From: Nitrospira sp.
Lineage (GTDB): Bacteria; Nitrospirota; Nitrospiria; Nitrospirales; Nitrospiraceae
Assembly: GCA_005116775.1 (NCBI GenBank)
Contig: SWDN01000003.1
Span: 277,830-341,829, forward strand
Length of the DNA stretch: 64,000 nt
Direction of reading: 5' to 3'
Part shown: one piece after another, positions 1 to 64,000 of the stretch
Position numbering within the stretch: position 1 is the stretch's first letter
How the letters are laid out: every line of letters starts with the position of its first letter
Notes under the pieces: model-generated
What the model was told of the DNA's origin: nothing
Databases searched by the model: none
What the model saw: the letters and a program-made list of their open reading frames with translations, nothing else
Translations under genes and position numbers: made by a program

Positions 1-14
1 GAAAAGGAGGCAGG

Positions 15-1338
15 ATGTTCGAAAGATTTACGGATAAGGGCCGGAAGATCATCATTCTCGCGCGAGAAGAGGCTGAGCGTCATCAAAACGACTACCTCGG
101 AACCGAGCATCTCGTCTTGGCCATCCTCCGTGAATCCGACGGAATCGCCCTGATGATCTTGAAGAAAATGGGGCTCTCGACCGAACAAGTCCGTTTGGAA
201 ATTGAACGGAATTTGCCCGGAGGCGGGACCACCATGACTTTTGGGGAGATTCCTTTCAGCCCTCGGGTCAAAAAAGTCATTGAATACGGGGTTGAAGAAG
301 CTCGGCTCCTCGGACACAATCATATCGGCAGTGAACACCTTCTATTGGGTCTCCTCCGGGAAGAGGAGGGGATTGGGGGCAAGATCCTTCGTAGTTTAGG
401 CGCCAATCTCCTGACAGCCCGGCAATTGACCGTGACATTCCTGCGGAAGTCCGCCCCCCGTGAGCGAGATCGGAAGAGCAATACTCCCGCGCTCGATGAG
501 TTCGGTCGTGATCTGACTCAGCTTGCCCAGGCTGGGCAACTGGATCCCGTCATTGGCCGAGCCGACGAAATCGAGCGAGTGCTCCAGATCCTCAGCCGCC
601 GCTCGAAGAACAATCCCGTGCTGATCGGAGAAGCCGGTGTCGGCAAGACCGCTATTGTCGAAGGGCTCGCCCAACGCATCATTCAGTCTGAAGTCCCGGA
701 TAACCTACTCTCACGACGAGTCATTGCGCTCGACCTCGGCTCATTGGTCGCGGGTACGAAATATCGAGGCCAATTCGAAGAACGGCTGAAGGTCGTGATG
801 AAAGAAATCGTCCAGGCCGGGAACATCATCATTTTCATCGATGAGCTCCATACCTTGGTGGGGGCAGGAGCAGCGGAAGGATCGATCGACGCATCCAACA
901 TGCTCAAGCCTGCGCTGTCGCGCGGCGAAATTCAGTGTATCGGCGCCACAACTCTGGATGAATATCGAAAGCATATTGAGAAAGATGGAGCGCTCAAAAG
1001 GCGGTTCCAGCCGATTCATGTCCAGCCACCCAGCATTGACGAAACGGTCATGATCATTCAGGGACTGCGCGATCGGTACGAAGAGCATCATGGTGTCGAA
1101 ATATCTGAAGAGGCCATCCTTGAAGCCGTCAAGCTGTCCGATCGCTACATCAGCGATCGTTTCCTGCCGGACTCTCTATGGAGCAAGGCCGATGCGCCGG
1201 ACGATTCAGCGCGCGATCGGCGATCCACTCTCCGAAGAAATGATTCGAGGACGATTCAAGGATTGCCGAAAGATTCGCGTCGTGCTTCGCGACGGCGCTC
1301 CGGCATTCATTGAGCAGGAGGCGATGGCTGGCGTCTAG
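15..1338 (+). pseudogene. clpC: ClpC-type Clp ATPase, internally deleted and frameshifted
   Basis: This is the N-terminal half of a ClpC AAA+ unfoldase, which feeds substrates to ClpP. A strong AAGGAGG ribosome site precedes the ATG. Residues 1-145 form the double Clp_N repeat, and the first AAA module follows with Walker A GEAGVGKT near residue 207 and Walker B IIFIDE. At ISDRFLPD (around base 1168-1175) the sequence jumps to the extreme C-terminus of Clp[20 protein letters not shown] and the terminal EAMAGV are read in another frame to the TAG at 1336-1338. About 400 residues, including the whole second AAA module, are absent compared with a typical ClpC of about 820 aa. The product as written could not be an active unfoldase. 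Identity is certain; whether the deletion is biological or an assembly join is not. Confidence 0.9.
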
Positions 1339-1382
1339 CATCTTAGCCCAGCGACTGCGCGACGTCATGGCAGAGAGTAGAC

Positions 1383-1417
1383 ACGGCCCTTGTGGCGCCA
1401 ACGGCCACAAGGGCCGT
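1383..1417 (+). terminator. Strong hairpin after clpC
   Basis: A perfect 14-bp inverted repeat, ACGGCCCTTGTGGC and its complement, is separated by a 7-nt loop. It lies 45 bases after the clpC stop and upstream of tsaD. There is no clear T-run after the stem, so it may act as a weak or factor-assisted terminator or as a 3'-end stabiliser. Confidence 0.6.
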
Positions 1418-1520
1418 GCTACTATCGCCTCATTTGAAGAATGTATATGTTCTCAATTCAGTTTCTGTAACCAGAAAGTGTCGTATGATAACGGCCCTTG
1501 AACAATCTACCGTTACCTGG

Positions 1521-2546
1521 ATGCCAGGCCCCATCCTCGGTATCGAAACGTCATGCGATGAAACAGCAGCATCGGTGCTTGCCGCAGACGGCTCCGTCCT
1601 CTCGAACATCATTACATCACAACATGCCGTCCACCGGCGATTTGGTGGGGTTGTCCCCGAACTTGCCTCCCGCGCCCACATTGAATCGATTGAAGTCGTT
1701 TCATCTGAGGCACTGCAACAAGCCGATCTCGCATGGGCGGATCTCACTGGAATCGCCGTCACCCAAGGACCAGGCTTGGCGGGTGCTCTGCTCGTCGGAG
1801 TCAACTATGCAAAGTCACTGGCCTATGCCTTGAATATTCCGGTAGTTGGTGTCAGCCATCTTGACGGCCACATCGCATCCGCCTGGCTGCAAGATCCAGC
1901 TTTTCCGTTGCCCTGTGTCATCTTGGTTGTATCGGGTGGGCATACCCATCTGTATCTTAAAGAGCCAAGCGGGCACTGCCTGCTACTTGGCGCCACCAGG
2001 GACGATGCGGCAGGGGAGGCCTTTGACAAAGGCGCTCAATTGCTTGGGCTGGAGCATCCTGGGGGACCAGCCATTGATCGTTTGGCTAGACAAGGAAATC
2101 CAGGGGCCGTTGCATTTCCACGTTCGTATCTAAAAAGCGGGAGTCTTGATTTTAGTTTCAGCGGATTGAAAACCGCCTTACTGTATAGACTTCAAGCGAT
2201 GGATGAGAAATCCTGTGCGGCACAAGCTGCTGACTTAGCGGCAGGTTATCAGGAGGCCATCGTGGACGTGCTGGTGAAAAAGGCCTTTGCGGCAGTTCGA
2301 TCATCCAGCGCTCGTGCGCTGGCCGTTGTCGGAGGGGTGTCCGCCAATTCTCGATTACGTGCGCTGCTCCAGCAACGAGCGACATCCGAGAACGTGCCGC
2401 TCAGTCTTCCCCCGATGGCTTACTGTACCGATAATGCCGCAATGATCGCAGCCGCAGGGAAGCAGGCGCTTTGCACAGGGCTCCGGGCTCCTCTGGACAT
2501 CGATGCCCAAGCCTCAATGGTGTCATCGTTCGCACATACGCTCTAA
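1521..2546 (+). CDS. tsaD: tRNA N6-adenosine threonylcarbamoyltransferase TsaD
   Basis: TsaD transfers the threonylcarbamoyl group to A37 of ANN-decoding tRNAs, together with TsaB and TsaE. The protein has the ASKHA-fold signature GIETSCDETAASV at its start, the SRAHIESI segment, the HLDGH metal site, VSGGHTHL and GGVSANSRLR. The start at 1521 gives 341 aa, matching the family. An upstream ATG at 1485 would add 12 residues without similarity and has only a weak ribosome site. The 3' end overlaps the proposed hflX start. Confidence 0.95.
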   Translation: MPGPILGIETSCDETAASVLAADGSVLSNIITSQHAVHRRFGGVVPELASRAHIESIEVVSSEALQQADLAWADLTGIAVTQGPGLAGALLVGVNYAKSLAYALNIPVVGVSHLDGHIASAWLQDPAFPLPCVILVVSGGHTHLYLKEPSGHCLLLGATRDDAAGEAFDKGAQLLGLEHPGGPAIDRLARQGNPGAVAFPRSYLKSGSLDFSFSGLKTALLYRLQAMDEKSCAAQAADLAAGYQEAIVDVLVKKAFAAVRSSSARALAVVGGVSANSRLRALLQQRATSENVPLSLPPMAYCTDNAAMIAAAGKQALCTGLRAPLDIDAQASMVSSFAHTL

Positions 2547-4261
2547 CCGACGACGATAAGGAAACGACGCCCATTCCAGACATTTACGGACAGGTTTTCG
2601 GTCTCCGCGCCGGCCAACTCGCCATGCTTGAGCGGCTGTATCGCCGCCGTATGCCTGTCGATGAAGTCATCTCGGCTGAAGCGGCAAAAACTCTCGCGCA
2701 GTTTACGCACGAAATTCGACGCCCCATCGGTTTGGTCATTACCAGGCGAGGAGCTGTTCAAGACGTGTTAGTCGGTGCCGGCACCGAGCCATCGCCGACG
2801 ACTCTGGCCACATTTCGTGCAAGTCCGAGATCCCTCCGGGGTCTTCGTCTGATACGCTCGCATCTAAAGGAACAAATCCTGACGCAAGAGGATCTTACCC
2901 TGCTGGGCCTGCTCCGGCTCGACATGATCGGAGTGTTGGCTGTTACCCCCAAAGGCGAACCAGGATTACTCTCTCTGGCCCATCTGAATCCACCCAGCGC
3001 TCAGGGGCAGCTATATACACTCCTAAAGCCCACGCTGGTGCATCAATGCCCGGTGAGTTTTGAGACATTTATTCGTGAACTAGAGGCGGATCTACAACGT
3101 CAGGGCGAGTCTCACATGATGTCTCAGAAACAGACCGCCATCCTCGTGAGCGCCTCGCCCAAGAGCAAGGCCGACCAAGAGGAACACCTCACCGAGCTGG
3201 CCGAGCTAGCCTCCTCTGCAGATCTCACAGTGATCGATCGGTTAGTGCAACGCACACAGGGCGGTGGCCGCCAGCGATTTCAACTGGGGAGCGGCAAACT
3301 CAAGGACGTGCTGATGCAAGCCATGCAAAAAGGCGCGGACCTGCTTATCTTCGATCAAGATTTAGCCCCCGCGCAGCTGCGCACAATTGAAGAGATCACG
3401 GACCTGACGGTCATCGATCGCACCCAGCTGATTCTCGACATCTTTGCGCAACGGGCGCATAGCCGAGAGGGCAAGGTACAAGTCGAATTGGCGCAACTCC
3501 GTTATTTGCTTCCTCGTCTCTCCGGTCATGGGACGAGCCTGTCGCGATTGGGAGGCGGCATCGGAAGCAGAGGTCCCGGCGAAACGAAGCTCGAAACGGA
3601 CCGCCGTCGCATCAGAGAGCGCATCGACCATTTGGATCGGGAAATCGAGGGATTTGCCCGTCATCAAGATCAACGGCGATCGCGCCGCATCCGACAGACA
3701 TTCCCAGTTCTATCCATCGTGGGCTACACAAACGCCGGCAAGTCGACATTACTCAACGTGTTAACGAACAGCCAGGTGAGCACAGCCCCACGGGTTTTTG
3801 AAACGCTCGATACTACGAGCCGCAGGCTGCGTTTCCCCGATGGCCGCGAAGTGATCCTCACCGACACGGTAGGATTTATCCGTGACCTGCCGAAAGATCT
3901 CCTCGCAGCATTCAGAACGACATTGGATGAGCTGCGCGATGCTGATCTCCTCTTGCATGTGGTCGATGCCGGAGCGAAAGATATGGAAGCCCATATCGCA
4001 TCGGTCAATACCGTGCTCCAAAGTCTCGGTCTCGATCAAGTTCCACAGGTTCTAATATTCAATAAATGCGACCGGCTTCCGACTGGGCAAGCTGAAGCCC
4101 TCTGTCGGCGTCATAGCGCGATCGGGATTTCAGCTCTGCATCCGGAGACTTTGCCTCAGCTGATCCAGCATCTCGAAGACCGGCTGACTGCGCTCACCCC
4201 GGTAGACGGCTTTTCCCAGAAATCGGCAGATCAGGCACACACGCTTGCATCTCGTCCTTAA
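2471..4261 (+). CDS. hflX: GTPase HflX with long N-terminal extension
   Basis: HflX is a ribosome-associated GTPase that splits or rescues stalled ribosomes. The central HflX region has GGGRQRFQLGSGK and the glycine-rich GGGIGSRGPGETKLETDR. The G domain follows with P-loop GYTNAGKST, DTVGFIRDLP and NKCD. About 200 residues before the conserved core form the extra N-terminal region, IYGQVFGLRAGQ..., found in long HflX forms. The TTG at 2471 is the only start that keeps this IYGQV segment, and it overlaps tsaD by 76 bases. The next start, ATG 2624, would cut into it. The start is therefore uncertain, but the identity is not. Confidence 0.93.
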   Translation: MHRAPGSSGHRCPSLNGVIVRTYALTDDDKETTPIPDIYGQVFGLRAGQLAMLERLYRRRMPVDEVISAEAAKTLAQFTHEIRRPIGLVITRRGAVQDVLVGAGTEPSPTTLATFRASPRSLRGLRLIRSHLKEQILTQEDLTLLGLLRLDMIGVLAVTPKGEPGLLSLAHLNPPSAQGQLYTLLKPTLVHQCPVSFETFIRELEADLQRQGESHMMSQKQTAILVSASPKSKADQEEHLTELAELASSADLTVIDRLVQRTQGGGRQRFQLGSGKLKDVLMQAMQKGADLLIFDQDLAPAQLRTIEEITDLTVIDRTQLILDIFAQRAHSREGKVQVELAQLRYLLPRLSGHGTSLSRLGGGIGSRGPGETKLETDRRRIRERIDHLDREIEGFARHQDQRRSRRIRQTFPVLSIVGYTNAGKSTLLNVLTNSQVSTAPRVFETLDTTSRRLRFPDGREVILTDTVGFIRDLPKDLLAAFRTTLDELRDADLLLHVVDAGAKDMEAHIASVNTVLQSLGLDQVPQVLIFNKCDRLPTGQAEALCRRHSAIGISALHPETLPQLIQHLEDRLTALTPVDGFSQKSADQAHTLASRP

Positions 4262-4293
4262 CCCGCTGCACAATCGACCTTTCTGATACGACC

Positions 4294-4956
4294 ATGATAA
4301 CGAAAGCTTCGCCATCTTCGGATCGTCGGACGCGTCTCCAAGAAATTGCAAAGACCCTCCAGCGCACGATGCCAAGTCCAAAGATGGAGCTCGACCATCG
4401 CTCCCCTTGGGAGTTGCTTGTGGCAACCATCCTCTCCGCCCAATGTACCGATCAGCGAGTGAACCAAGTCACGCCATCGCTTTTTCGTCGGTATCGGCAA
4501 CCGGCAGAGTTGGCGACAGCCCATCTTTCTGAGGTCGAAGAACTCATTCGTTCTACCGGCTTCTTTAAGAACAAAGCGAAACATCTTGTCGACTGCGGCA
4601 AAGCTGTGACCGAGCGCTTCGGCGAACAGGTTCCGCACACAATGGAAGAGTTGATCACGTTGCCGGGTGTTGGCAGGAAAACGGCAAATGTCATTCTGGG
4701 GACTGCGTTCAGCCAACCCAGTATCGTCGTCGATACCCATGTGAAGCGCGTGGCGAAGCGACTTGGATTGACCAGATCCGACAATCCAGACTTGGTCGAA
4801 CAAGACCTGCAGCAGCTCCTGCAAAAATCCCAGTGGACCGCTGTTTCGCAACGATTATTATTGCATGGCCGCTATGTCTGTCTTGCCAGAAAACCCCAGT
4901 GCGCCACATGTCCGGTCTACCGGCACTGCCCATGGAAAGAGAAAGGTCTCCAATGA
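4294..4956 (+). CDS. nth: Endonuclease III (base excision repair glycosylase/AP lyase)
   Basis: This enzyme removes oxidised pyrimidines from DNA and nicks the abasic site. The 220-aa protein has ILSAQCTDQRVN, the helix-hairpin-helix LPGVGRKTANV with the catalytic lysine just before TANV, the catalytic aspartate in VVDTHVKR, and the C-terminal iron-sulfur cluster cysteines in CLARKPQCATCPVYRHC. Length is typical. The stop overlaps the yicC start as ATGA, so the two are probably translationally coupled. Confidence 0.96.
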   Translation: MITKASPSSDRRTRLQEIAKTLQRTMPSPKMELDHRSPWELLVATILSAQCTDQRVNQVTPSLFRRYRQPAELATAHLSEVEELIRSTGFFKNKAKHLVDCGKAVTERFGEQVPHTMEELITLPGVGRKTANVILGTAFSQPSIVVDTHVKRVAKRLGLTRSDNPDLVEQDLQQLLQKSQWTAVSQRLLLHGRYVCLARKPQCATCPVYRHCPWKEKGLQ

Positions 4957-5831
4957 TTCGTAGCATGACTGGTTTTGGACGACGACAGGCGCCCTGGCAG
5001 GATGGATCCGTGACGGTGGAGATGCGCTCCGTCAACCATCGCTTTCTAGAAATTGCCTGTCGCATGCCCAGGCCGCTAAGCCCTCTGGAAGACACCTTCA
5101 AGAAAGCCATTCAGCAGCGCTGTACACGTGGGCGCATCGACGTCACGGTGACGGTCCAGGCGGGCAAAGGCCGCGCCGAAAACGTCATTCTTGACCAATC
5201 CCTCGCGAAACAGTACCATCAGGCCCTCCGGACCCTCAAGAAATCCCTGAAGCTGAGCGGTTCTATCGATCTTGCGCTGATGGCTGGGCTCCGCGATGTG
5301 CTGTCGGTATCGGATCAACCGACGGAAGACCCGAAACTGGCGAAGATCGCTCAACAACTGACGGTCCAGGCATTGGCGGATCTTGAGGGCATGCGAACAC
5401 GCGAAGGGAAGGCCCTGGCAGAGGATATGAGTGCGCGGATTCAGACGATCCGAGGTCATAAGACCCTTGTCGCCGCACGGACTCCTCTACTGGCCCAGGA
5501 AATCTTTGACAAAATGAAGGGTCGTGTGGAAAAACTATTGGGATCGGAAATCCCCGACCCTTCCCGGCTGTATCAGGAGCTGGCGGTATACGCCGATCGT
5601 GGCGATATTACGGAAGAAATAGTCAGGTTGGACTCGCATATGATACAGTTTGAGCAGACGATCAACCGCGCAGACTCTGTAGGCAAAACACTCGATTTCC
5701 TACTTCAGGAAATTGGGCGGGAAGTCAACACGATCGGGTCGAAAGCCAACGATGCGGAAATCGCCGGTCATGTGGTCCAGATGAAGGCCGAACTGGAACG
5801 CATTCGTGAACAGGTCCAGAACGTCGAATGA
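4953..5831 (+). CDS. YicC family endoribonuclease
   Basis: This is a 292-aa YicC/YloC-type protein, a family shown in E. coli and Bacillus to cleave RNA. The conserved start MIRSMTGFGR, MRSVNHRFLEI and the C-terminal DFLLQEIGREVNTIGSKAND are all present. The ATG at 4953 overlaps the nth stop, and the stop overlaps the gmk start, both as ATGA. The track ORF starting at 4833 only adds antifamily sequence. Placement directly before gmk and rpoZ is the classical yicC-gmk-rpoZ order. Confidence 0.93.
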   Translation: MIRSMTGFGRRQAPWQDGSVTVEMRSVNHRFLEIACRMPRPLSPLEDTFKKAIQQRCTRGRIDVTVTVQAGKGRAENVILDQSLAKQYHQALRTLKKSLKLSGSIDLALMAGLRDVLSVSDQPTEDPKLAKIAQQLTVQALADLEGMRTREGKALAEDMSARIQTIRGHKTLVAARTPLLAQEIFDKMKGRVEKLLGSEIPDPSRLYQELAVYADRGDITEEIVRLDSHMIQFEQTINRADSVGKTLDFLLQEIGREVNTIGSKANDAEIAGHVVQMKAELERIREQVQNVE

Positions 5832-6538
5832 ATTCAGTCACCACGACCAGCCCTACGGCTCCGGCATCCGACCATGCGCGGTCTTCAATGGATCGTCGCG
5901 GAATTCTTTTCATTATCTCTGCGCCATCCGGAACGGGGAAAACGACACTGTGTAAACAGCTCGCGGCGAATCTCCCAGGACTGTGGCATTCAATTTCCTA
6001 TACGACGAGGAAGCCGCGGCCGGGCGAAGAGCATGGCCGCGAGTATTATTTCATTGAGGAACAGTCATTTCGAGACATGATCGCGCGAAATGAATTTGTC
6101 GAGTGGGCTCATGTCTACGGACACCTCTATGGGACGCCGCGGAAGTCGCTGACCGAAAAGACCGAGCAAGGGATCGATGTGTTATTGGAGATCGACGTGC
6201 AAGGGGCGATGCAGGTCAAAAAGCGATTCGAGGATTCGGTGGCGATTTTTATTCTTCCGCCCTCGATGACCGTGCTCCGGGCTAGACTCCAAACCAGAGC
6301 CTCCGATACCGCGGATGAGATCCAACGGCGTCTCAACAAGGTCAAAGAGGAAGTGTGGAGCTATCGAGAATACGCCTATGTCGTTCGAAACGAAGATCTC
6401 GGCCAGTCGCTTCGCGACCTCGAAAGCATCTTCTGGTCTGAACGGTTGAAGACGAAGCGGTTGAATATGGGCTGGCTCGAAAGTAATTTCATTCTTGACG
6501 ATGAACAAAAACCTGAAGATCACAACGATCTTCCCTAA
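5828..6538 (+). CDS. gmk: Guanylate kinase
   Basis: Gmk phosphorylates GMP to GDP. The P-loop SAPSGTGKTT, the GMP-binding YTTRKPRPGE and HGREYYFIEE, and the EIDVQGAMQVKK segment are intact. The start at 5828 (ATGA overlap with yicC) gives 236 aa. An internal ATG at 5888 would give about 216 aa, closer to the usual 200-210, so the first 20 residues may be untranslated or a lineage extension. It sits in the yicC-gmk-rpoZ-coaBC cluster. Confidence 0.95.
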   Translation: MNSVTTTSPTAPASDHARSSMDRRGILFIISAPSGTGKTTLCKQLAANLPGLWHSISYTTRKPRPGEEHGREYYFIEEQSFRDMIARNEFVEWAHVYGHLYGTPRKSLTEKTEQGIDVLLEIDVQGAMQVKKRFEDSVAIFILPPSMTVLRARLQTRASDTADEIQRRLNKVKEEVWSYREYAYVVRNEDLGQSLRDLESIFWSERLKTKRLNMGWLESNFILDDEQKPEDHNDLP

Positions 6539-6559
6539 CCCCGAAGGAGCACCGGACTC

Positions 6560-6916
6560 ATGATCGACATGTTAAGACTCTTACCACAATACACTCAAGG
6601 TGAGTTCGATTCGCGCCACCGGCTGGCGATTCTTACAGCCCAACGAGCAAAGCACATTGTTCAGGGATCGCGTCATGCTCCCTCGCGCTTTACCAAGGAA
6701 ACGGCCATCGCCCTCGATGAAGTCCTCCGGGGACAAATCTCATACCTCGTCGGCCAAGAAGCCCGGGATGCCATGAAGGAGGCAAAACGCGGCAAGGAAG
6801 GCGAAATGGAGCGGGTGGCCTTGATGACCGGCGACGATGCGAAAGAGATCAAAAAGGAGCTGAGCGTCTATGTCGACGACAGTCCAAAGCCAGTAGTGGG
6901 TGAGAGCGAGGAGTAA
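6560..6916 (+). CDS. rpoZ: RNA polymerase omega subunit
   Basis: Omega assists assembly of the RNA polymerase beta-prime subunit. The 118-aa protein carries the characteristic SRHRLAILTAQRAKHIVQGS helix early on and a charged C-terminal tail longer than that of E. coli. A GAAGGAG ribosome site precedes the ATG. Its position after gmk and before coaBC supports the call. Confidence 0.9.
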   Translation: MIDMLRLLPQYTQGEFDSRHRLAILTAQRAKHIVQGSRHAPSRFTKETAIALDEVLRGQISYLVGQEARDAMKEAKRGKEGEMERVALMTGDDAKEIKKELSVYVDDSPKPVVGESEE

Positions 6917-6919
6917 CCG

Positions 6920-8231
6920 GTGACGATTTCCGATTCGAGCGGGCCGATGTTGACTGGAAAACAGATCGTGCTCGGCGTGACCGGCAGCATCGCGGCCTAT
7001 AAGTCCGTGTCCTTACTCAGAACGTTACTCCGCGAAGGAGCAATCGTGCATGTAGTAATGACGCAATCGGCCACGAAGTTCGTCACCCCGCTTACATTTG
7101 AAGTGCTCTCCGGCCATCCTGTTTCGACGGATCTGTTCGAGGCGCACGATGAGATGAAGCACTTGTCATTGCCAGAACAGGCAGATGTCGTCGTCGTTGC
7201 GCCTGCCACGGCCAATTGTCTTGCAAAGTCAGCGCTGGGGCTGGGCGACGATCTGCTCTCGACCATGCTCCTGACGGCACAGTGCCCGCTGATTATGGCC
7301 CCCGCCATGGACGGAGGGATGTGGACTCATCCATCCGTCACCGAACACGTAGCGACATTGCGTGCGAGGGGAACGATTGTGGTGAGTCCAGAAATAGGAC
7401 CGCTCGCTTCAGGACGGATCGGCCAAGGCCGCTTGGCAGAGGAAGCCACAATTTTGGAAGCTATTCAGGCAGCGTTGGCTCCACGACGCGATTGGCAAGG
7501 ACATCGTATTCTGGTTTCGGCAGGCCCGACGGTGCGACTGGCAAGGACACCGCGTGCTGGTTTCGGCAGGCCCGACGCAGGAACCGATCGATCCAGTGCG
7601 CTTCATTTCAAACCGGTCTTCCGGCAAGATGGGCTATGCGATTGCTGAGGCCGCCCGAGCGAGAGGAGCCCAGGTGGTCCTCGTCACAGGTCCCACAGCC
7701 TTGCAGGCGCCGAAAGGCGTCGAGGTCGTGTCGGTTGCCACGGCTGAAGACATGTTGAAGGCACTGTCCACGCGCCTCGCATGGTCTACCATGGTCATCA
7801 TGGCTGCTGCTGTGGCGGACTTTCGTCCCATAGAGCCGTGTTCGCAAAAAATAAAGAAACAAGGGCGAACTGGCCAGATGCTCGATCTCGAACGCACGAC
7901 GGATATTCTGGCCTCCTTATCCGCCCAGCGGACCACGCAACTCATGGTCGGCTTTGCCGCTGAGACCCATGATTTGATCGCTCATGCGAAAGAGAAACTC
8001 ACAGTAAAAGGACTCGACCTGATTGTCGCAAACGATGTCACGGTAGAGGGAGCAGGGTTCGGCAGCGATCAGAACAGCGCTACATTGATCGATCGGCAGG
8101 GGATTGTCACAGAACTGCCCCTGATGCCAAAACGAACACTTGCCGACGCAATTTTGAACCGGGCTCACGAATTGCTGAGGGCAAGACAATCCGTCGAGCC
8201 ACTCAAACCTGTTGCAGGAGAACGGTCCTAG
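6920..8231 (+). pseudogene. coaBC: CoaBC bifunctional coenzyme A biosynthesis protein, split by a tandem duplication
   Basis: CoaBC joins cysteine to 4'-phosphopantothenate (CoaB) and decarboxylates the product (CoaC). The GTG start follows a GAGGAG site. The flavodoxin-like CoaC half has GVTGSIAAYKS and PAMDGGMWTHPSV; note PAMD where the usual motif is PAMN, a variant I recall from some other lineages. At 7488-7579 a 46-bp direct duplication with five mismatches moves the frame. The CoaB half (SAGPTQEPIDPVRFISNRSSG, then AAAVADF) therefore continues only in the second ORF, which ends at 8231. Deleting one repeat unit restores one continuous protein of about 420 aa. CoaBC is normally essential, so the break is suspect. 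Confidence 0.9.
7488..7579. repeat. 46-bp divergent tandem duplication inside coaBC
   Basis: Unit one starts GCGATTGGCAAGGACATCG and unit two GCGACTGGCAAGGACACCG, 46 bases apart. Over 44 aligned bases they differ at five positions that change only one amino acid (Ile/Val) when read in the CoaBC frame. The two units therefore look like alleles of the same site joined head to tail. Because 46 is not a multiple of three, the gene is frameshifted. Confidence 0.85.
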
Positions 8232-8234
8232 TTT

Positions 8235-8915
8235 ATGGCTCAGAATCAAAACACTGCCGAGAACGCGCTGGAAATCGATCGGCTAGCTACCCAGTTGGCT
8301 AAAGACCCCCATTCCAAAGCGTTCATGCCTCTGGCTGAAGAGTATGGAAAAGTCGGCATGTGGCAGGAAGCTGCCGGCGTCCTCGAAGATGGACTCAAGG
8401 TCTATCCCGGTTTCATTACAGCCATGGTTGCACTTGGACGCGCCTATGACCATATGGGGCAGTCCATGAAGGCTAAGGCGATACTAGAGGAATCTGTCAA
8501 GCTGAGCCCGGATAACCTGCGCGCGCACAGGACGTTGATTAAGATCTACCAGAGTCAGGGGCTGAACGAATCAGCGATCCAATCTTGTGCGGTTATCCTG
8601 GCGGTCAACCCACGGGATGAAGAAGCACTCTCAGTCCAGTCTGCGTTGGGTGGACCACTAAAACAAAGCAAGAGACCGGAAGGGCCAACGCCTGAGGCTT
8701 CGGTCGCGCACAATCTTGTTGGCCAGAAGAAGCGTCAAGCAGAAGAACAGGTCATGGATTCTGGGGCAGCCCCCCCAACTACCGACGCTGGGGAGATTCC
8801 TCCTACGTCACCGCGCACTGAAGTTGTCGTACAACTGGAGTCCTGGCTTCGGAGTATTGAATTGCGCCGGCATGATCGAGACACCACAAACACACCGCAC
8901 TCTAAAGCCTCTTAA
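8235..8915 (+). CDS. TPR-repeat protein of unknown role
   Basis: This 226-aa protein has two to three tetratricopeptide-like repeats in residues 25-130 (for example PLAEEYGKVGMWQEAAGVLEDGL and ALGRAYDHMGQSMKAKAILEESV). A low-complexity Pro/Thr-rich linker and a short conserved-looking C-terminal segment (VVQLESWLRSIELRR) follow. There is no signal peptide, so it is probably cytoplasmic and acts through protein contacts. It starts three bases after the coaBC stop and is probably co-transcribed. No specific function can be assigned. Confidence 0.8.
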   Translation: MAQNQNTAENALEIDRLATQLAKDPHSKAFMPLAEEYGKVGMWQEAAGVLEDGLKVYPGFITAMVALGRAYDHMGQSMKAKAILEESVKLSPDNLRAHRTLIKIYQSQGLNESAIQSCAVILAVNPRDEEALSVQSALGGPLKQSKRPEGPTPEASVAHNLVGQKKRQAEEQVMDSGAAPPTTDAGEIPPTSPRTEVVVQLESWLRSIELRRHDRDTTNTPHSKAS

Positions 8916-8929
8916 TATTTTTCATGCGT

Positions 8930-8958
8930 TTGACCGGTCTGAGGCGGACTGCTACAAT
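8930..8958 (+). promoter_or_regulatory. Sigma70-type promoter for aroQ-efp-accBC
   Basis: TTGACC and TACAAT are separated by 17 nt, an almost ideal sigma70 promoter, and lie about 65 bases upstream of aroQ. Transcription would begin near base 8965. This separates the aroQ-efp-accB-accC unit from the preceding coaBC cluster. Confidence 0.7.
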
Positions 8959-9023
8959 GCCGTCCTGCTGGGGGCTGTCACAGAAAATCATCCTTGCATA
9001 TTCAGTTATGTGAATAGAGAGAC

Positions 9024-9524
9024 ATGCTACGAATACGAGTCTTGCACGGTCCCAATCTCAATCTTCTCGGGACGAGAGAACCGTCCATATATGGCGCCCT
9101 CTCACTCGACGCTGTGAACTCAGCCATCATGAAGTTGGCTGAAGAGTTAGCCGTGGAAGTCGATCTGCGCCAGTCGAATAGCGAGGGTGAACTCGTCAAC
9201 TGGATTCAAGAGGCTGGGACGGGATACGATGGGATGATTATTAACCCGGCTGCCTATACGCATACCAGCATCGCAATCCGGGATGCCATTGCGGCGGTCG
9301 GTCTGCCGACCATTGAAGTGCATCTGTCCAACATTCATCGGCGGGAAGAATTTCGCCAGCGCTCCTATATCGCGGGAGTCGCCATTGGACAGATTTCCGG
9401 CTTAGGTCCAACCGGCTATCTCCTGGCACTTCGTGGTTTGCACGACCATCTCACTGCGTCGAGGCGCCAGAAGAAAACCTCCACATCCGTAACATCGCGA
9501 CGGGCGGCAAAAGGAACGAGATAA
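9024..9524 (+). CDS. aroQ: Type II 3-dehydroquinate dehydratase
   Basis: AroQ performs the third step of the shikimate pathway. The 166-aa protein shows [17 protein letters not shown] with the active-site tyrosine, [21 protein letters not shown] and [15 protein letters not shown] basic, Ser/Thr-rich tail of about 20 residues extends beyond the usual end. It is followed by efp and accBC, a common bacterial order. Confidence 0.95.
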
Positions 9525-9571
9525 TTGCGGCGCCGATCGAATGACTGCAGACAGCGTGAAGGGAGCATCGA

Positions 9572-10132
9572 GTGATTTCCACGACAGATTTTCGCGGTGG
9601 TGTGCGCCTCATGGTCGACAACCAGCCCTTTTATATCGTTGAGTTTCAACATGTCAAACCGGGCAAAGGTGGAGCCTTTGTGCGCACCAAGCTTAAGAGC
9701 TATCTGTCTGGTAACGTCCTGGACCGGACTTTCCGATCCGGCGAACGGTTCGAGGAGCCCGATCTCGAAGAGCGGACCATGCAATTTCTCTATGCAACTG
9801 ACGACGCCTATACCTTCATGGACACAGAGACCTTCGAACAACTGACGTTCGAAAAGGGCAAGCTCGGTGGAAATGCCGATTTATTGAAAGAAAACATGAT
9901 CGTGAAAATCCTCGTCTACGAACACCGCCCGATCGACGTCGAGCTGCCGAACTTTATCGAACTCAAAGTCAGCGACACTGAGCCGGGTTTCCGCGGCGAC
10001 ACCGCCACAGGCGGCACGAAACTCGCGACCCTTGAAACCGGCGCCACCATTAAGGTCCCTCTCTATTTGGAAACTGGAACGGTGATTAGAATCGATACCC
10101 GTACACGAGAGTATGTGGAGCGAGTTCGGTGA
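9572..10132 (+). CDS. efp: Translation elongation factor P
   Basis: EF-P helps the ribosome through consecutive prolines. The 186-aa protein has the N-terminal KOW-like domain with the loop [16 protein letters not shown], whose lysine is the residue modified in many bacteria, followed by two OB domains ending in [17 protein letters not shown]. The GTG start at 9572 has a GAAGGGA site. The stop overlaps the accB start (GTGA). Confidence 0.95.
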
Positions 10133-10876
10133 GTAAACGGCCATCCAGCGCATCAAAGAAGGGTGGGAAGCCGATCATCCTTCCTCAGGCCTTTGCCGCC
10201 AACCAAAGTGGGCAGGGGACAGGCGGTCTGTCAGGACAACAGACCAGGCATATCCAAGAGTTGATCGATCTCCTCAAGAAGAACAATCTGACTGAATTGG
10301 AGATGGAGTGGGAAGACGTGAGAATTCGCGTGCGGCACGAAGCCGTGTCGAGAACGGTTACGGCTACGGTTCCTGAACAGCACGGGACATCCGTTGCACT
10401 GTCTGCCGTACAACCGCCCGCTGCCGCAGGCGTAAAGACCGAAGACACATCAGGCATGATCACCATCGTGTCCCCCATCGTCGGGACATTCTATCGGTCC
10501 CCTTCGCCGGATGCCGATCCCTATGTCGACGAAGGCGATTATGTAAAAAAAGGACAGGTCCTGTGCATCGTCGAAGCGATGAAGCTGATGAACGAAATCG
10601 AATCGGAGGTCCGAAAACACGACAGGGATGGTCACCATCGTGTCTCCGATCGTCGGAACGTTCTATCGGTCTCCCTCTCCGGATGCCGACCCCTATGTCG
10701 AAGAGGGCGATTACGTGAAAATTGGGCAGGTTCTGTGCATCGTCGAAGCCATGAAGCTGATGAATGAAATCGAATCGGAGGTCAATGGGCGGGTCATGAA
10801 AATTTTGGCCGAAAGCACCAAGCCGGTGGAGTATGGCCAAGCGCTCTTCCTCGTCGATCCGACAGCCGCACCATAG
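10129..10876 (+). pseudogene. accB: Biotin carboxyl carrier protein of acetyl-CoA carboxylase, split by a tandem duplication
   Basis: AccB carries biotin for fatty-acid synthesis. The reading frame opens with GTG overlapping efp and contains the N-terminal helix ([22 protein letters not shown]), a Pro/Ala linker and the biotinyl domain with EAMKLMNE. A 172-bp tandem duplication of the biotinyl-domain region (10439-10782) then shifts the frame. The proper end, [19 protein letters not shown] to VDPTAAP, is read in the ORF ending at 10876. Removing one unit gives an intact protein of about 190 aa. The gene is essential in most bacteria and sits directly before accC, so an assembly or strain-mosaic artefact is likely. 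Confidence 0.92.
10439..10782. repeat. 172-bp divergent tandem duplication inside accB
   Basis: Two adjacent 172-base units (10439-10610 and 10611-10782) both encode [20 protein letters not shown] through [13 protein letters not shown]. They differ mainly at third codon positions. The units meet exactly at GGAGGT/CCGAAAA. The divergence level is that expected between strains rather than from a fresh duplication. Confidence 0.9.
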
Positions 10877-10909
10877 TCTTCTTCCCTCGACCCACATCGG
10901 AGTACTCGA

Positions 10910-12250
10910 TTGTTCAAGAAAGTATTGATAGCCAATCGCGGTGAGATTGCACTCCGCGTGATTCGCGCCTGCAAGGAGCTCGGCATTAAGACCGTGGCGA
11001 TCTTTTCTGAGGCCGATGCGGCGAGTCTCCATGTCCGCGCAGCCGATGAGAAGATCTGCGTCGGGCCTTCTGACGCAGCGCTGAGCTACAGAAATATTCC
11101 CAACGTCCTGAGCGCCGCCGAGATCACCGGGGCGGATGCCATCCATCCCGGCTATGGTTTCCTCTCCGAGAACGCCCATTTTGCAGAAGTGTGCGAGTCC
11201 ATCGGCATCAAATTCATCGGCCCAACATCTGAACACATCGCCCTCCTGGGCGACAAGGCCAAAGCGCGTGAAATCGTTGCACGCCGTGGCTTACCCGTTA
11301 CGCCAGGCAGCCCCGGCGAACTGAAGAGCGAACAGGGAGCCCTCGAAGCCGCCGGCAAGGTCGGCTATCCCGTCATCATCAAAGCCTCAGCCGGTGGAGG
11401 AGGACGCGGCATGCGCGTCGTCAATAAAGCCGAAGATCTCGCTCGTGCGTTTCAAGCCGCTCAGGCCGAAGCAAAAACTACTTTCGGGAACGACGCCGTC
11501 TACCTCGAACGATATTTTCTCGAGCCTCGCCATATTGAAGTGCAGATCGTCGCCGACCATCGTGGGCATGTCGTACATCTTGGCGAGCGCGACTGCTCGA
11601 TCCAACGCCGGCATCAGAAATTGCTTGAAGAAACGCCGTCGCCTGCCGTCGACGAAAAACTCAGACGGGAAATCTGTCGAGTTGCGGTCGAAGCCGTCAA
11701 AGCCGTGCACTACAGGAATGTCGGCACCGTCGAGTTCCTGCTCGACAAGGACCACAACTTTTTCTTCATGGAAGTGAACACCCGCATTCAGGTGGAACAC
11801 GCGATCACCGAAATGGTCACGGGCATCGACCTCATCAAGGAGCAGATCCGCCTCGCGGACGGGCAATCCCTCTCGTTCAAACAGCAAGACGTCAAACTCA
11901 ATGGGCACAGCCTCGAATGCCGCATCAATGCCGAAGACCCGGAAAAGTTTACGCCCTCTCCCGGCATGATCACCAAATACAGCGCGCCAGGTGGATTCGG
12001 TGTGCGAGTCGACTCCGCGATGGAATCGAACATGATGGTCGTCCCGTTCTACGATTCGATGATCGCCAAGGTTATCACGCATGGCCGGGACCGGCAGGAA
12101 TCCATTGCCCGCATGCGCCGAGCCCTTGACGAATTCGTGATCGAAGGTATCAAGACGACCATCCCACTGCACAAACGCATCCTCAACGATCCCGACTTCC
12201 AAAAGGGCCACGTATCAACCATTTTCCTCGAACGGTTCCTCACCAGTTAG
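10910..12250 (+). CDS. accC: Biotin carboxylase of acetyl-CoA carboxylase
   Basis: AccC carboxylates the biotin on AccB with ATP and bicarbonate. The complete 446-aa ATP-grasp enzyme shows KVLIANRGEIALRVIRAC, HPGYGFLSEN, the glycine loop SAGGGGRGM, ERDCSIQRRHQK and the active-site EVNTRIQVEH. The start is TTG at 10910 with a CGGAG site nine bases upstream. It is the last gene of the aroQ-efp-accB-accC unit. Confidence 0.96.
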   Translation: MFKKVLIANRGEIALRVIRACKELGIKTVAIFSEADAASLHVRAADEKICVGPSDAALSYRNIPNVLSAAEITGADAIHPGYGFLSENAHFAEVCESIGIKFIGPTSEHIALLGDKAKAREIVARRGLPVTPGSPGELKSEQGALEAAGKVGYPVIIKASAGGGGRGMRVVNKAEDLARAFQAAQAEAKTTFGNDAVYLERYFLEPRHIEVQIVADHRGHVVHLGERDCSIQRRHQKLLEETPSPAVDEKLRREICRVAVEAVKAVHYRNVGTVEFLLDKDHNFFFMEVNTRIQVEHAITEMVTGIDLIKEQIRLADGQSLSFKQQDVKLNGHSLECRINAEDPEKFTPSPGMITKYSAPGGFGVRVDSAMESNMMVVPFYDSMIAKVITHGRDRQESIARMRRALDEFVIEGIKTTIPLHKRILNDPDFQKGHVSTIFLERFLTS

Positions 12251-12734
12251 CGCAACCTCCAGCATCGTCAAAACACTAGTACGAAGCTGTATGTGTCTCA
12301 TCGCTGGACAGATGCTGACCAGCACCCATATCAAGATGCCAGATTCAAGTAAGAACTCAGCGAGGGAACGCAACGAAGCTACCGCTCGTGGTGAAAAGAA
12401 AAATTGATTCGTCAAGCCACAAAATATAGGGGTGCACTGAGGCAAGGCACAATGCCTACTTTTTAGGCATACTGCTGCGAGGTCTTTCGGCATAGGCGCT
12501 TTGCATCATGACAACCCTCTCATCCACAGAGTTATCCACAGAAGCTGTGGAACGGAATCTCTGCAAAAAAAGAGCGCCTATTGAGGAAAACGGGACCGGC
12601 CAGGCTCGTTCATCTCGTTGATCTGTTTTTTCTCTATCGGAACGATTTGATTGAATCAAACACACGAGGCAAACCATTGAGCAGTCTGCTTCGCTGATGA
12701 ACGTGTTCAGTATCTGACAGGGGAGTGACCGACA
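12251..12734. other. 484-bp intergenic region with hairpin, two DnaA-box-like sites and a dispersed repeat
   Basis: No convincing gene is present; the two track ORFs on the minus strand here lack ribosome sites and family features. The region contains a 7-bp hairpin ATGCCTA/TAGGCAT at 12452-12470, which is a possible accC terminator. TCATCCACA and TTATCCACA at 12520-12540 resemble DnaA boxes. A member of the TTTGGTT-type repeat family lies at 12604-12682. Confidence 0.6.
12604..12682. repeat. Dispersed imperfect inverted repeat, copy 1
   Basis: The right part AATCAAACACACGAGGCAAA nearly matches CAATCAAACTAACGAGGCAA at 63905. The left part (GTTCATCTCGTTGATCTG) resembles the GGTTGATCTCGTT arm there. 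The outer arms are only roughly complementary, but the centre TTTGATTGAATCAAA is a tight palindrome. It belongs to the same family as the elements near 23.8, 36.8 and 63.9 kb. Confidence 0.6.
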
Positions 12735-12980
12735 CTACTTCGCAGGTTTTTCAGGACTCTTCTCTGTGATTTTCTTCAACGTATTTCCGATCGCGGACCC
12801 GATCTTCGGAATCTCTTTCTCGATATTATTGGCGGCGCTCTTCAGTCCTCGCCCAAGATCATCAACCGTGAGGCCTTTGCCGTCTCCTGTCTTGCGATTG
12901 TCGGCAGAGGTCGATGCGGCATTGGCCTGCGTAACCCCAACGACCAAGAAGACGACGATGCTGATGACCGTTCTGTACAT
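12735..12980 (-). CDS. Small secreted protein of unknown function
   Basis: The 81-aa protein starts with a clear signal peptide (MYRTVISIVVFLVVGVTQANA) behind a GAGGTG ribosome site. A Lys-rich mature region of about 58 residues follows, containing LTVDDLGRGLKSAANNIEKEIPKIG and ending in a Lys/Pro tail. This segment looks like an amphipathic helix. The longer track ORF has no support. A periplasmic helical protein is inferred; no family is recognised. Confidence 0.65.
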   Translation of the reverse strand: MYRTVISIVVFLVVGVTQANAASTSADNRKTGDGKGLTVDDLGRGLKSAANNIEKEIPKIGSAIGNTLKKITEKSPEKPAK

Positions 12981-13082
12981 GTGACACCTCGCGATTGGAG
13001 AAACTATAGCACGAAGATGCAAAAGGCGTCGTGCTTTCTCGCAGGGAAAGAGGTATTCTTCCACGGCCCTCACAACAACACT

Positions 13083-14441
13083 ATGCAGTCCACTCCACGC
13101 TTCATTCCGCTGCCGCTCTACACACAAGTGCTCATCGCCGTGGCCTGTGGCGTGGCGCTGGGAATGATCTTTGGCCAAGAACCCTATCTGGGAGGCCTAC
13201 GCAACGAGCATCTGGGCTGGCTCGGCCTGCTGCTCGTCACACTACTCAAGACCCTTGCCATCCCGCTCATCTTCTTTGCGATTCTCGATGCGCTCATCCG
13301 CACCAGCCTTCCGCTGCGCCAGGGGACCAAACTGCTTCTCATCTGCCTCATCAACGTCTCTGTGGCCATGACCATCGGCCTCGTGATCATGAACACCTGG
13401 CAGCCAGGTCTCGCCTGGTTGGGCCGCGTCGACGAATTGCTGAACGTCGTGCCAAATCCCAAGCCATCGGCAGACGCCACAGCAACAGTGCAAACCGGGA
13501 CACAGAGTCCGATCGAATATCTGGCGTCCTACATTCCCCGCACCATCATGGCGCCATTTTCAACCGGCAACATCATTGGTGTCGTCCTCCTGGCCCTCTG
13601 CATCGGCGCCACGCTGCGCCGCTTGCATGGCAATGCGGACCAAGGTCGTGGAGTCATTCATACTCTCGTGCGGATCATTGAGCGTGTCTATGCCTGGCTC
13701 GTGCAGATCCTCGGATGGATCATCCTCGCAGTGCCGCTCGCCGTGTTCGGCGTCGTCGCCCAGGTCGTCGGCAAGGCAGGCATCGGCGTCTTCGCCATCC
13801 TCTGGATCTTCCTTGTCACCATGCTCGTGGGACTCGCCATCCACTCGCTTGGCTACTACCCACTCGTTGCCTGGCTGATAGGGAAGAAGTCGCCAAAGGT
13901 CTACATCGGACAGGGGGCCGACGCAATCATGACCGCCGTGTCGTGCAACAGCAGTCTCGCCGCCGTGCCAGTCACCCTCCGGTGCCTCGACCGCATGCAG
14001 GTCTCGCCTCAATCGGCGCGTCTCGCCGCCTGTGTCGGCACGAACCTCAATAACGACGGCATCACCCTCTATGAAGCGATGGCCGCGCTCTTTCTTGCCC
14101 AAGCGTTGGGTTTCGACCTATCAATGGGCAGCCAAGTCCTGATCGTCGCTGCGTCGATGATCGCGGGGGCTGGCGTGGCTGGCATTCCAGAAGCAGGGAT
14201 GATCGTATTGCCACTCGTCCTCTCAGCTGCCGGTTTGCCGCCTCATGTCATCGGCGCGGCCATTCCACTCATCATGACCGTAGATTGGCTCATCGCCCGA
14301 GCCCGCTCCGGCGTGAACGTCCTCAGCGACATGCTCGTCGCCATCCTTCTCGATGTACGGCACGTCACACCAGCTGCTGAATCGAGCGCACAGCAACCTC
14401 GATCCGATACTGCAAATCCGACAGAGCCTCAGCCATCCTGA
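13083..14441 (+). CDS. Dicarboxylate/amino acid:cation symporter (DAACS family)
   Basis: This 452-aa inner-membrane transporter is of the GltP/DctA type. Hydrophobic segments run through the whole protein. The first re-entrant hairpin region is VSCNSSLAAVPVTLRC, in place of the usual serine-rich loop. The substrate/sodium motif is TNLNNDGITLYEAMAALF, compared with the common NMDGT. The last hairpin is AGAGVAGIPEAGMIVLPLVLSAAGLP. The start at 13083 (MQSTPRFIPLPLYTQ) fits the family; the ORF-track start at 12981 adds a non-family segment. The substrate cannot be read from sequence; glutamate, aspartate or C4-dicarboxylates are typical. Confidence 0.88.
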   Translation: MQSTPRFIPLPLYTQVLIAVACGVALGMIFGQEPYLGGLRNEHLGWLGLLLVTLLKTLAIPLIFFAILDALIRTSLPLRQGTKLLLICLINVSVAMTIGLVIMNTWQPGLAWLGRVDELLNVVPNPKPSADATATVQTGTQSPIEYLASYIPRTIMAPFSTGNIIGVVLLALCIGATLRRLHGNADQGRGVIHTLVRIIERVYAWLVQILGWIILAVPLAVFGVVAQVVGKAGIGVFAILWIFLVTMLVGLAIHSLGYYPLVAWLIGKKSPKVYIGQGADAIMTAVSCNSSLAAVPVTLRCLDRMQVSPQSARLAACVGTNLNNDGITLYEAMAALFLAQALGFDLSMGSQVLIVAASMIAGAGVAGIPEAGMIVLPLVLSAAGLPPHVIGAAIPLIMTVDWLIARARSGVNVLSDMLVAILLDVRHVTPAAESSAQQPRSDTANPTEPQPS

Positions 14442-14613
14442 GGAGAGGATTGGTTGGACTCGCTAATTAGTTGTGAGCCTTACGAGGCCGGCCGCAAGCT
14501 AGAAGAACATGAGGGCAGGAATAGTCTTCTTATCTTTTGTTGCTGGGACACAGGACAATGCGACACGCCTACTGAAGCGAACCAGACTACGGGCTGATTC
14601 ACATTCGGCTGGC

Positions 14614-14736
14614 TCACGTGACCATGACATAAAACGTCATCAACACGAGCCCGAAGATGGCGACTAACAGGACCCACTTGAAGGATTTCTTGAATTCGGC
14701 CTCCATGTCATTTCTAGCCTTATCAAAGAGATCCAT
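14614..14736 (-). CDS. 40-residue single-pass membrane protein
   Basis: This gene is too short for the ORF track. An excellent AGGAGGTG ribosome site precedes ATG at 14736. The product begins MDLFDKARNDMEAEFKKSFK, an amphipathic charged helix, followed by one hydrophobic span WVLLVAIFGLVLMTFYVMV. The combination of strong ribosome site, charged helix and single span is typical of genuine small membrane proteins. Its role is unknown. Confidence 0.6.
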   Translation of the reverse strand: MDLFDKARNDMEAEFKKSFKWVLLVAIFGLVLMTFYVMVT

Positions 14737-14865
14737 AAGACACCTCCTACTCTATGGTGCGGGCGCGTTGCAATTCAGTAAACCACAAGTTCAGAGGAAA
14801 AAAAAGGGGGGGGCATGCTGAGCTATTTCCTCTGAATGATATACCGCCTTCTGCTCTGGTTTCTC

Positions 14866-14983
14866 ACCCGCCTACGCATTCCTCCACAGCTATACGGCTG
14901 TGGAGGAATGCGCAGCGGGTGTCCTCCGACCCGTCGGCCATAGCCCATGGGCGGCGTGCCAAAGCCTTCGCGAAAGAGGACAC
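14866..14983. repeat. Palindrome cluster upstream of the Sel1 gene
   Basis: A perfect 16-bp stem, CGCATTCCTCCACAGC and its complement, with a 6-nt loop, spans 14875-14912. It is extended by ACCCGC/GCGGGT across a small internal loop. Immediately after comes the pair GTGTCCTC (14919) and GAGGACAC (14983) around the palindrome GCCCATGGGC. A further 10-bp pair TCAGAGGAAA/TTTCCTCTGA lies at 14791-14835 around an A9G7 run. It could be a terminator, a structured 5' leader or a mobile repeat remnant. Confidence 0.7.
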
Positions 14984-15035
14984 GTTGCGATGGCCTCAAT
15001 ATCTCGTCACTGCCTGTGTGGCGCTCAGGTTCTGG

Positions 15036-16178
15036 ATGCGGTGTGTCTTCTTCGCCCTATTCTTGGTTGTGGCTTGTGCGACTGTCTCAAAAGCTGATTC
15101 CTATAGAGATGCCGTTTCAGCGGTTCATCGTGATGAGTATGACCTCGCCGCTCGACTCTTCCGTCCTCTCGCTGATCAGGGACATGCCGGGGCACAGAGC
15201 TATCTGGGTGTGCTCTATGCCAACGGACAGGGCCTGCTACAAAATTATGAGATCGCCGGGCGGTGGTATCGTGCGGCGGCGCAACAGGGAGACGCGGCGG
15301 CGCAGTTTCAGCTCGGTCTGCTGTATGCCAATGGACAGGGCGTGTCGCAGAGCTATGAAGAAGCCATTCGATGGTGCCGAGTCGCAGCGGACCAGAGAAT
15401 GGTTGCGGCGCAGTTCCAGTTGGGTGAGTTCTATGCCAACGGGCAGGGGGTGCCGCAGAGTTATGAAGAGGCCGGGCGGTGGTATCGCCTCGCGGCTGAC
15501 CAGGGACATGCGTCGGCACAATTTCAGCTGGGCCTACTCTCTGCCAATGGACAAGGTGTCCTGCAGAGCGACGAAGATGCGGTCCTGTGGTACCAGCGGG
15601 CGGCGCAACAGGGATACGCGCTGGCGCAGAGCCATTTGGGTATGTTGTCTGCCCGCGGGCAGGGCCTGCCGAAGGACTATCGCGTGGCCCTACAATGGTA
15701 CCGGCGGGCGGCCGACCAGGGAGATGCTCTGGCACAGTTTCAACTCGGTGTGCTGTATGCCAATGGACAGGGTGTAAAACAAAGCTACGAGGAGGCGGCT
15801 CTGTGGTACCGGCGAGCGGCTGAACAAGGGGACGTATTGGCGCAGTTCAATCTGGGCGTGAGGTATGACAACGGGCAGGGGGTGCCGCAAAACTATAAAG
15901 AGGCCGCCTGGTGGTATCGTCGGGCGGCGCAACAGGGACATGCGCGGGCGCAGGGCAATCTCGGCGTCTTGTATGCCAGCGGGCAAGGCCTTCCGAAGGA
16001 CGTGATGCGCGCCTACATGTGGCTCACCGTCGCATTACCAGGGTCGAGAGGCGATGATGTGAAGACCGCGATCAGCAATCAACGTCGTGTGGCCTCAGAC
16101 ATGACCGCCGAGCAGATTGCACAGGCACAGGACATGGCGCGGCGCTGTCGTGAAACCCAGTTTGAGCAATGTGAGTGA
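15036..16178 (+). CDS. Secreted Sel1-repeat protein
   Basis: From ATG 15036 the 380-aa protein has a signal peptide (MRCVFFALFLVVACATVSKA). About eight Sel1-type repeats of 36 residues follow, with the pattern G-H/D-AxAQFQLGxLYANGQGVxQSYEEAxxWYRxAAxQ. A short C-terminal helix ends in ARRCRETQFEQCE. Sel1 repeats form a solenoid that binds partners, often in envelope or signalling contexts. The longer track ORF from 14754 would run through the palindromes and is not credible. The start could also be the GTG at 15018. The specific role is unknown. Confidence 0.85.
   Translation: MRCVFFALFLVVACATVSKADSYRDAVSAVHRDEYDLAARLFRPLADQGHAGAQSYLGVLYANGQGLLQNYEIAGRWYRAAAQQGDAAAQFQLGLLYANGQGVSQSYEEAIRWCRVAADQRMVAAQFQLGEFYANGQGVPQSYEEAGRWYRLAADQGHASAQFQLGLLSANGQGVLQSDEDAVLWYQRAAQQGYALAQSHLGMLSARGQGLPKDYRVALQWYRRAADQGDALAQFQLGVLYANGQGVKQSYEEAALWYRRAAEQGDVLAQFNLGVRYDNGQGVPQNYKEAAWWYRRAAQQGHARAQGNLGVLYASGQGLPKDVMRAYMWLTVALPGSRGDDVKTAISNQRRVASDMTAEQIAQAQDMARRCRETQFEQCE
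15178..16011 (+). repeat. 108-bp tandem repeats encoding Sel1 units
   Basis: About eight tandem 108-base units are recognisable at DNA level. Recurring phrases include GCGCAGTTTCAGCTCGG, TATGCCAATGGACAGGG and TGGTATCG. Unequal recombination could change the copy number. Confidence 0.8.
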
Positions 16179-16211
16179 CGGAGAAGTGAAGACCGAGGCT
16201 GTTACCTTGAA

Positions 16212-17069
16212 CTAAGCCGCCATCGCTAATGGGTAAACACAGGAGAGGGTGTTCTGAAGCTGCTCTTGGGCTTCCTTGAGCAACATCGGATACTCCTCGA
16301 CATTGAATCGAGTGCAGGAAAGCGCGAATGGGTCGCATGCAGGTGGCTGACTGGCTTGAGTCGATTCTATTTCCGCGTGATCGGCCAGGGCTCCTGCGAG
16401 ATGGACGATCGAGGCATGGAGAGTGAATTCGCCAGCGTGGCTTGGACTCAGTTGGTGGCGGATGGCCTGCTCGATCTGGCTGGGCATGCCCCAGACACGG
16501 ATCAGTTCAGCGCCGACTTCGGTGAAGTCGCACCCGATGTTCGCTTGTTCCACTTCCGCGAGCCCCGTCCCGAGATAGCCGGCTTCGACTAGAGCGGACT
16601 GAGCCCGTTGCGGAATGGTTTGATAGAGCACCAAATGTCCGATGTCCCGGAGCAGGCCTTCGATAAAGAACCGCTCGCTCTCTTCGATGCCGCCGGCTTT
16701 GGCAATCTTTCCAGCCAAGAGAGCGCAACGCACACTCTTCCGCCAGAAGGCCTGGAGGTCCATGAGATCGACTGTCATTCCTGTGAATGTCTGTCCGATG
16801 GTAGTGGATGCGACCAAGTCACTGACAGATTGCATGCCCAGCAGACTGACGGCTCGACTGATCTTATCGATCTGCTTGGGGAATCCATAGAGCGGACTGT
16901 TCACGATTTTCAGGAGGCGCGCAGAAATCGCTGGATCGAATTTCAGGACATCGGCCAGGTCGCTCATCTCCGATTCGGAATCGTCGACGACGTCGCGTAC
17001 GCGCAGGTAGATTTCAGGGAGCGTAAAAAGATTTGAGCAAGATTGGACAAGCTCTTTCGCCAAGGCCAT
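16212..17069 (-). CDS. HDOD domain signalling protein
   Basis: The 285-aa protein is almost entirely one HDOD domain, a non-catalytic relative of HD phosphohydrolases used in bacterial signalling. It shows LPEIYLRVRDVVDDSESEMSDLADVLKFDPAISARLLKIVNSPLYG, then SRAVSLLGMQSV, EGLLRDIGHL and a second conserved helical part. No partner output domain is attached. The gene is convergent with the Sel1 gene and has a GAGGTGGG site upstream. A PilZ gene lies behind it, suggesting a local signalling cluster. Confidence 0.88.
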   Translation of the reverse strand: MALAKELVQSCSNLFTLPEIYLRVRDVVDDSESEMSDLADVLKFDPAISARLLKIVNSPLYGFPKQIDKISRAVSLLGMQSVSDLVASTTIGQTFTGMTVDLMDLQAFWRKSVRCALLAGKIAKAGGIEESERFFIEGLLRDIGHLVLYQTIPQRAQSALVEAGYLGTGLAEVEQANIGCDFTEVGAELIRVWGMPSQIEQAIRHQLSPSHAGEFTLHASIVHLAGALADHAEIESTQASQPPACDPFALSCTRFNVEEYPMLLKEAQEQLQNTLSCVYPLAMAA

Positions 17070-17189
17070 AACGGTACACCCACCTCTGCCGTTGCGTGTA
17101 TTCGGTTGAAAGGAGCGCTCGCCTATCGTTATCGGTTCTCAGGCAGGCGAACTGAAGGGGACGGTGCAAAATTCAGCTTCCAGAATCTC

Positions 17190-17534
17190 TTAGTCGTCAG
17201 AAGATGAGGCATGTTGTGTCTTGACCAGCGTGGCAATGACTCGTGTGATATGTTCCGCTACCTTTGGCGTGTGGGTGTCGAAGTCCACCCCGAAATCAGC
17301 CCGCTTGATCCATTTTACAGTGGCGTGATCGATCAGTAACAACTCATTTTCTCCCGGTACTAAAATATGCAGGGCGAGCACCATCCCGATGGACACCGGC
17401 CTATTCCCGGTAATGTAACCCCCGTTCAGCGAAAGGTCTCTGATAATTCCCTCTCCAGCCACTCCGTCCCCAAAGTAGCGCATGGTCGCAAATGTCTTGA
17501 GCCGTTGACTCTTTCGTAAGATAAATCCTGCCAT
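17190..17534 (-). CDS. PilZ domain protein
   Basis: This 114-aa single-domain protein matches PilZ. It has a basic N-terminus (RKSQRLKTFATMRY), then DLSLNGGYITGNRPVSIGM, corresponding to the (D/N)xSxxG motif, and a terminal strand (VKWIKRADFGVDF). PilZ domains bind cyclic di-GMP. The first arginine motif is less regular than the RxxxR consensus, so binding is probable but not certain. A second PilZ gene lies at 51.1 kb. Confidence 0.8.
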   Translation of the reverse strand: MAGFILRKSQRLKTFATMRYFGDGVAGEGIIRDLSLNGGYITGNRPVSIGMVLALHILVPGENELLLIDHATVKWIKRADFGVDFDTHTPKVAEHITRVIATLVKTQHASSSDD

Positions 17535-17780
17535 GCGTTCTCCTTCTGCCTACCGACCGCTCTTGTTTACAACACGTATCCTTTGGAATCTTTCGATCGC
17601 TCCGATTGTACTATCACACGGAGAGTTTGGACAGAAAATTGGCAGCATGTCCAACCCATCATCGATCTGAGCTACACTATTCCAATGACGTCACTGTGTC
17701 GTAAGGAAGGGGTTATAGATTCTCTTGTACCCCCTGCGACTACTTGTGCCCTTCTCCTTGCCGGGAGTACGCTAGCTCCG

Positions 17781-18137
17781 ATGGAACTCTTCGTGATCAT
17801 TCTCACGGTCGTTGCTGCTGGCGCGGCCTTGGTCTATTTCCTCAGCTCATCGAGGGGGATGCAGCTCGTTCGTCTGAAGACCGTATCCACTATCCTCAAC
17901 GATATTCACGCCATGCGCCATGCAGAACCTGAGACTGCGCTCCACGATATTTATTATGCGCTCGCGGAAGAACGAACCAATAAGAGTCAGTGGCTCATCG
18001 AGTTTGAATACCTGCCCAAGTTACGGGATGCCGGTTGCTTCGATCCGAGAACGGCGCCAGAACCTCAACGATGTGCGGAACTCATGGCGAGCATAGAAGA
18101 AAAGATTCGGCTTCAGGCCAGTGGTATGGCGAAATGA
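17781..18137 (+). CDS. Membrane-anchored hypothetical protein
   Basis: The 118-aa product from ATG 17781 has one N-terminal hydrophobic span (MELFVIILTVVAAGAALVYFL). A soluble, mostly helical region of about 95 residues follows, with two charged helices around HDIYYALAEERTNKSQWLIEFEYLPKL. Only the last part of the longer track ORF is credible. It lies directly upstream of a surface-adhesin-E-like gene and may be co-transcribed. No family was recognised. Confidence 0.6.
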   Translation: MELFVIILTVVAAGAALVYFLSSSRGMQLVRLKTVSTILNDIHAMRHAEPETALHDIYYALAEERTNKSQWLIEFEYLPKLRDAGCFDPRTAPEPQRCAELMASIEEKIRLQASGMAK

Positions 18138-18172
18138 ATCGATGCAGTCTCATCTGGCGAGGGAATAGCCGC

Positions 18173-18562
18173 ATGAAACGATTGCTTCTGAGCACAGTCC
18201 TGGTCCTGAGTGCTGGACCAGCCAGTGCAGAGTGGATGTCTTTTGGCGAAAGCGGCGCAGGAACGACTGTGTATGCGGACCCAACCACCAAGCGCCGCGA
18301 CGGAGATCAGGTGAACATGTGGGTGCTGTTCGATTTCAAAACAGCACAAGCCAAGGCGGACGTCTCGTATTTATCCGCAAAAGCGCACATGAAATATGAC
18401 TGTGCCAAACCGCGCTATGAGGGGCTGACGGTCATATATGTGTCGGGCAATATGGGAAATGGCAACATCCTCGATCGCAGCTCAGCAAAAAGCATGTGGC
18501 TGCGAATTTCTCCAGGAACTCTTGACCAGGATTTGTGGAAACTTGCCTGTGACAAGCGATGA
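18173..18562 (+). CDS. Surface-adhesin-E-like secreted protein, copy 1
   Basis: The 129-aa protein has a signal peptide (MKRLLLSTVLVLSAGPASA). The mature domain starts EWMSFGESGAGTTVYADPTTKRR, followed by VNMWVLFDFKTAQ, a conserved YDC and GNMGNGN, ending at a C-terminal Cys. This layout, with EW, VYADP, MWVLFDFK and two cysteines, matches the surface-adhesin E family as I know it. Exported to the periplasm or surface. A paralogue lies at 21136-21624. Confidence 0.75.
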   Translation: MKRLLLSTVLVLSAGPASAEWMSFGESGAGTTVYADPTTKRRDGDQVNMWVLFDFKTAQAKADVSYLSAKAHMKYDCAKPRYEGLTVIYVSGNMGNGNILDRSSAKSMWLRISPGTLDQDLWKLACDKR

Positions 18563-18765
18563 TCATGCATTGCGAGGTTATACATGATCCCTCCAAGCTC
18601 GCTTACTTCTCTCTAAGGGAGTGGCCAAGGCTGCCCTCTCATGCTCCTTCCAAGCTTGCTTGTACCGCACTCCAATGGAATGGCACCCATGTCTGATCCC
18701 ACTGCGCCCGTCGAACGAGCACATTCAAGACGTGATCCGTCCAAGCTTGCTCGTTTTTTCCTTTA

Positions 18766-18864
18766 GCAGGGGTGGCCCGATTGGTCTCCCACTGCGCGCA
18801 TCCAACGAGGGCCTTCTCAGGCCGCGCGTTGTGCGAGCACAGGAGACCAATGGGCTACCCCTGC
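18766..18864. repeat. Large inverted-repeat element overlapping the redoxin 3' end
   Basis: Left arm GCAGGGGTGGCCCGATTGG... (18766-18789) and right arm GGAGACCAATGGGCTACCCC... (18842-18864) are complementary over 23 bases with one mismatch and one single-base gap. The 52-nt centre holds a GGCC-TTCTCA-GGCC hairpin. The CTA in the right arm is the stop codon of the minus-strand redoxin gene. Part of the right half recurs near 59.7 kb. Upstream, TCCAAGCTTGCT-like blocks recur at about 18590, 18648 and 18742. Confidence 0.75.
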
Positions 18865-19415
18865 GTCCTCCACTTGATGCTGCACCCGACACTGGCTTTC
18901 TGGTTACTGTTGACAGGCCTCCCGGAAAGCACTGCGTCGATTGCGGCGCGCAAATCACGGCCTGTGACCGGTTTGCTGCTGCCGGGGCGACTGTCGTCGA
19001 GCTGCCCGCGATAGACCAGCCGTCGTTCCTGATCGAAAAGATAAAAATCCGGAGTGCAGGCTGCGTGATAGGCTTTCGCCACCTCCTGCGTTTCATCAAA
19101 ACAAAAGGGGAAGGTAAAGCCTAACCGCTCGGCCATCTCCTTCAACCTCGGCGGCGCGTCATCCGGATATTGCACCGGGTCGTTGCTGCTGATTCCAACG
19201 ATACCCAGCCCTGTGTCCCTGTAGTCCCGCCCGATCGTTGCGATGCCTTGCTCGACATGCACCACATAGGGACAGTGCCGACAGAGGAACATAACCAGCA
19301 CAGCAGTCTTGCCGGTGAATGAGTCGAGGGAACAGATTTGCCCAGTCACCACATCGCGCAACGCGAACGGAGGGGCAGGTGTTCCGAGCGAGAGCATGAC
19401 GGACGCGATGGCCAT
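18855..19415 (-). CDS. Thioredoxin-fold redoxin (AhpC/TSA or TlpA-like)
   Basis: This 186-aa cytoplasmic protein starts after a GAGGAGG ribosome site. PxFxLxDxxTG-type opening residues (TPAPPFALRDVVTGQICSL) lead to VLVMFLCRHCPYVVHVE, where the resolving or active cysteines are the two of CRHC followed by the cis-proline-type CPY. GIVGISSNDP and FCFDETQEVAKAYHAACTPDFYLFD complete the fold. The pattern resembles thioredoxin-family proteins annotated as thiol-disulfide isomerases or peroxiredoxin-like. The last residues and stop codon lie in the repeat element at 18766-18864. Confidence 0.82.
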   Translation of the reverse strand: MAIASVMLSLGTPAPPFALRDVVTGQICSLDSFTGKTAVLVMFLCRHCPYVVHVEQGIATIGRDYRDTGLGIVGISSNDPVQYPDDAPPRLKEMAERLGFTFPFCFDETQEVAKAYHAACTPDFYLFDQERRLVYRGQLDDSRPGSSKPVTGRDLRAAIDAVLSGRPVNSNQKASVGCSIKWRTQG

Positions 19416-19578
19416 GGCGCCTCCTCTTCGAGAGGTTCTCGTGACGATCTAAAAGATGCCGCATTGTGATGGCTCGGTCAAGAGGTGTGGAGGAGTCTGT
19501 TCCATCTTCGACTTCCTGGCATGAAGTCTCTTTCCAACTATGGTAGGCTCGCGGCATTTGATGAGAAAGGGTGTATTT

Positions 19579-19728
19579 GTGAAACAAGGCTATCGGTTGA
19601 TCGTTGTCGATAAAGCCGGTGTGCTGGTCTCGGAATTCCAATTGACAGAGAACGCGCTAGCTCAGCCTGTGGCCTTTGTCTCAGCGCTCAAACAATCGAT
19701 CGAGGACATTGAGGAAGAAGAGCCGTGA
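19579..19728 (+). CDS. Small hypothetical protein
   Basis: A 49-aa acidic protein (KQGYRLIVVDKAGVLVSEF... ending EDIEEEEP) begins at GTG 19579 behind an AGAAAGGG site. An ATG at 19561 would add six residues. It is predicted to be a short beta strand plus helix and soluble. It precedes the aldo/keto reductase by 66 bases. No family is recognised and it could be spurious. Confidence 0.45.
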   Translation: MKQGYRLIVVDKAGVLVSEFQLTENALAQPVAFVSALKQSIEDIEEEEP

Positions 19729-19794
19729 GTCTTCTTCGCACACCCCCTCAGTCTACGATGGGTCATTCTGGTCTGTGATCAAGGAGCCAGGCAT

Positions 19795-20766
19795 ATGCAA
19801 TACGTGCATCTCGGCCGATCAGGCCTGAAAGTCAGCCGGCTCTGTCTCGGCACGATGAACTTTGGACCTGAGACGAGCGAGGCTGACAGTTTTGCCATCA
19901 TGGATCGGGCGCTGCAGCTGGGCCTCAACTTTTTTGACACGGCGGACGTCTATGGCTGGAAAGTAGGGGAGGGATGGACAGAGCAGATTGTGGGACGTTG
20001 GTTCGCCCAAGGTGGAGGACGGCGAGAAAAAGTCGTACTCGCAACAAAGGTGTTCGGCCGCATGGGCGAGTGGCCGAATCAGTCTCGCTTGTCGGCTCTG
20101 CACATCAAGCGGGCCTGCGAGGCGAGTCTGCGGCGGCTTCAGACTGACTGCATCGACCTGTACCAGATGCATCACGTCGATCGGGAGACCCAGTGGGAGG
20201 AAATCTGGCAGGCAATGGAGCAATTGGTCCGGGAAGGCAAGGTTCTGTATGTCGGCAGCAGTAATTTCGCCGGCTGGCACCTGGCCCAAGCGCAAGAATT
20301 GGCACGCAGCCGCCACTTCCTCGGTCTTGTGTCGGAACAGAGTCTCTATAATTTGAACGAGCGGACGGTCGAGTTAGAAGTGATTCCAGCCTGCGAAGCC
20401 TATGGCATCGGATTGATCCCCTGGAGTCCGCTCGCGCGTGGACTCTTGGCCGGGGCCTTGAAACCGGCGACGGTCGGTCGACGCGCGGACGAAGATGTCA
20501 AGAAAGACATTGAGAAGTATCGTCCCAAACTGGAAGCCTATGAGGCGTTGTGCTTACAACTCGGTGAGCGCTCTGCCGATGTCGCGCTCGCCTGGTTGCT
20601 GCACCAGAAGGCCGTCACAGCGCCGATCATTGGGCCGCGCACGATGGAGCAATTGAACGACACGATGAGGGTGCTGAGTCTCACATTGAGCCAGGATACA
20701 TTGAAACGGCTCGACGGGATCTTCCCTGGCCCAGGTGGGCCTGCGCCGGAAGCCTATGCATGGTGA
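19795..20766 (+). CDS. Aldo/keto reductase
   Basis: The 323-aa NADPH-dependent oxidoreductase has an intact (beta/alpha)8 catalytic tetrad: Asp and Tyr in FFDTADVYG, Lys in VVLATKVFG and His in LYQMHHVD. Later motifs include YVGSSNFAGWHLAQA, EQSLYNLNER and GLIPWSPLARGLLAG. It resembles the YajO/Tas-like subgroup. The substrate is unknown. It is convergent with the DUF2934 gene, whose coding region starts one base after this stop. Confidence 0.92.
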   Translation: MQYVHLGRSGLKVSRLCLGTMNFGPETSEADSFAIMDRALQLGLNFFDTADVYGWKVGEGWTEQIVGRWFAQGGGRREKVVLATKVFGRMGEWPNQSRLSALHIKRACEASLRRLQTDCIDLYQMHHVDRETQWEEIWQAMEQLVREGKVLYVGSSNFAGWHLAQAQELARSRHFLGLVSEQSLYNLNERTVELEVIPACEAYGIGLIPWSPLARGLLAGALKPATVGRRADEDVKKDIEKYRPKLEAYEALCLQLGERSADVALAWLLHQKAVTAPIIGPRTMEQLNDTMRVLSLTLSQDTLKRLDGIFPGPGGPAPEAYAW

Positions 20767-21003
20767 TCACGGTTTAGCCTTTCTGGTCGCCGCGCGGTCA
20801 TTCATCTCTTTCCGGACCAGTTCTTCGGCTTTCAGCCAGTCTTCCACATCGCGCTCTGCCTGCCGCCCCCGTTGCTCATAGAGTTCGTAGGCTTTCTTCG
20901 CAATCCGTTCCCTCACCTCGTCTGAATACTTCTGCATGGACGCAGGTTCAGGAGAGAGGCTCCGTTCCCCTGCATGTCGGCCAGCCGGATTGTTAGTCGT
21001 CAT
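20767..21003 (-). CDS. DUF2934-like small protein
   Basis: The second ATG (21003) is six bases beyond the first and lies a proper distance from a GAAGGAGGG site, so I prefer it; the product is 78 aa. Residues 30-60 contain ERIAKKAYELYEQRGRQ and DVEDWLKAEELV, the short helical DUF2934 pattern as I recall it. The flanks are low-complexity and charged. Function is unknown. Convergent with the aldo/keto reductase. Confidence 0.7.
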   Translation of the reverse strand: MTTNNPAGRHAGERSLSPEPASMQKYSDEVRERIAKKAYELYEQRGRQAERDVEDWLKAEELVRKEMNDRAATRKAKP

Positions 21004-21084
21004 GGGCATCCCTCCTTCGATAACAACACCGTCCCCATAACTATATCAGCTACCTTACTTAACAGACAGTTGTCGTCATTGATC

Positions 21085-21133
21085 TTGCTTCCTCAATCTT
21101 GGCACACATAGAATAGGCCTCATTGCGAGGCCT
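21085..21133 (+). promoter_or_regulatory. Sigma70-type promoter and hairpin before the second adhesin-E gene
   Basis: TTGCTT and TAGAAT are separated by 18 nt (21085-21114). A hairpin AGGCCTC-ATTGC-GAGGCCT (21115-21133) follows directly and would sit at the very 5' end of the transcript, ahead of the ATG at 21136. If the annotated ATG is right the leader is almost absent; a later start, such as ATG 21256, is possible. Confidence 0.55.
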
Positions 21134-21135
21134 CT

Positions 21136-21624
21136 ATGCCCTTCACAATTGGCCCCTATGGCCGTTCCCCTGAGCCATCCGTTCTGTCTCACGACGCGGC
21201 ACGATTTCCCAGACAGCGATTGGCCCGCCGATTGGGTTTCTGGCTCTTGCTCACCATGATGATGCTGAGCAGTGGACCAGTCTATGCGGAATGGGTGTTG
21301 ACGAGTGGCGACGACGAAGTGGGATTAAAGGTGTATGTAGACCCGGAATCTATTCGCCTCAAGGGAAATCTTGCAAAGATGTGGCAATTGTTCGACTACA
21401 AGACTGTACAAACCGTGGCAGGCGATTCACTGCTATCGATGAAGCGATTCAACGAATACGACTGTGCAGCAGGGCGCACACGCACCCTTGGGTATACGTG
21501 GTTCGCGGGCAACATGGGTAACGGCAAAGTGGTGTACAGTACCATGGAACAACTGCCGTGGGAGCCGGTCGTTCCTCGCACGATCAATCATACGCTGTGG
21601 AAGACGGCCTGTGCGAAGAAGTGA
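21136..21624 (+). CDS. Surface-adhesin-E-like secreted protein, copy 2
   Basis: This is a paralogue of the gene at 18173: EWVLTSGDDEVGLKVYVDPE, KMWQLFDYKTVQ, YDC and GNMGNGK align residue by residue, and the C-terminal Cys is kept. The signal peptide hydrophobic core is FWLLLTMMMLSSGPVYA. A start at 21136 gives a signal region with a long basic n-region (residues 1-34); an internal start is plausible. It is upstream of thiE and possibly read with it. Confidence 0.72.
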   Translation: MPFTIGPYGRSPEPSVLSHDAARFPRQRLARRLGFWLLLTMMMLSSGPVYAEWVLTSGDDEVGLKVYVDPESIRLKGNLAKMWQLFDYKTVQTVAGDSLLSMKRFNEYDCAAGRTRTLGYTWFAGNMGNGKVVYSTMEQLPWEPVVPRTINHTLWKTACAKK

Positions 21625-21655
21625 TTCTGAACGGTCTTCATCGAATGTCGCCCGC

Positions 21656-22432
21656 ATGAATGCCGCACGTGCTCATTCTCTCTCCGGACTCTACGTCATC
21701 CTCGATCCATCGGTATGCCCTGCGCGCCCGTTGGTCGAGGTGTTGCGAACAGCGGCTGAGGCCGGTGCCATCCTCTTTCAATATCGCAACAAGACGGCAT
21801 CGATGAAGGACGCCTATGGGGAAGCCTTAGCCCTCCGGCAAGCTGCGGCACAGGCAGACGTCCTCTTCATCGTCAACGATCGATGTGATTTAGCCTTAGC
21901 TCTGGATGCCGATGGTGTGCATCTTGGGCAGGAAGACTTGCCACTCGATTTGGCTCGGAAGGTACTAGGCCCGGAGAAGCTGATCGGAATCTCCACACAC
22001 AATCCCGACCAGGTGCGGGAAGCCACCGCCGGGAAACCGGACTATCTTGGCTTCGGCCCCATCTTTACGCCAGGCTCTAAACAGGACCATGACCCAGTTG
22101 TTGGGATTGATGGGTTACGAGCAATACGTTCGCTCACCTCATTGCCTGTTTTTGCGATCGGCGGTATTCAACTCCATCAGGTCAGCGATATCATGCGCGC
22201 GGGTGCCAATGGGGTGGCCATCATCTCAGCCATTCTCAAAGCCCCGGATATCAGCCAGGCTGTGAAAACTTTCCTTGCCCAGATGCCAAAACCAGCCTCG
22301 CAAGCTTCTTCATCGGAGCAGTCTTTGCGAAACGAACCACACTCTCATTCCAATTTTTCTTCATATTCGGGTTGTAGGGGAGGGGGCCGACTACTGGGAT
22401 TCCTGCAAGTCGTCGAAGAAGACTCACGGTAG
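21656..22432 (+). CDS. thiE: Thiamine-phosphate synthase with C-terminal read-on
   Basis: ThiE joins HMP-pyrophosphate with the thiazole phosphate. The TIM-barrel motifs are intact: LFQYRNKTAS, LFIVNDRCDLALALDADGVHLGQEDLP, DYLGFGPIFTPGSKQ and FAIGGIQ. From ATG 21656 the protein is 258 aa, about 45-50 residues longer than usual. The extra tail after QAVKTFLAQMP is encoded antisense to the end of bioD and is Ser/His/Gly-rich and non-family. The natural stop was probably lost. I saw no TPP riboswitch. Confidence 0.9.
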   Translation: MNAARAHSLSGLYVILDPSVCPARPLVEVLRTAAEAGAILFQYRNKTASMKDAYGEALALRQAAAQADVLFIVNDRCDLALALDADGVHLGQEDLPLDLARKVLGPEKLIGISTHNPDQVREATAGKPDYLGFGPIFTPGSKQDHDPVVGIDGLRAIRSLTSLPVFAIGGIQLHQVSDIMRAGANGVAIISAILKAPDISQAVKTFLAQMPKPASQASSSEQSLRNEPHSHSNFSSYSGCRGGGRLLGFLQVVEEDSR

Positions 22433-23033
22433 ACTGTTCTTGCAGGCGAGCGGTCTTCGTGCGCACCGGTCGGCACTGATTTAAGACCAGCGCCACAATG
22501 GGGACTTTTCGTTGGTGGAGCGCGTGAATGGTCAGCAAGGCGTGGTTAATTCCCCCTAACTCCGTATGTCCGACCACGATAGCCTGTAACTTCATTCGAT
22601 TGATGAGGTCTAGTGCGTTAAGCAACTGTGTAACTGGCGCGTAGACACCACCAGCCCCTTCCATCACCATAAGCGCATGCTTCTGGCGCAAGGCGCGAAA
22701 GACTCGCATGATCGTTGTCAGCTGCACAGCCGTCCCCTCTGCTTCTGCGGCTGAGAGTGGCGCTACAGGCAGCCGGAAAACATAGGGACTGACTTCTGCC
22801 ATTGGATCACAGCTTCCAGCCGCATTTCGCAACCGCACTCCATCAGACTGAGCCTTGCGCGACCGAGAGACTCCCGTCTCAATCGGTTTCATCACTCCCA
22901 CATCGAAACCACGCTGAGTCAGACACTTCACAAGCGCCGACGCGACAAGCGTCTTCCCCACCCCCGTATCGGTTGCGGTGATAAACACCCCTCGCGGGCA
23001 AGAATCGTGAGCTTGTCGTTCGATTCGTCTCAT
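22251..23033 (-). CDS. bioD: Dethiobiotin synthetase
   Basis: BioD closes the ureido ring of biotin using ATP and CO2. From ATG 23033 the 260-aa protein shows the P-loop ITATDTGVGKT, GVMKPIETGV, VMEGAGGVYAPV and the product-site VVGHTELGGINHALLT. GPLPYNPNM near the end is also family-like. The last residues overlap thiE on the other strand. An SDR gene lies 10 bases upstream and is probably co-transcribed. Biotin supply links it to accBC in the same window. Confidence 0.9.
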   Translation of the reverse strand: MRRIERQAHDSCPRGVFITATDTGVGKTLVASALVKCLTQRGFDVGVMKPIETGVSRSRKAQSDGVRLRNAAGSCDPMAEVSPYVFRLPVAPLSAAEAEGTAVQLTTIMRVFRALRQKHALMVMEGAGGVYAPVTQLLNALDLINRMKLQAIVVGHTELGGINHALLTIHALHQRKVPIVALVLNQCRPVRTKTARLQEQSTVSLLRRLAGIPVVGPLPYNPNMKKNWNESVVRFAKTAPMKKLARLVLASGQGKFSQPG

Positions 23034-23043
23034 GGCGTGAACG

Positions 23044-23787
23044 TTAGAGGCAACGACTGTCGCAATTCCATATCTGTCCTGACACGTCATTGAGTTGCGC
23101 CATATGGAAGACAGTGTTAGTCACTTCCTCTCGTGACGGTGGCCGGCCCAACGCATGGCCGACCCAACTATCATCTGCCGGCATGGCTTCTTCAGAGAGG
23201 TCTGTCTGTTGCCAGCCAGGCAAGAGGAGATTCACACGGACGTTGCCTGCACCCCACTCTTGGGCTGCGGTACGGACAAGACCAATGAGGCCGGCTTTTG
23301 ATGCAGCATAGGCAGCCTGCCCACTTGAACCGTGGAATCCCGCATACGACCCGATTATCACAATCGATCCGCCGCCGCGAGCAAGGAGGGGAGGAGCCAT
23401 GGCTCGGAGGCAGTGAAATGTTCCCGTGAGATTCGTGGCGATCACGCTAGCCCAATCTTCTTGAGGCTGCCGAAGAAGCAGACGACTTCCTCCGATTCCT
23501 GCATTACAGACAAACACCGACGGCGCAGGGACTCGGCTGCAAGAGGCTTCCACCATCTGTCGCACAGCGTGTGAGTCGCGGATATCGGCTTCGTAGAGTG
23601 TCCCCGTTCCACCAGTAGCCTCCACTTGCCTCAGCGTGTCATCAGCCGCTGCCTTGTTTTTATGGTAATGGACCCCGACAAACCATCCGGCTGCTGCAAA
23701 GGCCAGGCTGATTGCTTGGCCAATCCCTCCGGACGCGCCAGTCACAAGCACCGCGCGTCTTTGGTTGGTTTGGTTCGTTTGGTTCAT
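23044..23787 (-). CDS. SDR family oxidoreductase (FabG-like)
   Basis: The 247-aa Rossmann protein has the cofactor loop TGASGGIGQA, CNAGI, the catalytic serine in IIGSYAGFHG, and YAASKAG (Tyr and Lys). It is most like 3-oxoacyl-ACP reductases. The start codon ATG 23787 and the first residues NQTNQTNQ are encoded by a copy of the dispersed TTTGGTT repeat (here read antisense). Without it the protein would start just before RRAVLVTG. The position before bioD suggests a role in making the biotin acyl precursor, which is inference only. Confidence 0.85.
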   Translation of the reverse strand: MNQTNQTNQRRAVLVTGASGGIGQAISLAFAAAGWFVGVHYHKNKAAADDTLRQVEATGGTGTLYEADIRDSHAVRQMVEASCSRVPAPSVFVCNAGIGGSRLLLRQPQEDWASVIATNLTGTFHCLRAMAPPLLARGGGSIVIIGSYAGFHGSSGQAAYAASKAGLIGLVRTAAQEWGAGNVRVNLLLPGWQQTDLSEEAMPADDSWVGHALGRPPSREEVTNTVFHMAQLNDVSGQIWNCDSRCL

Positions 23788-23815
23788 TTGGTTCAACAAG
23801 ACACACCAAATAACG
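23765..23815. repeat. Dispersed TTTGGTT-type repeat, copy 2, inside the SDR 5' end
   Basis: Four to five tandem TTTGGTT/TTTGGTTC units are followed by CAACAAGACACACCAAATAA. The last block is nearly identical to GAACAAGACAAACCAAAAAA at 36857. Read on the minus strand it encodes NQ(T/M)NQ repeats and provides the SDR start codon. Confidence 0.7.
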
Positions 23816-23940
23816 ATCCGATTATGGGTGGGATATCGAGGGAAGGCAAGCGTGTGAGCCTGACCGCATCCGTCCCTTGCCGCCTCCCAGATTCCTATGG
23901 TACGGTCATCGCATCCGTGAACCAGTGGAGGATATTGAGT

Positions 23941-24870
23941 ATGGCGCTGAAGAAATTGAGGCATCGGTGGGTTCTCATCTTAGGCGCAGTTCTGCCGCTC
24001 AGCGTTGCTCCCTTGTCAATGTCCCTCGCCGCGGAAGACGCCGGTATCATTGCCCAGTCTGCCGACTATTTTCCAGATCAGATCGGCAATGAGTGGCATT
24101 ATCGTGGCCAGATGATTGAAGGGCCGCTGCAAACGATCGACAATAAATTTTTCTCCAATGTATCTTCCGTGACCGGCACGAAATCCCTCAAAGGGATGAC
24201 TGTGACCGTGTATCACGACACCAATCCAGGCAATCATGGCGCATCGGACAGCTTCTATCGGCGAGACAGCGTCGGCATCGTCTATTATGGTTCGGAGCCT
24301 GGTACGCCCTTTGAGAAGCAGCTCGTTCCGTATCAGATCGTACGTTTCCCGCTGACCATCTCATCGTCCTTTCCGCAATTCAATCGCAAGGAACTGGATT
24401 TCGGCGCGGATCTCGATCAAGACGGCGTCAACGAAAAGGCGGATGCGCAGGGCGAAAACGCGGTGGTATCTCGTGAATCGATCACCGTTCCGGCCGGTAC
24501 GTTCAAAGATGCCGTGAAGGTGGAAGCGCGTATGCACATGCAGATTCATCTCTCCCGTACAAAGAAGACCGCCGTAGGCACTGACGTGATGACGGCTTGG
24601 TTCGCCAAAGGCGTGGGGTTGGTCAAGTACGTCGAGCGGCAAGAGCTTTCGCAGGGGGAAGAGCGAGGGGTGGTGACGGATATCACGGAGGAATTGGAAT
24701 CGTACGAGATCAAGCCGCCAAAACCCTCACTCGGGCGGCGCGAATCCCCGGCGGAGGGTCTGCTCGCTGATCACACGGGTGACGACGAATTGCGTCAGGT
24801 ACTCTTCTCCTCCAGCCTTCGCGCCGACTCCGGAGAGCCGATGGCCACCAAACGGTTGCCGGCCGACTAA
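23941..24870 (+). CDS. Secreted protein of unknown function with antisense C-terminal extension
   Basis: From ATG 23941, behind a GGAGG site, the 309-aa protein has a signal peptide ending at PLSMSLAAED. A beta-rich domain follows with YFPDQIGNEWHYRGQM, the VPAGTFKDAVKVE loop and WFAKGVGLVKYVE. These phrases recur in bacterial exported proteins annotated only as hypothetical. The last 48 codons overlap the putA 3' end on the opposite strand and are non-family (Ser/Arg-rich). The original end is probably near TEELESYEI, around base 24715. Confidence 0.7.
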   Translation: MALKKLRHRWVLILGAVLPLSVAPLSMSLAAEDAGIIAQSADYFPDQIGNEWHYRGQMIEGPLQTIDNKFFSNVSSVTGTKSLKGMTVTVYHDTNPGNHGASDSFYRRDSVGIVYYGSEPGTPFEKQLVPYQIVRFPLTISSSFPQFNRKELDFGADLDQDGVNEKADAQGENAVVSRESITVPAGTFKDAVKVEARMHMQIHLSRTKKTAVGTDVMTAWFAKGVGLVKYVERQELSQGEERGVVTDITEELESYEIKPPKPSLGRRESPAEGLLADHTGDDELRQVLFSSSLRADSGEPMATKRLPAD

Positions 24871-26991
24871 CGCGCCGGTGATCGGACGATTCAAATAGAG
24901 ATTCCCGACATCGAATTGCCGCCGCGCCTGTTCCAGATTGGCCGGGCTTCGTGAATAGACTCCGCCGGTGAGGGCATAGGCTGTCGAATTGCCGGTGGGA
25001 ATCGCCAGCGGAAAATTCCACGGAGCGATGACGGCCGTGACTCCACGAGGGCTGTAGAGACGCTGGTTGAATTCGCCTGGTTCCTGCTTCAACTGTGTTG
25101 AAGCCGTGAGCCTGCGCCAATCTGCCGCGTAAAATTCCAGAAAGTCGATCGCCTCCGCAATATCGGCGTCCGCCTCCCGCCATGGCTTCCCACATTCAAG
25201 AATCTCCCAGGCTGCCAGCTCATCACGTCGCGCACGCATGAGTGCCGCTGCAGAACGCAAGATATCCACTCGCCGTTCCGTTGTCGTGTCGCGCCAGGTC
25301 TCCTTTGTCTGAATCGCCCGGCGCACTGCCTGTTCGACATCTTCCAAACTTGCGCTGGACAGTCGACCGACCACCTCATCGGGACGTCCAGGATTGCGGG
25401 ACTCGATAGGAGGCCCCGTATAGTGTGGCCCTCCTAACGACAACGCCCAGGTTCGGCCCAGTTGAGACCGCACGCGCGCGATAGCCTGTTGCATCGCCGT
25501 TCGGCTTTCGGCCTCAGCAAAGTTTCGCTGCGGCTCGTTTTGAAACTCTCGCAGATCAACCGGATGAGATATGGCGGGATGCGTCTGATTCAATCCGCCC
25601 AAAACAGGTGGAGCCAACAAGAGGCTCAACGATTGCGACTCGACATATTCCTTGCGAAGAAATGACTCGTTTGAGGTGTTCTCCAGCAACCGCCGGACGA
25701 GATAGGCCATGCCTGGAAGCAGCTCACCCACCGGAGTATAGAGCCGCAATCGCCGTCCATACTGCATGACGGCATGCTGAAAGGGCTCGGCCATGCCGAA
25801 GATCATCTGATATTCCCATGTTCCTGGAGGGAGCTTGAGCGACTCTGCAACCGCCTCGATATACGCCAGTGTGCGAAGGTTGTGCGTGCCGAAGGCCGGT
25901 CGAATGAGTGACGACTGGGATAACAGGCGATAGGCGAGCGACTCATAGCTGGCGTCCGTCTCCGCTTTGTGCTCAAAGAGAGGGACTGCCCAGCCTCGTT
26001 GCCGATAACGAATCGTGTCCGAATCCCAATAGGCCCCTTTCACCAATCGAATGGCGATGGGCGCCTCACGCTGACGAACCCAAGCCAGGAGTGTTTCGAT
26101 ATCCTGTGCTGTATCCCGATGGTAGGCCTGCAATGCGAGTCCGGCATAGGGATAGTCCTTGTAGGCTGGTTCATCGAAGAGTCTGATGAAAATTTCCACC
26201 AGCAACGTTTTTGTATCGGCTTGTTCCATGTCGAAAATCAAGGAAGCAGGAAGGCGCATCGCCAGATCGAGGATAGGTCGAAGTCGTTCCGCGACCGAAC
26301 GGTAGCTTCCTTCTGGATCGATTGGGTCGAGATGCGGAGAAAGGGCAGAGATCTTGAGAGAGAGCTGAACTCTCGGTATGGGTCCGAGATGGTCTCGTTC
26401 CTGTAAGGGAACGGAGGGCCATAACGCCGCCTCACGGGCTAACACAGTGAGGGCGTCGATACAGCGGTCGCGGTATCGATCCGCCTCACGGTTGCTGATC
26501 GTGGCTTCGCCCAACAGATCGACCGACCAAGCTCGTCCGTCTCGCCACAACTCAGTCAACTGCGGAGCCGCTTCCTCGACCGTTGCTCCGGCGATAAAGG
26601 TACGAGCCATATGCTCAATCTGGTTTCTGATGGCCTTGCCGCTGAGTCGAGCCCCCACGCTGGTAGAGGAAAGGGCCTTGAGTCCCCAATGGGCGCCGAA
26701 GAGGGCAGTATCTCGATTGCCTAAGTATTCGCGCGCCAGTCTGAGCACCTGCTCGTCGTCAACGATTGAAGGCAGGACATCGATGAATCGAAACAGTTGC
26801 GCCTTGAAGAGATTGTCATGCATGGCCAGGTTGAGCGCCTGGTGGGACCACCAACGCCCCTCGAAAAGAGAGGGAGTTCGACCGGCAGAGAGACGGGCAA
26901 GCTGTTCACCGATATGGCGCACGCGAGGTTCGAGAGAGGACGGAACTTCCTGCATCAATGCCTCACTGTCTAGAAGCCGGTAGGGTCCCAT
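24727..26991 (-). CDS. putA: PutA-like proline dehydrogenase/P5C dehydrogenase with catalytic core missing
   Basis: The 754-aa protein contains a full proline dehydrogenase barrel in about residues 60-470 (LSLKISALSPHLDP, YAGLALQAYHRDT, IRLVKGAYWDSD, FGTHNLRTLAYIE). The start of an aldehyde dehydrogenase domain, APWNFPLAIPTG, comes next. At residue 667 it jumps in frame to NSTAYALTGGVYSRSP and the C-terminus GRQPFGGHRLSGVGAKAGG. About 230 residues, including the catalytic Glu and Cys, are absent. As written only the proline oxidation step would be possible. Bifunctional relatives are near 980-1000 aa. The 3' end overlaps the convergent upstream gene. Confidence 0.88.
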   Translation of the reverse strand: MGPYRLLDSEALMQEVPSSLEPRVRHIGEQLARLSAGRTPSLFEGRWWSHQALNLAMHDNLFKAQLFRFIDVLPSIVDDEQVLRLAREYLGNRDTALFGAHWGLKALSSTSVGARLSGKAIRNQIEHMARTFIAGATVEEAAPQLTELWRDGRAWSVDLLGEATISNREADRYRDRCIDALTVLAREAALWPSVPLQERDHLGPIPRVQLSLKISALSPHLDPIDPEGSYRSVAERLRPILDLAMRLPASLIFDMEQADTKTLLVEIFIRLFDEPAYKDYPYAGLALQAYHRDTAQDIETLLAWVRQREAPIAIRLVKGAYWDSDTIRYRQRGWAVPLFEHKAETDASYESLAYRLLSQSSLIRPAFGTHNLRTLAYIEAVAESLKLPPGTWEYQMIFGMAEPFQHAVMQYGRRLRLYTPVGELLPGMAYLVRRLLENTSNESFLRKEYVESQSLSLLLAPPVLGGLNQTHPAISHPVDLREFQNEPQRNFAEAESRTAMQQAIARVRSQLGRTWALSLGGPHYTGPPIESRNPGRPDEVVGRLSSASLEDVEQAVRRAIQTKETWRDTTTERRVDILRSAAALMRARRDELAAWEILECGKPWREADADIAEAIDFLEFYAADWRRLTASTQLKQEPGEFNQRLYSPRGVTAVIAPWNFPLAIPTGNSTAYALTGGVYSRSPANLEQARRQFDVGNLYLNRPITGALVGRQPFGGHRLSGVGAKAGGEEYLTQFVVTRVISEQTLRRGFAPPE

Positions 26992-27014
26992 CAGTATACA
27001 CTGTGAGCATTTGC

Positions 27015-27043
27015 TTGAAACATTCCTGTAATTTCGGTATGCT
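27015..27043 (+). promoter_or_regulatory. Sigma70-type promoter for the desaturase gene
   Basis: TTGAAA and TATGCT are separated by 17 nt, about 80 bases upstream of the desaturase ATG, in the divergent gap with putA. Start of transcription is predicted near base 27050. The AAGGAGAG ribosome site at about 27112 follows. Confidence 0.55.
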
Positions 27044-27122
27044 GCATCATACCAATGTTTTCATTCCCCTGAGTGGCCCAACGATACTGAGAGATTCGCC
27101 CCTATGCAGATAAGGAGAGTTA

Positions 27123-27983
27123 ATGCTCGCAACCGCATCTGACGCCACACCGACCGCGTCTCCCTTTTCTCCGTTCAACTTCGCTTTATTCTGCGCCATC
27201 GTAGGTGCCTCGGTTATCGGCATTCCAGTTTATGGCTATTACTACGGATTCAGCCTCTTCGACTGGTCCCTGTTTCTGGTGCTGTACATCGTCACAGGCA
27301 TGGGGATCACGGTCGGCTACCATCGGCTGGTGTCGCACCAAAGCTTCGAATGCCCAAACTGGGTCAAGGCCGGTATCCTCGTCGCCGGCGGTTGGGCGCT
27401 GCAAAATTCTGCCCTCAAGTGGGGCAGTGACCACATCCGCCATCATGCCAAAACAGATGAAGAAGAAGATCCGTATAACGCGAGCAAGGGATTCTGGCAC
27501 AGCCACTGTGGGTGGCTCTTTTACAGCAGCATCCATCGCAAGGATAAATACGAGGTCCGTCTGCGCCGCGACCCTGTCGTCATGTGGCAACATCGCTTTT
27601 ACTGGCCGATTGTAGTTACAGGACTGTTACTGCCTTTTGCCCTTGGCCTGTGGCACGGTGGCTGGCAAGGCGGAATCAGCGGTTTCCTCTTGGGTGGCCT
27701 CTTCAGAATGTTTATGGTGCTGAACTCCACCTTCACGATCAATTCGCTGTGTCACATGGTGGGAGCACAGCCCTACAGCAAGAAGGACAGCAGCCGTGAT
27801 AGTTGGTTAGTTTCTTTCGTCAGTTTTGGCGAGGGGTATCACAATTTTCATCACACCTATGCTCGCGATTATCGCAATGGACCGCAGTGGTACAACTTCG
27901 ACCCGTCAAAGTGGATTATTTACACGCTCTCGCTCATCGGGCTCACAAGTAATCTTCGCCGCAACGATCCCACTGTCGGATAG
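27123..27983 (+). CDS. Membrane fatty acid (acyl-CoA type) desaturase
   Basis: The 286-aa integral membrane di-iron enzyme introduces a cis double bond into fatty acyl chains. The three histidine boxes are HRLVSH, HIRHH and HNFHH, with the last in GEGYHNFHHTYARDYR. Four hydrophobic segments are visible. It matches the delta-9 desaturase family in length and order. It has its own promoter and stands alone. Confidence 0.93.
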   Translation: MLATASDATPTASPFSPFNFALFCAIVGASVIGIPVYGYYYGFSLFDWSLFLVLYIVTGMGITVGYHRLVSHQSFECPNWVKAGILVAGGWALQNSALKWGSDHIRHHAKTDEEEDPYNASKGFWHSHCGWLFYSSIHRKDKYEVRLRRDPVVMWQHRFYWPIVVTGLLLPFALGLWHGGWQGGISGFLLGGLFRMFMVLNSTFTINSLCHMVGAQPYSKKDSSRDSWLVSFVSFGEGYHNFHHTYARDYRNGPQWYNFDPSKWIIYTLSLIGLTSNLRRNDPTVG

Positions 27984-28162
27984 TAGACCGATAGCTATTC
28001 TCCTGCTCAGTCTCCTTGCATCGCCCGGTGGCATCTTCCCCAACTGAGCGACCGTCCCTAGCGCATTCGCCCCATTTTCTTTCACCCTGTCTTCCGCTTA
28101 TGATGGAGTGGTCGGCCACGAGCCGGCGGTATTCGATTGTGAATCTAGAGGAGGAGAGAGCG

Positions 28163-29038
28163 ATGGCTGATCAACATTCCGGTGGACCTCAACCCGGTCA
28201 CGGGAAAGACAATCTTATTCCCGGCGTCAAATATGTCATTGCCGTCAGCAGCGGCAAAGGTGGAGTCGGTAAATCCACTGTGTCTGTCAATCTTGCTGTG
28301 GCCCTCAGCTTAACGGGCGCCAAGGTCGGCCTGCTCGATGCGGACATCTATGGTCCGAACATTCCCATGATGATGGGTGTGAGCAAGCCGCCGGAACAGA
28401 AGGACGGGAAAATCGCTCCAGCCGAGAGTCACGGTGTCAAACTCATCTCTATGGGCTTCTTTGTGCCGGAAGAGACTGCCGTGGTTTGGCGTGGTCCAAT
28501 GGTCCATACCGCCATTCAACAACTCTTTCGAGATGTGTTGTGGGGCGAGTTAGATTATTTGCTAATCGATCTGCCGCCCGGCACCGGAGACGCGCAATTG
28601 ACCTTGACCCAGCTGGTCCCGCTGACCGGCGCTGTGACCGTCACGACGCCGCAAGAAGTCGCCTTGCACGATGTCCGTAAAGGCATGATGATGTTCCAAA
28701 AGGTGAACGTGCCTCTTCTTGGCATCGTGGAGAACATGAGTTACTTTCTCTGCGGCCATTGCGGTGAGCGGACTGAAATATTTTCTCACGGGGGAGGGGA
28801 GCGGGCGGCTGCCAAATTGGGAGTCCCGTTCCTCGGCCGCGTGCCCATCGACCCGGCGATTCGAGACGGAGGCGACTCGGGCACCCCAATCGTCGTGGCC
28901 GATCCGGCATCCCCTCAGTCGGCGGCGTTCCGAGAAATCGCGCAGAAGATTATCGCGGGAGTCACCGGCGAGACCAAAGGAGTTCCGCCGATCGAAAGCC
29001 TGCTCAACAAAATCAAAAACCCGTTTGCGAAAGCCTGA
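28163..29038 (+). CDS. Mrp/ApbC-type iron-sulfur carrier ATPase
   Basis: This 291-aa cytoplasmic P-loop ATPase carries iron-sulfur clusters to target enzymes. The deviant Walker A motif [11 protein letters not shown] and a switch [14 protein letters not shown] lead to [11 protein letters not shown]. The cluster-binding CGHCGE is near residue 200. ATG 28163 follows GAGGAGAG. It is the first gene of a tight run ending in lipA and a PIG-L gene. LipA is an iron-sulfur enzyme, so a supporting role is plausible. Confidence 0.92.
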
Positions 29039-29066
29039 TCGATAGGCGAAAGGCGGTGCACTGACT

Positions 29067-29432
29067 ATGGCTACCTCTACCAAAGAACAGATCGAAGTCG
29101 CCGCGACCTTCGTTCGCCTCTATGTATTTTTGGCGCAATATCTCGACCGCTGTTTTGACGAGGCCGCCCGTAAGAACTATCCTGACTCCGAGTTGCAAGG
29201 ACATCTGGCCGAGACCAGACGCCAACTCATGGAGATTCTGACTGTGAATCCTGTTGTGAAGAAGAAGCTCGAACAGGAATGTGATCGCATCCTGGTTTTG
29301 GGCGCCTCTCACCTAAAAAACGGCGCTACCGATACCGAGACGCGCAAGACGATCGAATCCGAGCGAGCTATTCTCAAGAGTAAGACATTAGCCTTGAGCG
29401 ACCTGGTTGCCGTCTTTCGAGCCATGGAATAA
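29067..29432 (+). CDS. Hypothetical helical protein in the mrp-lipA run
   Basis: The 121-aa soluble protein is nearly all predicted helix and charged (RLYVFLAQYLDRCFDEAARKN; QLMEILTVNPVVKKKLEQECDRILVLG). It begins 28 bases after mrp and ends 23 bases before the next gene. No known family was recognised. Position suggests co-transcription with mrp and lipA. Confidence 0.65.
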   Translation: MATSTKEQIEVAATFVRLYVFLAQYLDRCFDEAARKNYPDSELQGHLAETRRQLMEILTVNPVVKKKLEQECDRILVLGASHLKNGATDTETRKTIESERAILKSKTLALSDLVAVFRAME

Positions 29433-29455
29433 CGACGGACGAACGGTATCTCTGC

Positions 29456-29815
29456 ATGGAGGAAAGCCTCGACAAATACCAACTGGCTGGGCTCGACACC
29501 AAAGAACGAGGCTTCAGCCGGCCAGTGATATTCGAACGAGTAGAAGAAGGCTATCGCGCTATTCTTCGTTACGAAACGGTTCTGCAAAAGACTGAGCCGC
29601 ATCCGACGCAAGATGGCGCATTGAGTATACTCATCCAGGCCTTACACTCAGGCGGCTATCGGCAGCTTCGAACACAGATGAGCTTTCGCAACGGCGTCTA
29701 TCTTGGCTCGCAGGAGATGTGGGTTGAATACCCAGACCCTGCGCCAGAGCCTGAGCCGATCGGGTTCATGAAAAAATTTATGAAAAAGTTTCTTCCTCGT
29801 TCAGCCGATCAATAG
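29456..29815 (+). CDS. Hypothetical protein directly upstream of lipA
   Basis: The 119-aa protein has a mixed alpha/beta core (VIFERVEEGYRAILRYETVLQ, then GGYRQLRTQMSFRNGVYLGSQEMWVEY), an acidic Pro/Glu linker (PDPAPEPEP) and a basic tail (KKFMKKFLPR) that could touch membrane or RNA. It is separated from lipA by nine bases. No family recognised. Confidence 0.65.
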   Translation: MEESLDKYQLAGLDTKERGFSRPVIFERVEEGYRAILRYETVLQKTEPHPTQDGALSILIQALHSGGYRQLRTQMSFRNGVYLGSQEMWVEYPDPAPEPEPIGFMKKFMKKFLPRSADQ

Positions 29816-29824
29816 TCATTGCTT

Positions 29825-30775
29825 ATGAGTTTCATTCCACTCGACCAGCTTCGATCTTCATCGTTGGACTCATCCCAAACTATCAGCCGTCAGCCGTCAG
29901 CCGTCAATTCGTCCACACGTCTTCCTCCCTGGTTCAAAGTCCAAGCGAAAACCGGCCCAGACTATCTCGACATCAAGCAGACGATGGATCGGCTCGATCT
30001 CCATACCATTTGCGAAGAAGCGCGCTGTCCGAACCGGTGGGAATGTTGGAATGCGCGCACCGCGACATTTTTAATCTTGGGCGACATCTGTACCAGGCGG
30101 TGCCACTACTGTTCAGTCGAAACAGGGCGGCCTCTGACGGTCGATCATGCAGAACCTCGCCGCGTCGCGGAAGCCGTCCAGGCATTAGGCCTTCGACATG
30201 CCGTGATCACCTCGGTGAACCGGGATGAATTGAAAGACGGCGGCGCTGCTATTTTTGCCGAGACGATTCGGCGAACCAGACAGCTCAGCCCAGGCTGCAC
30301 GATCGAAGTCTTGATTCCCGATTTCGAAGGGAATGAGCATGCCCTCGCAACGGTCTGTGCGGAGAAGCCGGACATTCTGAATCACAACATCGAAACGGTG
30401 AGGCGGCTCTTTCCAGCGATCAGACCGCAAGGCAAGTATCAGCGATCGATCGAGTTGCTCGGCAAAGCGAAAGAGTTGGGTATGCGTACGAAGTCCGGAT
30501 TGATCCTCGGAATGGGAGAAACAATAGACGAAGCCCGCGAAGTCATGCGCGACCTCCGTTCCGTCGGCTGCGATATTATGACCATCGGCCAGTATCTACA
30601 GCCTACGAGAGATCACCTTTCCGTTGCCCGCTTCTACGATCCCAACGAATTTTTGATGCTCAAAGAGGAGGGGATGGCCCTGGGCTTCGCTCACGTCGAA
30701 TCAGGCCCGTTGGTGCGAAGCTCTTATCACGCAGAACAACAGGTCGTCCCGGAAGAAGTGATGCCCCAGCTATGA
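29825..30775 (+). CDS. lipA: Lipoyl synthase
   Basis: LipA inserts two sulfurs into octanoyl chains on lipoyl-dependent proteins. The radical-SAM site CTRRCHYC and the auxiliary cluster site CEEARCPNRWEC are both intact, followed by TSVNRDELKDGGA and the C-terminal RSSYHA. From ATG 29825 the protein is 316 aa. About 25 N-terminal residues before PWFKVQAK come from a triple CAGCCGT repeat (SRQPSAVN) and look unconserved. The stop overlaps the next gene as ATGA. Confidence 0.95.
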   Translation: MSFIPLDQLRSSSLDSSQTISRQPSAVNSSTRLPPWFKVQAKTGPDYLDIKQTMDRLDLHTICEEARCPNRWECWNARTATFLILGDICTRRCHYCSVETGRPLTVDHAEPRRVAEAVQALGLRHAVITSVNRDELKDGGAAIFAETIRRTRQLSPGCTIEVLIPDFEGNEHALATVCAEKPDILNHNIETVRRLFPAIRPQGKYQRSIELLGKAKELGMRTKSGLILGMGETIDEAREVMRDLRSVGCDIMTIGQYLQPTRDHLSVARFYDPNEFLMLKEEGMALGFAHVESGPLVRSSYHAEQQVVPEEVMPQL

Positions 30776-31446
30776 GCCACAATGTCGTCATTATCAGCGC
30801 TCATCCTGATGACATGGAAATCGGCATGGGTGGGACCGTCGCCAAACTGGTGGAGTCTATAGCTGTGATTACGTCAGTCGTCATCACGAACGGTGGCCGA
30901 TCATCGAACCCTTTTGCATTGACGGAGCAACGGATGGCCGAAGTGAGAAGAGAAGAGGCGCTCCGTGCTGCCGGAGTCTTGGGAATTAAAGACGTAATCT
31001 TTTGTGATGAACCGGACGCGGCGGGCGAGATCAATATTTCGGCTGTCTCACAGAAGCTTGTCGAGATCCTGACTCGCCTCCGACCGACCGAGGTCTATAC
31101 GCTGGATGAGGAAAATGACCGACATCCGGCCCATCGCCTGGCAGGCAAGCTGGCGAGAGAAAGTGTTCTTGAAACCGGTCTCGTTCTCAGCGGTGGTATT
31201 TGGGCGTACGAAGTCTGGGGCCCCTTCGCTCGCTGGGACCGCCTTGAGTACATCGACCGCTATATAGCCAAGAAGATGGCCGCCATCGCGGAGCATCACA
31301 GTCAGGTGGCCACGATACCCTATGGGGAGGGAGTCTTGGGATTGAACCGCTGGCGAGCCGTGTTTGCCGATCCCAAAGCGAGCGCTCCGGCAGGTGTCTA
31401 TGCAGAAGTCTTTCGACGGATCATGATTTCTCCTCACTCTATATAA
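30772..31446 (+). CDS. PIG-L family deacetylase
   Basis: The 224-aa zinc-dependent N-deacetylase-like protein has the signature ISAHPDDMEIGMGGT. Further motifs are EVRREEALRAAGVLG and DRHPAHRLAG, the histidine-containing second motif. Relatives act on N-acetylglucosaminyl compounds such as bacillithiol or lipid precursors. It overlaps lipA (ATGA), an unusual coupling. The substrate is unknown. Confidence 0.88.
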   Translation: MSHNVVIISAHPDDMEIGMGGTVAKLVESIAVITSVVITNGGRSSNPFALTEQRMAEVRREEALRAAGVLGIKDVIFCDEPDAAGEINISAVSQKLVEILTRLRPTEVYTLDEENDRHPAHRLAGKLARESVLETGLVLSGGIWAYEVWGPFARWDRLEYIDRYIAKKMAAIAEHHSQVATIPYGEGVLGLNRWRAVFADPKASAPAGVYAEVFRRIMISPHSI

Positions 31447-31525
31447 CTACTGTTCATGCCAGTTCTGTTACAAACTGTGTCTGATCGCTGGCTGTGATTC
31501 TTCGCAACGGCTCTTTTGTCCCACC

Positions 31526-31741
31526 TCATATTCGTACAAAAAATGGAATGGCTATTAAGATCACTCCGACCATGACAAGCACATAGACGTTCGCAATAAA
31601 ATAGGGAACGACACAGAGTGCGATCCCAGTGATAAGTGGCACGACTGCCTTTTGCTTTTTCCCATAGAGAAAGAAACCAAATCCGATCGACCCGAAGAGT
31701 AATCCCCACAGCAAAACCGCTGTGCTGCCCATTTCAAACAT
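31526..31741 (-). CDS. Small two-span membrane protein
   Basis: The 71-aa protein contains two to three hydrophobic stretches (VLLWGLLFGSIGFGFFLYG, VVPLITGIALCVVPYFI, VLVMVGVILIAIPFF) with a basic GKKQK turn. The MFEMGS start lies in the gap before pgm. The pattern resembles small conserved inner-membrane proteins. No function can be assigned. Confidence 0.7.
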   Translation of the reverse strand: MFEMGSTAVLLWGLLFGSIGFGFFLYGKKQKAVVPLITGIALCVVPYFIANVYVLVMVGVILIAIPFFVRI

Positions 31742-31782
31742 TGATGATTCTCACGCCAATCGTGGAGGGGGAGCAGTGTTGC

Positions 31783-33432
31783 TTACTTACCAGTGGATAG
31801 AGCCTTACTGATCAATGTCTGCGCTTCGTCCTGAATCTGCCGCAAATGATCCTTCCCTCTGAAGCTTTCTGCGTAGAGTTTGTACACGTCCTCGGTGCCT
31901 GATGGCCTGGCGGCGAACCAGCCGTGGTCGGTGACGACTTTCAATCCGCCGATTGACGCGCCATTGCCAGGAGCTGTGGTCAGCTTTGCGACGATGCTGT
32001 CGCCGGCCAGTTCTGTTGCCTGTACCTGATCCGGCGAGAGCTTCGACAGGATGACCTTCTGCTCCGGCGTCACTGGCGCATCGATCCGCTCGTACACCGG
32101 TTCTCCGATCTCTTGAGTCAATGCGCGGTACAGTTCACCAGGGTCACGACCAGTCTTGGCCATCATCTCCGCGGCGAGAAGATTCATGATGATACCGTCT
32201 TTGTCCGTCGTCCAGACCGATCCATCGCGTCGAAGAAACGAGGCTCCTGCGCTTTCTTCACCACCGAAACCGAGCGAGCCATCGAGCAAGCCGTTCACAA
32301 ACCATTTGAAGCCGACGGGCACTTCAACCAGCGTGCGTCCGAGCGTAACCGCCACACGGTCGATCAGACTGCTGCTCACCAGCGTTTTCCCGATGGCAGC
32401 ATCTGATTTCCAGCCAGGCCGGTGAGCGAAAAGATATGAAATCGAGGCCGCCAGAAAATGGTTGGGGTTCATCAGGCCGGAAGAACGGGTGACGATGCCG
32501 TGCCGATCGTTGTCGGCATCGTTGCCGAAGGCGACATCGAAGCGATCTTTCAACGCAATCAGATTCGCCATCGCGTAGGGGGAAGAACAATCCATCCGAA
32601 TCTTGCCGTCCCAATCGAGCGGCATGAAACGAAAGGTTGGATCGACGGAAGGATTCACGATCTCGATATTCAAGTCATATCGCGCAGCGATCGGCTGCCA
32701 GTAGGCCACGCCAGACCCGCCGAGCGGGTCGATACCGAGCTTTAATCCATTTGATCGAATCAGGCCCATATCGACAATCTGCGCGAGATCGTCGATGTAG
32801 GCACCGAGATAATCGTGCTGGTGGGTTGTGCTTGCACGACGAGCTTGCTGGTACGACAGACGCTTCACGCCTTGCAGACCGGTAGCCAGGAGGGCATTCG
32901 CGCGATCCTCGATCCATTTCGTCACCTGGGTATCGGCCGGTCCACCATGAGGTGGATTGTATTTGATGCCTCCGTCCTCCGGCGGATTATGGGAAGGAGT
33001 AATGACGATGCCGTCGGCGAGGCCTGATGTTCTCCCTCGATTATAGGTGAGGATCGCATGAGAAATGACCGGAGTAGGGGTGTACCCGCCAGCCTGATCG
33101 ATCATCGCCTCAACGTCGTTCCCTGCCAGCACTTCAAGCGCGCTTACATAAGCCGGCTCTGAGAGCGCATGGGTATCCCTGCCGATATACAGAGGCCCAG
33201 AGGTGCCTTGGCTGACACGATAGTCACAGATCGCCTGGGTGATAGCCAGGACATGCCATTCGTTAAAGTTTCGCTTGAAAGCAGAACCACGATGTCCTGA
33301 CGTGCCAAAGGCCACTCGCTGCTCACGGACCGCTGCATCAGGCTTTTCTGAAAAATAGGCCACAATGAGCTTCGATACATCGACAAGAATCGATGTCGGC
33401 GCAGGACTTCCGGCAAGAGGATGAATAGCCAT
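31783..33432 (-). CDS. pgm: Phosphoglucomutase, alpha-D-glucose specific
   Basis: Pgm interconverts glucose 1- and 6-phosphate, linking glycogen, trehalose and LPS precursors with glycolysis. From ATG 33432 the 549-aa protein carries [10 protein letters not shown], the phosphoserine loop [17 protein letters not shown], the metal site [10 protein letters not shown], the sugar-binding GGEESAGAS and the phosphate-binding AARPSGTED. The track start adds 12 residues without support. Confidence 0.95.
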
Positions 33433-33503
33433 ATGTGCTGTGTACCCCCAGAATCTCTCTACTGTCAACTAGTCAATGACAGAACGATCATCAACTTCTC
33501 ACC

Positions 33504-34331
33504 CTACCAATCGCCCGCCGTTCCCTCTGGGCAATCGTGTGCGCGTGAGAGTAGTTGATAGGACAGGCCTTCCTCTTTCAGGTCGGGTTCATCGGGGAGG
33601 AGCATCGTCATCTCGATCTTTTCATTGGCGAATGTCTCGTCACCGGCTCGCAGCACGCTCTCCCGGTTCAAAATCTTCATGGCGTTGAGGCGAGATATTT
33701 TGAGTGGAAAGGTTCCGAACTGGTCCGCTAACAAATAGGTTACCTGGACCGTCATCCGGCCACGGTCCGTATACATAAACTGACGCAATGTCTCGTCGAT
33801 CGGCGTCTTCAAGCTGATTACCGCCGAATTCATCGATTCGACGACCGGCGCAGAAATGACATACGAGCGTGGGGCATCCTTCGCCGTACTGTCCCATTCT
33901 CCAGTCGCTTCAAGATTCGAAGTTGTGAACAGCGTGGTGGTGGGACGCAGGAGCGGCGACCTGATGGCCATGCGGAGATTCGTCATGCGCTGGTCCGTCA
34001 CATTTTCAAGGAGAAACTTGATCACGACCCAGGACTTCGGATCGGGAGTCTTGGCCCGGCCTTTCGGCAATGGCTGTTCGATGCGGCGGAGACTGCAATC
34101 GGACACCAGGTTACGATTCTCATAATAATAGGTCTTGGTGTTCCCCTCCAGGACGAAGGCACGCTCATAGGTGTAGAAGGCGACGCCGACATGGATGGGG
34201 GTCGGCTTGAGCCAAGACACAATCAGAGGAATGAGAAACAGCACTAGCGAGGCAGAAAAACCAACGCTGATAAATTTATTGAGCCGACTTTGCCGGGCAA
34301 ACCACCGCCACCAATCCTGCAGAAACATCAT
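33504..34331 (-). CDS. Membrane-anchored hypothetical protein
   Basis: The 275-aa protein has an N-terminal span at residues 20-43 (FISVGFSASLVLFLIPLIVSWL) and a periplasmic-looking region rich in beta strands. One notable stretch is VIKFLLENVTDQRMTNLRMAI, resembling Ig-like or DUF11-like folds. There is no lipobox. The gene follows a 396-bp intergenic region. Role unknown. Confidence 0.65.
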   Translation of the reverse strand: MMFLQDWWRWFARQSRLNKFISVGFSASLVLFLIPLIVSWLKPTPIHVGVAFYTYERAFVLEGNTKTYYYENRNLVSDCSLRRIEQPLPKGRAKTPDPKSWVVIKFLLENVTDQRMTNLRMAIRSPLLRPTTTLFTTSNLEATGEWDSTAKDAPRSYVISAPVVESMNSAVISLKTPIDETLRQFMYTDRGRMTVQVTYLLADQFGTFPLKISRLNAMKILNRESVLRAGDETFANEKIEMTMLLPDEPDLKEEGLSYQLLSRAHDCPEGTAGDW

Positions 34332-34727
34332 GCCCGTTCACTCGACATGGTTGCTGTGATATCCGATGTCGTCACCAAACGTATTTCCACTCAAAGCGCG
34401 CGAGCAGTCTCGGATCAGGTAGCGTTATAGGGGCGACGGGAACCATAGGCGATGTCTGATGGAGGACAAATCATACGCCATCACCGAGCGATGACCAACA
34501 AGGTTGTAGCATGAGTGTGAAATATAGTCGCCCACTGAATCCTCGCACTCAGAGGGACATCGCCCGCACACTACAGCCTGCGGGTGTGACTTCGATTCGA
34601 TTGCCGATTCAATCTGTCCGTTGAAATATTTCACATGTCGGGATAGTGTGGGGGCGTGTTGATGAACTGAATAGACCAACGAGTTAACATAATCGTCCTT
34701 ATCAGACTTAAGAGATTTTCCTTTATT
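34332..34727. other. 396-bp intergenic region with hairpin
   Basis: No gene is supported here. A hairpin CCCGCA(10 nt)TGCGGG lies at 34563-34584. TGAAATATTTCA is a 12-bp palindrome near 34620-34633. No confident promoter was found for the gene at 34728, although the sequence just upstream is AT-rich. Confidence 0.55.
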
Positions 34728-35360
34728 ATGTCCCTTGAACTACTCGGCCGTATCCAACAGGAGCTCTCGATCACAGGCAGCGCAGTCTATGAAACCGTAC
34801 TTGCCCTTGCAGAACGGGCCAACCGCAAGGTTCAGGTTCTGCGGTTGCATAGTCAGGCCTCCAACTTATTAAGCGAGATTGAACAGAGACATGGCGACAT
34901 TGGGCGTCATATTTTTGCGCTTTGCGCGAAACGCCCAGCCTTCAGTCATGAGTCGATCTCGTCATCCGACCAATTAGACGGCCTCCTCAGCCAAGCTAGC
35001 GACCATATTCAGCAACTGAAACAGACGCTGCTCAACGTTGACAGTCAAATCCGTGAGATCAAGCTGGAAACGATTCATCACGAGCTCTTGACCCTGCAAC
35101 AGGAATTGAGTCTCCGAGCGGCGGCCCTCGAACGGCTCCCGATTGTTCAGGGGGCACCGGTCATTGGAAGGAGACTTGGCGAGATTGTGCTACCTGCATC
35201 GGTTCGCCTTATCACAGTTCTTCGTGGACCATTTCTGGTGCCACCCGACGATGGCTTGGTGCTGCGCCTGGACGATGTCCTGGTTCTGATCGGGCTACAG
35301 GCCGATCTTCTACAGGTTGCTACTGTCTTTACGCAAGGTCGAAACACCAAGTCGCCCTAG
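34728..35360 (+). CDS. Coiled-coil protein with C-terminal TrkA_C-type domain
   Basis: The 210-aa cytoplasmic protein has a helical region (residues 1-130, including DSQIREIKLETIHHELLTLQQELSLRAAALERLP). It is followed by a TrkA_C/RCK_C-type domain (GRRLGEIVLPASVRLITVLRGPFLVPPDDGLVLRLDDVLVLIG). RCK_C domains bind ligands in potassium-channel regulators; no channel or NAD-binding domain is attached. It may regulate a transporter elsewhere. It lies 35 bases upstream of htrA. Confidence 0.78.
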   Translation: MSLELLGRIQQELSITGSAVYETVLALAERANRKVQVLRLHSQASNLLSEIEQRHGDIGRHIFALCAKRPAFSHESISSSDQLDGLLSQASDHIQQLKQTLLNVDSQIREIKLETIHHELLTLQQELSLRAAALERLPIVQGAPVIGRRLGEIVLPASVRLITVLRGPFLVPPDDGLVLRLDDVLVLIGLQADLLQVATVFTQGRNTKSP

Positions 35361-35395
35361 ATCAATTCACCCGCTCCCCTTTGATGTAGAATCAT

Positions 35396-36788
35396 ATGAA
35401 CGGGCACAGGATGATTGGCACACGACAGGTTTTCATCAGTCTTGTGCTCGTGGCCCTGCTGGGCATCCACTCGCTTGCTGGGGCTGAGAACGCCACTCCA
35501 AAATCCAGCGATTCGCCTGGACTTCGGTTGATCGAAGAAATTCAAACGGTCATCACCGATCTGGCCGAATCGGCAAAACCCTCCGTCGTGAATCTGATTC
35601 CTCTATCCAGTCCAGGGAGAGGGCGCGAACCGTCTCAAGAGCGGATGCCCAATGTGTTAGGGTCAGGATCCGGCGTCATTATCGATCCCGACGGATACAT
35701 CATCACAAACAACCATGTCATCGGCGACGCCATGGAAATGGAGGTTCGCTTCTCCGATAAATCCAAGTTGATTGGGCAGGTTGTCGGCAAGGATCTGGAC
35801 ACAGACTTAGCGGTGCTCAAAGTTACCGCTGACCATCCCCTCCCGAGCGCAAAGTTTGGGGATTCCTCCTCCGTGCGCGTCGGCCAATGGGTACTCGCGG
35901 TAGGAAGCCCCTTCGGACTCGATCGAACAGTCACGCTCGGTGTCGTGAGCGGGATCGGCCGGGAGAACATCAATCTCTCGCGCTATGAAAATTTCAACGG
36001 ATGCGTCGATCAATCCCGGCAACTCTGGCGGTCCTCTCTTCAATCTTCGTGGTGAGGTCATCGGCATCAACACCGCTATTATTAACTTCGCCCAAGGAAT
36101 CGGTTTTGCTATCCCCTCCAATATGGCCAAGCAGGTGGTTCAGCAATTGTTGACGCAGGGGCGAGTGACGAGAGGCTGGCTAGGTGTCGGGATTCAGCCG
36201 CTCACCTCGGAATTGGCACGCAAGTTCGGAGTCAATGAGGGTGACGGGGTGCTGGTCAACGAAGTGTTCGAGAAGGACCCGGCTGCCGAAGCCGGTATTA
36301 AACCAGGCGACATTCTGACCCGTATCGATGGCACGGTAATCGATACGCCCAACCGGCTGTCTCGCGTCGTGGCAGGATTGCTCCCAGGCTCGACCATACA
36401 GGTTGAAATCGTCCGTGATCAACAGCGCCTGGTGCTGGACGTCGCCCTCATCGAACGTCGAGACCATACCGTCATCGCCGCGCTTCCTCAGGCACGCACT
36501 GAAGTCAAGTTGGGACTCGATGTGCAAGATCTCACGCCGTCTCTCGCCGCTAAATTCAAGTTGAGGGATAATCGTGGCGTGCTCATCAGCAAAGTGGAGC
36601 CCGGAAGTCTGGCCCAATCTGAAGGCCTTCACGAAGGCGATCTTATCAAGGAAGTGAACCGGGTCGATGTGGGATCGATTGGAGAATTCAGCAGCGCGCT
36701 TTCAAAAGTCCGGCGAGGGGAAACTGTCCTGCTCCGTATACTCAGAGAAAGCCGCGCGTTCTACGTGGTGCTCAAACCAACGGACTAA
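35396..36788 (+). pseudogene. HtrA/DegP family serine protease, frameshifted
   Basis: HtrA is a periplasmic ATP-independent protease/chaperone. The signal peptide is MIGTRQVFISLVLVALLGIHSLAGA. The triad is His in NNHVIG, Asp in DTDLAVLKV and Ser in GNSGGPL. Two PDZ domains follow ([23 protein letters not shown] and [20 protein letters not shown]). The frame breaks in the protease domain at [11 protein letters not shown] (about base 35994): ATTTCAACGGATGCG lacks about five bases relative to the expected [13 protein letters not shown]. The second half continues in the ORF ending at 36788. The PDZ-containing part is otherwise intact. Confidence 0.9.
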
Positions 36789-36791
36789 CCC

Positions 36792-36887
36792 GGTTTGTTT
36801 GGTCTATTTTGCTTGTCTGGTTTTTAGGTTGGACAAACTATCCAGTTGAGCCAACTGAACAAGACAAACCAAAAAACCAGATGAACC
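36792..36887. repeat. Dispersed TTTGGTT-type inverted repeat, copy 3
   Basis: Left arm GGTTTGTTTGGTCTATTTTG... (36792-36822) and right arm AACAAGACAAACCAAAAAAC... (36858-36887) are imperfectly complementary over about 30 bases. The element fills the gap between the convergent htrA and EF-G-like genes. It may act as a bidirectional terminator. Confidence 0.75.
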
Positions 36888-36897
36888 ATATGAACGG

Positions 36898-38997
36898 TTA
36901 ATGCGCTGCCGCATGCATCTCCACCTTATGCGTGTCGATGATTCGAACCGCCAGCTCGCGCGGCACCTCATCATATCTCGCGAACTCCATCGTATAACTG
37001 CCGCGTCCTGCCGTGAGCGAGTTTAGCGTCGTGGCATAGGTCAGCAGCTCCGCCAATGGCACAAGCACCGTAATCTGTTCCGTGTGATCTTTGGCCTCCA
37101 CATGGAGAATCCGTCCTCTGCGCGCATTCAGGTCCCCGATGACGCCTCCGATATGATCCGCTGGCGCATCAACCTCTACCGTCATGATCGGCTCCAATAG
37201 GACGGGATGAGCCGTCTCCAAGGCTTTTTTGAACCCCATCGACGCCGCGACCTTGAAGGCCATCTCAGATGAATCGACTGAGTGGTACGACCCATCGTAC
37301 ACGGCAACCCGGCAATCGACGACAGGAAATCCTGCCAAACTCCCGTGATGCATGGCTTCGACGACCCCCTTCTCCACCGCAGGAATAAAGTTGCGTGGAA
37401 TGGCTCCGCCAACTACCTTGTTCTCGAAGTGGAAGCCTTCTCCGCGCGGCAGAGGGGCGAGTTCCAGCCAACAATCTCCATATTGCCCATGTCCGCCGGT
37501 TTGCTTCTTATATTTCCCCTGCGCCTGTGACGTGGCGCGAATGGTTTCACGGTAGGGAATCTTCGGCATATGCAGCACCACTTCGGCGCCATACTTACGG
37601 CGCAATTTTTCAAGCGCGAGATCGATATGCCACTGGCTCATTCCACTGAGAACCATTTCTTTCGTGTCGGCATGCCGTGAAAACTCGAGTGTCGGATCTT
37701 CCTCAATCAACTTATGCAGACCGAGACTGATTTTTTCGATATCGGCGTTGGCTTTTGGCTCGATCGCAAAGGACAGCACAGGCCGAGGGAGCGCCGGCTT
37801 TGGATAACAGATGGGAGTCTGTTCATCGCACAGCGTATCGCCGGTTTGGGTGTCTTTCAATTTCCCAATCGCCACAATATCCCCCGCTCCGGCCGAAGGC
37901 AGAGCGGTATGTTTCTTTCCCAACACGGCATATAGATGTCCGCTCTTCTCTTTGGTGCCACGAGAACTGTTGAACACTGTCGAGTCGGCGTGCAGAACCC
38001 CCGACAAGATCCGCAGAAAGGACAGTCGTCCGACAAATGGATCGATGAGTGTCTTGAAAACAACCCCTGAAAACGGGTCTTCGTGAAGGGTGCGGCGTGT
38101 GATACGTTCACCTGTATCAGGATGCAGTCCTGTCAAGGGAGCCGTCGTCGCCCGCTCCATCGGTGATGGCAACAGATCGACGATGGCATTCAGGAGCGGA
38201 ACGATCCCGATATTTTCAATCGCAGACCCGCTGTAGAGCGGGACCATCGTCCCGGCTTGGACACCAAGCCGCAAACCCTTCATCATATCCTCCTGCGTCA
38301 GTTCACCCACAGAAAGATACTGTTCCAACAATCGATCATCATGTTCGGCTATTCCTTCTTGAAGGCGTTTCTGCGCCTCCTCCGCCACCGCCTGTTCATG
38401 TTCTGGTATCGGCAATTGCTGAATCGTGGGGCTCTCCTTGCGCGAAGCGATGAGGCATTGTTGGGCAAGGTCCAACACACCGTTGAGCTGAGCGCCGGTT
38501 CGATAAGGCGATGACATCGGCAATGGCATGATGCCAAGCTCGCGCTGACAGATCGCAACAGCCTCGTCGAGCGAGGCGTCGTCTTTATCCAAATCGTTGA
38601 CGAACAGCAGGCAGGGCAAACTAAGCGTTGTCACGCGAGCCCAGATTCTGAGAAGTTCGCTTCGGACCCCAGACGAGGCATTCACCACCAGAATCACAGC
38701 GTCCACCGCTCGCAAGGCCATAACCGTCTCTCCGAGCAGGCTCAGCGCGCCGGGGGGATCGACGAGATTGATGGTGGTGTGATTCCAGGAACAACGGAGG
38801 AGACTGGTACTGACGGAACTGCGCCGGTGCAACTCTTCCGGCTCAAAGTCCGAGACGGTCGTGCCTTGCGCGACCGACCCGAGGTGGGGAACAGCGCCGG
38901 TGGCAAAGAGCATCGCCTCTGCCAAAGAAGTCTTTCCGGCACCGGCACTGGAGATCAACATGACATTCCTGAGTGATTCCCTGTGTGGCTCGTTCAT
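36898..38997 (-). CDS. EF-G-like translation-factor GTPase with degenerate G motifs
   Basis: The 699-aa protein has all five EF-G domains, including YKKQTGGHGQYGDCWLELAP and AVYDGSYHSVDSSEMAFKVAA. Its G1 is SSAGAGKTS, G3 is DPPG and G4 is NDLD instead of NKxD. It lacks the canonical effector-loop GxTxD residues. EF-G2-like or FusB-like paralogues often share this. It is probably a non-canonical EF-G, such as EF-G2 or a recycling/repair paralogue. GTP specificity cannot be assumed. Confidence 0.85.
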   Translation of the reverse strand: MNEPHRESLRNVMLISSAGAGKTSLAEAMLFATGAVPHLGSVAQGTTVSDFEPEELHRRSSVSTSLLRCSWNHTTINLVDPPGALSLLGETVMALRAVDAVILVVNASSGVRSELLRIWARVTTLSLPCLLFVNDLDKDDASLDEAVAICQRELGIMPLPMSSPYRTGAQLNGVLDLAQQCLIASRKESPTIQQLPIPEHEQAVAEEAQKRLQEGIAEHDDRLLEQYLSVGELTQEDMMKGLRLGVQAGTMVPLYSGSAIENIGIVPLLNAIVDLLPSPMERATTAPLTGLHPDTGERITRRTLHEDPFSGVVFKTLIDPFVGRLSFLRILSGVLHADSTVFNSSRGTKEKSGHLYAVLGKKHTALPSAGAGDIVAIGKLKDTQTGDTLCDEQTPICYPKPALPRPVLSFAIEPKANADIEKISLGLHKLIEEDPTLEFSRHADTKEMVLSGMSQWHIDLALEKLRRKYGAEVVLHMPKIPYRETIRATSQAQGKYKKQTGGHGQYGDCWLELAPLPRGEGFHFENKVVGGAIPRNFIPAVEKGVVEAMHHGSLAGFPVVDCRVAVYDGSYHSVDSSEMAFKVAASMGFKKALETAHPVLLEPIMTVEVDAPADHIGGVIGDLNARRGRILHVEAKDHTEQITVLVPLAELLTYATTLNSLTAGRGSYTMEFARYDEVPRELAVRIIDTHKVEMHAAAH

Positions 38998-39081
38998 AGG
39001 GTCCTCCTCAAAAAGGCTGGAAGACTACCAGAATCTTCCAGAAATGAAATAGTGGTTACATCACGGCAACTCCCCTTTCAA

Positions 39082-39801
39082 TCACGCGTCGACGCCAGGG
39101 TTTGCCAACCAGCCTTGATCGGCAAAACTGACATAACGTCCATCGCCGACGACAAGATGGTCAAGAACGCGAATGCCCAGCAGCTCCCCTGCCGATACCA
39201 ATCGCGTTGTTAAGACACGATCCTCCTGGCTTGGCGTTGGGTCGCCACTGGGATGGTTGTGGAGAAAGATGACCGCTGCCGCTGATTCCTTTACTGCAAG
39301 GGTAAAGACTTCGCGTGGATGCACGATGCTGAGGGTCAAGCTGCCTTCAGATACTGTTGCATCGCGCATAATGGCATGCTTGGCGTCCAATAAAATAACT
39401 TTGAAGATCTCGTGACGCAGGTCGCGTAAGATCGGATGGTAATGGGTAAAGAGATCGCGACTGGAAGTGATTCTTGTTCCTTTTGTCAGTGGACCAGCAA
39501 GGGCGCGTTTCCCTAATTCAATGGCCGCTTTTAATTGAGCTGCTTTCGCTTCTCCTACGCCTGGGACTGTGCAGAGCTCTTCAATTCCACATTGAGCCAG
39601 TCCCGCCACACCCCCAAGTCGATCCAATATTTCTATTCCAACTTGCACCGCTGAAGATCCCTGACGACCGACTTGAAGAAGAATGGCGAGAAGCTGGGCA
39701 TTGGTGAGTGTCTGTGGCCCTTGAGACAGTAGCCGTTCACGTGGCCGTTCTGTTTCAGGCCATTGGGCAATGCCCTGTCCTCCCTTTTTATTATGCGCCA
39801 T
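39082..39801 (-). CDS. radC: RadC family JAMM-domain protein
   Basis: The 239-aa protein has the N-terminal helix-hairpin-helix region (AQCGIEELCTVPGVGEAKAAQLKAAI). The JAMM metal site is EVFTLAVKESAAAVIFLHNHPSGDPTPSQED, with glutamate, histidines and aspartate present. RadC's molecular role is uncertain; the fold suggests a metalloprotease-like or repair-associated function. The ATG at 39801 follows a weak site. A radC-like gene standing alone is common. Confidence 0.9.
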   Translation of the reverse strand: MAHNKKGGQGIAQWPETERPRERLLSQGPQTLTNAQLLAILLQVGRQGSSAVQVGIEILDRLGGVAGLAQCGIEELCTVPGVGEAKAAQLKAAIELGKRALAGPLTKGTRITSSRDLFTHYHPILRDLRHEIFKVILLDAKHAIMRDATVSEGSLTLSIVHPREVFTLAVKESAAAVIFLHNHPSGDPTPSQEDRVLTTRLVSAGELLGIRVLDHLVVGDGRYVSFADQGWLANPGVDA

Positions 39802-39981
39802 TCATCATCCTCGGACAAAAACTGCCACTCCGAACGTTTTTGTGCTAGCGATCACCCCGTCAATGCCCACTTGGTAACAAATACGTATCGCCTAAACTGT
39901 TGAAATTACGTATAGCGACAAATTGGTGCGGTAATTGCTTTGGACCGACTGCAGCAGTGCACAATAACCTTGGAGGATTCG

Positions 39982-40155
39982 ATGGAATGTCCGAAGTGTA
40001 AAGGCCTCATGATGCTCGAACGGTTCTCAGACTTCTTCTTAATTTTCTACGCGTGGAAATGTATCAATTGCGGCGCCATTATCGATCGTACTATTTCAAA
40101 TAATCGGCAAAAGAGTTTGGCGGCGCGCAAGGCTCAAACCGTGTCGACACCCTAA
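39982..40155 (+). CDS. Small zinc-ribbon protein
   Basis: The 57-aa protein begins at ATG 39982, six bases after a TGGAGG site. Two CxxC pairs, MECPKCKG and KCINCG, frame an aromatic stretch (FSDFFLIFYAW), as in small zinc ribbons. A basic tail (NNRQKSLAARK) could bind nucleic acid. The upstream portion of the track ORF is not supported. Function unknown. Confidence 0.75.
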   Translation: MECPKCKGLMMLERFSDFFLIFYAWKCINCGAIIDRTISNNRQKSLAARKAQTVSTP

Positions 40156-40370
40156 GTCCATCTCGACTTATTTCCATGCCGACCGATCCACTCGATCGCC
40201 GCAATTGATCGACATAACCGCACTGCTCTTCGGTCGTTCGCCTCAGCCATCACCGGAACATCGAGCGTCATTATAGCCCCAGGTTCCAAGGTCGTCAAAA
40301 TACTTCCTTTCCTATTGACCCATCCCCTCACTTCACTCCAATTCCACCTTTCCATTCAGCTAGACTTGCC

Positions 40371-40400
40371 TTGACCCCTTCAAAAACGCTGTGTTAGAGT
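40371..40400 (+). promoter_or_regulatory. Sigma70-type promoter for rsmD
   Basis: TTGACC and TAGAGT are separated by 18 nt, and transcription would begin about base 40407, giving a leader of about 28 nt before the rsmD ATG at 40435. The rest of the gap from 40156 holds no supported gene. Confidence 0.65.
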
Positions 40401-40434
40401 TCTGACGTTCCGAACATGGCTCTCATCTGAATGT

Positions 40435-41007
40435 ATGCGTGTTATTGCCGGATCCCACCGAGGTCGCCGTTTGTGTGGGCCTCAGGGGACTGTCCTGCGT
40501 CCTACATCCGATAAGGTTCGCGCGGCACTTTTTTCAATTCTTGGGACCCAAGTGTCAGAATGCCGCTTCCTCGATTTGTATGCAGGAACCGGCGCCGTCG
40601 GAATCGAAGCGCTGAGTCGTGGAGCTTCAACGGTTACCTTTGTCGAATCAGATCCTATGGCCGTGCACCTGTTACAGAAAAATTTACGGACCTGCCAGCT
40701 TCTCGACCGAGCGCGAGTTCATGCGGTAAAGACAGCAGATTTCCTCGAGCGAGAAGACTGGTGGGGTGCTTCCTACGACATCCTGTTTGCAGACCCGCCG
40801 TATGCAGCGCTGGATGAATTACCTGTCATGATCCGTTCCTGGAGGCCTGGGCTGTTGTCGGAACATGCTTCTGTGGTTTTCGAACAGGACTCGCGCACCG
40901 AATTACCTGCAACAATTGACCATGCCACGATTGTACGGCGATATCGGTATGGCGATACGACACTCCATCTATTCGCCGTAACTACAGAGGCATCACCCGC
41001 ATCATGA
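40435..41007 (+). CDS. rsmD: 16S rRNA (guanine966-N2)-methyltransferase
   Basis: RsmD methylates G966 of 16S rRNA. The 190-aa Rossmann protein has MRVIAGSHRGRRL, LRPTSDKVRAALFSIL, the SAM loop LDLYAGTGAVGIEALSRGA and the catalytic ADPPYA (the DPPY motif). It overlaps coaD by four bases (ATGA). rsmD-coaD is a common pair. Confidence 0.95.
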   Translation: MRVIAGSHRGRRLCGPQGTVLRPTSDKVRAALFSILGTQVSECRFLDLYAGTGAVGIEALSRGASTVTFVESDPMAVHLLQKNLRTCQLLDRARVHAVKTADFLEREDWWGASYDILFADPPYAALDELPVMIRSWRPGLLSEHASVVFEQDSRTELPATIDHATIVRRYRYGDTTLHLFAVTTEASPAS

Positions 41008-41492
41008 AGATCGGTATCTATCCTGGAACATTCGATCCCATTACTCACGGACATACCGACATCATCACCCGAAGTTTGCGCGTATTCGATAAAGTGGTCG
41101 TCGCCGTGGCGCCCAACCCTTCGAAACATCCACTCTTCACCCTGACCGAACGATTAGACATGATTCGAATTGTGATGAACGAGATGAAACAGGTTGAAGT
41201 GACCCACTTCGACGGTTTACTCGTGGATTATGTCCAGCGATATGGCGGCGACGCGATTATCCGTGGCCTGCGTGCGATCTCGGATTTCGAACATGAATTT
41301 CAGATGGCCCTTATGAATCGCAAGATTGCCAAACAGGTTGAAACCGTGTTCCTGATGCCCAGCGAAGAATATTCGTATTTATCCTCCACCATTATTAAAG
41401 ATGTGGCGACCCACGGTGGCGCGCTGACGGCATTTCTGCACCCTGAAGTCGCGCGCCAACTACAAGCACGGATCAGGAGTTTGAAAACATGA
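41004..41492 (+). CDS. coaD: Phosphopantetheine adenylyltransferase
   Basis: CoaD performs the penultimate step of coenzyme A synthesis. The 162-aa enzyme has IYPGTFDPITHGH, containing the TxGH motif, NPSKHPLFTL, IIRGLRAISDFEHE and EEYSYLSSTIIKDVA. Together with coaBC in the same window it supports an intact CoA pathway, despite the damage to coaBC. It overlaps the downstream aminotransferase as ATGA. Confidence 0.96.
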   Translation: MKIGIYPGTFDPITHGHTDIITRSLRVFDKVVVAVAPNPSKHPLFTLTERLDMIRIVMNEMKQVEVTHFDGLLVDYVQRYGGDAIIRGLRAISDFEHEFQMALMNRKIAKQVETVFLMPSEEYSYLSSTIIKDVATHGGALTAFLHPEVARQLQARIRSLKT

Positions 41493-42682
41493 AGCTTGCT
41501 GCACGAGCTGGGCGAATCACTCCCTCTCCCACTCTGGCCATGGCCGCAACGGCAAAGGCCATGGCGGCGCGCGGAATCGACGTCGCCGACTTCTCGTCGG
41601 GAGAACCGGACTTCGACACCCCTGATCCAGTCAAAGCCGCTGCAGAAGCCGCTATTCGCGCAGGCTTTACAAAATACACACCGTCATCCGGCATCGATGA
41701 ATTGCGCCAAGCCATTATCGACAAGTTGCAGACGGACCAAGGGGTGCGGTACGAGAAGTCCCAAGTGCTGGTTTCATGCGGCGCCAAACACTCACTGTAC
41801 AACCTGGCTGAAGCACTCCTCGAAGCGGGTGATGAAGTCATCATTCCCGTTCCCTTTTGGGTCTCCTATGCTGACCAAACTCTGCTGAACGACGCCACAC
41901 CCGTGCTCTTCCCGACCCGCGAAGACGAGGGGTATGCCATCGATGCCCAGGAATTAGAACGGCTCGTCACCCCGCGCACCAAGGCGATTGTCGTCAACAG
42001 TCCCTGTAATCCAACGGGGGCAACCTACGATCGAGGGACCCTCGAACGCCTTGCCGAACTGGCACTCCGTCGTGATTTGCTTCTTATTTCCGACGAGATT
42101 TATGAAAAAATTCTATACGACGGGGCAACTCACACGAGCATTGCCTCATTGGGTCCCGAGGTCGCTGCCCGTACCGTGATCATCAACGGTGTATCTAAAG
42201 CCTACGCGATGACCGGCTGGAGGATTGGCTATGCGGCCGGCCCCAAAGATCTATTGACTGCCATGGCGAATATTCAAAGCCAAAGCACATCCAACCCTTG
42301 TTCGATTTCACAAAAAGCGGCGGTTGCGGCCCTTCGCCATGGTGGCGCGTTTACCCAGACAATGGTCATGGAGTTTGACCGGCGACGGCGCTGTATGATC
42401 GAACGCTTAAACGCGATGCCTGGCGTGCACTGCAGCAAACCCACCGGGGCGTTTTATGCGTTCCCCAATGTGAGCGAGCTTCTTGGACGGCAGGGTCCAA
42501 AGGGAACGATCGCCACGCCAACTGACCTTGCGAACTATTTATTGCAGGAATTCCAGGTTGCCGTGGTTCCAGGTGAGCCGTTCGGAAGCGCGCACCACAT
42601 TCGGCTGTCCTATGCAACCAGCATGGAAACGATCCTTCGTGGAATGGACCGCCTCGATACTGCATTCAGGCAACTGACCTAA
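41489..42682 (+). CDS. Class I/II aminotransferase (aspartate aminotransferase type)
   Basis: The 397-aa PLP enzyme has DFSSGEPDFDTP, the phosphate-binding CGAKHSLYNLAEA, NSPCNPTGATY, DEIYEKILYDGA and the PLP lysine in NGVSKAYAMTGWRIGYAAG. Length and motifs match subgroup 1-beta aspartate aminotransferases. It begins inside the coaD stop. The product may be AspC or a broad aspartate/prephenate aminotransferase; substrate was not determined. Confidence 0.92.
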   Translation: MKLAARAGRITPSPTLAMAATAKAMAARGIDVADFSSGEPDFDTPDPVKAAAEAAIRAGFTKYTPSSGIDELRQAIIDKLQTDQGVRYEKSQVLVSCGAKHSLYNLAEALLEAGDEVIIPVPFWVSYADQTLLNDATPVLFPTREDEGYAIDAQELERLVTPRTKAIVVNSPCNPTGATYDRGTLERLAELALRRDLLLISDEIYEKILYDGATHTSIASLGPEVAARTVIINGVSKAYAMTGWRIGYAAGPKDLLTAMANIQSQSTSNPCSISQKAAVAALRHGGAFTQTMVMEFDRRRRCMIERLNAMPGVHCSKPTGAFYAFPNVSELLGRQGPKGTIATPTDLANYLLQEFQVAVVPGEPFGSAHHIRLSYATSMETILRGMDRLDTAFRQLT

Positions 42683-42698
42683 CAGGAGGACGCGATAC

Positions 42699-43091
42699 GT
42701 GCCCATCTACGAATATCAATGTGAAAGCTGCCCGGATAAATTCGAGGTCAAGCAAAGCATGAAGGACGACGCCCTTACTGCGTGCCCGCAATGCGGAAAG
42801 ACGGTGCAGCGGCTTATCTCCTCGCCTGCCATTATGTTCAAAGGCAGCGGATGGTATGTCACCGACTATTCCGACAAAATGAAACCATCCGCAGACAGTG
42901 ATGCGCCTGTCTCTAAGGCTGGGGAAAAGAAAGAGGCTGCGTCACCCGCGCCTGGCCAACCAACATCCACAGCATCAGCGACTCCAGCTGTAGCCCCACC
43001 CGCTGTTCCAGCAAGTACGCCGTCGGGCACATCCTCAAGCACATCGAGCACCACGACGACGACCACACCAGCATCTTCTACCGCCAAGTAA
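42699..43091 (+). CDS. FmdB-like zinc-ribbon protein with Ser/Thr/Ala/Pro tail
   Basis: The 130-aa protein begins with GTG behind an AGGAGG-type site. The FmdB regulatory domain (PIYEYQCESCPDKFEVKQ; CPQCGKTVQRLISSPAIMFKGSGWYVTDY) has two CxxC pairs. The C-terminal 60 residues are low-complexity Pro/Ala/Thr/Ser. It follows the aminotransferase by 16 bases. Zinc-binding is likely; partner unknown. Confidence 0.85.
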   Translation: MPIYEYQCESCPDKFEVKQSMKDDALTACPQCGKTVQRLISSPAIMFKGSGWYVTDYSDKMKPSADSDAPVSKAGEKKEAASPAPGQPTSTASATPAVAPPAVPASTPSGTSSSTSSTTTTTTPASSTAK

Positions 43092-43110
43092 CCGTCGGAG
43101 ATGAGCCGTC

Positions 43111-43524
43111 TTAACGCTTTGCCGCTTTGGCCTGTGGTTTCTTCTTGGCCGGCGCCTTCGGCGTGACCTTTGCCGATGGTTTACCTGCGCTAGCCTTCGG
43201 CGAGGCCACTTTCGCCGACTTCGCCAATCGCCCCTGCGCCGCAGCCAACCCGTTTTGCAAACTGGTAATCATGGTCGACTTATCTTGATTCGCTCTGGAA
43301 AGATCGGTCACTTGCGCCTGCAAATCGTCTTTCACCTTCGCGATGGACGTCAGTTGATTCTGTAATTGAGCCTTTTCCGCTGTTGCGCTCTGGAGTTCGG
43401 ACTGGAGCTGCTCGATCTGCGTTTGAAGCGCCGGTGGCCAGTAATCGCACCCGGACAGACCAACCGAGACAAGCGTTATGGCGGCCACCGCGACAAAGTT
43501 ACGCACCATCACTGTTCGAGTCAT
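43111..43524 (-). CDS. Coiled-coil lipoprotein with Lys/Ala tail
   Basis: The preferred ATG 43524 lies seven bases from GGAG; an ATG at 43530 is too close. Residues 1-25 form a lipoprotein signal with lipobox LSGC. The rest is a heptad coiled coil (LQTQIEQLQSELQSATAEKAQLQNQL) and a Lys/Ala/Pro-rich tail. It resembles Lpp/alanine-zipper type lipoproteins that sit between the outer membrane and peptidoglycan. Function is inferred from layout only. Confidence 0.75.
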   Translation of the reverse strand: MTRTVMVRNFVAVAAITLVSVGLSGCDYWPPALQTQIEQLQSELQSATAEKAQLQNQLTSIAKVKDDLQAQVTDLSRANQDKSTMITSLQNGLAAAQGRLAKSAKVASPKASAGKPSAKVTPKAPAKKKPQAKAAKR

Positions 43525-43619
43525 CGGCATTCTCCTTTCAATGTAAACGACATGATCGCTCTCGTCGACTCTCTTCATCGAGAAACAGACTAAATGGCAA
43601 GAACCATCAGCTTCCCCCC

Positions 43620-44900
43620 TTAGTGCTGCACATGGCGTGAGAACGCGCGATGGGCAATATCTGTCCGATAGTGTGCGCCGTCAAACACTATCGACTGAGT
43701 CGCCCGATAGGCTTCTGCCTGTGCAGCTTCAAGAGTCTTTCCACGTCCCGTAATTCCCAATACCCGTCCCCCGGCCGTTACCACCTCATTGCCGACTCGC
43801 GTCGTGCCGGCATGAAATACCAGCGTCGTCGTATCGGTCATGGCCGGTAGTCCATGAATCGCTCGGCCGGTCTGATAGACACCGGGATAGCCTTCGGAAG
43901 TCATCACGACACACACGGCTATTTCATCATGCCAGTTCACGGTCAGTTGATCGAGCCGATGCTCGACTACCGCTTCCACGACATCCAACAAATCGGTCTT
44001 GAGCAACGGGAGGACAACCTGTGTTTCCGGATCCCCCATCCTTGCATTGAACTCCAAGACATAGGGCATCCCATTCACGATCATCAGTCCGGCATACAAC
44101 ACACCTTGGAATGGACAACCCATGCGAGACAGGGCTTCGACGGCAGGATAGAGGACATCTTTGGTGACCTGCTCGCGGAGGGCCGCAGTGCCGATCGGCG
44201 CAGGACAGTATGCCCCCATGCCCCCGGTGTTCGGCCCCGTATCGCCATCCCCGACTCGTTTATGGTCTTGCGCCGGCAGCATCGGTACGACAGTCAGACC
44301 ATCTGTGAACGCCATGATCGTCAGCTCCTCCCCGTCAAGGAACTGCTCGATCAATACGCGCTGACCAGCCTGACCAAATATCCCATGCTCCATTGAGTCA
44401 CGAACGGCTTGTTTCGCCTCTTCACGGGTCGTCGCAACCACTACACCCTTTCCCTGAGCCAGTCCATCGGCCTTCACCACCACGGGCAACTCATGGTGAT
44501 CGAGATAGGCCAACGCCAGCTCGACCCGTTCGAAGCTTTGCGACTTCGCCGTGAGAATCTTCGCACTGGCCATGATCTCTTTGGAAAAGACCTTGCTGGC
44601 TTCAATGCGCGCAGCCCCCTTGCTCGGTCCGAATATTCTGAGGTGTGATTTTCGAAATTCGTCGACAATGCCCAAGGCAAGCGAGGCTTCTGGTCCCACG
44701 ACTGTCAGATCGATCTGTTCCGACAGCACAAAGGCTTTGAGTCCGGCAATATCGTCGGCTTTAATCGGGACGCATGCTGCAAGCGACTCGATTCCTGCAT
44801 TACCAGGCGCACAATACAGGGTCGGCGTACGGGGACTTTGCGCAAGCTTCCATACGATCGCGTGCTCACGTCCACCACTGCCCACAACAAGAATTTTCAT
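43620..44900 (-). CDS. purD: Phosphoribosylamine-glycine ligase
   Basis: PurD joins phosphoribosylamine and glycine in purine synthesis. From ATG 44900 the 426-aa ATP-grasp enzyme shows ILVVGSGGREHAIVWKLA, GPEASLALGIVDEF, GPSKGAARIEASK, VLIEQFLDGEELT and FNARMGDPETQVVLP. It is downstream of purH on the same strand, as is usual, with an inverted-repeat element in the 128-bp gap. Confidence 0.96.
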   Translation of the reverse strand: MKILVVGSGGREHAIVWKLAQSPRTPTLYCAPGNAGIESLAACVPIKADDIAGLKAFVLSEQIDLTVVGPEASLALGIVDEFRKSHLRIFGPSKGAARIEASKVFSKEIMASAKILTAKSQSFERVELALAYLDHHELPVVVKADGLAQGKGVVVATTREEAKQAVRDSMEHGIFGQAGQRVLIEQFLDGEELTIMAFTDGLTVVPMLPAQDHKRVGDGDTGPNTGGMGAYCPAPIGTAALREQVTKDVLYPAVEALSRMGCPFQGVLYAGLMIVNGMPYVLEFNARMGDPETQVVLPLLKTDLLDVVEAVVEHRLDQLTVNWHDEIAVCVVMTSEGYPGVYQTGRAIHGLPAMTDTTTLVFHAGTTRVGNEVVTAGGRVLGITGRGKTLEAAQAEAYRATQSIVFDGAHYRTDIAHRAFSRHVQH

Positions 44901-44911
44901 CTCAATCCACT

Positions 44912-45025
44912 TGTGATAGGTGATGAGTGATGAATGACGAATTGGAGAGAAAGACAGAGAGGCAAACGCTCGCTGCGAAAACTTTCTCGACGAACTGATC
45001 ACGCATCACTGATCGCTCATCACAC
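44912..45025. repeat. Imperfect inverted repeat between purH and purD
   Basis: TTGTGATAGGTGATGAGTGA (44912 onward) is imperfectly complementary to TGATCACGCATCACTGATCG... ending near 45024, over about 26 bases. The repeated unit is GTGATGAG. It fills the purH-purD gap and may end or attenuate the purH transcript. Confidence 0.6.
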
Positions 45026-45028
45026 TGA

Positions 45029-46582
45029 CTAGTGTCGGAAGTGGCGCATGCCCGTCATAATCATCGCCACCCCCTGCTCATCACAGGCTTTGATGATTTC
45101 AGCATCACGAATCGAACCGCCAGGCTGAATCACTGTGGTGATTCCTGCTTGAACAGCGGCATCCAATCCATCTCGGAACGGAAAGAATGCGTCTGATGCC
45201 ATTACACAACCCTTGATCGGCATCTGAGCTTTCATCGCTGCGAGTTTCACCGAATCGACTCGGCTCATCTGGCCTGCGCCAATTCCCACCGTCTGCCCTG
45301 GCTTCGCATAAATAATGGCATTCGACTTCACATGTTTGCAGATCTTCCAGGCAAAGGCGCAGGCCGCATATTCCTCGTCCGTCGGTTTGCGCACGGTCGG
45401 GACGTTGAGCGCTCTCAGATCGGTCAAGACGCCGAGATCCCGATCCTGGACGATCAAACCGCCAACTAATTTCTTGAGATCGAAGCCTTCCTGCTTTCCC
45501 TTGGTGAGAGGTCCGACATCAAGTAAACGCAGGTCTTTCTTGCGTCTCAATTCTGCCAGCGCATCCTCTGCAAAGCCAGGCGCAATGACCACTTCGACAA
45601 ATGTGGACGTGATTTCCTTCGCCGCAACCAAGTCCACCGGACGGTTGAAGGCAATCACGCCACCGAACGCCGAGATAGGGTCGGTCTCCCGAGCCTTTAC
45701 ATAAGCCTCAACGGGCGTCGAACCCAATGCCACACCGCAGGGATTGTTGTGCTTAATAATGGCGACGGCAATTTCACTGTACTCTTTCGCCAGTTCCAAT
45801 GCCGAATTGGCATCAAGAAAATTGTTATATGACATCGCCTTGCCGTGCAGGATCTTTCCGCGAGAGACCGACGGCTCAGTCGAATGCAGCTCACGATAGA
45901 AGGCCCCCTGCTGATGCGGATTCTCTCCATAACGAAGCATCTCCGCCCGCTCGAACTGCAAGGACAATATTTTTGGAAACTTCACGTCACCGCCCTGTAC
46001 CTGCTGCTCAAGATATCCGGCAATCAGACTGTCGTATCGCGCTGTGTGTTGGAAGACCTTCATGGCCAGCTCACGACGCAACTCGCGTGATACCGTCCCG
46101 TCTTTCGCCGCATCGAGTACGCGCTGGTAATCAGTCGGATCGACGACCACCAACACATCTTCGTGATTTTTGGCGGCAGAACGCAGCATCGACGGCCCGC
46201 CGATATCGATATTCTCAATGGCTTCTTCAAAGGCGCAGTGGGGCTTCGCAATTGTCGCTTCGAATGGATAGAGATTGACCACGACGACGTCGATAGGCCC
46301 AATCCCCTGCTGCTGCATCTGCTCGACATGGGCCGGCAACGAACGACGACCGAGTAAGCCGCCATGAATCTTGGGATGCAGCGTTTTGACACGGCCATCG
46401 AGAATTTCCGGTGAACCAGTGTAGGCCGCAACATCTGTGACCGTGACGCCAGCATCTCGCAGGGCTTTCGCGGTTCCTCCAGTCGAAAGGATCTCGGCCC
46501 CCAAGGCTTCAAGCCCTTTCGCCATCTCTACTACACCGGTCTTCTCCGACACGCTGATTAATGCCCGCTTGATGCCGGCCAT
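45029..46582 (-). CDS. purH: Bifunctional AICAR transformylase/IMP cyclohydrolase
   Basis: PurH performs the last two steps of IMP synthesis. The 517-aa protein has the N-terminal IMP cyclohydrolase domain (ALISVSEKTGVVEMAKGL, STGGTAKALRDAG, DIGGPSMLRSAAKN). The C-terminal transformylase domain shows YGENPHQQ, IKHNNPCGVA and GIGAGQMSRVDS. Length matches the family; no damage was seen. Confidence 0.96.
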   Translation of the reverse strand: MAGIKRALISVSEKTGVVEMAKGLEALGAEILSTGGTAKALRDAGVTVTDVAAYTGSPEILDGRVKTLHPKIHGGLLGRRSLPAHVEQMQQQGIGPIDVVVVNLYPFEATIAKPHCAFEEAIENIDIGGPSMLRSAAKNHEDVLVVVDPTDYQRVLDAAKDGTVSRELRRELAMKVFQHTARYDSLIAGYLEQQVQGGDVKFPKILSLQFERAEMLRYGENPHQQGAFYRELHSTEPSVSRGKILHGKAMSYNNFLDANSALELAKEYSEIAVAIIKHNNPCGVALGSTPVEAYVKARETDPISAFGGVIAFNRPVDLVAAKEITSTFVEVVIAPGFAEDALAELRRKKDLRLLDVGPLTKGKQEGFDLKKLVGGLIVQDRDLGVLTDLRALNVPTVRKPTDEEYAACAFAWKICKHVKSNAIIYAKPGQTVGIGAGQMSRVDSVKLAAMKAQMPIKGCVMASDAFFPFRDGLDAAVQAGITTVIQPGGSIRDAEIIKACDEQGVAMIMTGMRHFRH

Positions 46583-46721
46583 AGATGACTCCTTGGAAAA
46601 CGTTCAATTGATGTGACGTGACTTGGAAGGCGCGGCGAAGGATAGCAAATGGATACTTGCCTTACAAGAGGGATATCGATGCTCCTCACCTTGAAAATCC
46701 TATGGCTACCCACTTCTAACT

Positions 46722-46779
46722 ATTTGGGCAAAACCCCCAAATCCTATCTGGCATGACCCTACGCAGTATGGTAGGGTCA
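46722..46779 (+). promoter_or_regulatory. Two hairpins upstream of the first OmpA module
   Basis: ATTTGGG-CAAAACC-CCCAAAT (46722-46742) and TGACCCTAC-GCAGTATG-GTAGGGTCA (46754-46779) are perfect stems of 7 and 9 bp, 39 bases upstream of the ATG at 46818. They may be operators, a structured leader or a terminator of unknown transcript. No comparable pair precedes the second module. Confidence 0.55.
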
Positions 46780-46817
46780 CACAGGTCGATCAGCCAACTC
46801 CCCACGAGAACTGGTTT

Positions 46818-47678
46818 ATGATGCGCAGAGCGATTCTAGGCGCAGGCGCTGTCGCACTGACCCTCCTTGCCGCAATCTGCATTCCACGCCATCTTCCAAC
46901 ATCGGCAGCATCGAGACCTCTCACTCCTGCAAACTTTCATGCGCATGTCGAACGAGGAATTCTGACTCTCCGCGGCTCGCTTCCCAATGAACGCGACAAG
47001 ACCGCAATCCTTCAGCGCGCGAAAGAACTCTACGGAAAAGCGCCGGGCCTCGTTGTCGATGAACTGGTCATAGACACGAACGTGGGGTCTGCTGCGTGGG
47101 CCGACAACGTTCCTCAAATCCTTCCCATCTTGGGACACATGGTGGAACGAGGCTCCGTTATTATCGACGGCCGCACGATCGTCGTCAGCGGCCGTGTCGA
47201 CAGCAATCAGGCCAAAGCCGCTCTCCTGCGAGAGATTGCCCCACTTGCGCAGACAGGGCTCCAATTGGAAGATCATGTGTTGGCGGGATTACCTTCGTCA
47301 CCTTCCCCCTCGTTACAGAAGAAATTGAATGATATTCTTTCGCACGCCTCCATCGAGTTCGAATCGAATACCACCGCGATGACTCTACACAGTCGCGCCA
47401 CGTTGGACCAGCTGGTCGCGCAGTTGCGTCATGCCCCACACGCCACGATCGAGATCGCCGGACATACGGACAAATACGGCGATCCAGGTTATAACCTTCA
47501 ACTCAGCCGCCGCCGCGCAGAAGCCGTGCGGCAATACTTCACCAGCCATGGCCTGACTAATCAGTTTACTGCCGTTGGCTACGGCGCATCCCGACCACTG
47601 TCGGCGGCACAAACACGAACCGGTCTCCAACATAACCGTCGTATCGAATTACGCGTGAAAGGAGCGAGCGATCTATGA
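46818..47678 (+). CDS. BON/OmpA-type envelope protein, copy 1
   Basis: The 286-aa protein has a hydrophobic signal-anchor (residues 5-25, AILGAGAVALTLLAAICIP). Two BON-like segments follow (residues 36-86, ANFHAHVERGILTLRGSLPNE; and 105-155, IIDGRTIVVSGRVDS). The C-terminal OmpA domain (165-283) has IEIAGHTDKYGDPGYNLQLSRRRAEAV with the Asp and Arg that bind peptidoglycan diaminopimelate. It probably sits in the periplasm, anchored in the membrane. It overlaps the next gene as ATGA. Paralogue at 49502. Confidence 0.85.
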   Translation: MMRRAILGAGAVALTLLAAICIPRHLPTSAASRPLTPANFHAHVERGILTLRGSLPNERDKTAILQRAKELYGKAPGLVVDELVIDTNVGSAAWADNVPQILPILGHMVERGSVIIDGRTIVVSGRVDSNQAKAALLREIAPLAQTGLQLEDHVLAGLPSSPSPSLQKKLNDILSHASIEFESNTTAMTLHSRATLDQLVAQLRHAPHATIEIAGHTDKYGDPGYNLQLSRRRAEAVRQYFTSHGLTNQFTAVGYGASRPLSAAQTRTGLQHNRRIELRVKGASDL

Positions 47679-49006
47679 CTCTGCTCATCGGGCAAATGCT
47701 GGGATGCCTCATCATCGCGGCTGGAATCGGAGTCACAGTCGGTTGGCTCCTACGTCAGCTCGCAGCCGGCCGACTGACCCAACAGTCGATGGACCTCACC
47801 GCCATGCTGCGCCTCAAAGAACAGACACTGGAGAAAGTCCAGCATCAACTGCACATCCAAGCCTCCGAGATACACATGCTCGAAAACAAGGTCATCGAAA
47901 CCGAAGAGGTCGGTCAAGCCGCCGCGCAAGAACTTGCATCGAGACACAACCGCATTGAAGCGCTTCAAGAGGAATTGGCCCGTCGCACACAGCAAGTGAT
48001 CGCGCTAGAGACACGAGCGGCCGCAGGAGATCGGCAGGTGAGTGAGCCTGACGCAGCAGCCGTCGCACAGTCGGAGGAAAGCCGGCAACTTCATCTCACA
48101 AACCAGACGCTCAAACAGACACTCGAATCGAATGAGCAAGAACGACTGGCTCTTCAGGGACGCCTTGCTGAATTGGATGCAACCTTCACGGAAGTGACTC
48201 GGCTGCGCGCGCGCGTGGAGGAGCTCGAAGCAGCCCAAGGACGAGTCCATTGGTTGGAAGTGCAACTCAGCGATCGAGACGCAGAGCATCGAACCGCGCT
48301 ACACCAACTCAACGACCAACTGATCGAGCGAGACCGGCGCATCGGCGAGCTGGAGCCCCTCGCCCAACGGCTTCCTGAGCACGAGGAAACACGACAACCG
48401 TGGGCATCAACACAGGCGCATACGACTAAATACCGCGATGACCACATTGCCGCGTTGCAAGAGCAGCTCGCCGCGCAAGACCAGCTCCATGCCCAGATGG
48501 GATTTGACAAGCAGCTCCTCAATGAGCAAGCGAAACAGATCGACGATCTACAGCGTCGTATTCAAGAACTCGACGCGCACCGACAAGACCTTGAGCATCA
48601 ACTTCTATCGGCAGGAGACGACAAGCAGAGAGAAATGGACCGCCTCCGCAAACGCGCGGTCGAAATGCAAGCTGCTCTCCGTATGAAGACCGATGGAGGA
48701 GCCGTGCCTCCTCTCCAGAAGCCTCGTCAGAGTGGGGGCCAGCTCAGTCTATTGGTCGAGCAGACACATCCGGCGAAAGAGAGACCGAAAGACGACCTGA
48801 GTCAGATTCATGGGATCGGTCCCGTCTTTGCGCGTACCCTGAATAAGATGGGGCTGTATTGCTTTTCCCAGATTGCGAACTGGAAGCCAGAGGACATCGA
48901 CAAGGTTGCAAAGAAGCTCTACACCGCCCCGGACCGGATCAAGCGCGACAACTGGGTTAATGAGGCCAAACGACTGCACGAGCAGAAGTACGGCCAGAAA
49001 CTCTGA
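47675..49006 (+). CDS. Membrane coiled-coil protein with C-terminal helix-hairpin-helix, copy 1
   Basis: The 443-aa protein starts with one span (GQMLGCLIIAAGIGVTVGWLL). A long charged coiled coil (residues 35-345) follows, then a C-terminal domain at about 375-440 (IHGIGPVFARTLNKMGLYCF...IANWKPEDIDKVAKKL...). This last part resembles the HhH/DUF4332-like domain of ribosomal-L21/flagellar-type tails as I recall. Overlapping the OmpA gene suggests a tethering pair; direct interaction is inference. Confidence 0.8.
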   Translation: MTLLIGQMLGCLIIAAGIGVTVGWLLRQLAAGRLTQQSMDLTAMLRLKEQTLEKVQHQLHIQASEIHMLENKVIETEEVGQAAAQELASRHNRIEALQEELARRTQQVIALETRAAAGDRQVSEPDAAAVAQSEESRQLHLTNQTLKQTLESNEQERLALQGRLAELDATFTEVTRLRARVEELEAAQGRVHWLEVQLSDRDAEHRTALHQLNDQLIERDRRIGELEPLAQRLPEHEETRQPWASTQAHTTKYRDDHIAALQEQLAAQDQLHAQMGFDKQLLNEQAKQIDDLQRRIQELDAHRQDLEHQLLSAGDDKQREMDRLRKRAVEMQAALRMKTDGGAVPPLQKPRQSGGQLSLLVEQTHPAKERPKDDLSQIHGIGPVFARTLNKMGLYCFSQIANWKPEDIDKVAKKLYTAPDRIKRDNWVNEAKRLHEQKYGQKL

Positions 49007-49501
49007 CGCAGACCGCTCTGAGCATATCGTACACTTTCCGCCTGATTCCTGTCGCAATCACCTATTGAGGTGGGCTCTTTCATACATTGAAGACTGACGA
49101 CCATGATGGAAAGTAATTTATGACCTTATCAACACAACTCATTGAAGCTGTGGAGCTATTTATCTGAAAAGGAATGCCATCGCAGCATACCAGACATTGT
49201 CATTTTTATCGGAATGGAATAACACCGATAAACCATCTGCATCCAGTCAAATGAGTATTTGTCAATATATTTAATGGGATAGATATTCTAACCTGCGCAT
49301 TGCACCTGGCCATACCCGCTCGTCTTACTAAAAAACTTCAGACAGACTCCTGAAAAGCATCAATGCCACTCGATGAGCTGCCAAAGTTCCACAGACTGGG
49401 AAGATTTTTACCGGAAAGAACTGGCTCTCGGCACACTTTTCCCACTTTTCTGCTAGGTTTTACTGAGGCGGCATCAGCCTAGGTGGCCAAGTGGGTAACG
49501 C
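49007..49501. other. 495-bp AT-rich intergenic region between the two modules
   Basis: No ORF with a ribosome site or family features is visible, apart from the shadow ORF that starts at 49483. The base composition is clearly more AT-rich than the surroundings. I see no strong promoter or terminator hairpin. It may carry the promoter of the second module; the sequence just before ATG 49502 has no classical AGGAGG. Confidence 0.5.
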
Positions 49502-50629
49502 ATGAAGAGTGTTGCGATTTTAGCATCTGGAATTGTTGCGCTCGGCCTGTTGGCCTTGCTCTGTCTTCCACGCCACGTCTCTACTGCACCGGCATCTGGG
49601 CCAGCTACACCGGCCAATTTTCATGCGCGCGTCGAATATGGAACACTCATTCTTCGCGGTTCGCTTCCCAGTGAATCGATAAAGACTGCCATTCTGTTGC
49701 AAGCCCAAGAGCTCTACGGAACCACGCCAGGGAACGTTATCGATGAGTTGACGGTGGACCCAAGAGTGGGACCTGCCGCTTGGGCAGACAATATCGCTCA
49801 GATCCTCCCTGTCTTGAACCACATGGCGGAACGAGGCGCAATCATCATCGATGGCCGCACGATCGTCGTCAGCGGTCAGGTGGAAGGTCTCCGTACCAAG
49901 GCAGCCGTGCTACAAGATATTGCCGCCCTCACACAGACAGGGCTGGAACTGGAAGATCGTATTCTGGCAGGGAAATTCACGACGGGCCGCTCCGCGAAGA
50001 CTCCCTCTTCGACCACCCCATCCCAGAAAGCGCCCTCCTCCAAGCCTCCTGTACTGGTGGCATCTTCATCGCCACATGCGTCTTCCACTGCAGGACTGTC
50101 TCAAAAGATTCTCACTCCGAAGACGCCTTCGCAGACCGTGGCCCACACCCCCACAGCTTCCATGCCTCCTGCCTCATCCCATAAGACCGCTCCCCTTGCG
50201 ATGGCCCTAGCCCCAAAGGCTTCACCAGCAACTTCATCAGTGAGTGCGCCCTCTCCTGACTCGCTTCAAAAGAAGGTGAGTAAGGTCCTCTCCCGTTCGT
50301 CCATTGAGTTCGAATCAAAAAGCACCACAATGACCCTCAACAGCCTTGTCGTGCTGGATCAGCTCATTACCGAACTCCGTCAATCCCCTCGCATAGCCAT
50401 TGAGATCGGAGGGCATACGGATAAATATGGCGAGCCGGAATATAATCTTCAACTGAGCCAGCGCCGTGCTGACGCCGTGCGGCGCTACTTTACCAAGCAC
50501 GGCCTAACCAACCAGATCACCGCTGTCGGCTACGGTGCCTCACGACCTCTGTCAGCGGCAGAGAATCGGGTCGGCCTCCAGCGCAACCGGCGCATTGAAC
50601 TTCGACTGAAAGGACAGCCAGACCTATGA
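49502..50629 (+). CDS. BON/OmpA-type envelope protein, copy 2
   Basis: The 375-aa paralogue of 46818 keeps the signal (SVAILASGIVALGLLALLCLP), the two BON-like segments (ANFHARVEYGTLILRGSLPSE; IIDGRTIVVSGQVEG) and the OmpA domain (IEIGGHTDKYGEPEYNLQLSQRRADAV). A Ser/Pro/Thr/Lys/Ala-rich spacer of about 90 residues is inserted before the OmpA domain, making the reach longer. It overlaps the next gene as ATGA. Confidence 0.85.
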   Translation: MKSVAILASGIVALGLLALLCLPRHVSTAPASGPATPANFHARVEYGTLILRGSLPSESIKTAILLQAQELYGTTPGNVIDELTVDPRVGPAAWADNIAQILPVLNHMAERGAIIIDGRTIVVSGQVEGLRTKAAVLQDIAALTQTGLELEDRILAGKFTTGRSAKTPSSTTPSQKAPSSKPPVLVASSSPHASSTAGLSQKILTPKTPSQTVAHTPTASMPPASSHKTAPLAMALAPKASPATSSVSAPSPDSLQKKVSKVLSRSSIEFESKSTTMTLNSLVVLDQLITELRQSPRIAIEIGGHTDKYGEPEYNLQLSQRRADAVRRYFTKHGLTNQITAVGYGASRPLSAAENRVGLQRNRRIELRLKGQPDL

Positions 50630-50976
50630 GCGCGTACATCAACCAAATGCTGGGGTGCCTGATTATTGCGGCTGGGATCGGCGGTGTAGTCGGATGGCTA
50701 TTGCGGCACGTTTCCGCCGGCAAGAGTGCGCAATTACTCGCCGACGTGACCGCCATGATGCGTCTCAAAGAGCAAATGCTGGAAAAGGCTCGGCATGAGC
50801 TGAGAGAGGCCACTTCGAAACTACAGGCCATCGAAAACCCAGCGGCCGCCCTTCAAGAAGCCGAGCTTCAGGCGAGCGCGCGGGATCGACACATCCGCGA
50901 ACTCGAACAATGTGAACGGCAGCAGAACATCGAAGCAGAAGATAACGAATCTCTTCCTGCAGACAGAGCAGCCTGA
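50626..50976 (+). CDS. Short membrane coiled-coil protein, copy 2
   Basis: This 116-aa paralogue of the N-terminal part of 47675 shares the span (INQMLGCLIIAAGIGGVVGWLLRH) and the first coiled coil (MMRLKEQMLEKARHELRE). It ends after about 116 residues, so it lacks the long coiled coil and the C-terminal HhH domain. It could be a truncated copy or a shortened partner. Confidence 0.75.
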   Translation: MSAYINQMLGCLIIAAGIGGVVGWLLRHVSAGKSAQLLADVTAMMRLKEQMLEKARHELREATSKLQAIENPAAALQEAELQASARDRHIRELEQCERQQNIEAEDNESLPADRAA

Positions 50977-51058
50977 TCGTACCCCCATTTGCCAGAAAGA
51001 TTTCTCCTGCGATGGGAGGAGTGTATCTCAGTTTACTTACCCATACCCTCACCCTGCA

Positions 51059-51415
51059 CTAGTCGAACGTTCTAGACCATGGATCCCCTCCCAAGAGAAG
51101 AAGATAACGGTTGAGGCGAGCGCGAGCTTGTTCTTCTATCCCAATAAACTGGATACCAAATCGAAAACCTTGAACCCAGCGCACCACGGCCAGAGACACA
51201 CGCATGGACGGCTCGGATCCATGAAAAAGGAGCCGCACCTGAAGGTTATCGCCGACTTTGACTGGCAGGGAACTTTCCACTAAACAGCCACACTCCGACA
51301 TGTCAAGAGTCCAGCCCTCACCCACCCGCAGACCCCGCGCAAGGGCGATGGAACACCGAAGCGTGACACGCTCATGAGCCCGAGAGTCTCCGATTTTTAT
51401 CTGGCGAGAAACCAT
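51059..51415 (-). CDS. PilZ domain protein, copy 2
   Basis: From ATG 51415, with GGAGGG eight bases upstream, the 118-aa protein has RAHERVTLRCSI (RxxxR-type), DMSECGCLVESSLP ((D/N)xSxxG) and FRFGIQFIG. It probably binds cyclic di-GMP. The longer track ORF upstream is not credible. It is convergent with the OmpA module and may signal envelope state. Confidence 0.82.
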   Translation of the reverse strand: MVSRQIKIGDSRAHERVTLRCSIALARGLRVGEGWTLDMSECGCLVESSLPVKVGDNLQVRLLFHGSEPSMRVSLAVVRWVQGFRFGIQFIGIEEQARARLNRYLLLLGGDPWSRTFD

Positions 51416-51663
51416 GGCGTGGCCCTCCTTCGACCTCTCCTGGACACCCGCACTGCGTGGCGCCACAACACTGGCTACTGTGTTACGGCATAACCCATGT
51501 CGTATGAGAAAGCCTATCCAGTGCGTTGCCTCTGCAAAAGACCTGAAGGAGTTACCTCGGAAGGGGGGGAGGGGCTGGGGAGCAGCCAGGCGCCATTTTT
51601 GCTCGCAGAATGCGCACATTCTTGTCGTGCGCGTTCCGCGAGCAAAAGGACGACCGGTGCCCG

Positions 51664-53844
51664 TTAGTGTCCCAATCTTCGCCAGGGAATCGGGCTTTTT
51701 CGTTCTTCCTCGTACTGTTTTTGGTCATGAATCTCAGAGTCTTTTTTGTCTCCCTCTTTTTTCTTGCCCGGCAGTACCCAGTAGTCGAGATCGAACCATT
51801 CATTCGAGAGGGCTTTCACAAACCCCATTTCAGTGCTGGGCCGTTCTAGATCCTGACGGAATGCGGTGGAAAACTCGCTTCGCACATAGACGTCGAAGAC
51901 GATCGGTTCGGCGAGAGACTGTCTGAACGGTGTTTGATGGAGGGTCGAGACCTTCCCTGCGATTTGAGAGATCGTCGCGTTACGGGAACCCAGATGATCG
52001 AACACATCGTAGAACCATAGCTGCGCGTGATCGTTGAACAGGCCCGCGAGGCCGCCGAAGAGATATTTTGGTGGACCTAATATGAGCGTATCTAACGCTC
52101 CCGCATAGGTGCCGGCAACGATCCCGATTTTTGAGACGATGTCGTCGGCACCACCGCTGTCTGTATTCAGAAAAATATGAAAGGCATTGGGGAAGCGTTG
52201 ATCCACGTAGGCCTGGCCGACATTAGGGCCGGCCACCCCTAGCACTTTCTGCACGGAGTACCCGTGGTTTGCGAGGATTCGTGAGGCGCTGGCGCTCCGT
52301 TGCACGCCGCCGCTGTGACCGGAGAGGTAGAGCCGATCGCCCTGCCCTGCGTGACGCATGATGTACTCCGCCTCGTTATACCCAGGTCCATGCGAGAGAT
52401 TGAGCATCGACCACAGTACATCGGTGATTGTCCCATGGCGATAGGGAGGACTATAAATGTCGTAGTCCGGGTACGCCGCTCTGGCCCATGCCGCCCACAG
52501 CCCCGTGTCTTGTCCCCATTTATCACCGCCATAGATTCCCCGTGACAGAAAAATCTTTTCGCAGACACGGTCAGGCTCTGGCGCAAAATCCCAATCCATG
52601 TACTTGGGGCCGGTATTGAACTGAAAGGCCTGGCCGACAAACGGCACTTCGCTGATGAGGTTCACCAGGCCCAGTAAAAAATAATACGAGGGCTTATGTC
52701 CGATCTCCACTTCAAGCGCATTCCATACCATTCGAATACTTTTCGCAGGGTAGTAGAGGGGGTTGTCCCGGCCAAACAGCAATCCGGCAACGGTACTGAA
52801 GGGCATCTTGGCCAATTCGAAGACGGCATTCTTGACGCCGATGGCCACGGCAAAGGGATAGCCGGTCCAATAGAGCATGCTCCGAGTGTTGGAAAGCTCA
52901 AGGGCAGCGGTCTTCGCATTTGTGATGTCGCATTCGTACTGTGCTTTGTCTTGGTCCGGCACACCGCTCTTTATGCTGTGTGCAAGAATCGGCTGCGGCG
53001 TCGCCTCGTTGGCATAATCTAATTCGTAGCCGAGATATTCCCTCGTGATCGCCGGCTCATCTTTGAGGCTCGACTCAATATTGAGCGTATCCATGAAATA
53101 GAACCGTACCCCATAGCGAATCAGAGTATCGTCTTCATCCCAGGGAATCTCATACCCCAATACAAAAAAGTGCACATTGCGCATCCTCTCGGTTCGTACC
53201 TCCTTGACTCTCACGCGGAGCCGATCGGTCAGATCACCCTTATCGTCGTCCTTATACTGGTACAGATCCTTCTCGTTCGCATAGGACAGGATTTTGTACA
53301 ACGGCCTGGGTTTGGTTGAGCATGCCTGCTCTGTGGTTTCAGGGTTCCCGACCCACTGTGAACGGCGATCGCACTGCCCCTCACTGACAATAAGTCCTTC
53401 GACCTCCCCCACTCGCTCGTCCGCAACAACCGGTACTTTTCGGATCAGTTCTCGAGCAAGTTTCCTCGATGTCAGATACTCGTCAAATCGTCGCAGGTCC
53501 TGATCCGGATCTGTTGCATCGTACGCGTAAGAGGCAAGCCATTTGACCGACCCCTCGTTTAGTGGAGTGTACTTTGGGGAACAGGCGAGTACTGTGCGAT
53601 GGAGCTGGCGCTCAAGCGCGATTTGGAAATTGCGAATCGTCCAGGCGCCGGCTCCCAACGGGCCGAAATCCCCTTTCAGTGTCTCATCCACCTCAGACTT
53701 CAACACCACGGTACAGCCAGGCTTCTGAACGGCGGACTCCGTTTCCAGCGCGAGATGATATGGCAGATCTGACGCGCAACCCTGCAACAAGAGACAAAGC
53801 CCCAGAATAAAAGAACCGATCCACTACATCCTTGGCATCGTCAT
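51664..53844 (-). pseudogene. Large alpha/beta-hydrolase lipoprotein with an amber codon in its signal peptide
   Basis: The open frame of about 708 aa (from TTG 53790) lacks a normal start. A GGAGG site is followed by ATG at 53844, giving MTMPRM, then TAG (53826-53824), then an ideal lipoprotein signal (WIGSFILGLCLLLQGC) ahead of the open frame. The protein has a large N-terminal region of unknown fold. The hydrolase nucleophile motif LSGHSGGVQRS is near residue 500, with GVAGPNVGQ after it. Identity as a GxSxG lipase/hydrolase-like protein is likely; exact substrate is unknown. It lies 71 bases downstream of the protease-hydrolase gene. Confidence 0.7.
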
Positions 53845-53915
53845 ACGCTCCCTCCATCCTCACTCACACCAACGCGCATCGAGTCTGCGCGTTCAACGAA
53901 ATTTCAAGTCATCGC

Positions 53916-55835
53916 TTAGATCGATTTTCCCTTCATGAGTGCAATCACGCTCGTCATGGTGACTGCGTCGTCGTCGAATCCACCATGCGTCGTGCTGGTC
54001 GATTCCTTGCCTGGCGCAGCCCAGGTAGAGACGTTCGGCAAATTCTTCGATCCAATGTGGTCGTTGAAATATTTCTCCATGCCAAGTATCGGCGTCGTCT
54101 GTCCTTGTTCCAACGATTGCGATACCAAATAGAGCAGCGAGCGGCTGTAGCCGAGAATCGGCTTGCATGTTGGATCTTTCTGCTCCATGTCGTCGGATAG
54201 ATGGAACTGATTGAAGCGCTTGACCTTGCCGCTTTTGATGGCAGGGACCACGGTCGTATTGAAGAGATCGACCCGCACCGCCGGCGCCATAAAATTCACG
54301 CTTTCGAATGTCCAGCCCTGGCCCCCCAGACGGTCGACGACATGACTGTGTAGGATTGCCCCGGCTGAGTGGCCGACAAGATGCAGTCTCACCTTGGAGA
54401 GATCGGCAAAATACGGCGATTGCTGGCAGGCTCTATAGAGCTTCATGCCTCCACTCTCAGCCGTATTGGAAATCGCGTCTGCATTCTGTTTCATCTCCCT
54501 CCAGATCGCCGTTCCCGGTGTCGTCAAAAGTTTTTCGAGCCGTTCGTTCCACCAACTTTTGACGCCGTCTAAGAATCCGCCGGCCGGACGGGTCTGACCC
54601 GCTAAGACATCTTCGAGACGCCCCTTGAGTGTGGCCCAGAGGTCTGTTTCCCACATCAGGAAGATCGGAAAAATTCGCTGTTCATACAATGCCGGAATCC
54701 ATTTCGCCGCTGTTTCTCCCGCCGTATCCTCAGAGGTGAGACCTCCGTGCGCGTAAATGGCGATATCCAGAGGATCGTTCTTTCCCAAATTCCATGCGGT
54801 CCGTGCCTTACCGAGATGGTGCGTAACGAGCGCATCGATGTCGGACTCCTGGGTGCGAAAATCGCCCGTATTGCTGAGCCGTCCGTTGTTCTCCATGTTG
54901 ATGATGAACGGGCTGATCTCCCGCCTACGCAAGGAAGACTCTCCAGCGAGCTGCACTTTACCGGCTTTCATACGCAATGTCGGCGACTGCGCGATCGTGA
55001 GATGCAGGTCCGTTACCACGCCCAGCTGCGCGACCCAACAATCCATCGCATGGTCGAGCCAATCTTCATACCGCAATATGGCGCGGCCTTTTGTGCCCCA
55101 CTTCGTCCCCCACGAGTTATGCACGATGAATCCATCTTGGGTATAGCCGACGATCGCAAAGGCATGGCCACCGTCGCTGGGGTTTGCCTTCCGGTGTGGA
55201 ATCGTCCAATAGCCGCCTTTGGCCTGTGATCTGTTTGAGGATTCGCCATCCCAGCCGGAGTGACAGACCGCGCTGACATAGAGAATGCCGATCTCGTTGA
55301 GTGCGACATGCATATCCGTAACCGACCGCGTGTCGACGCGGTAATAGGCCCCGAGTGGGCGCTGAACGGCATCGAGCCACCAGTCGTCTGCCGATTTTTT
55401 CACTGGGTCTGTCGGCATCTGTTGCGAGGTCCACAGCCGATCCGAGCAGGCGCCATGCTTGTACCAACCCTTCATGGCGCCGCGCAGACTCGACCCGGTA
55501 TCGACGTCTGGATCACCGGGAAACTCGTCATAGCGCCGAGCCATCGAATACATCATGAATGGGGACACGCAGCAATCCAGCCGCTTGCGTTTCGCGGTAT
55601 GCTGCAAGTGATACACGACACTTGCCAAGGCGAATCCTGTACAGGCATTGGTCTGTTTCTGATTGAGCACAGGAATATTAGTCTTTGGAACCACCGTCAA
55701 CCCTGGAACCACAGCGACCGGCGGCATATAGACCCTATCGCGAAGATCGAGACGATCGGGAACCACATTACGTATGAGAACCCTTGAAGCCCTTGGCTTC
55801 TTCCCTCTTTCAGCAATGATCTTTTTCCTCTCCAT
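53916..55835 (-). CDS. Papain-like protease fused to an alpha/beta hydrolase
   Basis: The 639-aa protein combines two catalytic domains. Residues about 25-275 are a C1A papain-like domain: Gln59, Cys65 in NQKQTNACTGFA, His224 in GGHAFAIVGY and Asn240 in HNSWGTKWGTKG. Residues about 340-630 are an alpha/beta hydrolase with YAHGGL (oxyanion) and Ser490 in VGHSAGA; His617 in THGGFDDD could be the third residue. There is no signal peptide. It precedes the lipoprotein hydrolase on the same strand. The order protease-then-hydrolase in one chain is unusual. Confidence 0.8.
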   Translation of the reverse strand: MERKKIIAERGKKPRASRVLIRNVVPDRLDLRDRVYMPPVAVVPGLTVVPKTNIPVLNQKQTNACTGFALASVVYHLQHTAKRKRLDCCVSPFMMYSMARRYDEFPGDPDVDTGSSLRGAMKGWYKHGACSDRLWTSQQMPTDPVKKSADDWWLDAVQRPLGAYYRVDTRSVTDMHVALNEIGILYVSAVCHSGWDGESSNRSQAKGGYWTIPHRKANPSDGGHAFAIVGYTQDGFIVHNSWGTKWGTKGRAILRYEDWLDHAMDCWVAQLGVVTDLHLTIAQSPTLRMKAGKVQLAGESSLRRREISPFIINMENNGRLSNTGDFRTQESDIDALVTHHLGKARTAWNLGKNDPLDIAIYAHGGLTSEDTAGETAAKWIPALYEQRIFPIFLMWETDLWATLKGRLEDVLAGQTRPAGGFLDGVKSWWNERLEKLLTTPGTAIWREMKQNADAISNTAESGGMKLYRACQQSPYFADLSKVRLHLVGHSAGAILHSHVVDRLGGQGWTFESVNFMAPAVRVDLFNTTVVPAIKSGKVKRFNQFHLSDDMEQKDPTCKPILGYSRSLLYLVSQSLEQGQTTPILGMEKYFNDHIGSKNLPNVSTWAAPGKESTSTTHGGFDDDAVTMTSVIALMKGKSI

Positions 55836-56049
55836 AAGGACTCCTTTCAGGATGTGGCCAGATGGCGGTTCGCATTCTCAGCCGATTCACTCACTCCGTC
55901 AAGCATCGATCAGACAGATCGCCTTACAAATACCAGCATTTCGCAATACTGAATGTCCGTCGAAAGCACACTCCGGCGAAGTCCCCCTCATGAGATATGA
56001 CGGCATGGCTTTTCATACCTTCTGCACATGCGAGACAACTCAGCATCGT

Positions 56050-56079
56050 TTGACTTCCCCTTCCTCACACTCATAGAAT
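56050..56079 (+). promoter_or_regulatory. Sigma70-type promoter for the ureohydrolase gene
   Basis: TTGACT and TAGAAT are separated by 18 nt. Transcription would start near base 56086, leaving about 108 nt of leader. The -35, spacer start (TCCCCTTCC) and -10 are nearly the same as those before dnaE at 59727. The remainder of the 358-bp gap from 55836 shows no gene. Confidence 0.65.
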
Positions 56080-56193
56080 CTTGCCGTAAAATCATGCGTG
56101 GTACGCGAAAACGTAACGGGTTCGGCGCATGAACAGTGGACGATTCTAGGTTCCAACAGGTGGCGTTGAGTAGTCACTTAGGGAGGTGATGTT

Positions 56194-56918
56194 TTGGCTA
56201 AAGAGCGGAAATACCGAGGCGAGGTTCCCCTGCATGACAACTATGGTCCAGAAGCGAAATATGCTGTCGAGGCAGAAGCGCTTTTGCCCACTACGAAGTA
56301 CGAGGAAGAAGTGGCTCGGGGTCTGGAGTTAGGCGTGGAGTCGCTCAGAATCTCCTTGGCGGCAAGAAGCTCGGCATCATTCACTTCGATCGGCATGTGG
56401 ACACGCAAGAGACCGATCTCGACGAACGCATGCATACCACTCCTTGGTTCCACGCCACCAACATGCCGAACGTTCCATCTAAAAACCTCGTGCAGATCGG
56501 AATCGGCGGCTGGCAGGCGCCACGGCCCGGCGTGAAGTCAGGGCGTGAACGCCAAACCACCATCATGACCGTCACCGATTGCGTGGAGATGGGGATTGAG
56601 ACTGCGGCAAAACGAGCGCTCGAAGTGGCCTGGGACGGAGTCGATGCGGTCTGGCTCAGTTTCGATGTTGATTGTTTAGACGCCGCGTTCGTGCCGGGAA
56701 CCGGCTGGCCTGAACCAGGAGGGTTCTTACCGCGCGAAGTGCTGAAGTTCCTTCAGATCATCGCGGACAGCAAGCCGATCGCTGGGATGGAAATTGTGGA
56801 GTGCTCGCCTCCCTACGACGCAGCTGAAATCACCAGCCTCATTTCTACTCGTGTGATCTGCGACGTCTTGGCGTGCCAGGTGCGATCCGGCCACTTGCCG
56901 AATCGGAAAAAGCGGTGA
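56194..56918 (+). pseudogene. Ureohydrolase (agmatinase/arginase family), internally deleted and frameshifted
   Basis: The ureohydrolase family hydrolyses guanidino groups, for example agmatine to putrescine and urea. The TTG start (56194) has a GGGAGGTG site. The first ORF gives the N-terminus up to YEEEVARGLELGVES. After a jump and frame change (about 56330-56350) the second ORF supplies KKLGIIHFDRHVDTQETDLDE, with the metal-binding Asp/His pattern, and the second metal site SFDVDCLDAAFVPGTG. About 100-150 residues are missing. It is convergent with an APC permease that may import its substrate. Confidence 0.8.
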
Positions 56919-56937
56919 GCACACGGTGAACGATCCG

Positions 56938-58377
56938 CTAGCATCTGCGGACTTTGTCTGCCAAAACATACAGGGTCGTGACGCCTAGAATACTGCCCAA
57001 GACCAACGGGACAGCCCAGAGCTGCCACCAGGGCGCATCGGGAGAGACGGCGTAGACGCGAGGCCAGGCAATATTCACAAATTCAAATAGCGACCAGAGG
57101 AAGGCCGCTACATTGATCGCCAATCCCCACCCTCCTAGCTTCAACTCACCCAGCGCTGGGTTCCAACGGCCCGTGAGCCGAGTATAGAGCCCGACCCCGG
57201 TCGTCATCGCGAACATGGCGTACAGCCCGCCTGTGCCGAAGGCGATTATTGTGGCTACTGCTCCATCGTTCAGGCCGAACAGCAGTCCGAGCCCCGCCAA
57301 CAGCACCACGCAGATCACTGCATTGCGTGGAATCTTGGAGGCCGTCACCCAGCTGAACATCGAAGGCATGTTGCCCTCGCGAGCCATGGAGTACACAATG
57401 CGCGAGGTGTATTGCACCATGGAGGCCCCGCACGCCAGGAACGCGACCATGACAATCGCCAGAAAGGGCGTTTCTGCCCAGGCGCCAAAGCTACTGACAA
57501 TCACAGGTGTGACGGGATCGGACGTCGCGCTGGTATGCACCAGGGCTTCTCGATTGAAGCTCAAGGTCAGAGCGGCGGAGTTAAAGAGCACCACCCCTCC
57601 CACCATGCAGAGAGATAAAAAGATCGCGCGCGGGACCATCCGCTTGGGATTATGGGTTTCTTCCGCAATGGTAGAGCAGGCATCGAACCCGATGAAGGCC
57701 CAACCAGAAACGGCGAGCGCCGCTAAGAAAGCGGCCGTTTGGCTGGGCGCAGTCCCCGTGCCGAGATGCTGAAATAGTTCTGAAAATGAATGCTGCCTGA
57801 AAAAGAAAAACAGCAGCAGCGCCACGCCGAACGACCCGACGATTTCCGCATAGACACCCAGTGAAATCAACAGTTTAAACACATTCACGTGAGCCAGATT
57901 GAGGAGCGTACAGAGCAATAAAAATATGGCGCCCCATAGGACGAAGGTGAGTCCTCCTCCACTCTCGAATCCAAAGAACAGCGCAAGCCACACCCCACCG
58001 GTATAGGCAGTCGTGGTGAGCATGGCGATCGTGGAACTGACGTAAATGACCCCGGCATATTTTCCCGTGGTGGCGCCTCCGAGCTGCCGTGCCCATTTGT
58101 ACGCACCCCCCGCAATCGGAATCTGAGAGGATAGCTCAGCGTAGACCGTCGCCACCAACATCTGCATCACCAGACAGAGCGCCAGGGCCCCAAACCAACC
58201 GCCTCCCGTCACTATCGTCTGCACGCCGATGATGGCATAGAGTCCCGCCACCGGTGAAACGGTGGCGAAGCCAATGGTCAGGCTATTCCAGAGGGTCAGG
58301 CTGCGGTTGAGTGTCCCGTCTACAGGCTGGGAGGTTGCATGAGGAAGAATGTCCGGACTCTCCTTCGTTGCCGTCAC
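56938..58377 (-). CDS. APC family amino acid/polyamine permease
   Basis: The 479-aa inner-membrane transporter has about 12 hydrophobic spans. It begins with LTLWNSLTIGFATVSPVAGLYAI, then ELSSQIPIAGGAYKWARQLGG, and GWAFIGFDACSTIAEETHNPKRMVPRAI, characteristic of APC family eukaryote-like and bacterial amino acid permeases. Neighbouring the ureohydrolase suggests arginine, agmatine or a polyamine as substrate; this is inference. Confidence 0.88.
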   Translation of the reverse strand: MTATKESPDILPHATSQPVDGTLNRSLTLWNSLTIGFATVSPVAGLYAIIGVQTIVTGGGWFGALALCLVMQMLVATVYAELSSQIPIAGGAYKWARQLGGATTGKYAGVIYVSSTIAMLTTTAYTGGVWLALFFGFESGGGLTFVLWGAIFLLLCTLLNLAHVNVFKLLISLGVYAEIVGSFGVALLLFFFFRQHSFSELFQHLGTGTAPSQTAAFLAALAVSGWAFIGFDACSTIAEETHNPKRMVPRAIFLSLCMVGGVVLFNSAALTLSFNREALVHTSATSDPVTPVIVSSFGAWAETPFLAIVMVAFLACGASMVQYTSRIVYSMAREGNMPSMFSWVTASKIPRNAVICVVLLAGLGLLFGLNDGAVATIIAFGTGGLYAMFAMTTGVGLYTRLTGRWNPALGELKLGGWGLAINVAAFLWSLFEFVNIAWPRVYAVSPDAPWWQLWAVPLVLGSILGVTTLYVLADKVRRC

Positions 58378-58708
58378 AATTCGATCTGCCCTGGCGACAA
58401 GTTACTCTACTCAGGCAGAGGAAAGAAATAAGGAGGTTGTTCGTTCACAATAACAGAACACCGAGTGGACTCACGTGAGCCGACCGTGAAATCGCAACAC
58501 ACCATTTACGTTCACGTTGTGCGGGATTATCTGCTGAGGGGAATCTTCGACAATGCTAGAGGGAACGGTAGGTCTGTTTCGATTTTGAGATAACCAGCCC
58601 TGCGACTCATTCGGAATCACGAGGCGTTTTCAGCATGGATTCTAAGTGAAGCGCGTACGACTCGGCCTTCTTCCGTAACGTCGACGTATCAGCGAGGGCA
58701 CGAACACG
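58378..58708. other. 331-bp intergenic region
   Basis: No gene, tRNA-like cloverleaf, strong hairpin or promoter was recognised in this stretch. It lies upstream of the permease gene and downstream of the hypothetical gene at 58709, so the permease promoter should be within it on the minus strand. Confidence 0.4.
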
Positions 58709-59347
58709 TCATGAAAGCCTCTCCGGGAACTGCTTCACCAGAGCCTCTGTTATCGTATCTGCAATGACGTAGACATGTTCTCGCATCATTTTCCAGGTTT
58801 CATCTAGACGCGCATATTCCTTCTTCTTGTACTGGTTGATTTGGAGCACATGGTGCGCGCCATGCGCGGCAATCAGCCCCCGAACGGTGGATTCCGGCAG
58901 ATAGGGATTGATTCCGCTCAAGAATGTGCCGAAGTCATTGGCATTGGACGCCAAGCGTGCCAACGCAGCATCCTGCTGACTCTTATTCCCTGCAACGGTA
59001 GCCTCCGAGTATTCCCTCACCGCGCTAATATTGATGTCCAGCAGGCTCAAGAACTTCTGCGACCGAGCTTCACCATAGAATGGTGTCAGCATACTCGCGA
59101 TCTGTTTCGTATTCGCGTCGACTTCCTTCTTGACGACATTGCGCTCCGCCGGACTGCTCGTCGAGTTGCTCAATACAGCGTGCTGCACCCAATAGATGTG
59201 CCCAAGCCAGAGATCGCGGTGGGTCTGTTTCATCTCCGCCACACGGGTCGGATTCGCAGTTTCGGCTGCATGAGTGTCAAAGTCATAGCCCACCATGCCA
59301 GCGAGCACAAGTACCAACACTGCCATAGGTTGAAATGTCTTGCTCAT
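58709..59347 (-). CDS. Secreted helical hypothetical protein
   Basis: The 212-aa product from ATG 59347 has a signal peptide (SKTFQPMAVLVLVLAGMVGYDFDTHA) and a helical mature region (HRDLWLGHIYWVQHAVLSN; MLTPFYGEARSQKFLSLLDINISAVREYSEAT). It includes a short HGAHHVLQ segment whose histidines might bind metal. The M at 59359 is an alternative start. No family recognised. It ends with KQFPERLS. Confidence 0.65.
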   Translation of the reverse strand: MSKTFQPMAVLVLVLAGMVGYDFDTHAAETANPTRVAEMKQTHRDLWLGHIYWVQHAVLSNSTSSPAERNVVKKEVDANTKQIASMLTPFYGEARSQKFLSLLDINISAVREYSEATVAGNKSQQDAALARLASNANDFGTFLSGINPYLPESTVRGLIAAHGAHHVLQINQYKKKEYARLDETWKMMREHVYVIADTITEALVKQFPERLS

Positions 59348-59684
59348 AGAGCTTTCCATCACGGCGTGTTCCAAGGCGATACTGAACTCCATTCGTTCAA
59401 AATCACTGAGAATGCATTCGATGTCACGCAGAGATACAGTACACTATCCACAGTCGAATATGAAGTGTTCTGAGTGGATGATCAAGAATTCTTCATGATC
59501 CAAACGGGTTCCGGCACGCGCTCCTCGACGGTCTCGCCCCTCGTGCGTGAGTCAGCCACGGCATTGCAGAGGAATCTTCCTGAATACGAGGAGCTAGAAC
59601 TAAGAAAATGGTCTGCCATGGAAATTTACAGATGACGGAGGCGACATTTTAGGCATAGTGCGCCGAGACGCGCTCTTCTCCCTC

Positions 59685-59716
59685 GCGAGCACAGGAGATC
59701 AACGGGCTGCCCTCCC
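59685..59716. repeat. Partial copy of the 18.8-kb inverted-repeat element
   Basis: GCGAGCACAGGAGATCAACG and the following GGCTGCCCTCCC match GCGAGCACAGGAGACCAATG and GGCTACCCCTGC at 18833-18864 with few changes. Only the right half is present. It lies in the gap between the hypothetical gene at 58709 and dnaE, just before the promoter. Confidence 0.65.
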
Positions 59717-59726
59717 CTCTCCTCGT

Positions 59727-59756
59727 TTGACTTCCCCTTCCCTGCCCTCCTAGAAT
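59727..59756 (+). promoter_or_regulatory. Sigma70-type promoter with predicted leaderless start for dnaE
   Basis: TTGACT and TAGAAT are separated by 18 nt. The first base of the ATG (59763) lies seven bases after the -10 box, which is where transcription normally begins. No ribosome site precedes the ATG. A leaderless transcript is predicted. Confidence 0.6.
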
Positions 59757-59762
59757 CCCGCC

Positions 59763-62114
59763 ATGGCGTCGTCCTTTGTCCATCTCCATCTCCATACTCA
59801 ATTCAGTCTGCTCGACGGCGCGAATCAAATCGAGCCGCTGATCCAGCAGATTAAATCGTTCAATCAGCCGGCTGTCGCAATGACCGACCATGGGAACATG
59901 TTCGGGGCCATCGAGTTCTACCGCAAAGCCAAAGAAGCAGGCATCAAACCGATCATTGGCTGCGAAGCCTACATGGCTCCTGGTAGCCGCTTGGCCGCCA
60001 AAGACAGCGGTCTCGCCCACAACGACTATTATCACCTAATCCTCTTGGCTCGAAATCTAACTGGCTATCAGAATCTGATCAAGCTAGTGAGCAAAGCATA
60101 CCTTGAAGGGTTCTATTACAAGCCACGAATGGATAAGGAAATTCTTAAAGATCACCACGAGGGTCTGATTGCCCTATCAGGCTGCTTGAGTGGCGAGATT
60201 CCCTACCTTATCGGCCAGAAGGATATGGATGGCGCGATGGCTGTGGCCGGAGAGTTTCAGGAAATATTCGGGAAGGAACACTTCTACCTCGAAGTGCAGG
60301 CGAATGGGTTGGACCATCAACGAGTCGCGAACAGCGGTCTGCTTGAGATTGCCAAGAAAATGGAGATTCCTCTGGTTGGTACGAATGATTGCCACTATCT
60401 TAAGAAAGAAGATTTCCGTCCACACGAACTGATGCTGTGCCTGCAAACAGGCAAGACGATCAGCGATCCCAATCGCATGAAGTTCGACACAGATCAGCTC
60501 TATGTGAAATCGACGGAAGAAGTCACAGCCGCATTCATTGAGTTCCCCAATGCGGTCACCAATACCTGTCGGATTGCGGACAACTGCGACCTTCAACTGG
60601 CGCTGAACAAAACACATCTCCCACAATATAAAGTTCCAGAGGGATTCACCAGAGAAACCTATCTGGAGCGCCTGGCGTTGGACGGATTGGCGGCTCGGCT
60701 CAAGGAGAGACCCAGTCAGATTCTGCCGGCTACTTATGAGCTGCGTCTGCGTGAAGAGCTGTCGATCATTTGCGCGATGGGATTCGCCGGCTACTTTCTT
60801 ATCGTATGGGACATCATCAAGTTTGCCCGCTCCCGCAACATTCCAGTCGGCCCAGGCCGAGGCTCTGCCGCCGGGAGTCTCGTCGCCTATGCGCTACGCA
60901 TCACGGATCTCGATCCCCTCGTCTACACGCTCTTGTTCGAGCGGTTCCTCAATCCTGAGCGCGTGTCCCTCCCCGATATCGATATGGACTTCTGCATGGA
61001 ACGCCGGGGCGAGGTCATCAACTACGTGGTCGACAAGTACGGTAAGGACCACGTCGCCCAGATTATTACGTTCGGGACGCTCGGAGCGAAGGCTGCGATC
61101 CGGGACGTCGGCCGCGTGCTGGAGATTCCCTATGCTGAAGTCGATCGCGTGGCCAAGCTCGTCCCGAATCAGCTCAACATCACGCTCCAGCAGGCGCTCG
61201 ATCAAGAACAGAAACTACGCGATCTCGTCGAGACCGATACACGGGTGAAAGAATTGATGAGCATCGCCCGTTCTCTCGAAGGACTGGCTCGCCACGCCTC
61301 AACTCACGCCGCCGGCGTCGTGATTTCAGAAGGGCCGCTTACGGACCATGTGCCGCTCTACAAAGGAGCCAACGACGAAATCGTCACCCAATACTCGATG
61401 GGAGACGTCGAAAAGATCGGCGATCGCGCTATCGTCGGAGGCTTTGCCCGATTCAACGACCGGTCGATCATGGTCATCGGCCATCAAAAAGGTAAGACCC
61501 TCAAAGAACGGATGCAACGAAACTTCGGCATGCCGAACCCAGAAGGCTATCGAAAAGCTCTGCGACTCATGAAGATGGCCGAGAAGTTTGGACGCCCGAT
61601 CGTGACCTTTATCGATACACCGGGTGCCTACCCAGGCATCGGTGCAGAAGAGCGCGGCCAAGCTGAAGCCATTGCCCGCAATCTGTTTGTCATGTCCCGA
61701 CTCGCAGTGCCGATCATTTCCATCGTCATCGGCGAAGGCGGCAGCGGAGGAGCGCTGGCATTGGGCGTCTCAGATCGCGTCCTCATGCTGGAGCACGGAG
61801 TCTATTCGGTGATTTCTCCGGAAGGGTGCGCTGCCATCCTGTGGGACGATCCAGCCAAAGTTCCCGATGCCGCCGCCGCACTGAAAATGACGGCGAAAGA
61901 TCTGGTCGACCTCCATATCGTGGATGAAGTGATTCCCGAACCGCTCGGCGGCGCCCATCGAGACCTCAATGCCATCACCGATCGAGTCGCCAAATCTCTC
62001 AGCAATCAACTTTCTCAGCTCAACGACCTCTCCCTCCCTGAATTACTGGCTCAACGAGATCAGAAGTACCGATCCATCGGAGCTGTGGACGGGTTGGCCG
62101 CTATTCCTCAGTAA
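59763..62114 (+). CDS. DnaE N-terminal half fused in frame to AccA C-terminal part
   Basis: Residues 1-552 are DNA polymerase III alpha: the PHP domain [27 protein letters not shown], then [16 protein letters not shown] and the catalytic pair in LPDIDMDF. After [10 protein letters not shown] (about base 61420) it turns directly into acetyl-CoA carboxylase carboxyltransferase alpha: [38 protein letters not shown] and [11 protein letters not shown]. The third polymerase Asp (in the family MDFLGL segment) and about 600 residues of DnaE are missing. About 90 N-terminal residues of AccA are also missing. dnaE and accA are commonly adjacent, so a deletion between the genes explains the fusion. Confidence 0.93.
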
Positions 62115-62154
62115 GCCCTGTGTCGAAGTCCTGAATACTTCGGTCTTCCCACCT

Positions 62155-63384
62155 TCAGCCTCTCCCGCGCTTGGTGAACCAATCCACTGCCCCAAGGCCG
62201 GCGGCGCGGCCAGCGGCGAAACAGGCAGTCAATAGGTAGCCTCCCGTCGGCGATTCCCAATCCAACATCTCGCCGGCACAGAACACACCTGGTAGACGGC
62301 GGATCATCAACTGTGCGTCAAGCGCTTCGAACAACACTCCTCCGGCCGTACTGATCGCTTCCTTCAACGGACGAGGCGCTATCAGTTTCACCGGCAAGGA
62401 TTTAATCGCAATAGCCAATCGAGCCGGGTCTGCAAAGTCATCTTTTGAAATCACTTCACGAAGCAACCCTGCCTTAACACCTTCGATATTGGCCTGCCGC
62501 TGAAGATGCGCTGCCATCGTGCGCTTGCTGCGTGGACGCGATAAATCGTGAGTCAGGCGAGGGATATTGCGGTCTGGGGCCAGGTCGAGCCGCAACGTCG
62601 CCGAGCCATTCGCCAGGATCTCATTGCGAAGCGCGGCGGATACCGTGTAGATCACCCCGCCTTCTACACCGGTTTCTGTGATGACACACTCTCCTGGATG
62701 CCAGGACTCGGCGCCGGTATGACTCCGTAGCACGACGGCCATAGACTTCACCGGATGCCCGGCAAACTTCATCCGGAAATGCTCGCTCCAGCCGACATCG
62801 AAACCACAGTTCGCCGGTTGCAATGGGGCGATCCGAACCCCGCGCTCTGCCAGCAACGGCACCCAGGACGCATCGGAGCCGAGTTTCGGCCAACTGCCTC
62901 CACCGAGCGCGAGCACCACTACATCGGCCTGGATAGATCGATTTCCCTCCGGCGTGGTAAAGCGCAGAGCCCCCTTCTCGTCCCAGCCAATCCACCGGTG
63001 TCTGACATGGAATTGGACGCCGGCCCTCCGCAATGCGCGGAGCCACGAACGCAGCAACGGCGCGGCCTTTAAATCCTTAGGAAATACGCGACCGGAAGTG
63101 CCCACAAATGTCTCAATGCCGAATCCACGAGCCCAAGCCTTGAGCGCGTCAGGTCCGAACGTCGCAATGAGCGGCGCGATCTGCGCCCGCCGTGCCCCAT
63201 AACGCGAGAGAAATTTCTCAGACGGTTCTGAGTGCGTAAGATTCAGGCCGCCTTTCCCTGCCAGGAGAAACTTGCGACCGACCGATGCCATGGCGTCGTA
63301 GAGATCGACCTGCGCGCCGGCAGCGCGTGCCACTTCTGCGGCCATGAGTCCGGCCGGTCCTCCACCGACAATGACAATCTTCAT
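62155..63384 (-). CDS. HI0933/YhiN-like flavoprotein
   Basis: This 409-aa NAD(P)/FAD-binding protein has the dinucleotide motif KIVIVGGGPAGLMAAEVA, GRKFLLAGKGGLNLTHSE and TSGRVFPKDLKAAPLL. The end GVFCAGEMLDWESPTGGYLLTACFAAGRAAG is characteristic of the HI0933/YhiN family. Its reaction is unknown. It is convergent with the dnaE-accA fusion (40-bp gap). Confidence 0.9.
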   Translation of the reverse strand: MKIVIVGGGPAGLMAAEVARAAGAQVDLYDAMASVGRKFLLAGKGGLNLTHSEPSEKFLSRYGARRAQIAPLIATFGPDALKAWARGFGIETFVGTSGRVFPKDLKAAPLLRSWLRALRRAGVQFHVRHRWIGWDEKGALRFTTPEGNRSIQADVVVLALGGGSWPKLGSDASWVPLLAERGVRIAPLQPANCGFDVGWSEHFRMKFAGHPVKSMAVVLRSHTGAESWHPGECVITETGVEGGVIYTVSAALRNEILANGSATLRLDLAPDRNIPRLTHDLSRPRSKRTMAAHLQRQANIEGVKAGLLREVISKDDFADPARLAIAIKSLPVKLIAPRPLKEAISTAGGVLFEALDAQLMIRRLPGVFCAGEMLDWESPTGGYLLTACFAAGRAAGLGAVDWFTKRGRG

Positions 63385-63536
63385 CTGTATCCTGATAAAT
63401 GTTGGCTGGATAGTGAGCGGGCAAGAGATCAGGCCAAACGTCGCAGAACCCTACACGCAGAGCTGAAATAGGTCAAGCGCTGGAGTGCGCAACACAAGAT
63501 TTCACAACTCGGAACGAGCTATACTCTCGTGCAACA

Positions 63537-63851
63537 ATGGATGAACAAGAACCTCTACAAGTCATTGAACTTCGAATCAGTTACCGCTACGCGACCGCAC
63601 ACCCCTGGGTGATCCAGGCCGTTGGAGGATTTTTATCGGCCTATTTCATGGAGTATCCAGGATTTCGAGTGCAACGATACATGGAGGAATTAGAGTCCGG
63701 TACGCACTTATGGATCTGTGAGATACCGCCCAACATGAAAGTTCTCAGGCTTCTGAAGCGACTGAAGGAAGATATTCCCCCATGCCTCACCCAGCAAATC
63801 GCCACCGATCCACCAGCGCGGCCACGGTATCTCATCGATTGCCCTGAATAA
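63537..63851 (+). CDS. Small hypothetical protein
   Basis: The 104-aa protein starts at ATG 63537. It has a basic/aromatic alpha-beta pattern (VIELRISYRYATAHPWVIQAVGGFLSAYFMEYPGFRVQRYMEELESG). A PxxMKVLRLLKRLKEDIP helix follows, and it ends in LIDCPE. No signal peptide or known family was recognised. Confidence 0.6.
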   Translation: MDEQEPLQVIELRISYRYATAHPWVIQAVGGFLSAYFMEYPGFRVQRYMEELESGTHLWICEIPPNMKVLRLLKRLKEDIPPCLTQQIATDPPARPRYLIDCPE

Positions 63852-63857
63852 GACAGG

Positions 63858-63945
63858 TTGATCTCGTTTATTTGGTTGATTTGGTTCATCTGGTTAGATT
63901 CACTCAATCAAACTAACGAGGCAAACCAGATAGACTGGAGATCAA
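63858..63945. repeat. Dispersed TTTGGTT-type inverted repeat, copy 4
   Basis: Left arm TTGATCTCGTTTATTTGGTT... (63858-63896) and right arm CAATCAAACTAACGAGGCAA... (63905-63945) are imperfectly complementary over about 40 bases around an 8-nt centre. It is the best preserved member of the family. After it, to base 64000, nothing else can be recognised. Confidence 0.75.
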
Positions 63946-64000
63946 TATGATGGTTGCAGGGGATCAGCTCTTGAAGCCGTGAGGGTTCCTACTCTGCCAG

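Follow-up and report, generated by a model that had tools for sequence, protein, structure and literature searches.

A Nitrospira protein joining papain-like peptidase and alpha/beta-hydrolase domains, a putative two-enzyme effector

For the gene P0001 of a Nitrospira MAG (G000, contig C23; 70% complete), the product is predicted to carry a papain-type peptidase and an alpha/beta hydrolase in a single chain. We give an even chance to the reading that it is a cytoplasmic two-enzyme effector that would dismantle the cell envelope in cell death or lysis, with the papain domain in the role of a caspase. The gene lies in a stretch of 64,000 nucleotides, referred to here as the window.

Gene and protein P0001

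The open reading frame starts with ATG, has no internal stop and encodes 639 amino acids, and the gene and its N-terminal tail are located as follows.

53916..55835, minus strand: gene for the 639-aa papain and alpha/beta-hydrolase protein P0001 (open reading frame and whole-length homologues)
55770..55835, minus strand: residues 1-22, N-terminal tail, basic, disordered and without signal peptide (AlphaFold2 pLDDT below 50 for residues 1-20)

The basic tail is a trait of the whole family, with a median net charge of +6. As the initial annotation had stated for P0001, there is no secretion signal; neither P0001 nor any of 74 homologues has a convincing signal peptide, and the one homologue with a strongly hydrophobic N-terminal stretch has an uncertain start. 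A search of NCBIfam with P0001 gave no match, and in the plasmid records read the relatives are annotated merely as 'C1 family peptidase'.

Papain domain

The N-terminal half is predicted to be a C1A papain peptidase of the xylellain-like type, and thus a protease, with the catalytic Gln, Cys, His and Asn in order.

55011..55769, minus strand: C1A papain (xylellain-like) domain, residues 23-275 (3ois by phmmer and Foldseek)
55659..55661, minus strand: Gln59, oxyanion-hole residue (42/42 homologues)
55641..55643, minus strand: Cys65, papain nucleophile (42/42; also present in the GH19- and muramidase-fused forms)
55164..55166, minus strand: His224, papain general base (42/42 homologues)
55116..55118, minus strand: Asn240 of the papain triad (42/42 homologues)

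Residues 24-268 matched xylellain (3ois) with a phmmer E of 4.9e-12, and the match of this part to Pfam PF00112 lay just over the cut-off (E 3.7e-4). The papain half of the predicted model adopted the papain fold, matching 3ois in Foldseek with an E of 1.6e-15 and a TM of 0.76 on the target.

Alpha/beta-hydrolase domain

The C-terminal half is predicted from sequence and model to have the alpha/beta-hydrolase fold, with a GxSxG elbow between a strand and a helix, an acid beyond a later strand and a histidine beyond the final one.

53919..54938, minus strand: alpha/beta-hydrolase domain, residues 300-639 (AlphaFold2 of residues 281-639 and weak fold matches)
54366..54368, minus strand: Ser490, nucleophile in GHSAG (42/42; retained in the amidase-hydrolase-caspase proteins)
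54174..54185, minus strand: Glu551 to Asp554, candidate acids of the triad, located beyond the next strand after the nucleophile region (E551 and D554 each 42/42)
53985..53987, minus strand: His617, candidate histidine of the triad, located beyond the final strand (42/42 homologues)

Residue conservation was counted over 42 homologues, and H363 (of HGG363-365) and H489 were conserved in 41 of them. The domain had only a sub-threshold match in Pfam, the matches of its relatives being weak and scattered, and no match among PDB sequences. Modelled alone, residues 281-639 gave a pLDDT of 87.9 and a pTM of 0.89, and the whole chain (input of 36 homologues) a pLDDT of 83 and a pTM of 0.68. In the model the order is strand to HGG, strand to Ser elbow, strand to E/D and strand to His, with the residues in the expected loops. 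Fold matches were weak (TM at most 0.48) and included the Nir2 DDHD domain, PET hydrolase, lipases, cutinases and TesA. The substrates of this hydrolase would most likely be membrane lipids or esters of the same cell, lipid being suggested by that weak fold similarity.

The catalytic residues listed in the initial annotation (Q59, C65, H224, N240, GHS490AG and HGG363-365) were all found at those positions, and its picture of two enzymes in one chain is borne out by a fusion conserved in at least eight phyla and by AlphaFold2 models that build both folds. It had proposed that domains found only in separate proteins, or active sites not assembled in a predicted structure, would make the fusion trivial or artefactual; both folds could be modelled, and the same two-domain chain recurs in homologues.

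Distribution and history of the family

In a single scan of a species-level genome collection, 40 loci encoding P0001 relatives were found, mostly full length. The whole two-domain chain occurs in at least eight phyla (Nitrospirota, Pseudomonadota, Acidobacteriota, Rokubacteria, Ignavibacteriota, Bacteroidota, Desulfobulbaceae and Campylobacterota), and further relatives are carried on rhizobial, Eleftheria and Ideonella plasmids. Both active sites are invariant across such distance, indicating selection for both activities. Full-length homologues are present in the complete genome of N. moscoviensis (L052) and in isolates such as Pseudomonas, which rules out a chance ORF or an artefactual fusion as the origin of P0001. 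A phage origin was likewise rejected, as phage records gave only partial papain-domain matches, and one PHROG peptidase match was obtained.

A P0001 match was found in 13 of 32 Nitrospira genomes. Elsewhere, the rate was 3 to 6% in Pseudomonadota (14/399), Acidobacteriota (8/199) and the Rokubacteria phylum (6/95), and about 1% in Bacteroidota (3/248). In a tree of the hydrolase domain, from which the window sequence was left out with its close relatives L022-L031 as stand-ins, the window's Nitrospira clade was sister to Gallionellaceae sequences, while the distant N. moscoviensis copy and the G002 copy fell in other clades; the placement of the long branches L101, L057 and L109 is unsure. The scattered positions of the Nitrospira copies suggest horizontal transfer of the family, and the patchy distribution and the tree together fit a mobile accessory gene.

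Fusions and neighbours of P0001 relatives

Among the relatives, further domains were found in the same chain. N-acetylmuramidase, papain and hydrolase domains are joined in L089 (Pfam PF11860, E 2.5e-61), GH19, papain and hydrolase domains in L090, L053, L054 and L094 (Pfam), and Amidase_2, hydrolase and caspase domains, with papain absent, in the four proteins L099, L100, L106 and L107 (Pfam; caspase E 6e-22 to 4e-27). The serine-hydrolase residues are retained in the muramidase-, GH19- and amidase-caspase-fused relatives. On the tree, the GH19 form by itself calls for at least two changes, and the muramidase and amidase-caspase forms branch in other places.

Similar functions are encoded by separate genes beside other relatives. 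A caspase gene lies 32-132 bp upstream of the homologue in the Rokubacteria L042 (one and the same locus as L110) and L044 and in L059, a contig-end fragment, the caspase genes of L042 and L059 having been found by a search of all reading frames; in L109 a separate caspase gene is 3 bp from the hydrolase gene. A GDSL-caspase-M15 protein (1128 aa, single chain, 3808-7194) is encoded 22 bp from a divergent papain-hydrolase gene in L101, a muramidase lies in the same gene run as the homologue in L108, and a GH19 gene follows 18 bp downstream of it in L032 and L036. A Tle1-like phospholipase gene adjoins the homologue in L099, and trypsin and haem peroxidase genes adjoin it in L098, a peroxidase also being found at L066. 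The GH19 and amidase parts of or near the relatives match phage endolysin families.

In a neighbour scan, partner domains were found only in the family gene or within 4 kb of it and zero further out, a near-versus-far contrast that is biased and carries no statistical test because the query domains were picked from the same neighbourhoods. Many homologues have no telling neighbour.

Several other loci were noted. In L034 (4466-5911) and L036 (9920-12487), an isolated mini-locus by the family gene holds a sheath gene in both, with a GH19 lysozyme and a tube gene in L036. In L067 (7984-10617), a plasmid of Paracoccus encodes a protein that combines trypsin and papain domains, beside a divergent gene of 2422 aa. 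L069 (Nitrospirota, 4820-14798) encodes a cluster of three lipoprotein-like alpha/beta hydrolases, 557-601 aa long and related to P0001 in its C-terminal half, and single genes similar to these occur in L070-L079.

Genes around P0001

In the window, P0001 is flanked by ordinary genes (OmpA-like, PilZ, arginase family, permease and dnaE-accA), and no peptidoglycan hydrolase, caspase or conflict-system core adjoins it. Core MoxR, vWA or VMAP genes were likewise absent from the neighbours at the Nitrospira loci read. The downstream gene P0002 was compared with its relatives.

51664..53790, minus strand: P0002, GHSGG protein, a lipoprotein in relatives, an occasional neighbour only, signal peptide broken here (sequence and neighbourhood comparison)
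53824..53826, minus strand: in-frame TAG in the P0002 signal peptide, six codons past the ATG at 53842-53844 (comparison with relatives)

The position of the TAG is Gln in relatives, whose genes are intact, so in this assembly there is no intact lipoprotein gene. Of the same-strand lipoprotein with a GxSxG motif described in the initial annotation, the gene with its GHSGG motif stands, and the signal peptide is cut by the stop codon. Searches with P0002 in Pfam, NCBIfam, PADLOC and PHROGs gave no match. Its orthologues, with 74-82% identity, were found besides G000 in G017, G023, G024 and G026, all of which are homologue-positive, and a more distant paralogue is present elsewhere in the window's genome (C13). 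An orthologue lies next to or near the P0001 homologue in only a few Nitrospira, and none was found beside it at G005, at G020 or at any non-Nitrospira locus read. A fixed P0001-P0002 partnership is ruled out by these absences, and the initial annotation's suggestion of a joint system of the two is not supported.

Other lesions were observed on the same contig. At 59763-62114, DnaE (first 553 aa) runs in frame into AccA, which is present from about residue 83 on; the junction is at 61420/61421. Relatives carry two full genes, and about 2.1 kb is missing here. DnaE is essential, and the fused gene is the only dnaE match in the window's genome, making an assembly artefact or a strain chimera likely. 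At 56194-56918, an arginase-family gene has cleanly lost about 430-460 bp from its interior and is frameshifted at about 56333, relative to L023 and L087. Counting the P0002 TAG with these two deletions, a stretch of about 8 kb on this MAG contig has three lesions.

Proposed function and alternative explanations

For P0001 as a two-enzyme effector, the papain domain would act as a protease on targets, on partners or on its own chain, and the C-terminal hydrolase would most likely break down lipids or esters in the membranes of the same cell. Taken as a whole, the family may be a kit for a joint attack on protein, membrane and wall that is set free or activated by a trigger such as stress or phage. 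A protease, a probable lipase and the wall hydrolase of relatives, all without export signals, fit the dismantling of a cell from inside or on release. The pairing persists across at least eight phyla, with repeated gains of wall hydrolases or caspases, indicating that the protein is probably an uncharacterised cell-breaking tool rather than a housekeeping enzyme. Against this reading stand the ordinary neighbours in Nitrospira and the route across the membrane that cytoplasmic peptidoglycan hydrolases would need; in Nitrospira the wall-degrading partner may be supplied otherwise or be absent. The suggestion of an effector or defence module in the initial annotation is supported in kind by the peptidoglycan hydrolases, caspases and other lipases of relatives, while the search of PADLOC-DB with P0001 gave nothing above noise (top hit a partial match, E 0.03).

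More tentatively, and with the balance somewhat against it, the family may represent an undescribed modular class of self-lysis proteins, in which one alpha/beta-hydrolase module is joined to a cysteine peptidase (papain or caspase) and a wall hydrolase (GH19, muramidase or amidase), each of which can be exchanged. Papain would here replace caspase as executioner, and the Nitrospira protein would be the two-enzyme form.

An alternative that we consider unlikely is a regulated intracellular processing enzyme, in which self-cleavage by the papain domain would mature or activate the hydrolase for turnover of lipid or storage polymer, with no killing. The one-chain arrangement, the hydrolase module that also stands alone as lipoproteins in Nitrospirota, and the similar surroundings (dnaE-accA, purH and OmpA-like genes) in several Nitrospira would agree with such a role, but patchy presence and apparent horizontal transfer speak against it, and a housekeeping enzyme would not be expected to recruit wall hydrolases and caspases repeatedly.

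It is quite unlikely that P0001 is an antibacterial toxin injected into rival cells by a contractile injection system or T6SS. Among Nitrosomonadales, a tail sheath gene comes after the homologue in L034 and L036, a GH19 lysozyme is encoded in L032 and L036, and L036 has a tail tube gene as well; the multi-hydrolase content recalls T6SS effectors, as does the Tle1-like phospholipase gene in L099. However, among 61 Nitrospirota relatives sampled, the five sheath-positive Nitrospira were all homologue-negative and TssC was found in no Nitrospira. PF04984 and PF05943 were absent from the homologue-bearing Nitrospira, where near-complete relatives agree with the 70% complete window genome. G239 and G240 have one sheath locus each, with no baseplate genes recognised beside it, and no PAAR- or VgrG-like genes were recognised by reading neighbourhoods (no profile used). 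In this sample the sheath genes of Nitrospira are confined to homologue-negative genomes, indicating that injection is no general explanation, and delivery is less likely than lysis of the own cell.

An effector of a MoxR-vWA NTP-dependent conflict system (Kaur et al. 2020) encoded away from its core is very unlikely, since such a core was among the identified neighbours of only one of roughly 75 homologues and of none in the window, even though in L091 a bpMoxR-like ATPase gene and an FGE-sulfatase gene lie downstream of the homologue in the same orientation and caspase/alpha-beta-hydrolase pairing is a stated feature of these systems (PMC7159879).

The envelope-dismantling reading of P0001 would give an annotation to a gene family across at least eight phyla. 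Bacterial caspase-hydrolase pairs are suspected death effectors for which no published test of action was found, and a papain/caspase swap on one hydrolase module with endolysin-like parts offers a concrete, assayable model.

Comparison with known systems

Xylellain-type C1A papain peptidases (3ois; Lpg2622) have the papain fold, the Q/C/H/N residues and an N-terminal 'PDxxDxRD'-like motif in common with P0001, but xylellain is a short, single-domain enzyme whereas the papain domain of P0001 continues into the hydrolase domain. In a review of the papain family, short forms and one lectin fusion are described, and the hydrolase is absent from its text (PMC10380794).

Phage endolysins with GH19, N-acetylmuramidase and Amidase_2 domains are matched by the wall-hydrolase parts fused to or beside P0001 relatives; unlike them, P0001 itself has no wall-hydrolase part and its setting is not prophage-like.

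A destructive role in PCD was proposed for Amidase_2-metacaspase proteins, one of which carries a GDSL lipase (Asplund-Samuelsson et al. 2012, PMC3501461). The idea of protease, lipase and wall amidase is common to these proteins and the P0001 family, and the relatives L099, L100, L106 and L107 are Amidase_2-hydrolase-caspase proteins, whereas P0001 has papain and an alpha/beta hydrolase instead of caspase and GDSL lipase, and no amidase.

According to Kaur et al. (2020, PMC7159879), the caspase domains of VMAP conflict systems are invariably accompanied by a neighbouring alpha/beta hydrolase. The MoxR-vWA (VMAP) and GAP1-N1 effectors likewise combine a peptidase with an alpha/beta hydrolase, and P0001 relatives pair with caspases, one near a bpMoxR-like gene; the peptidase of those effectors is a caspase, whereas P0001 has papain in a fused chain and no core NTPase system beside the Nitrospira gene. 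A literature search of open-licence PMC papers returned no description of the papain and alpha/beta-hydrolase architecture. The theme of a peptidase and alpha/beta-hydrolase effector is already known, and its papain version is, as far as searched, apparently new.
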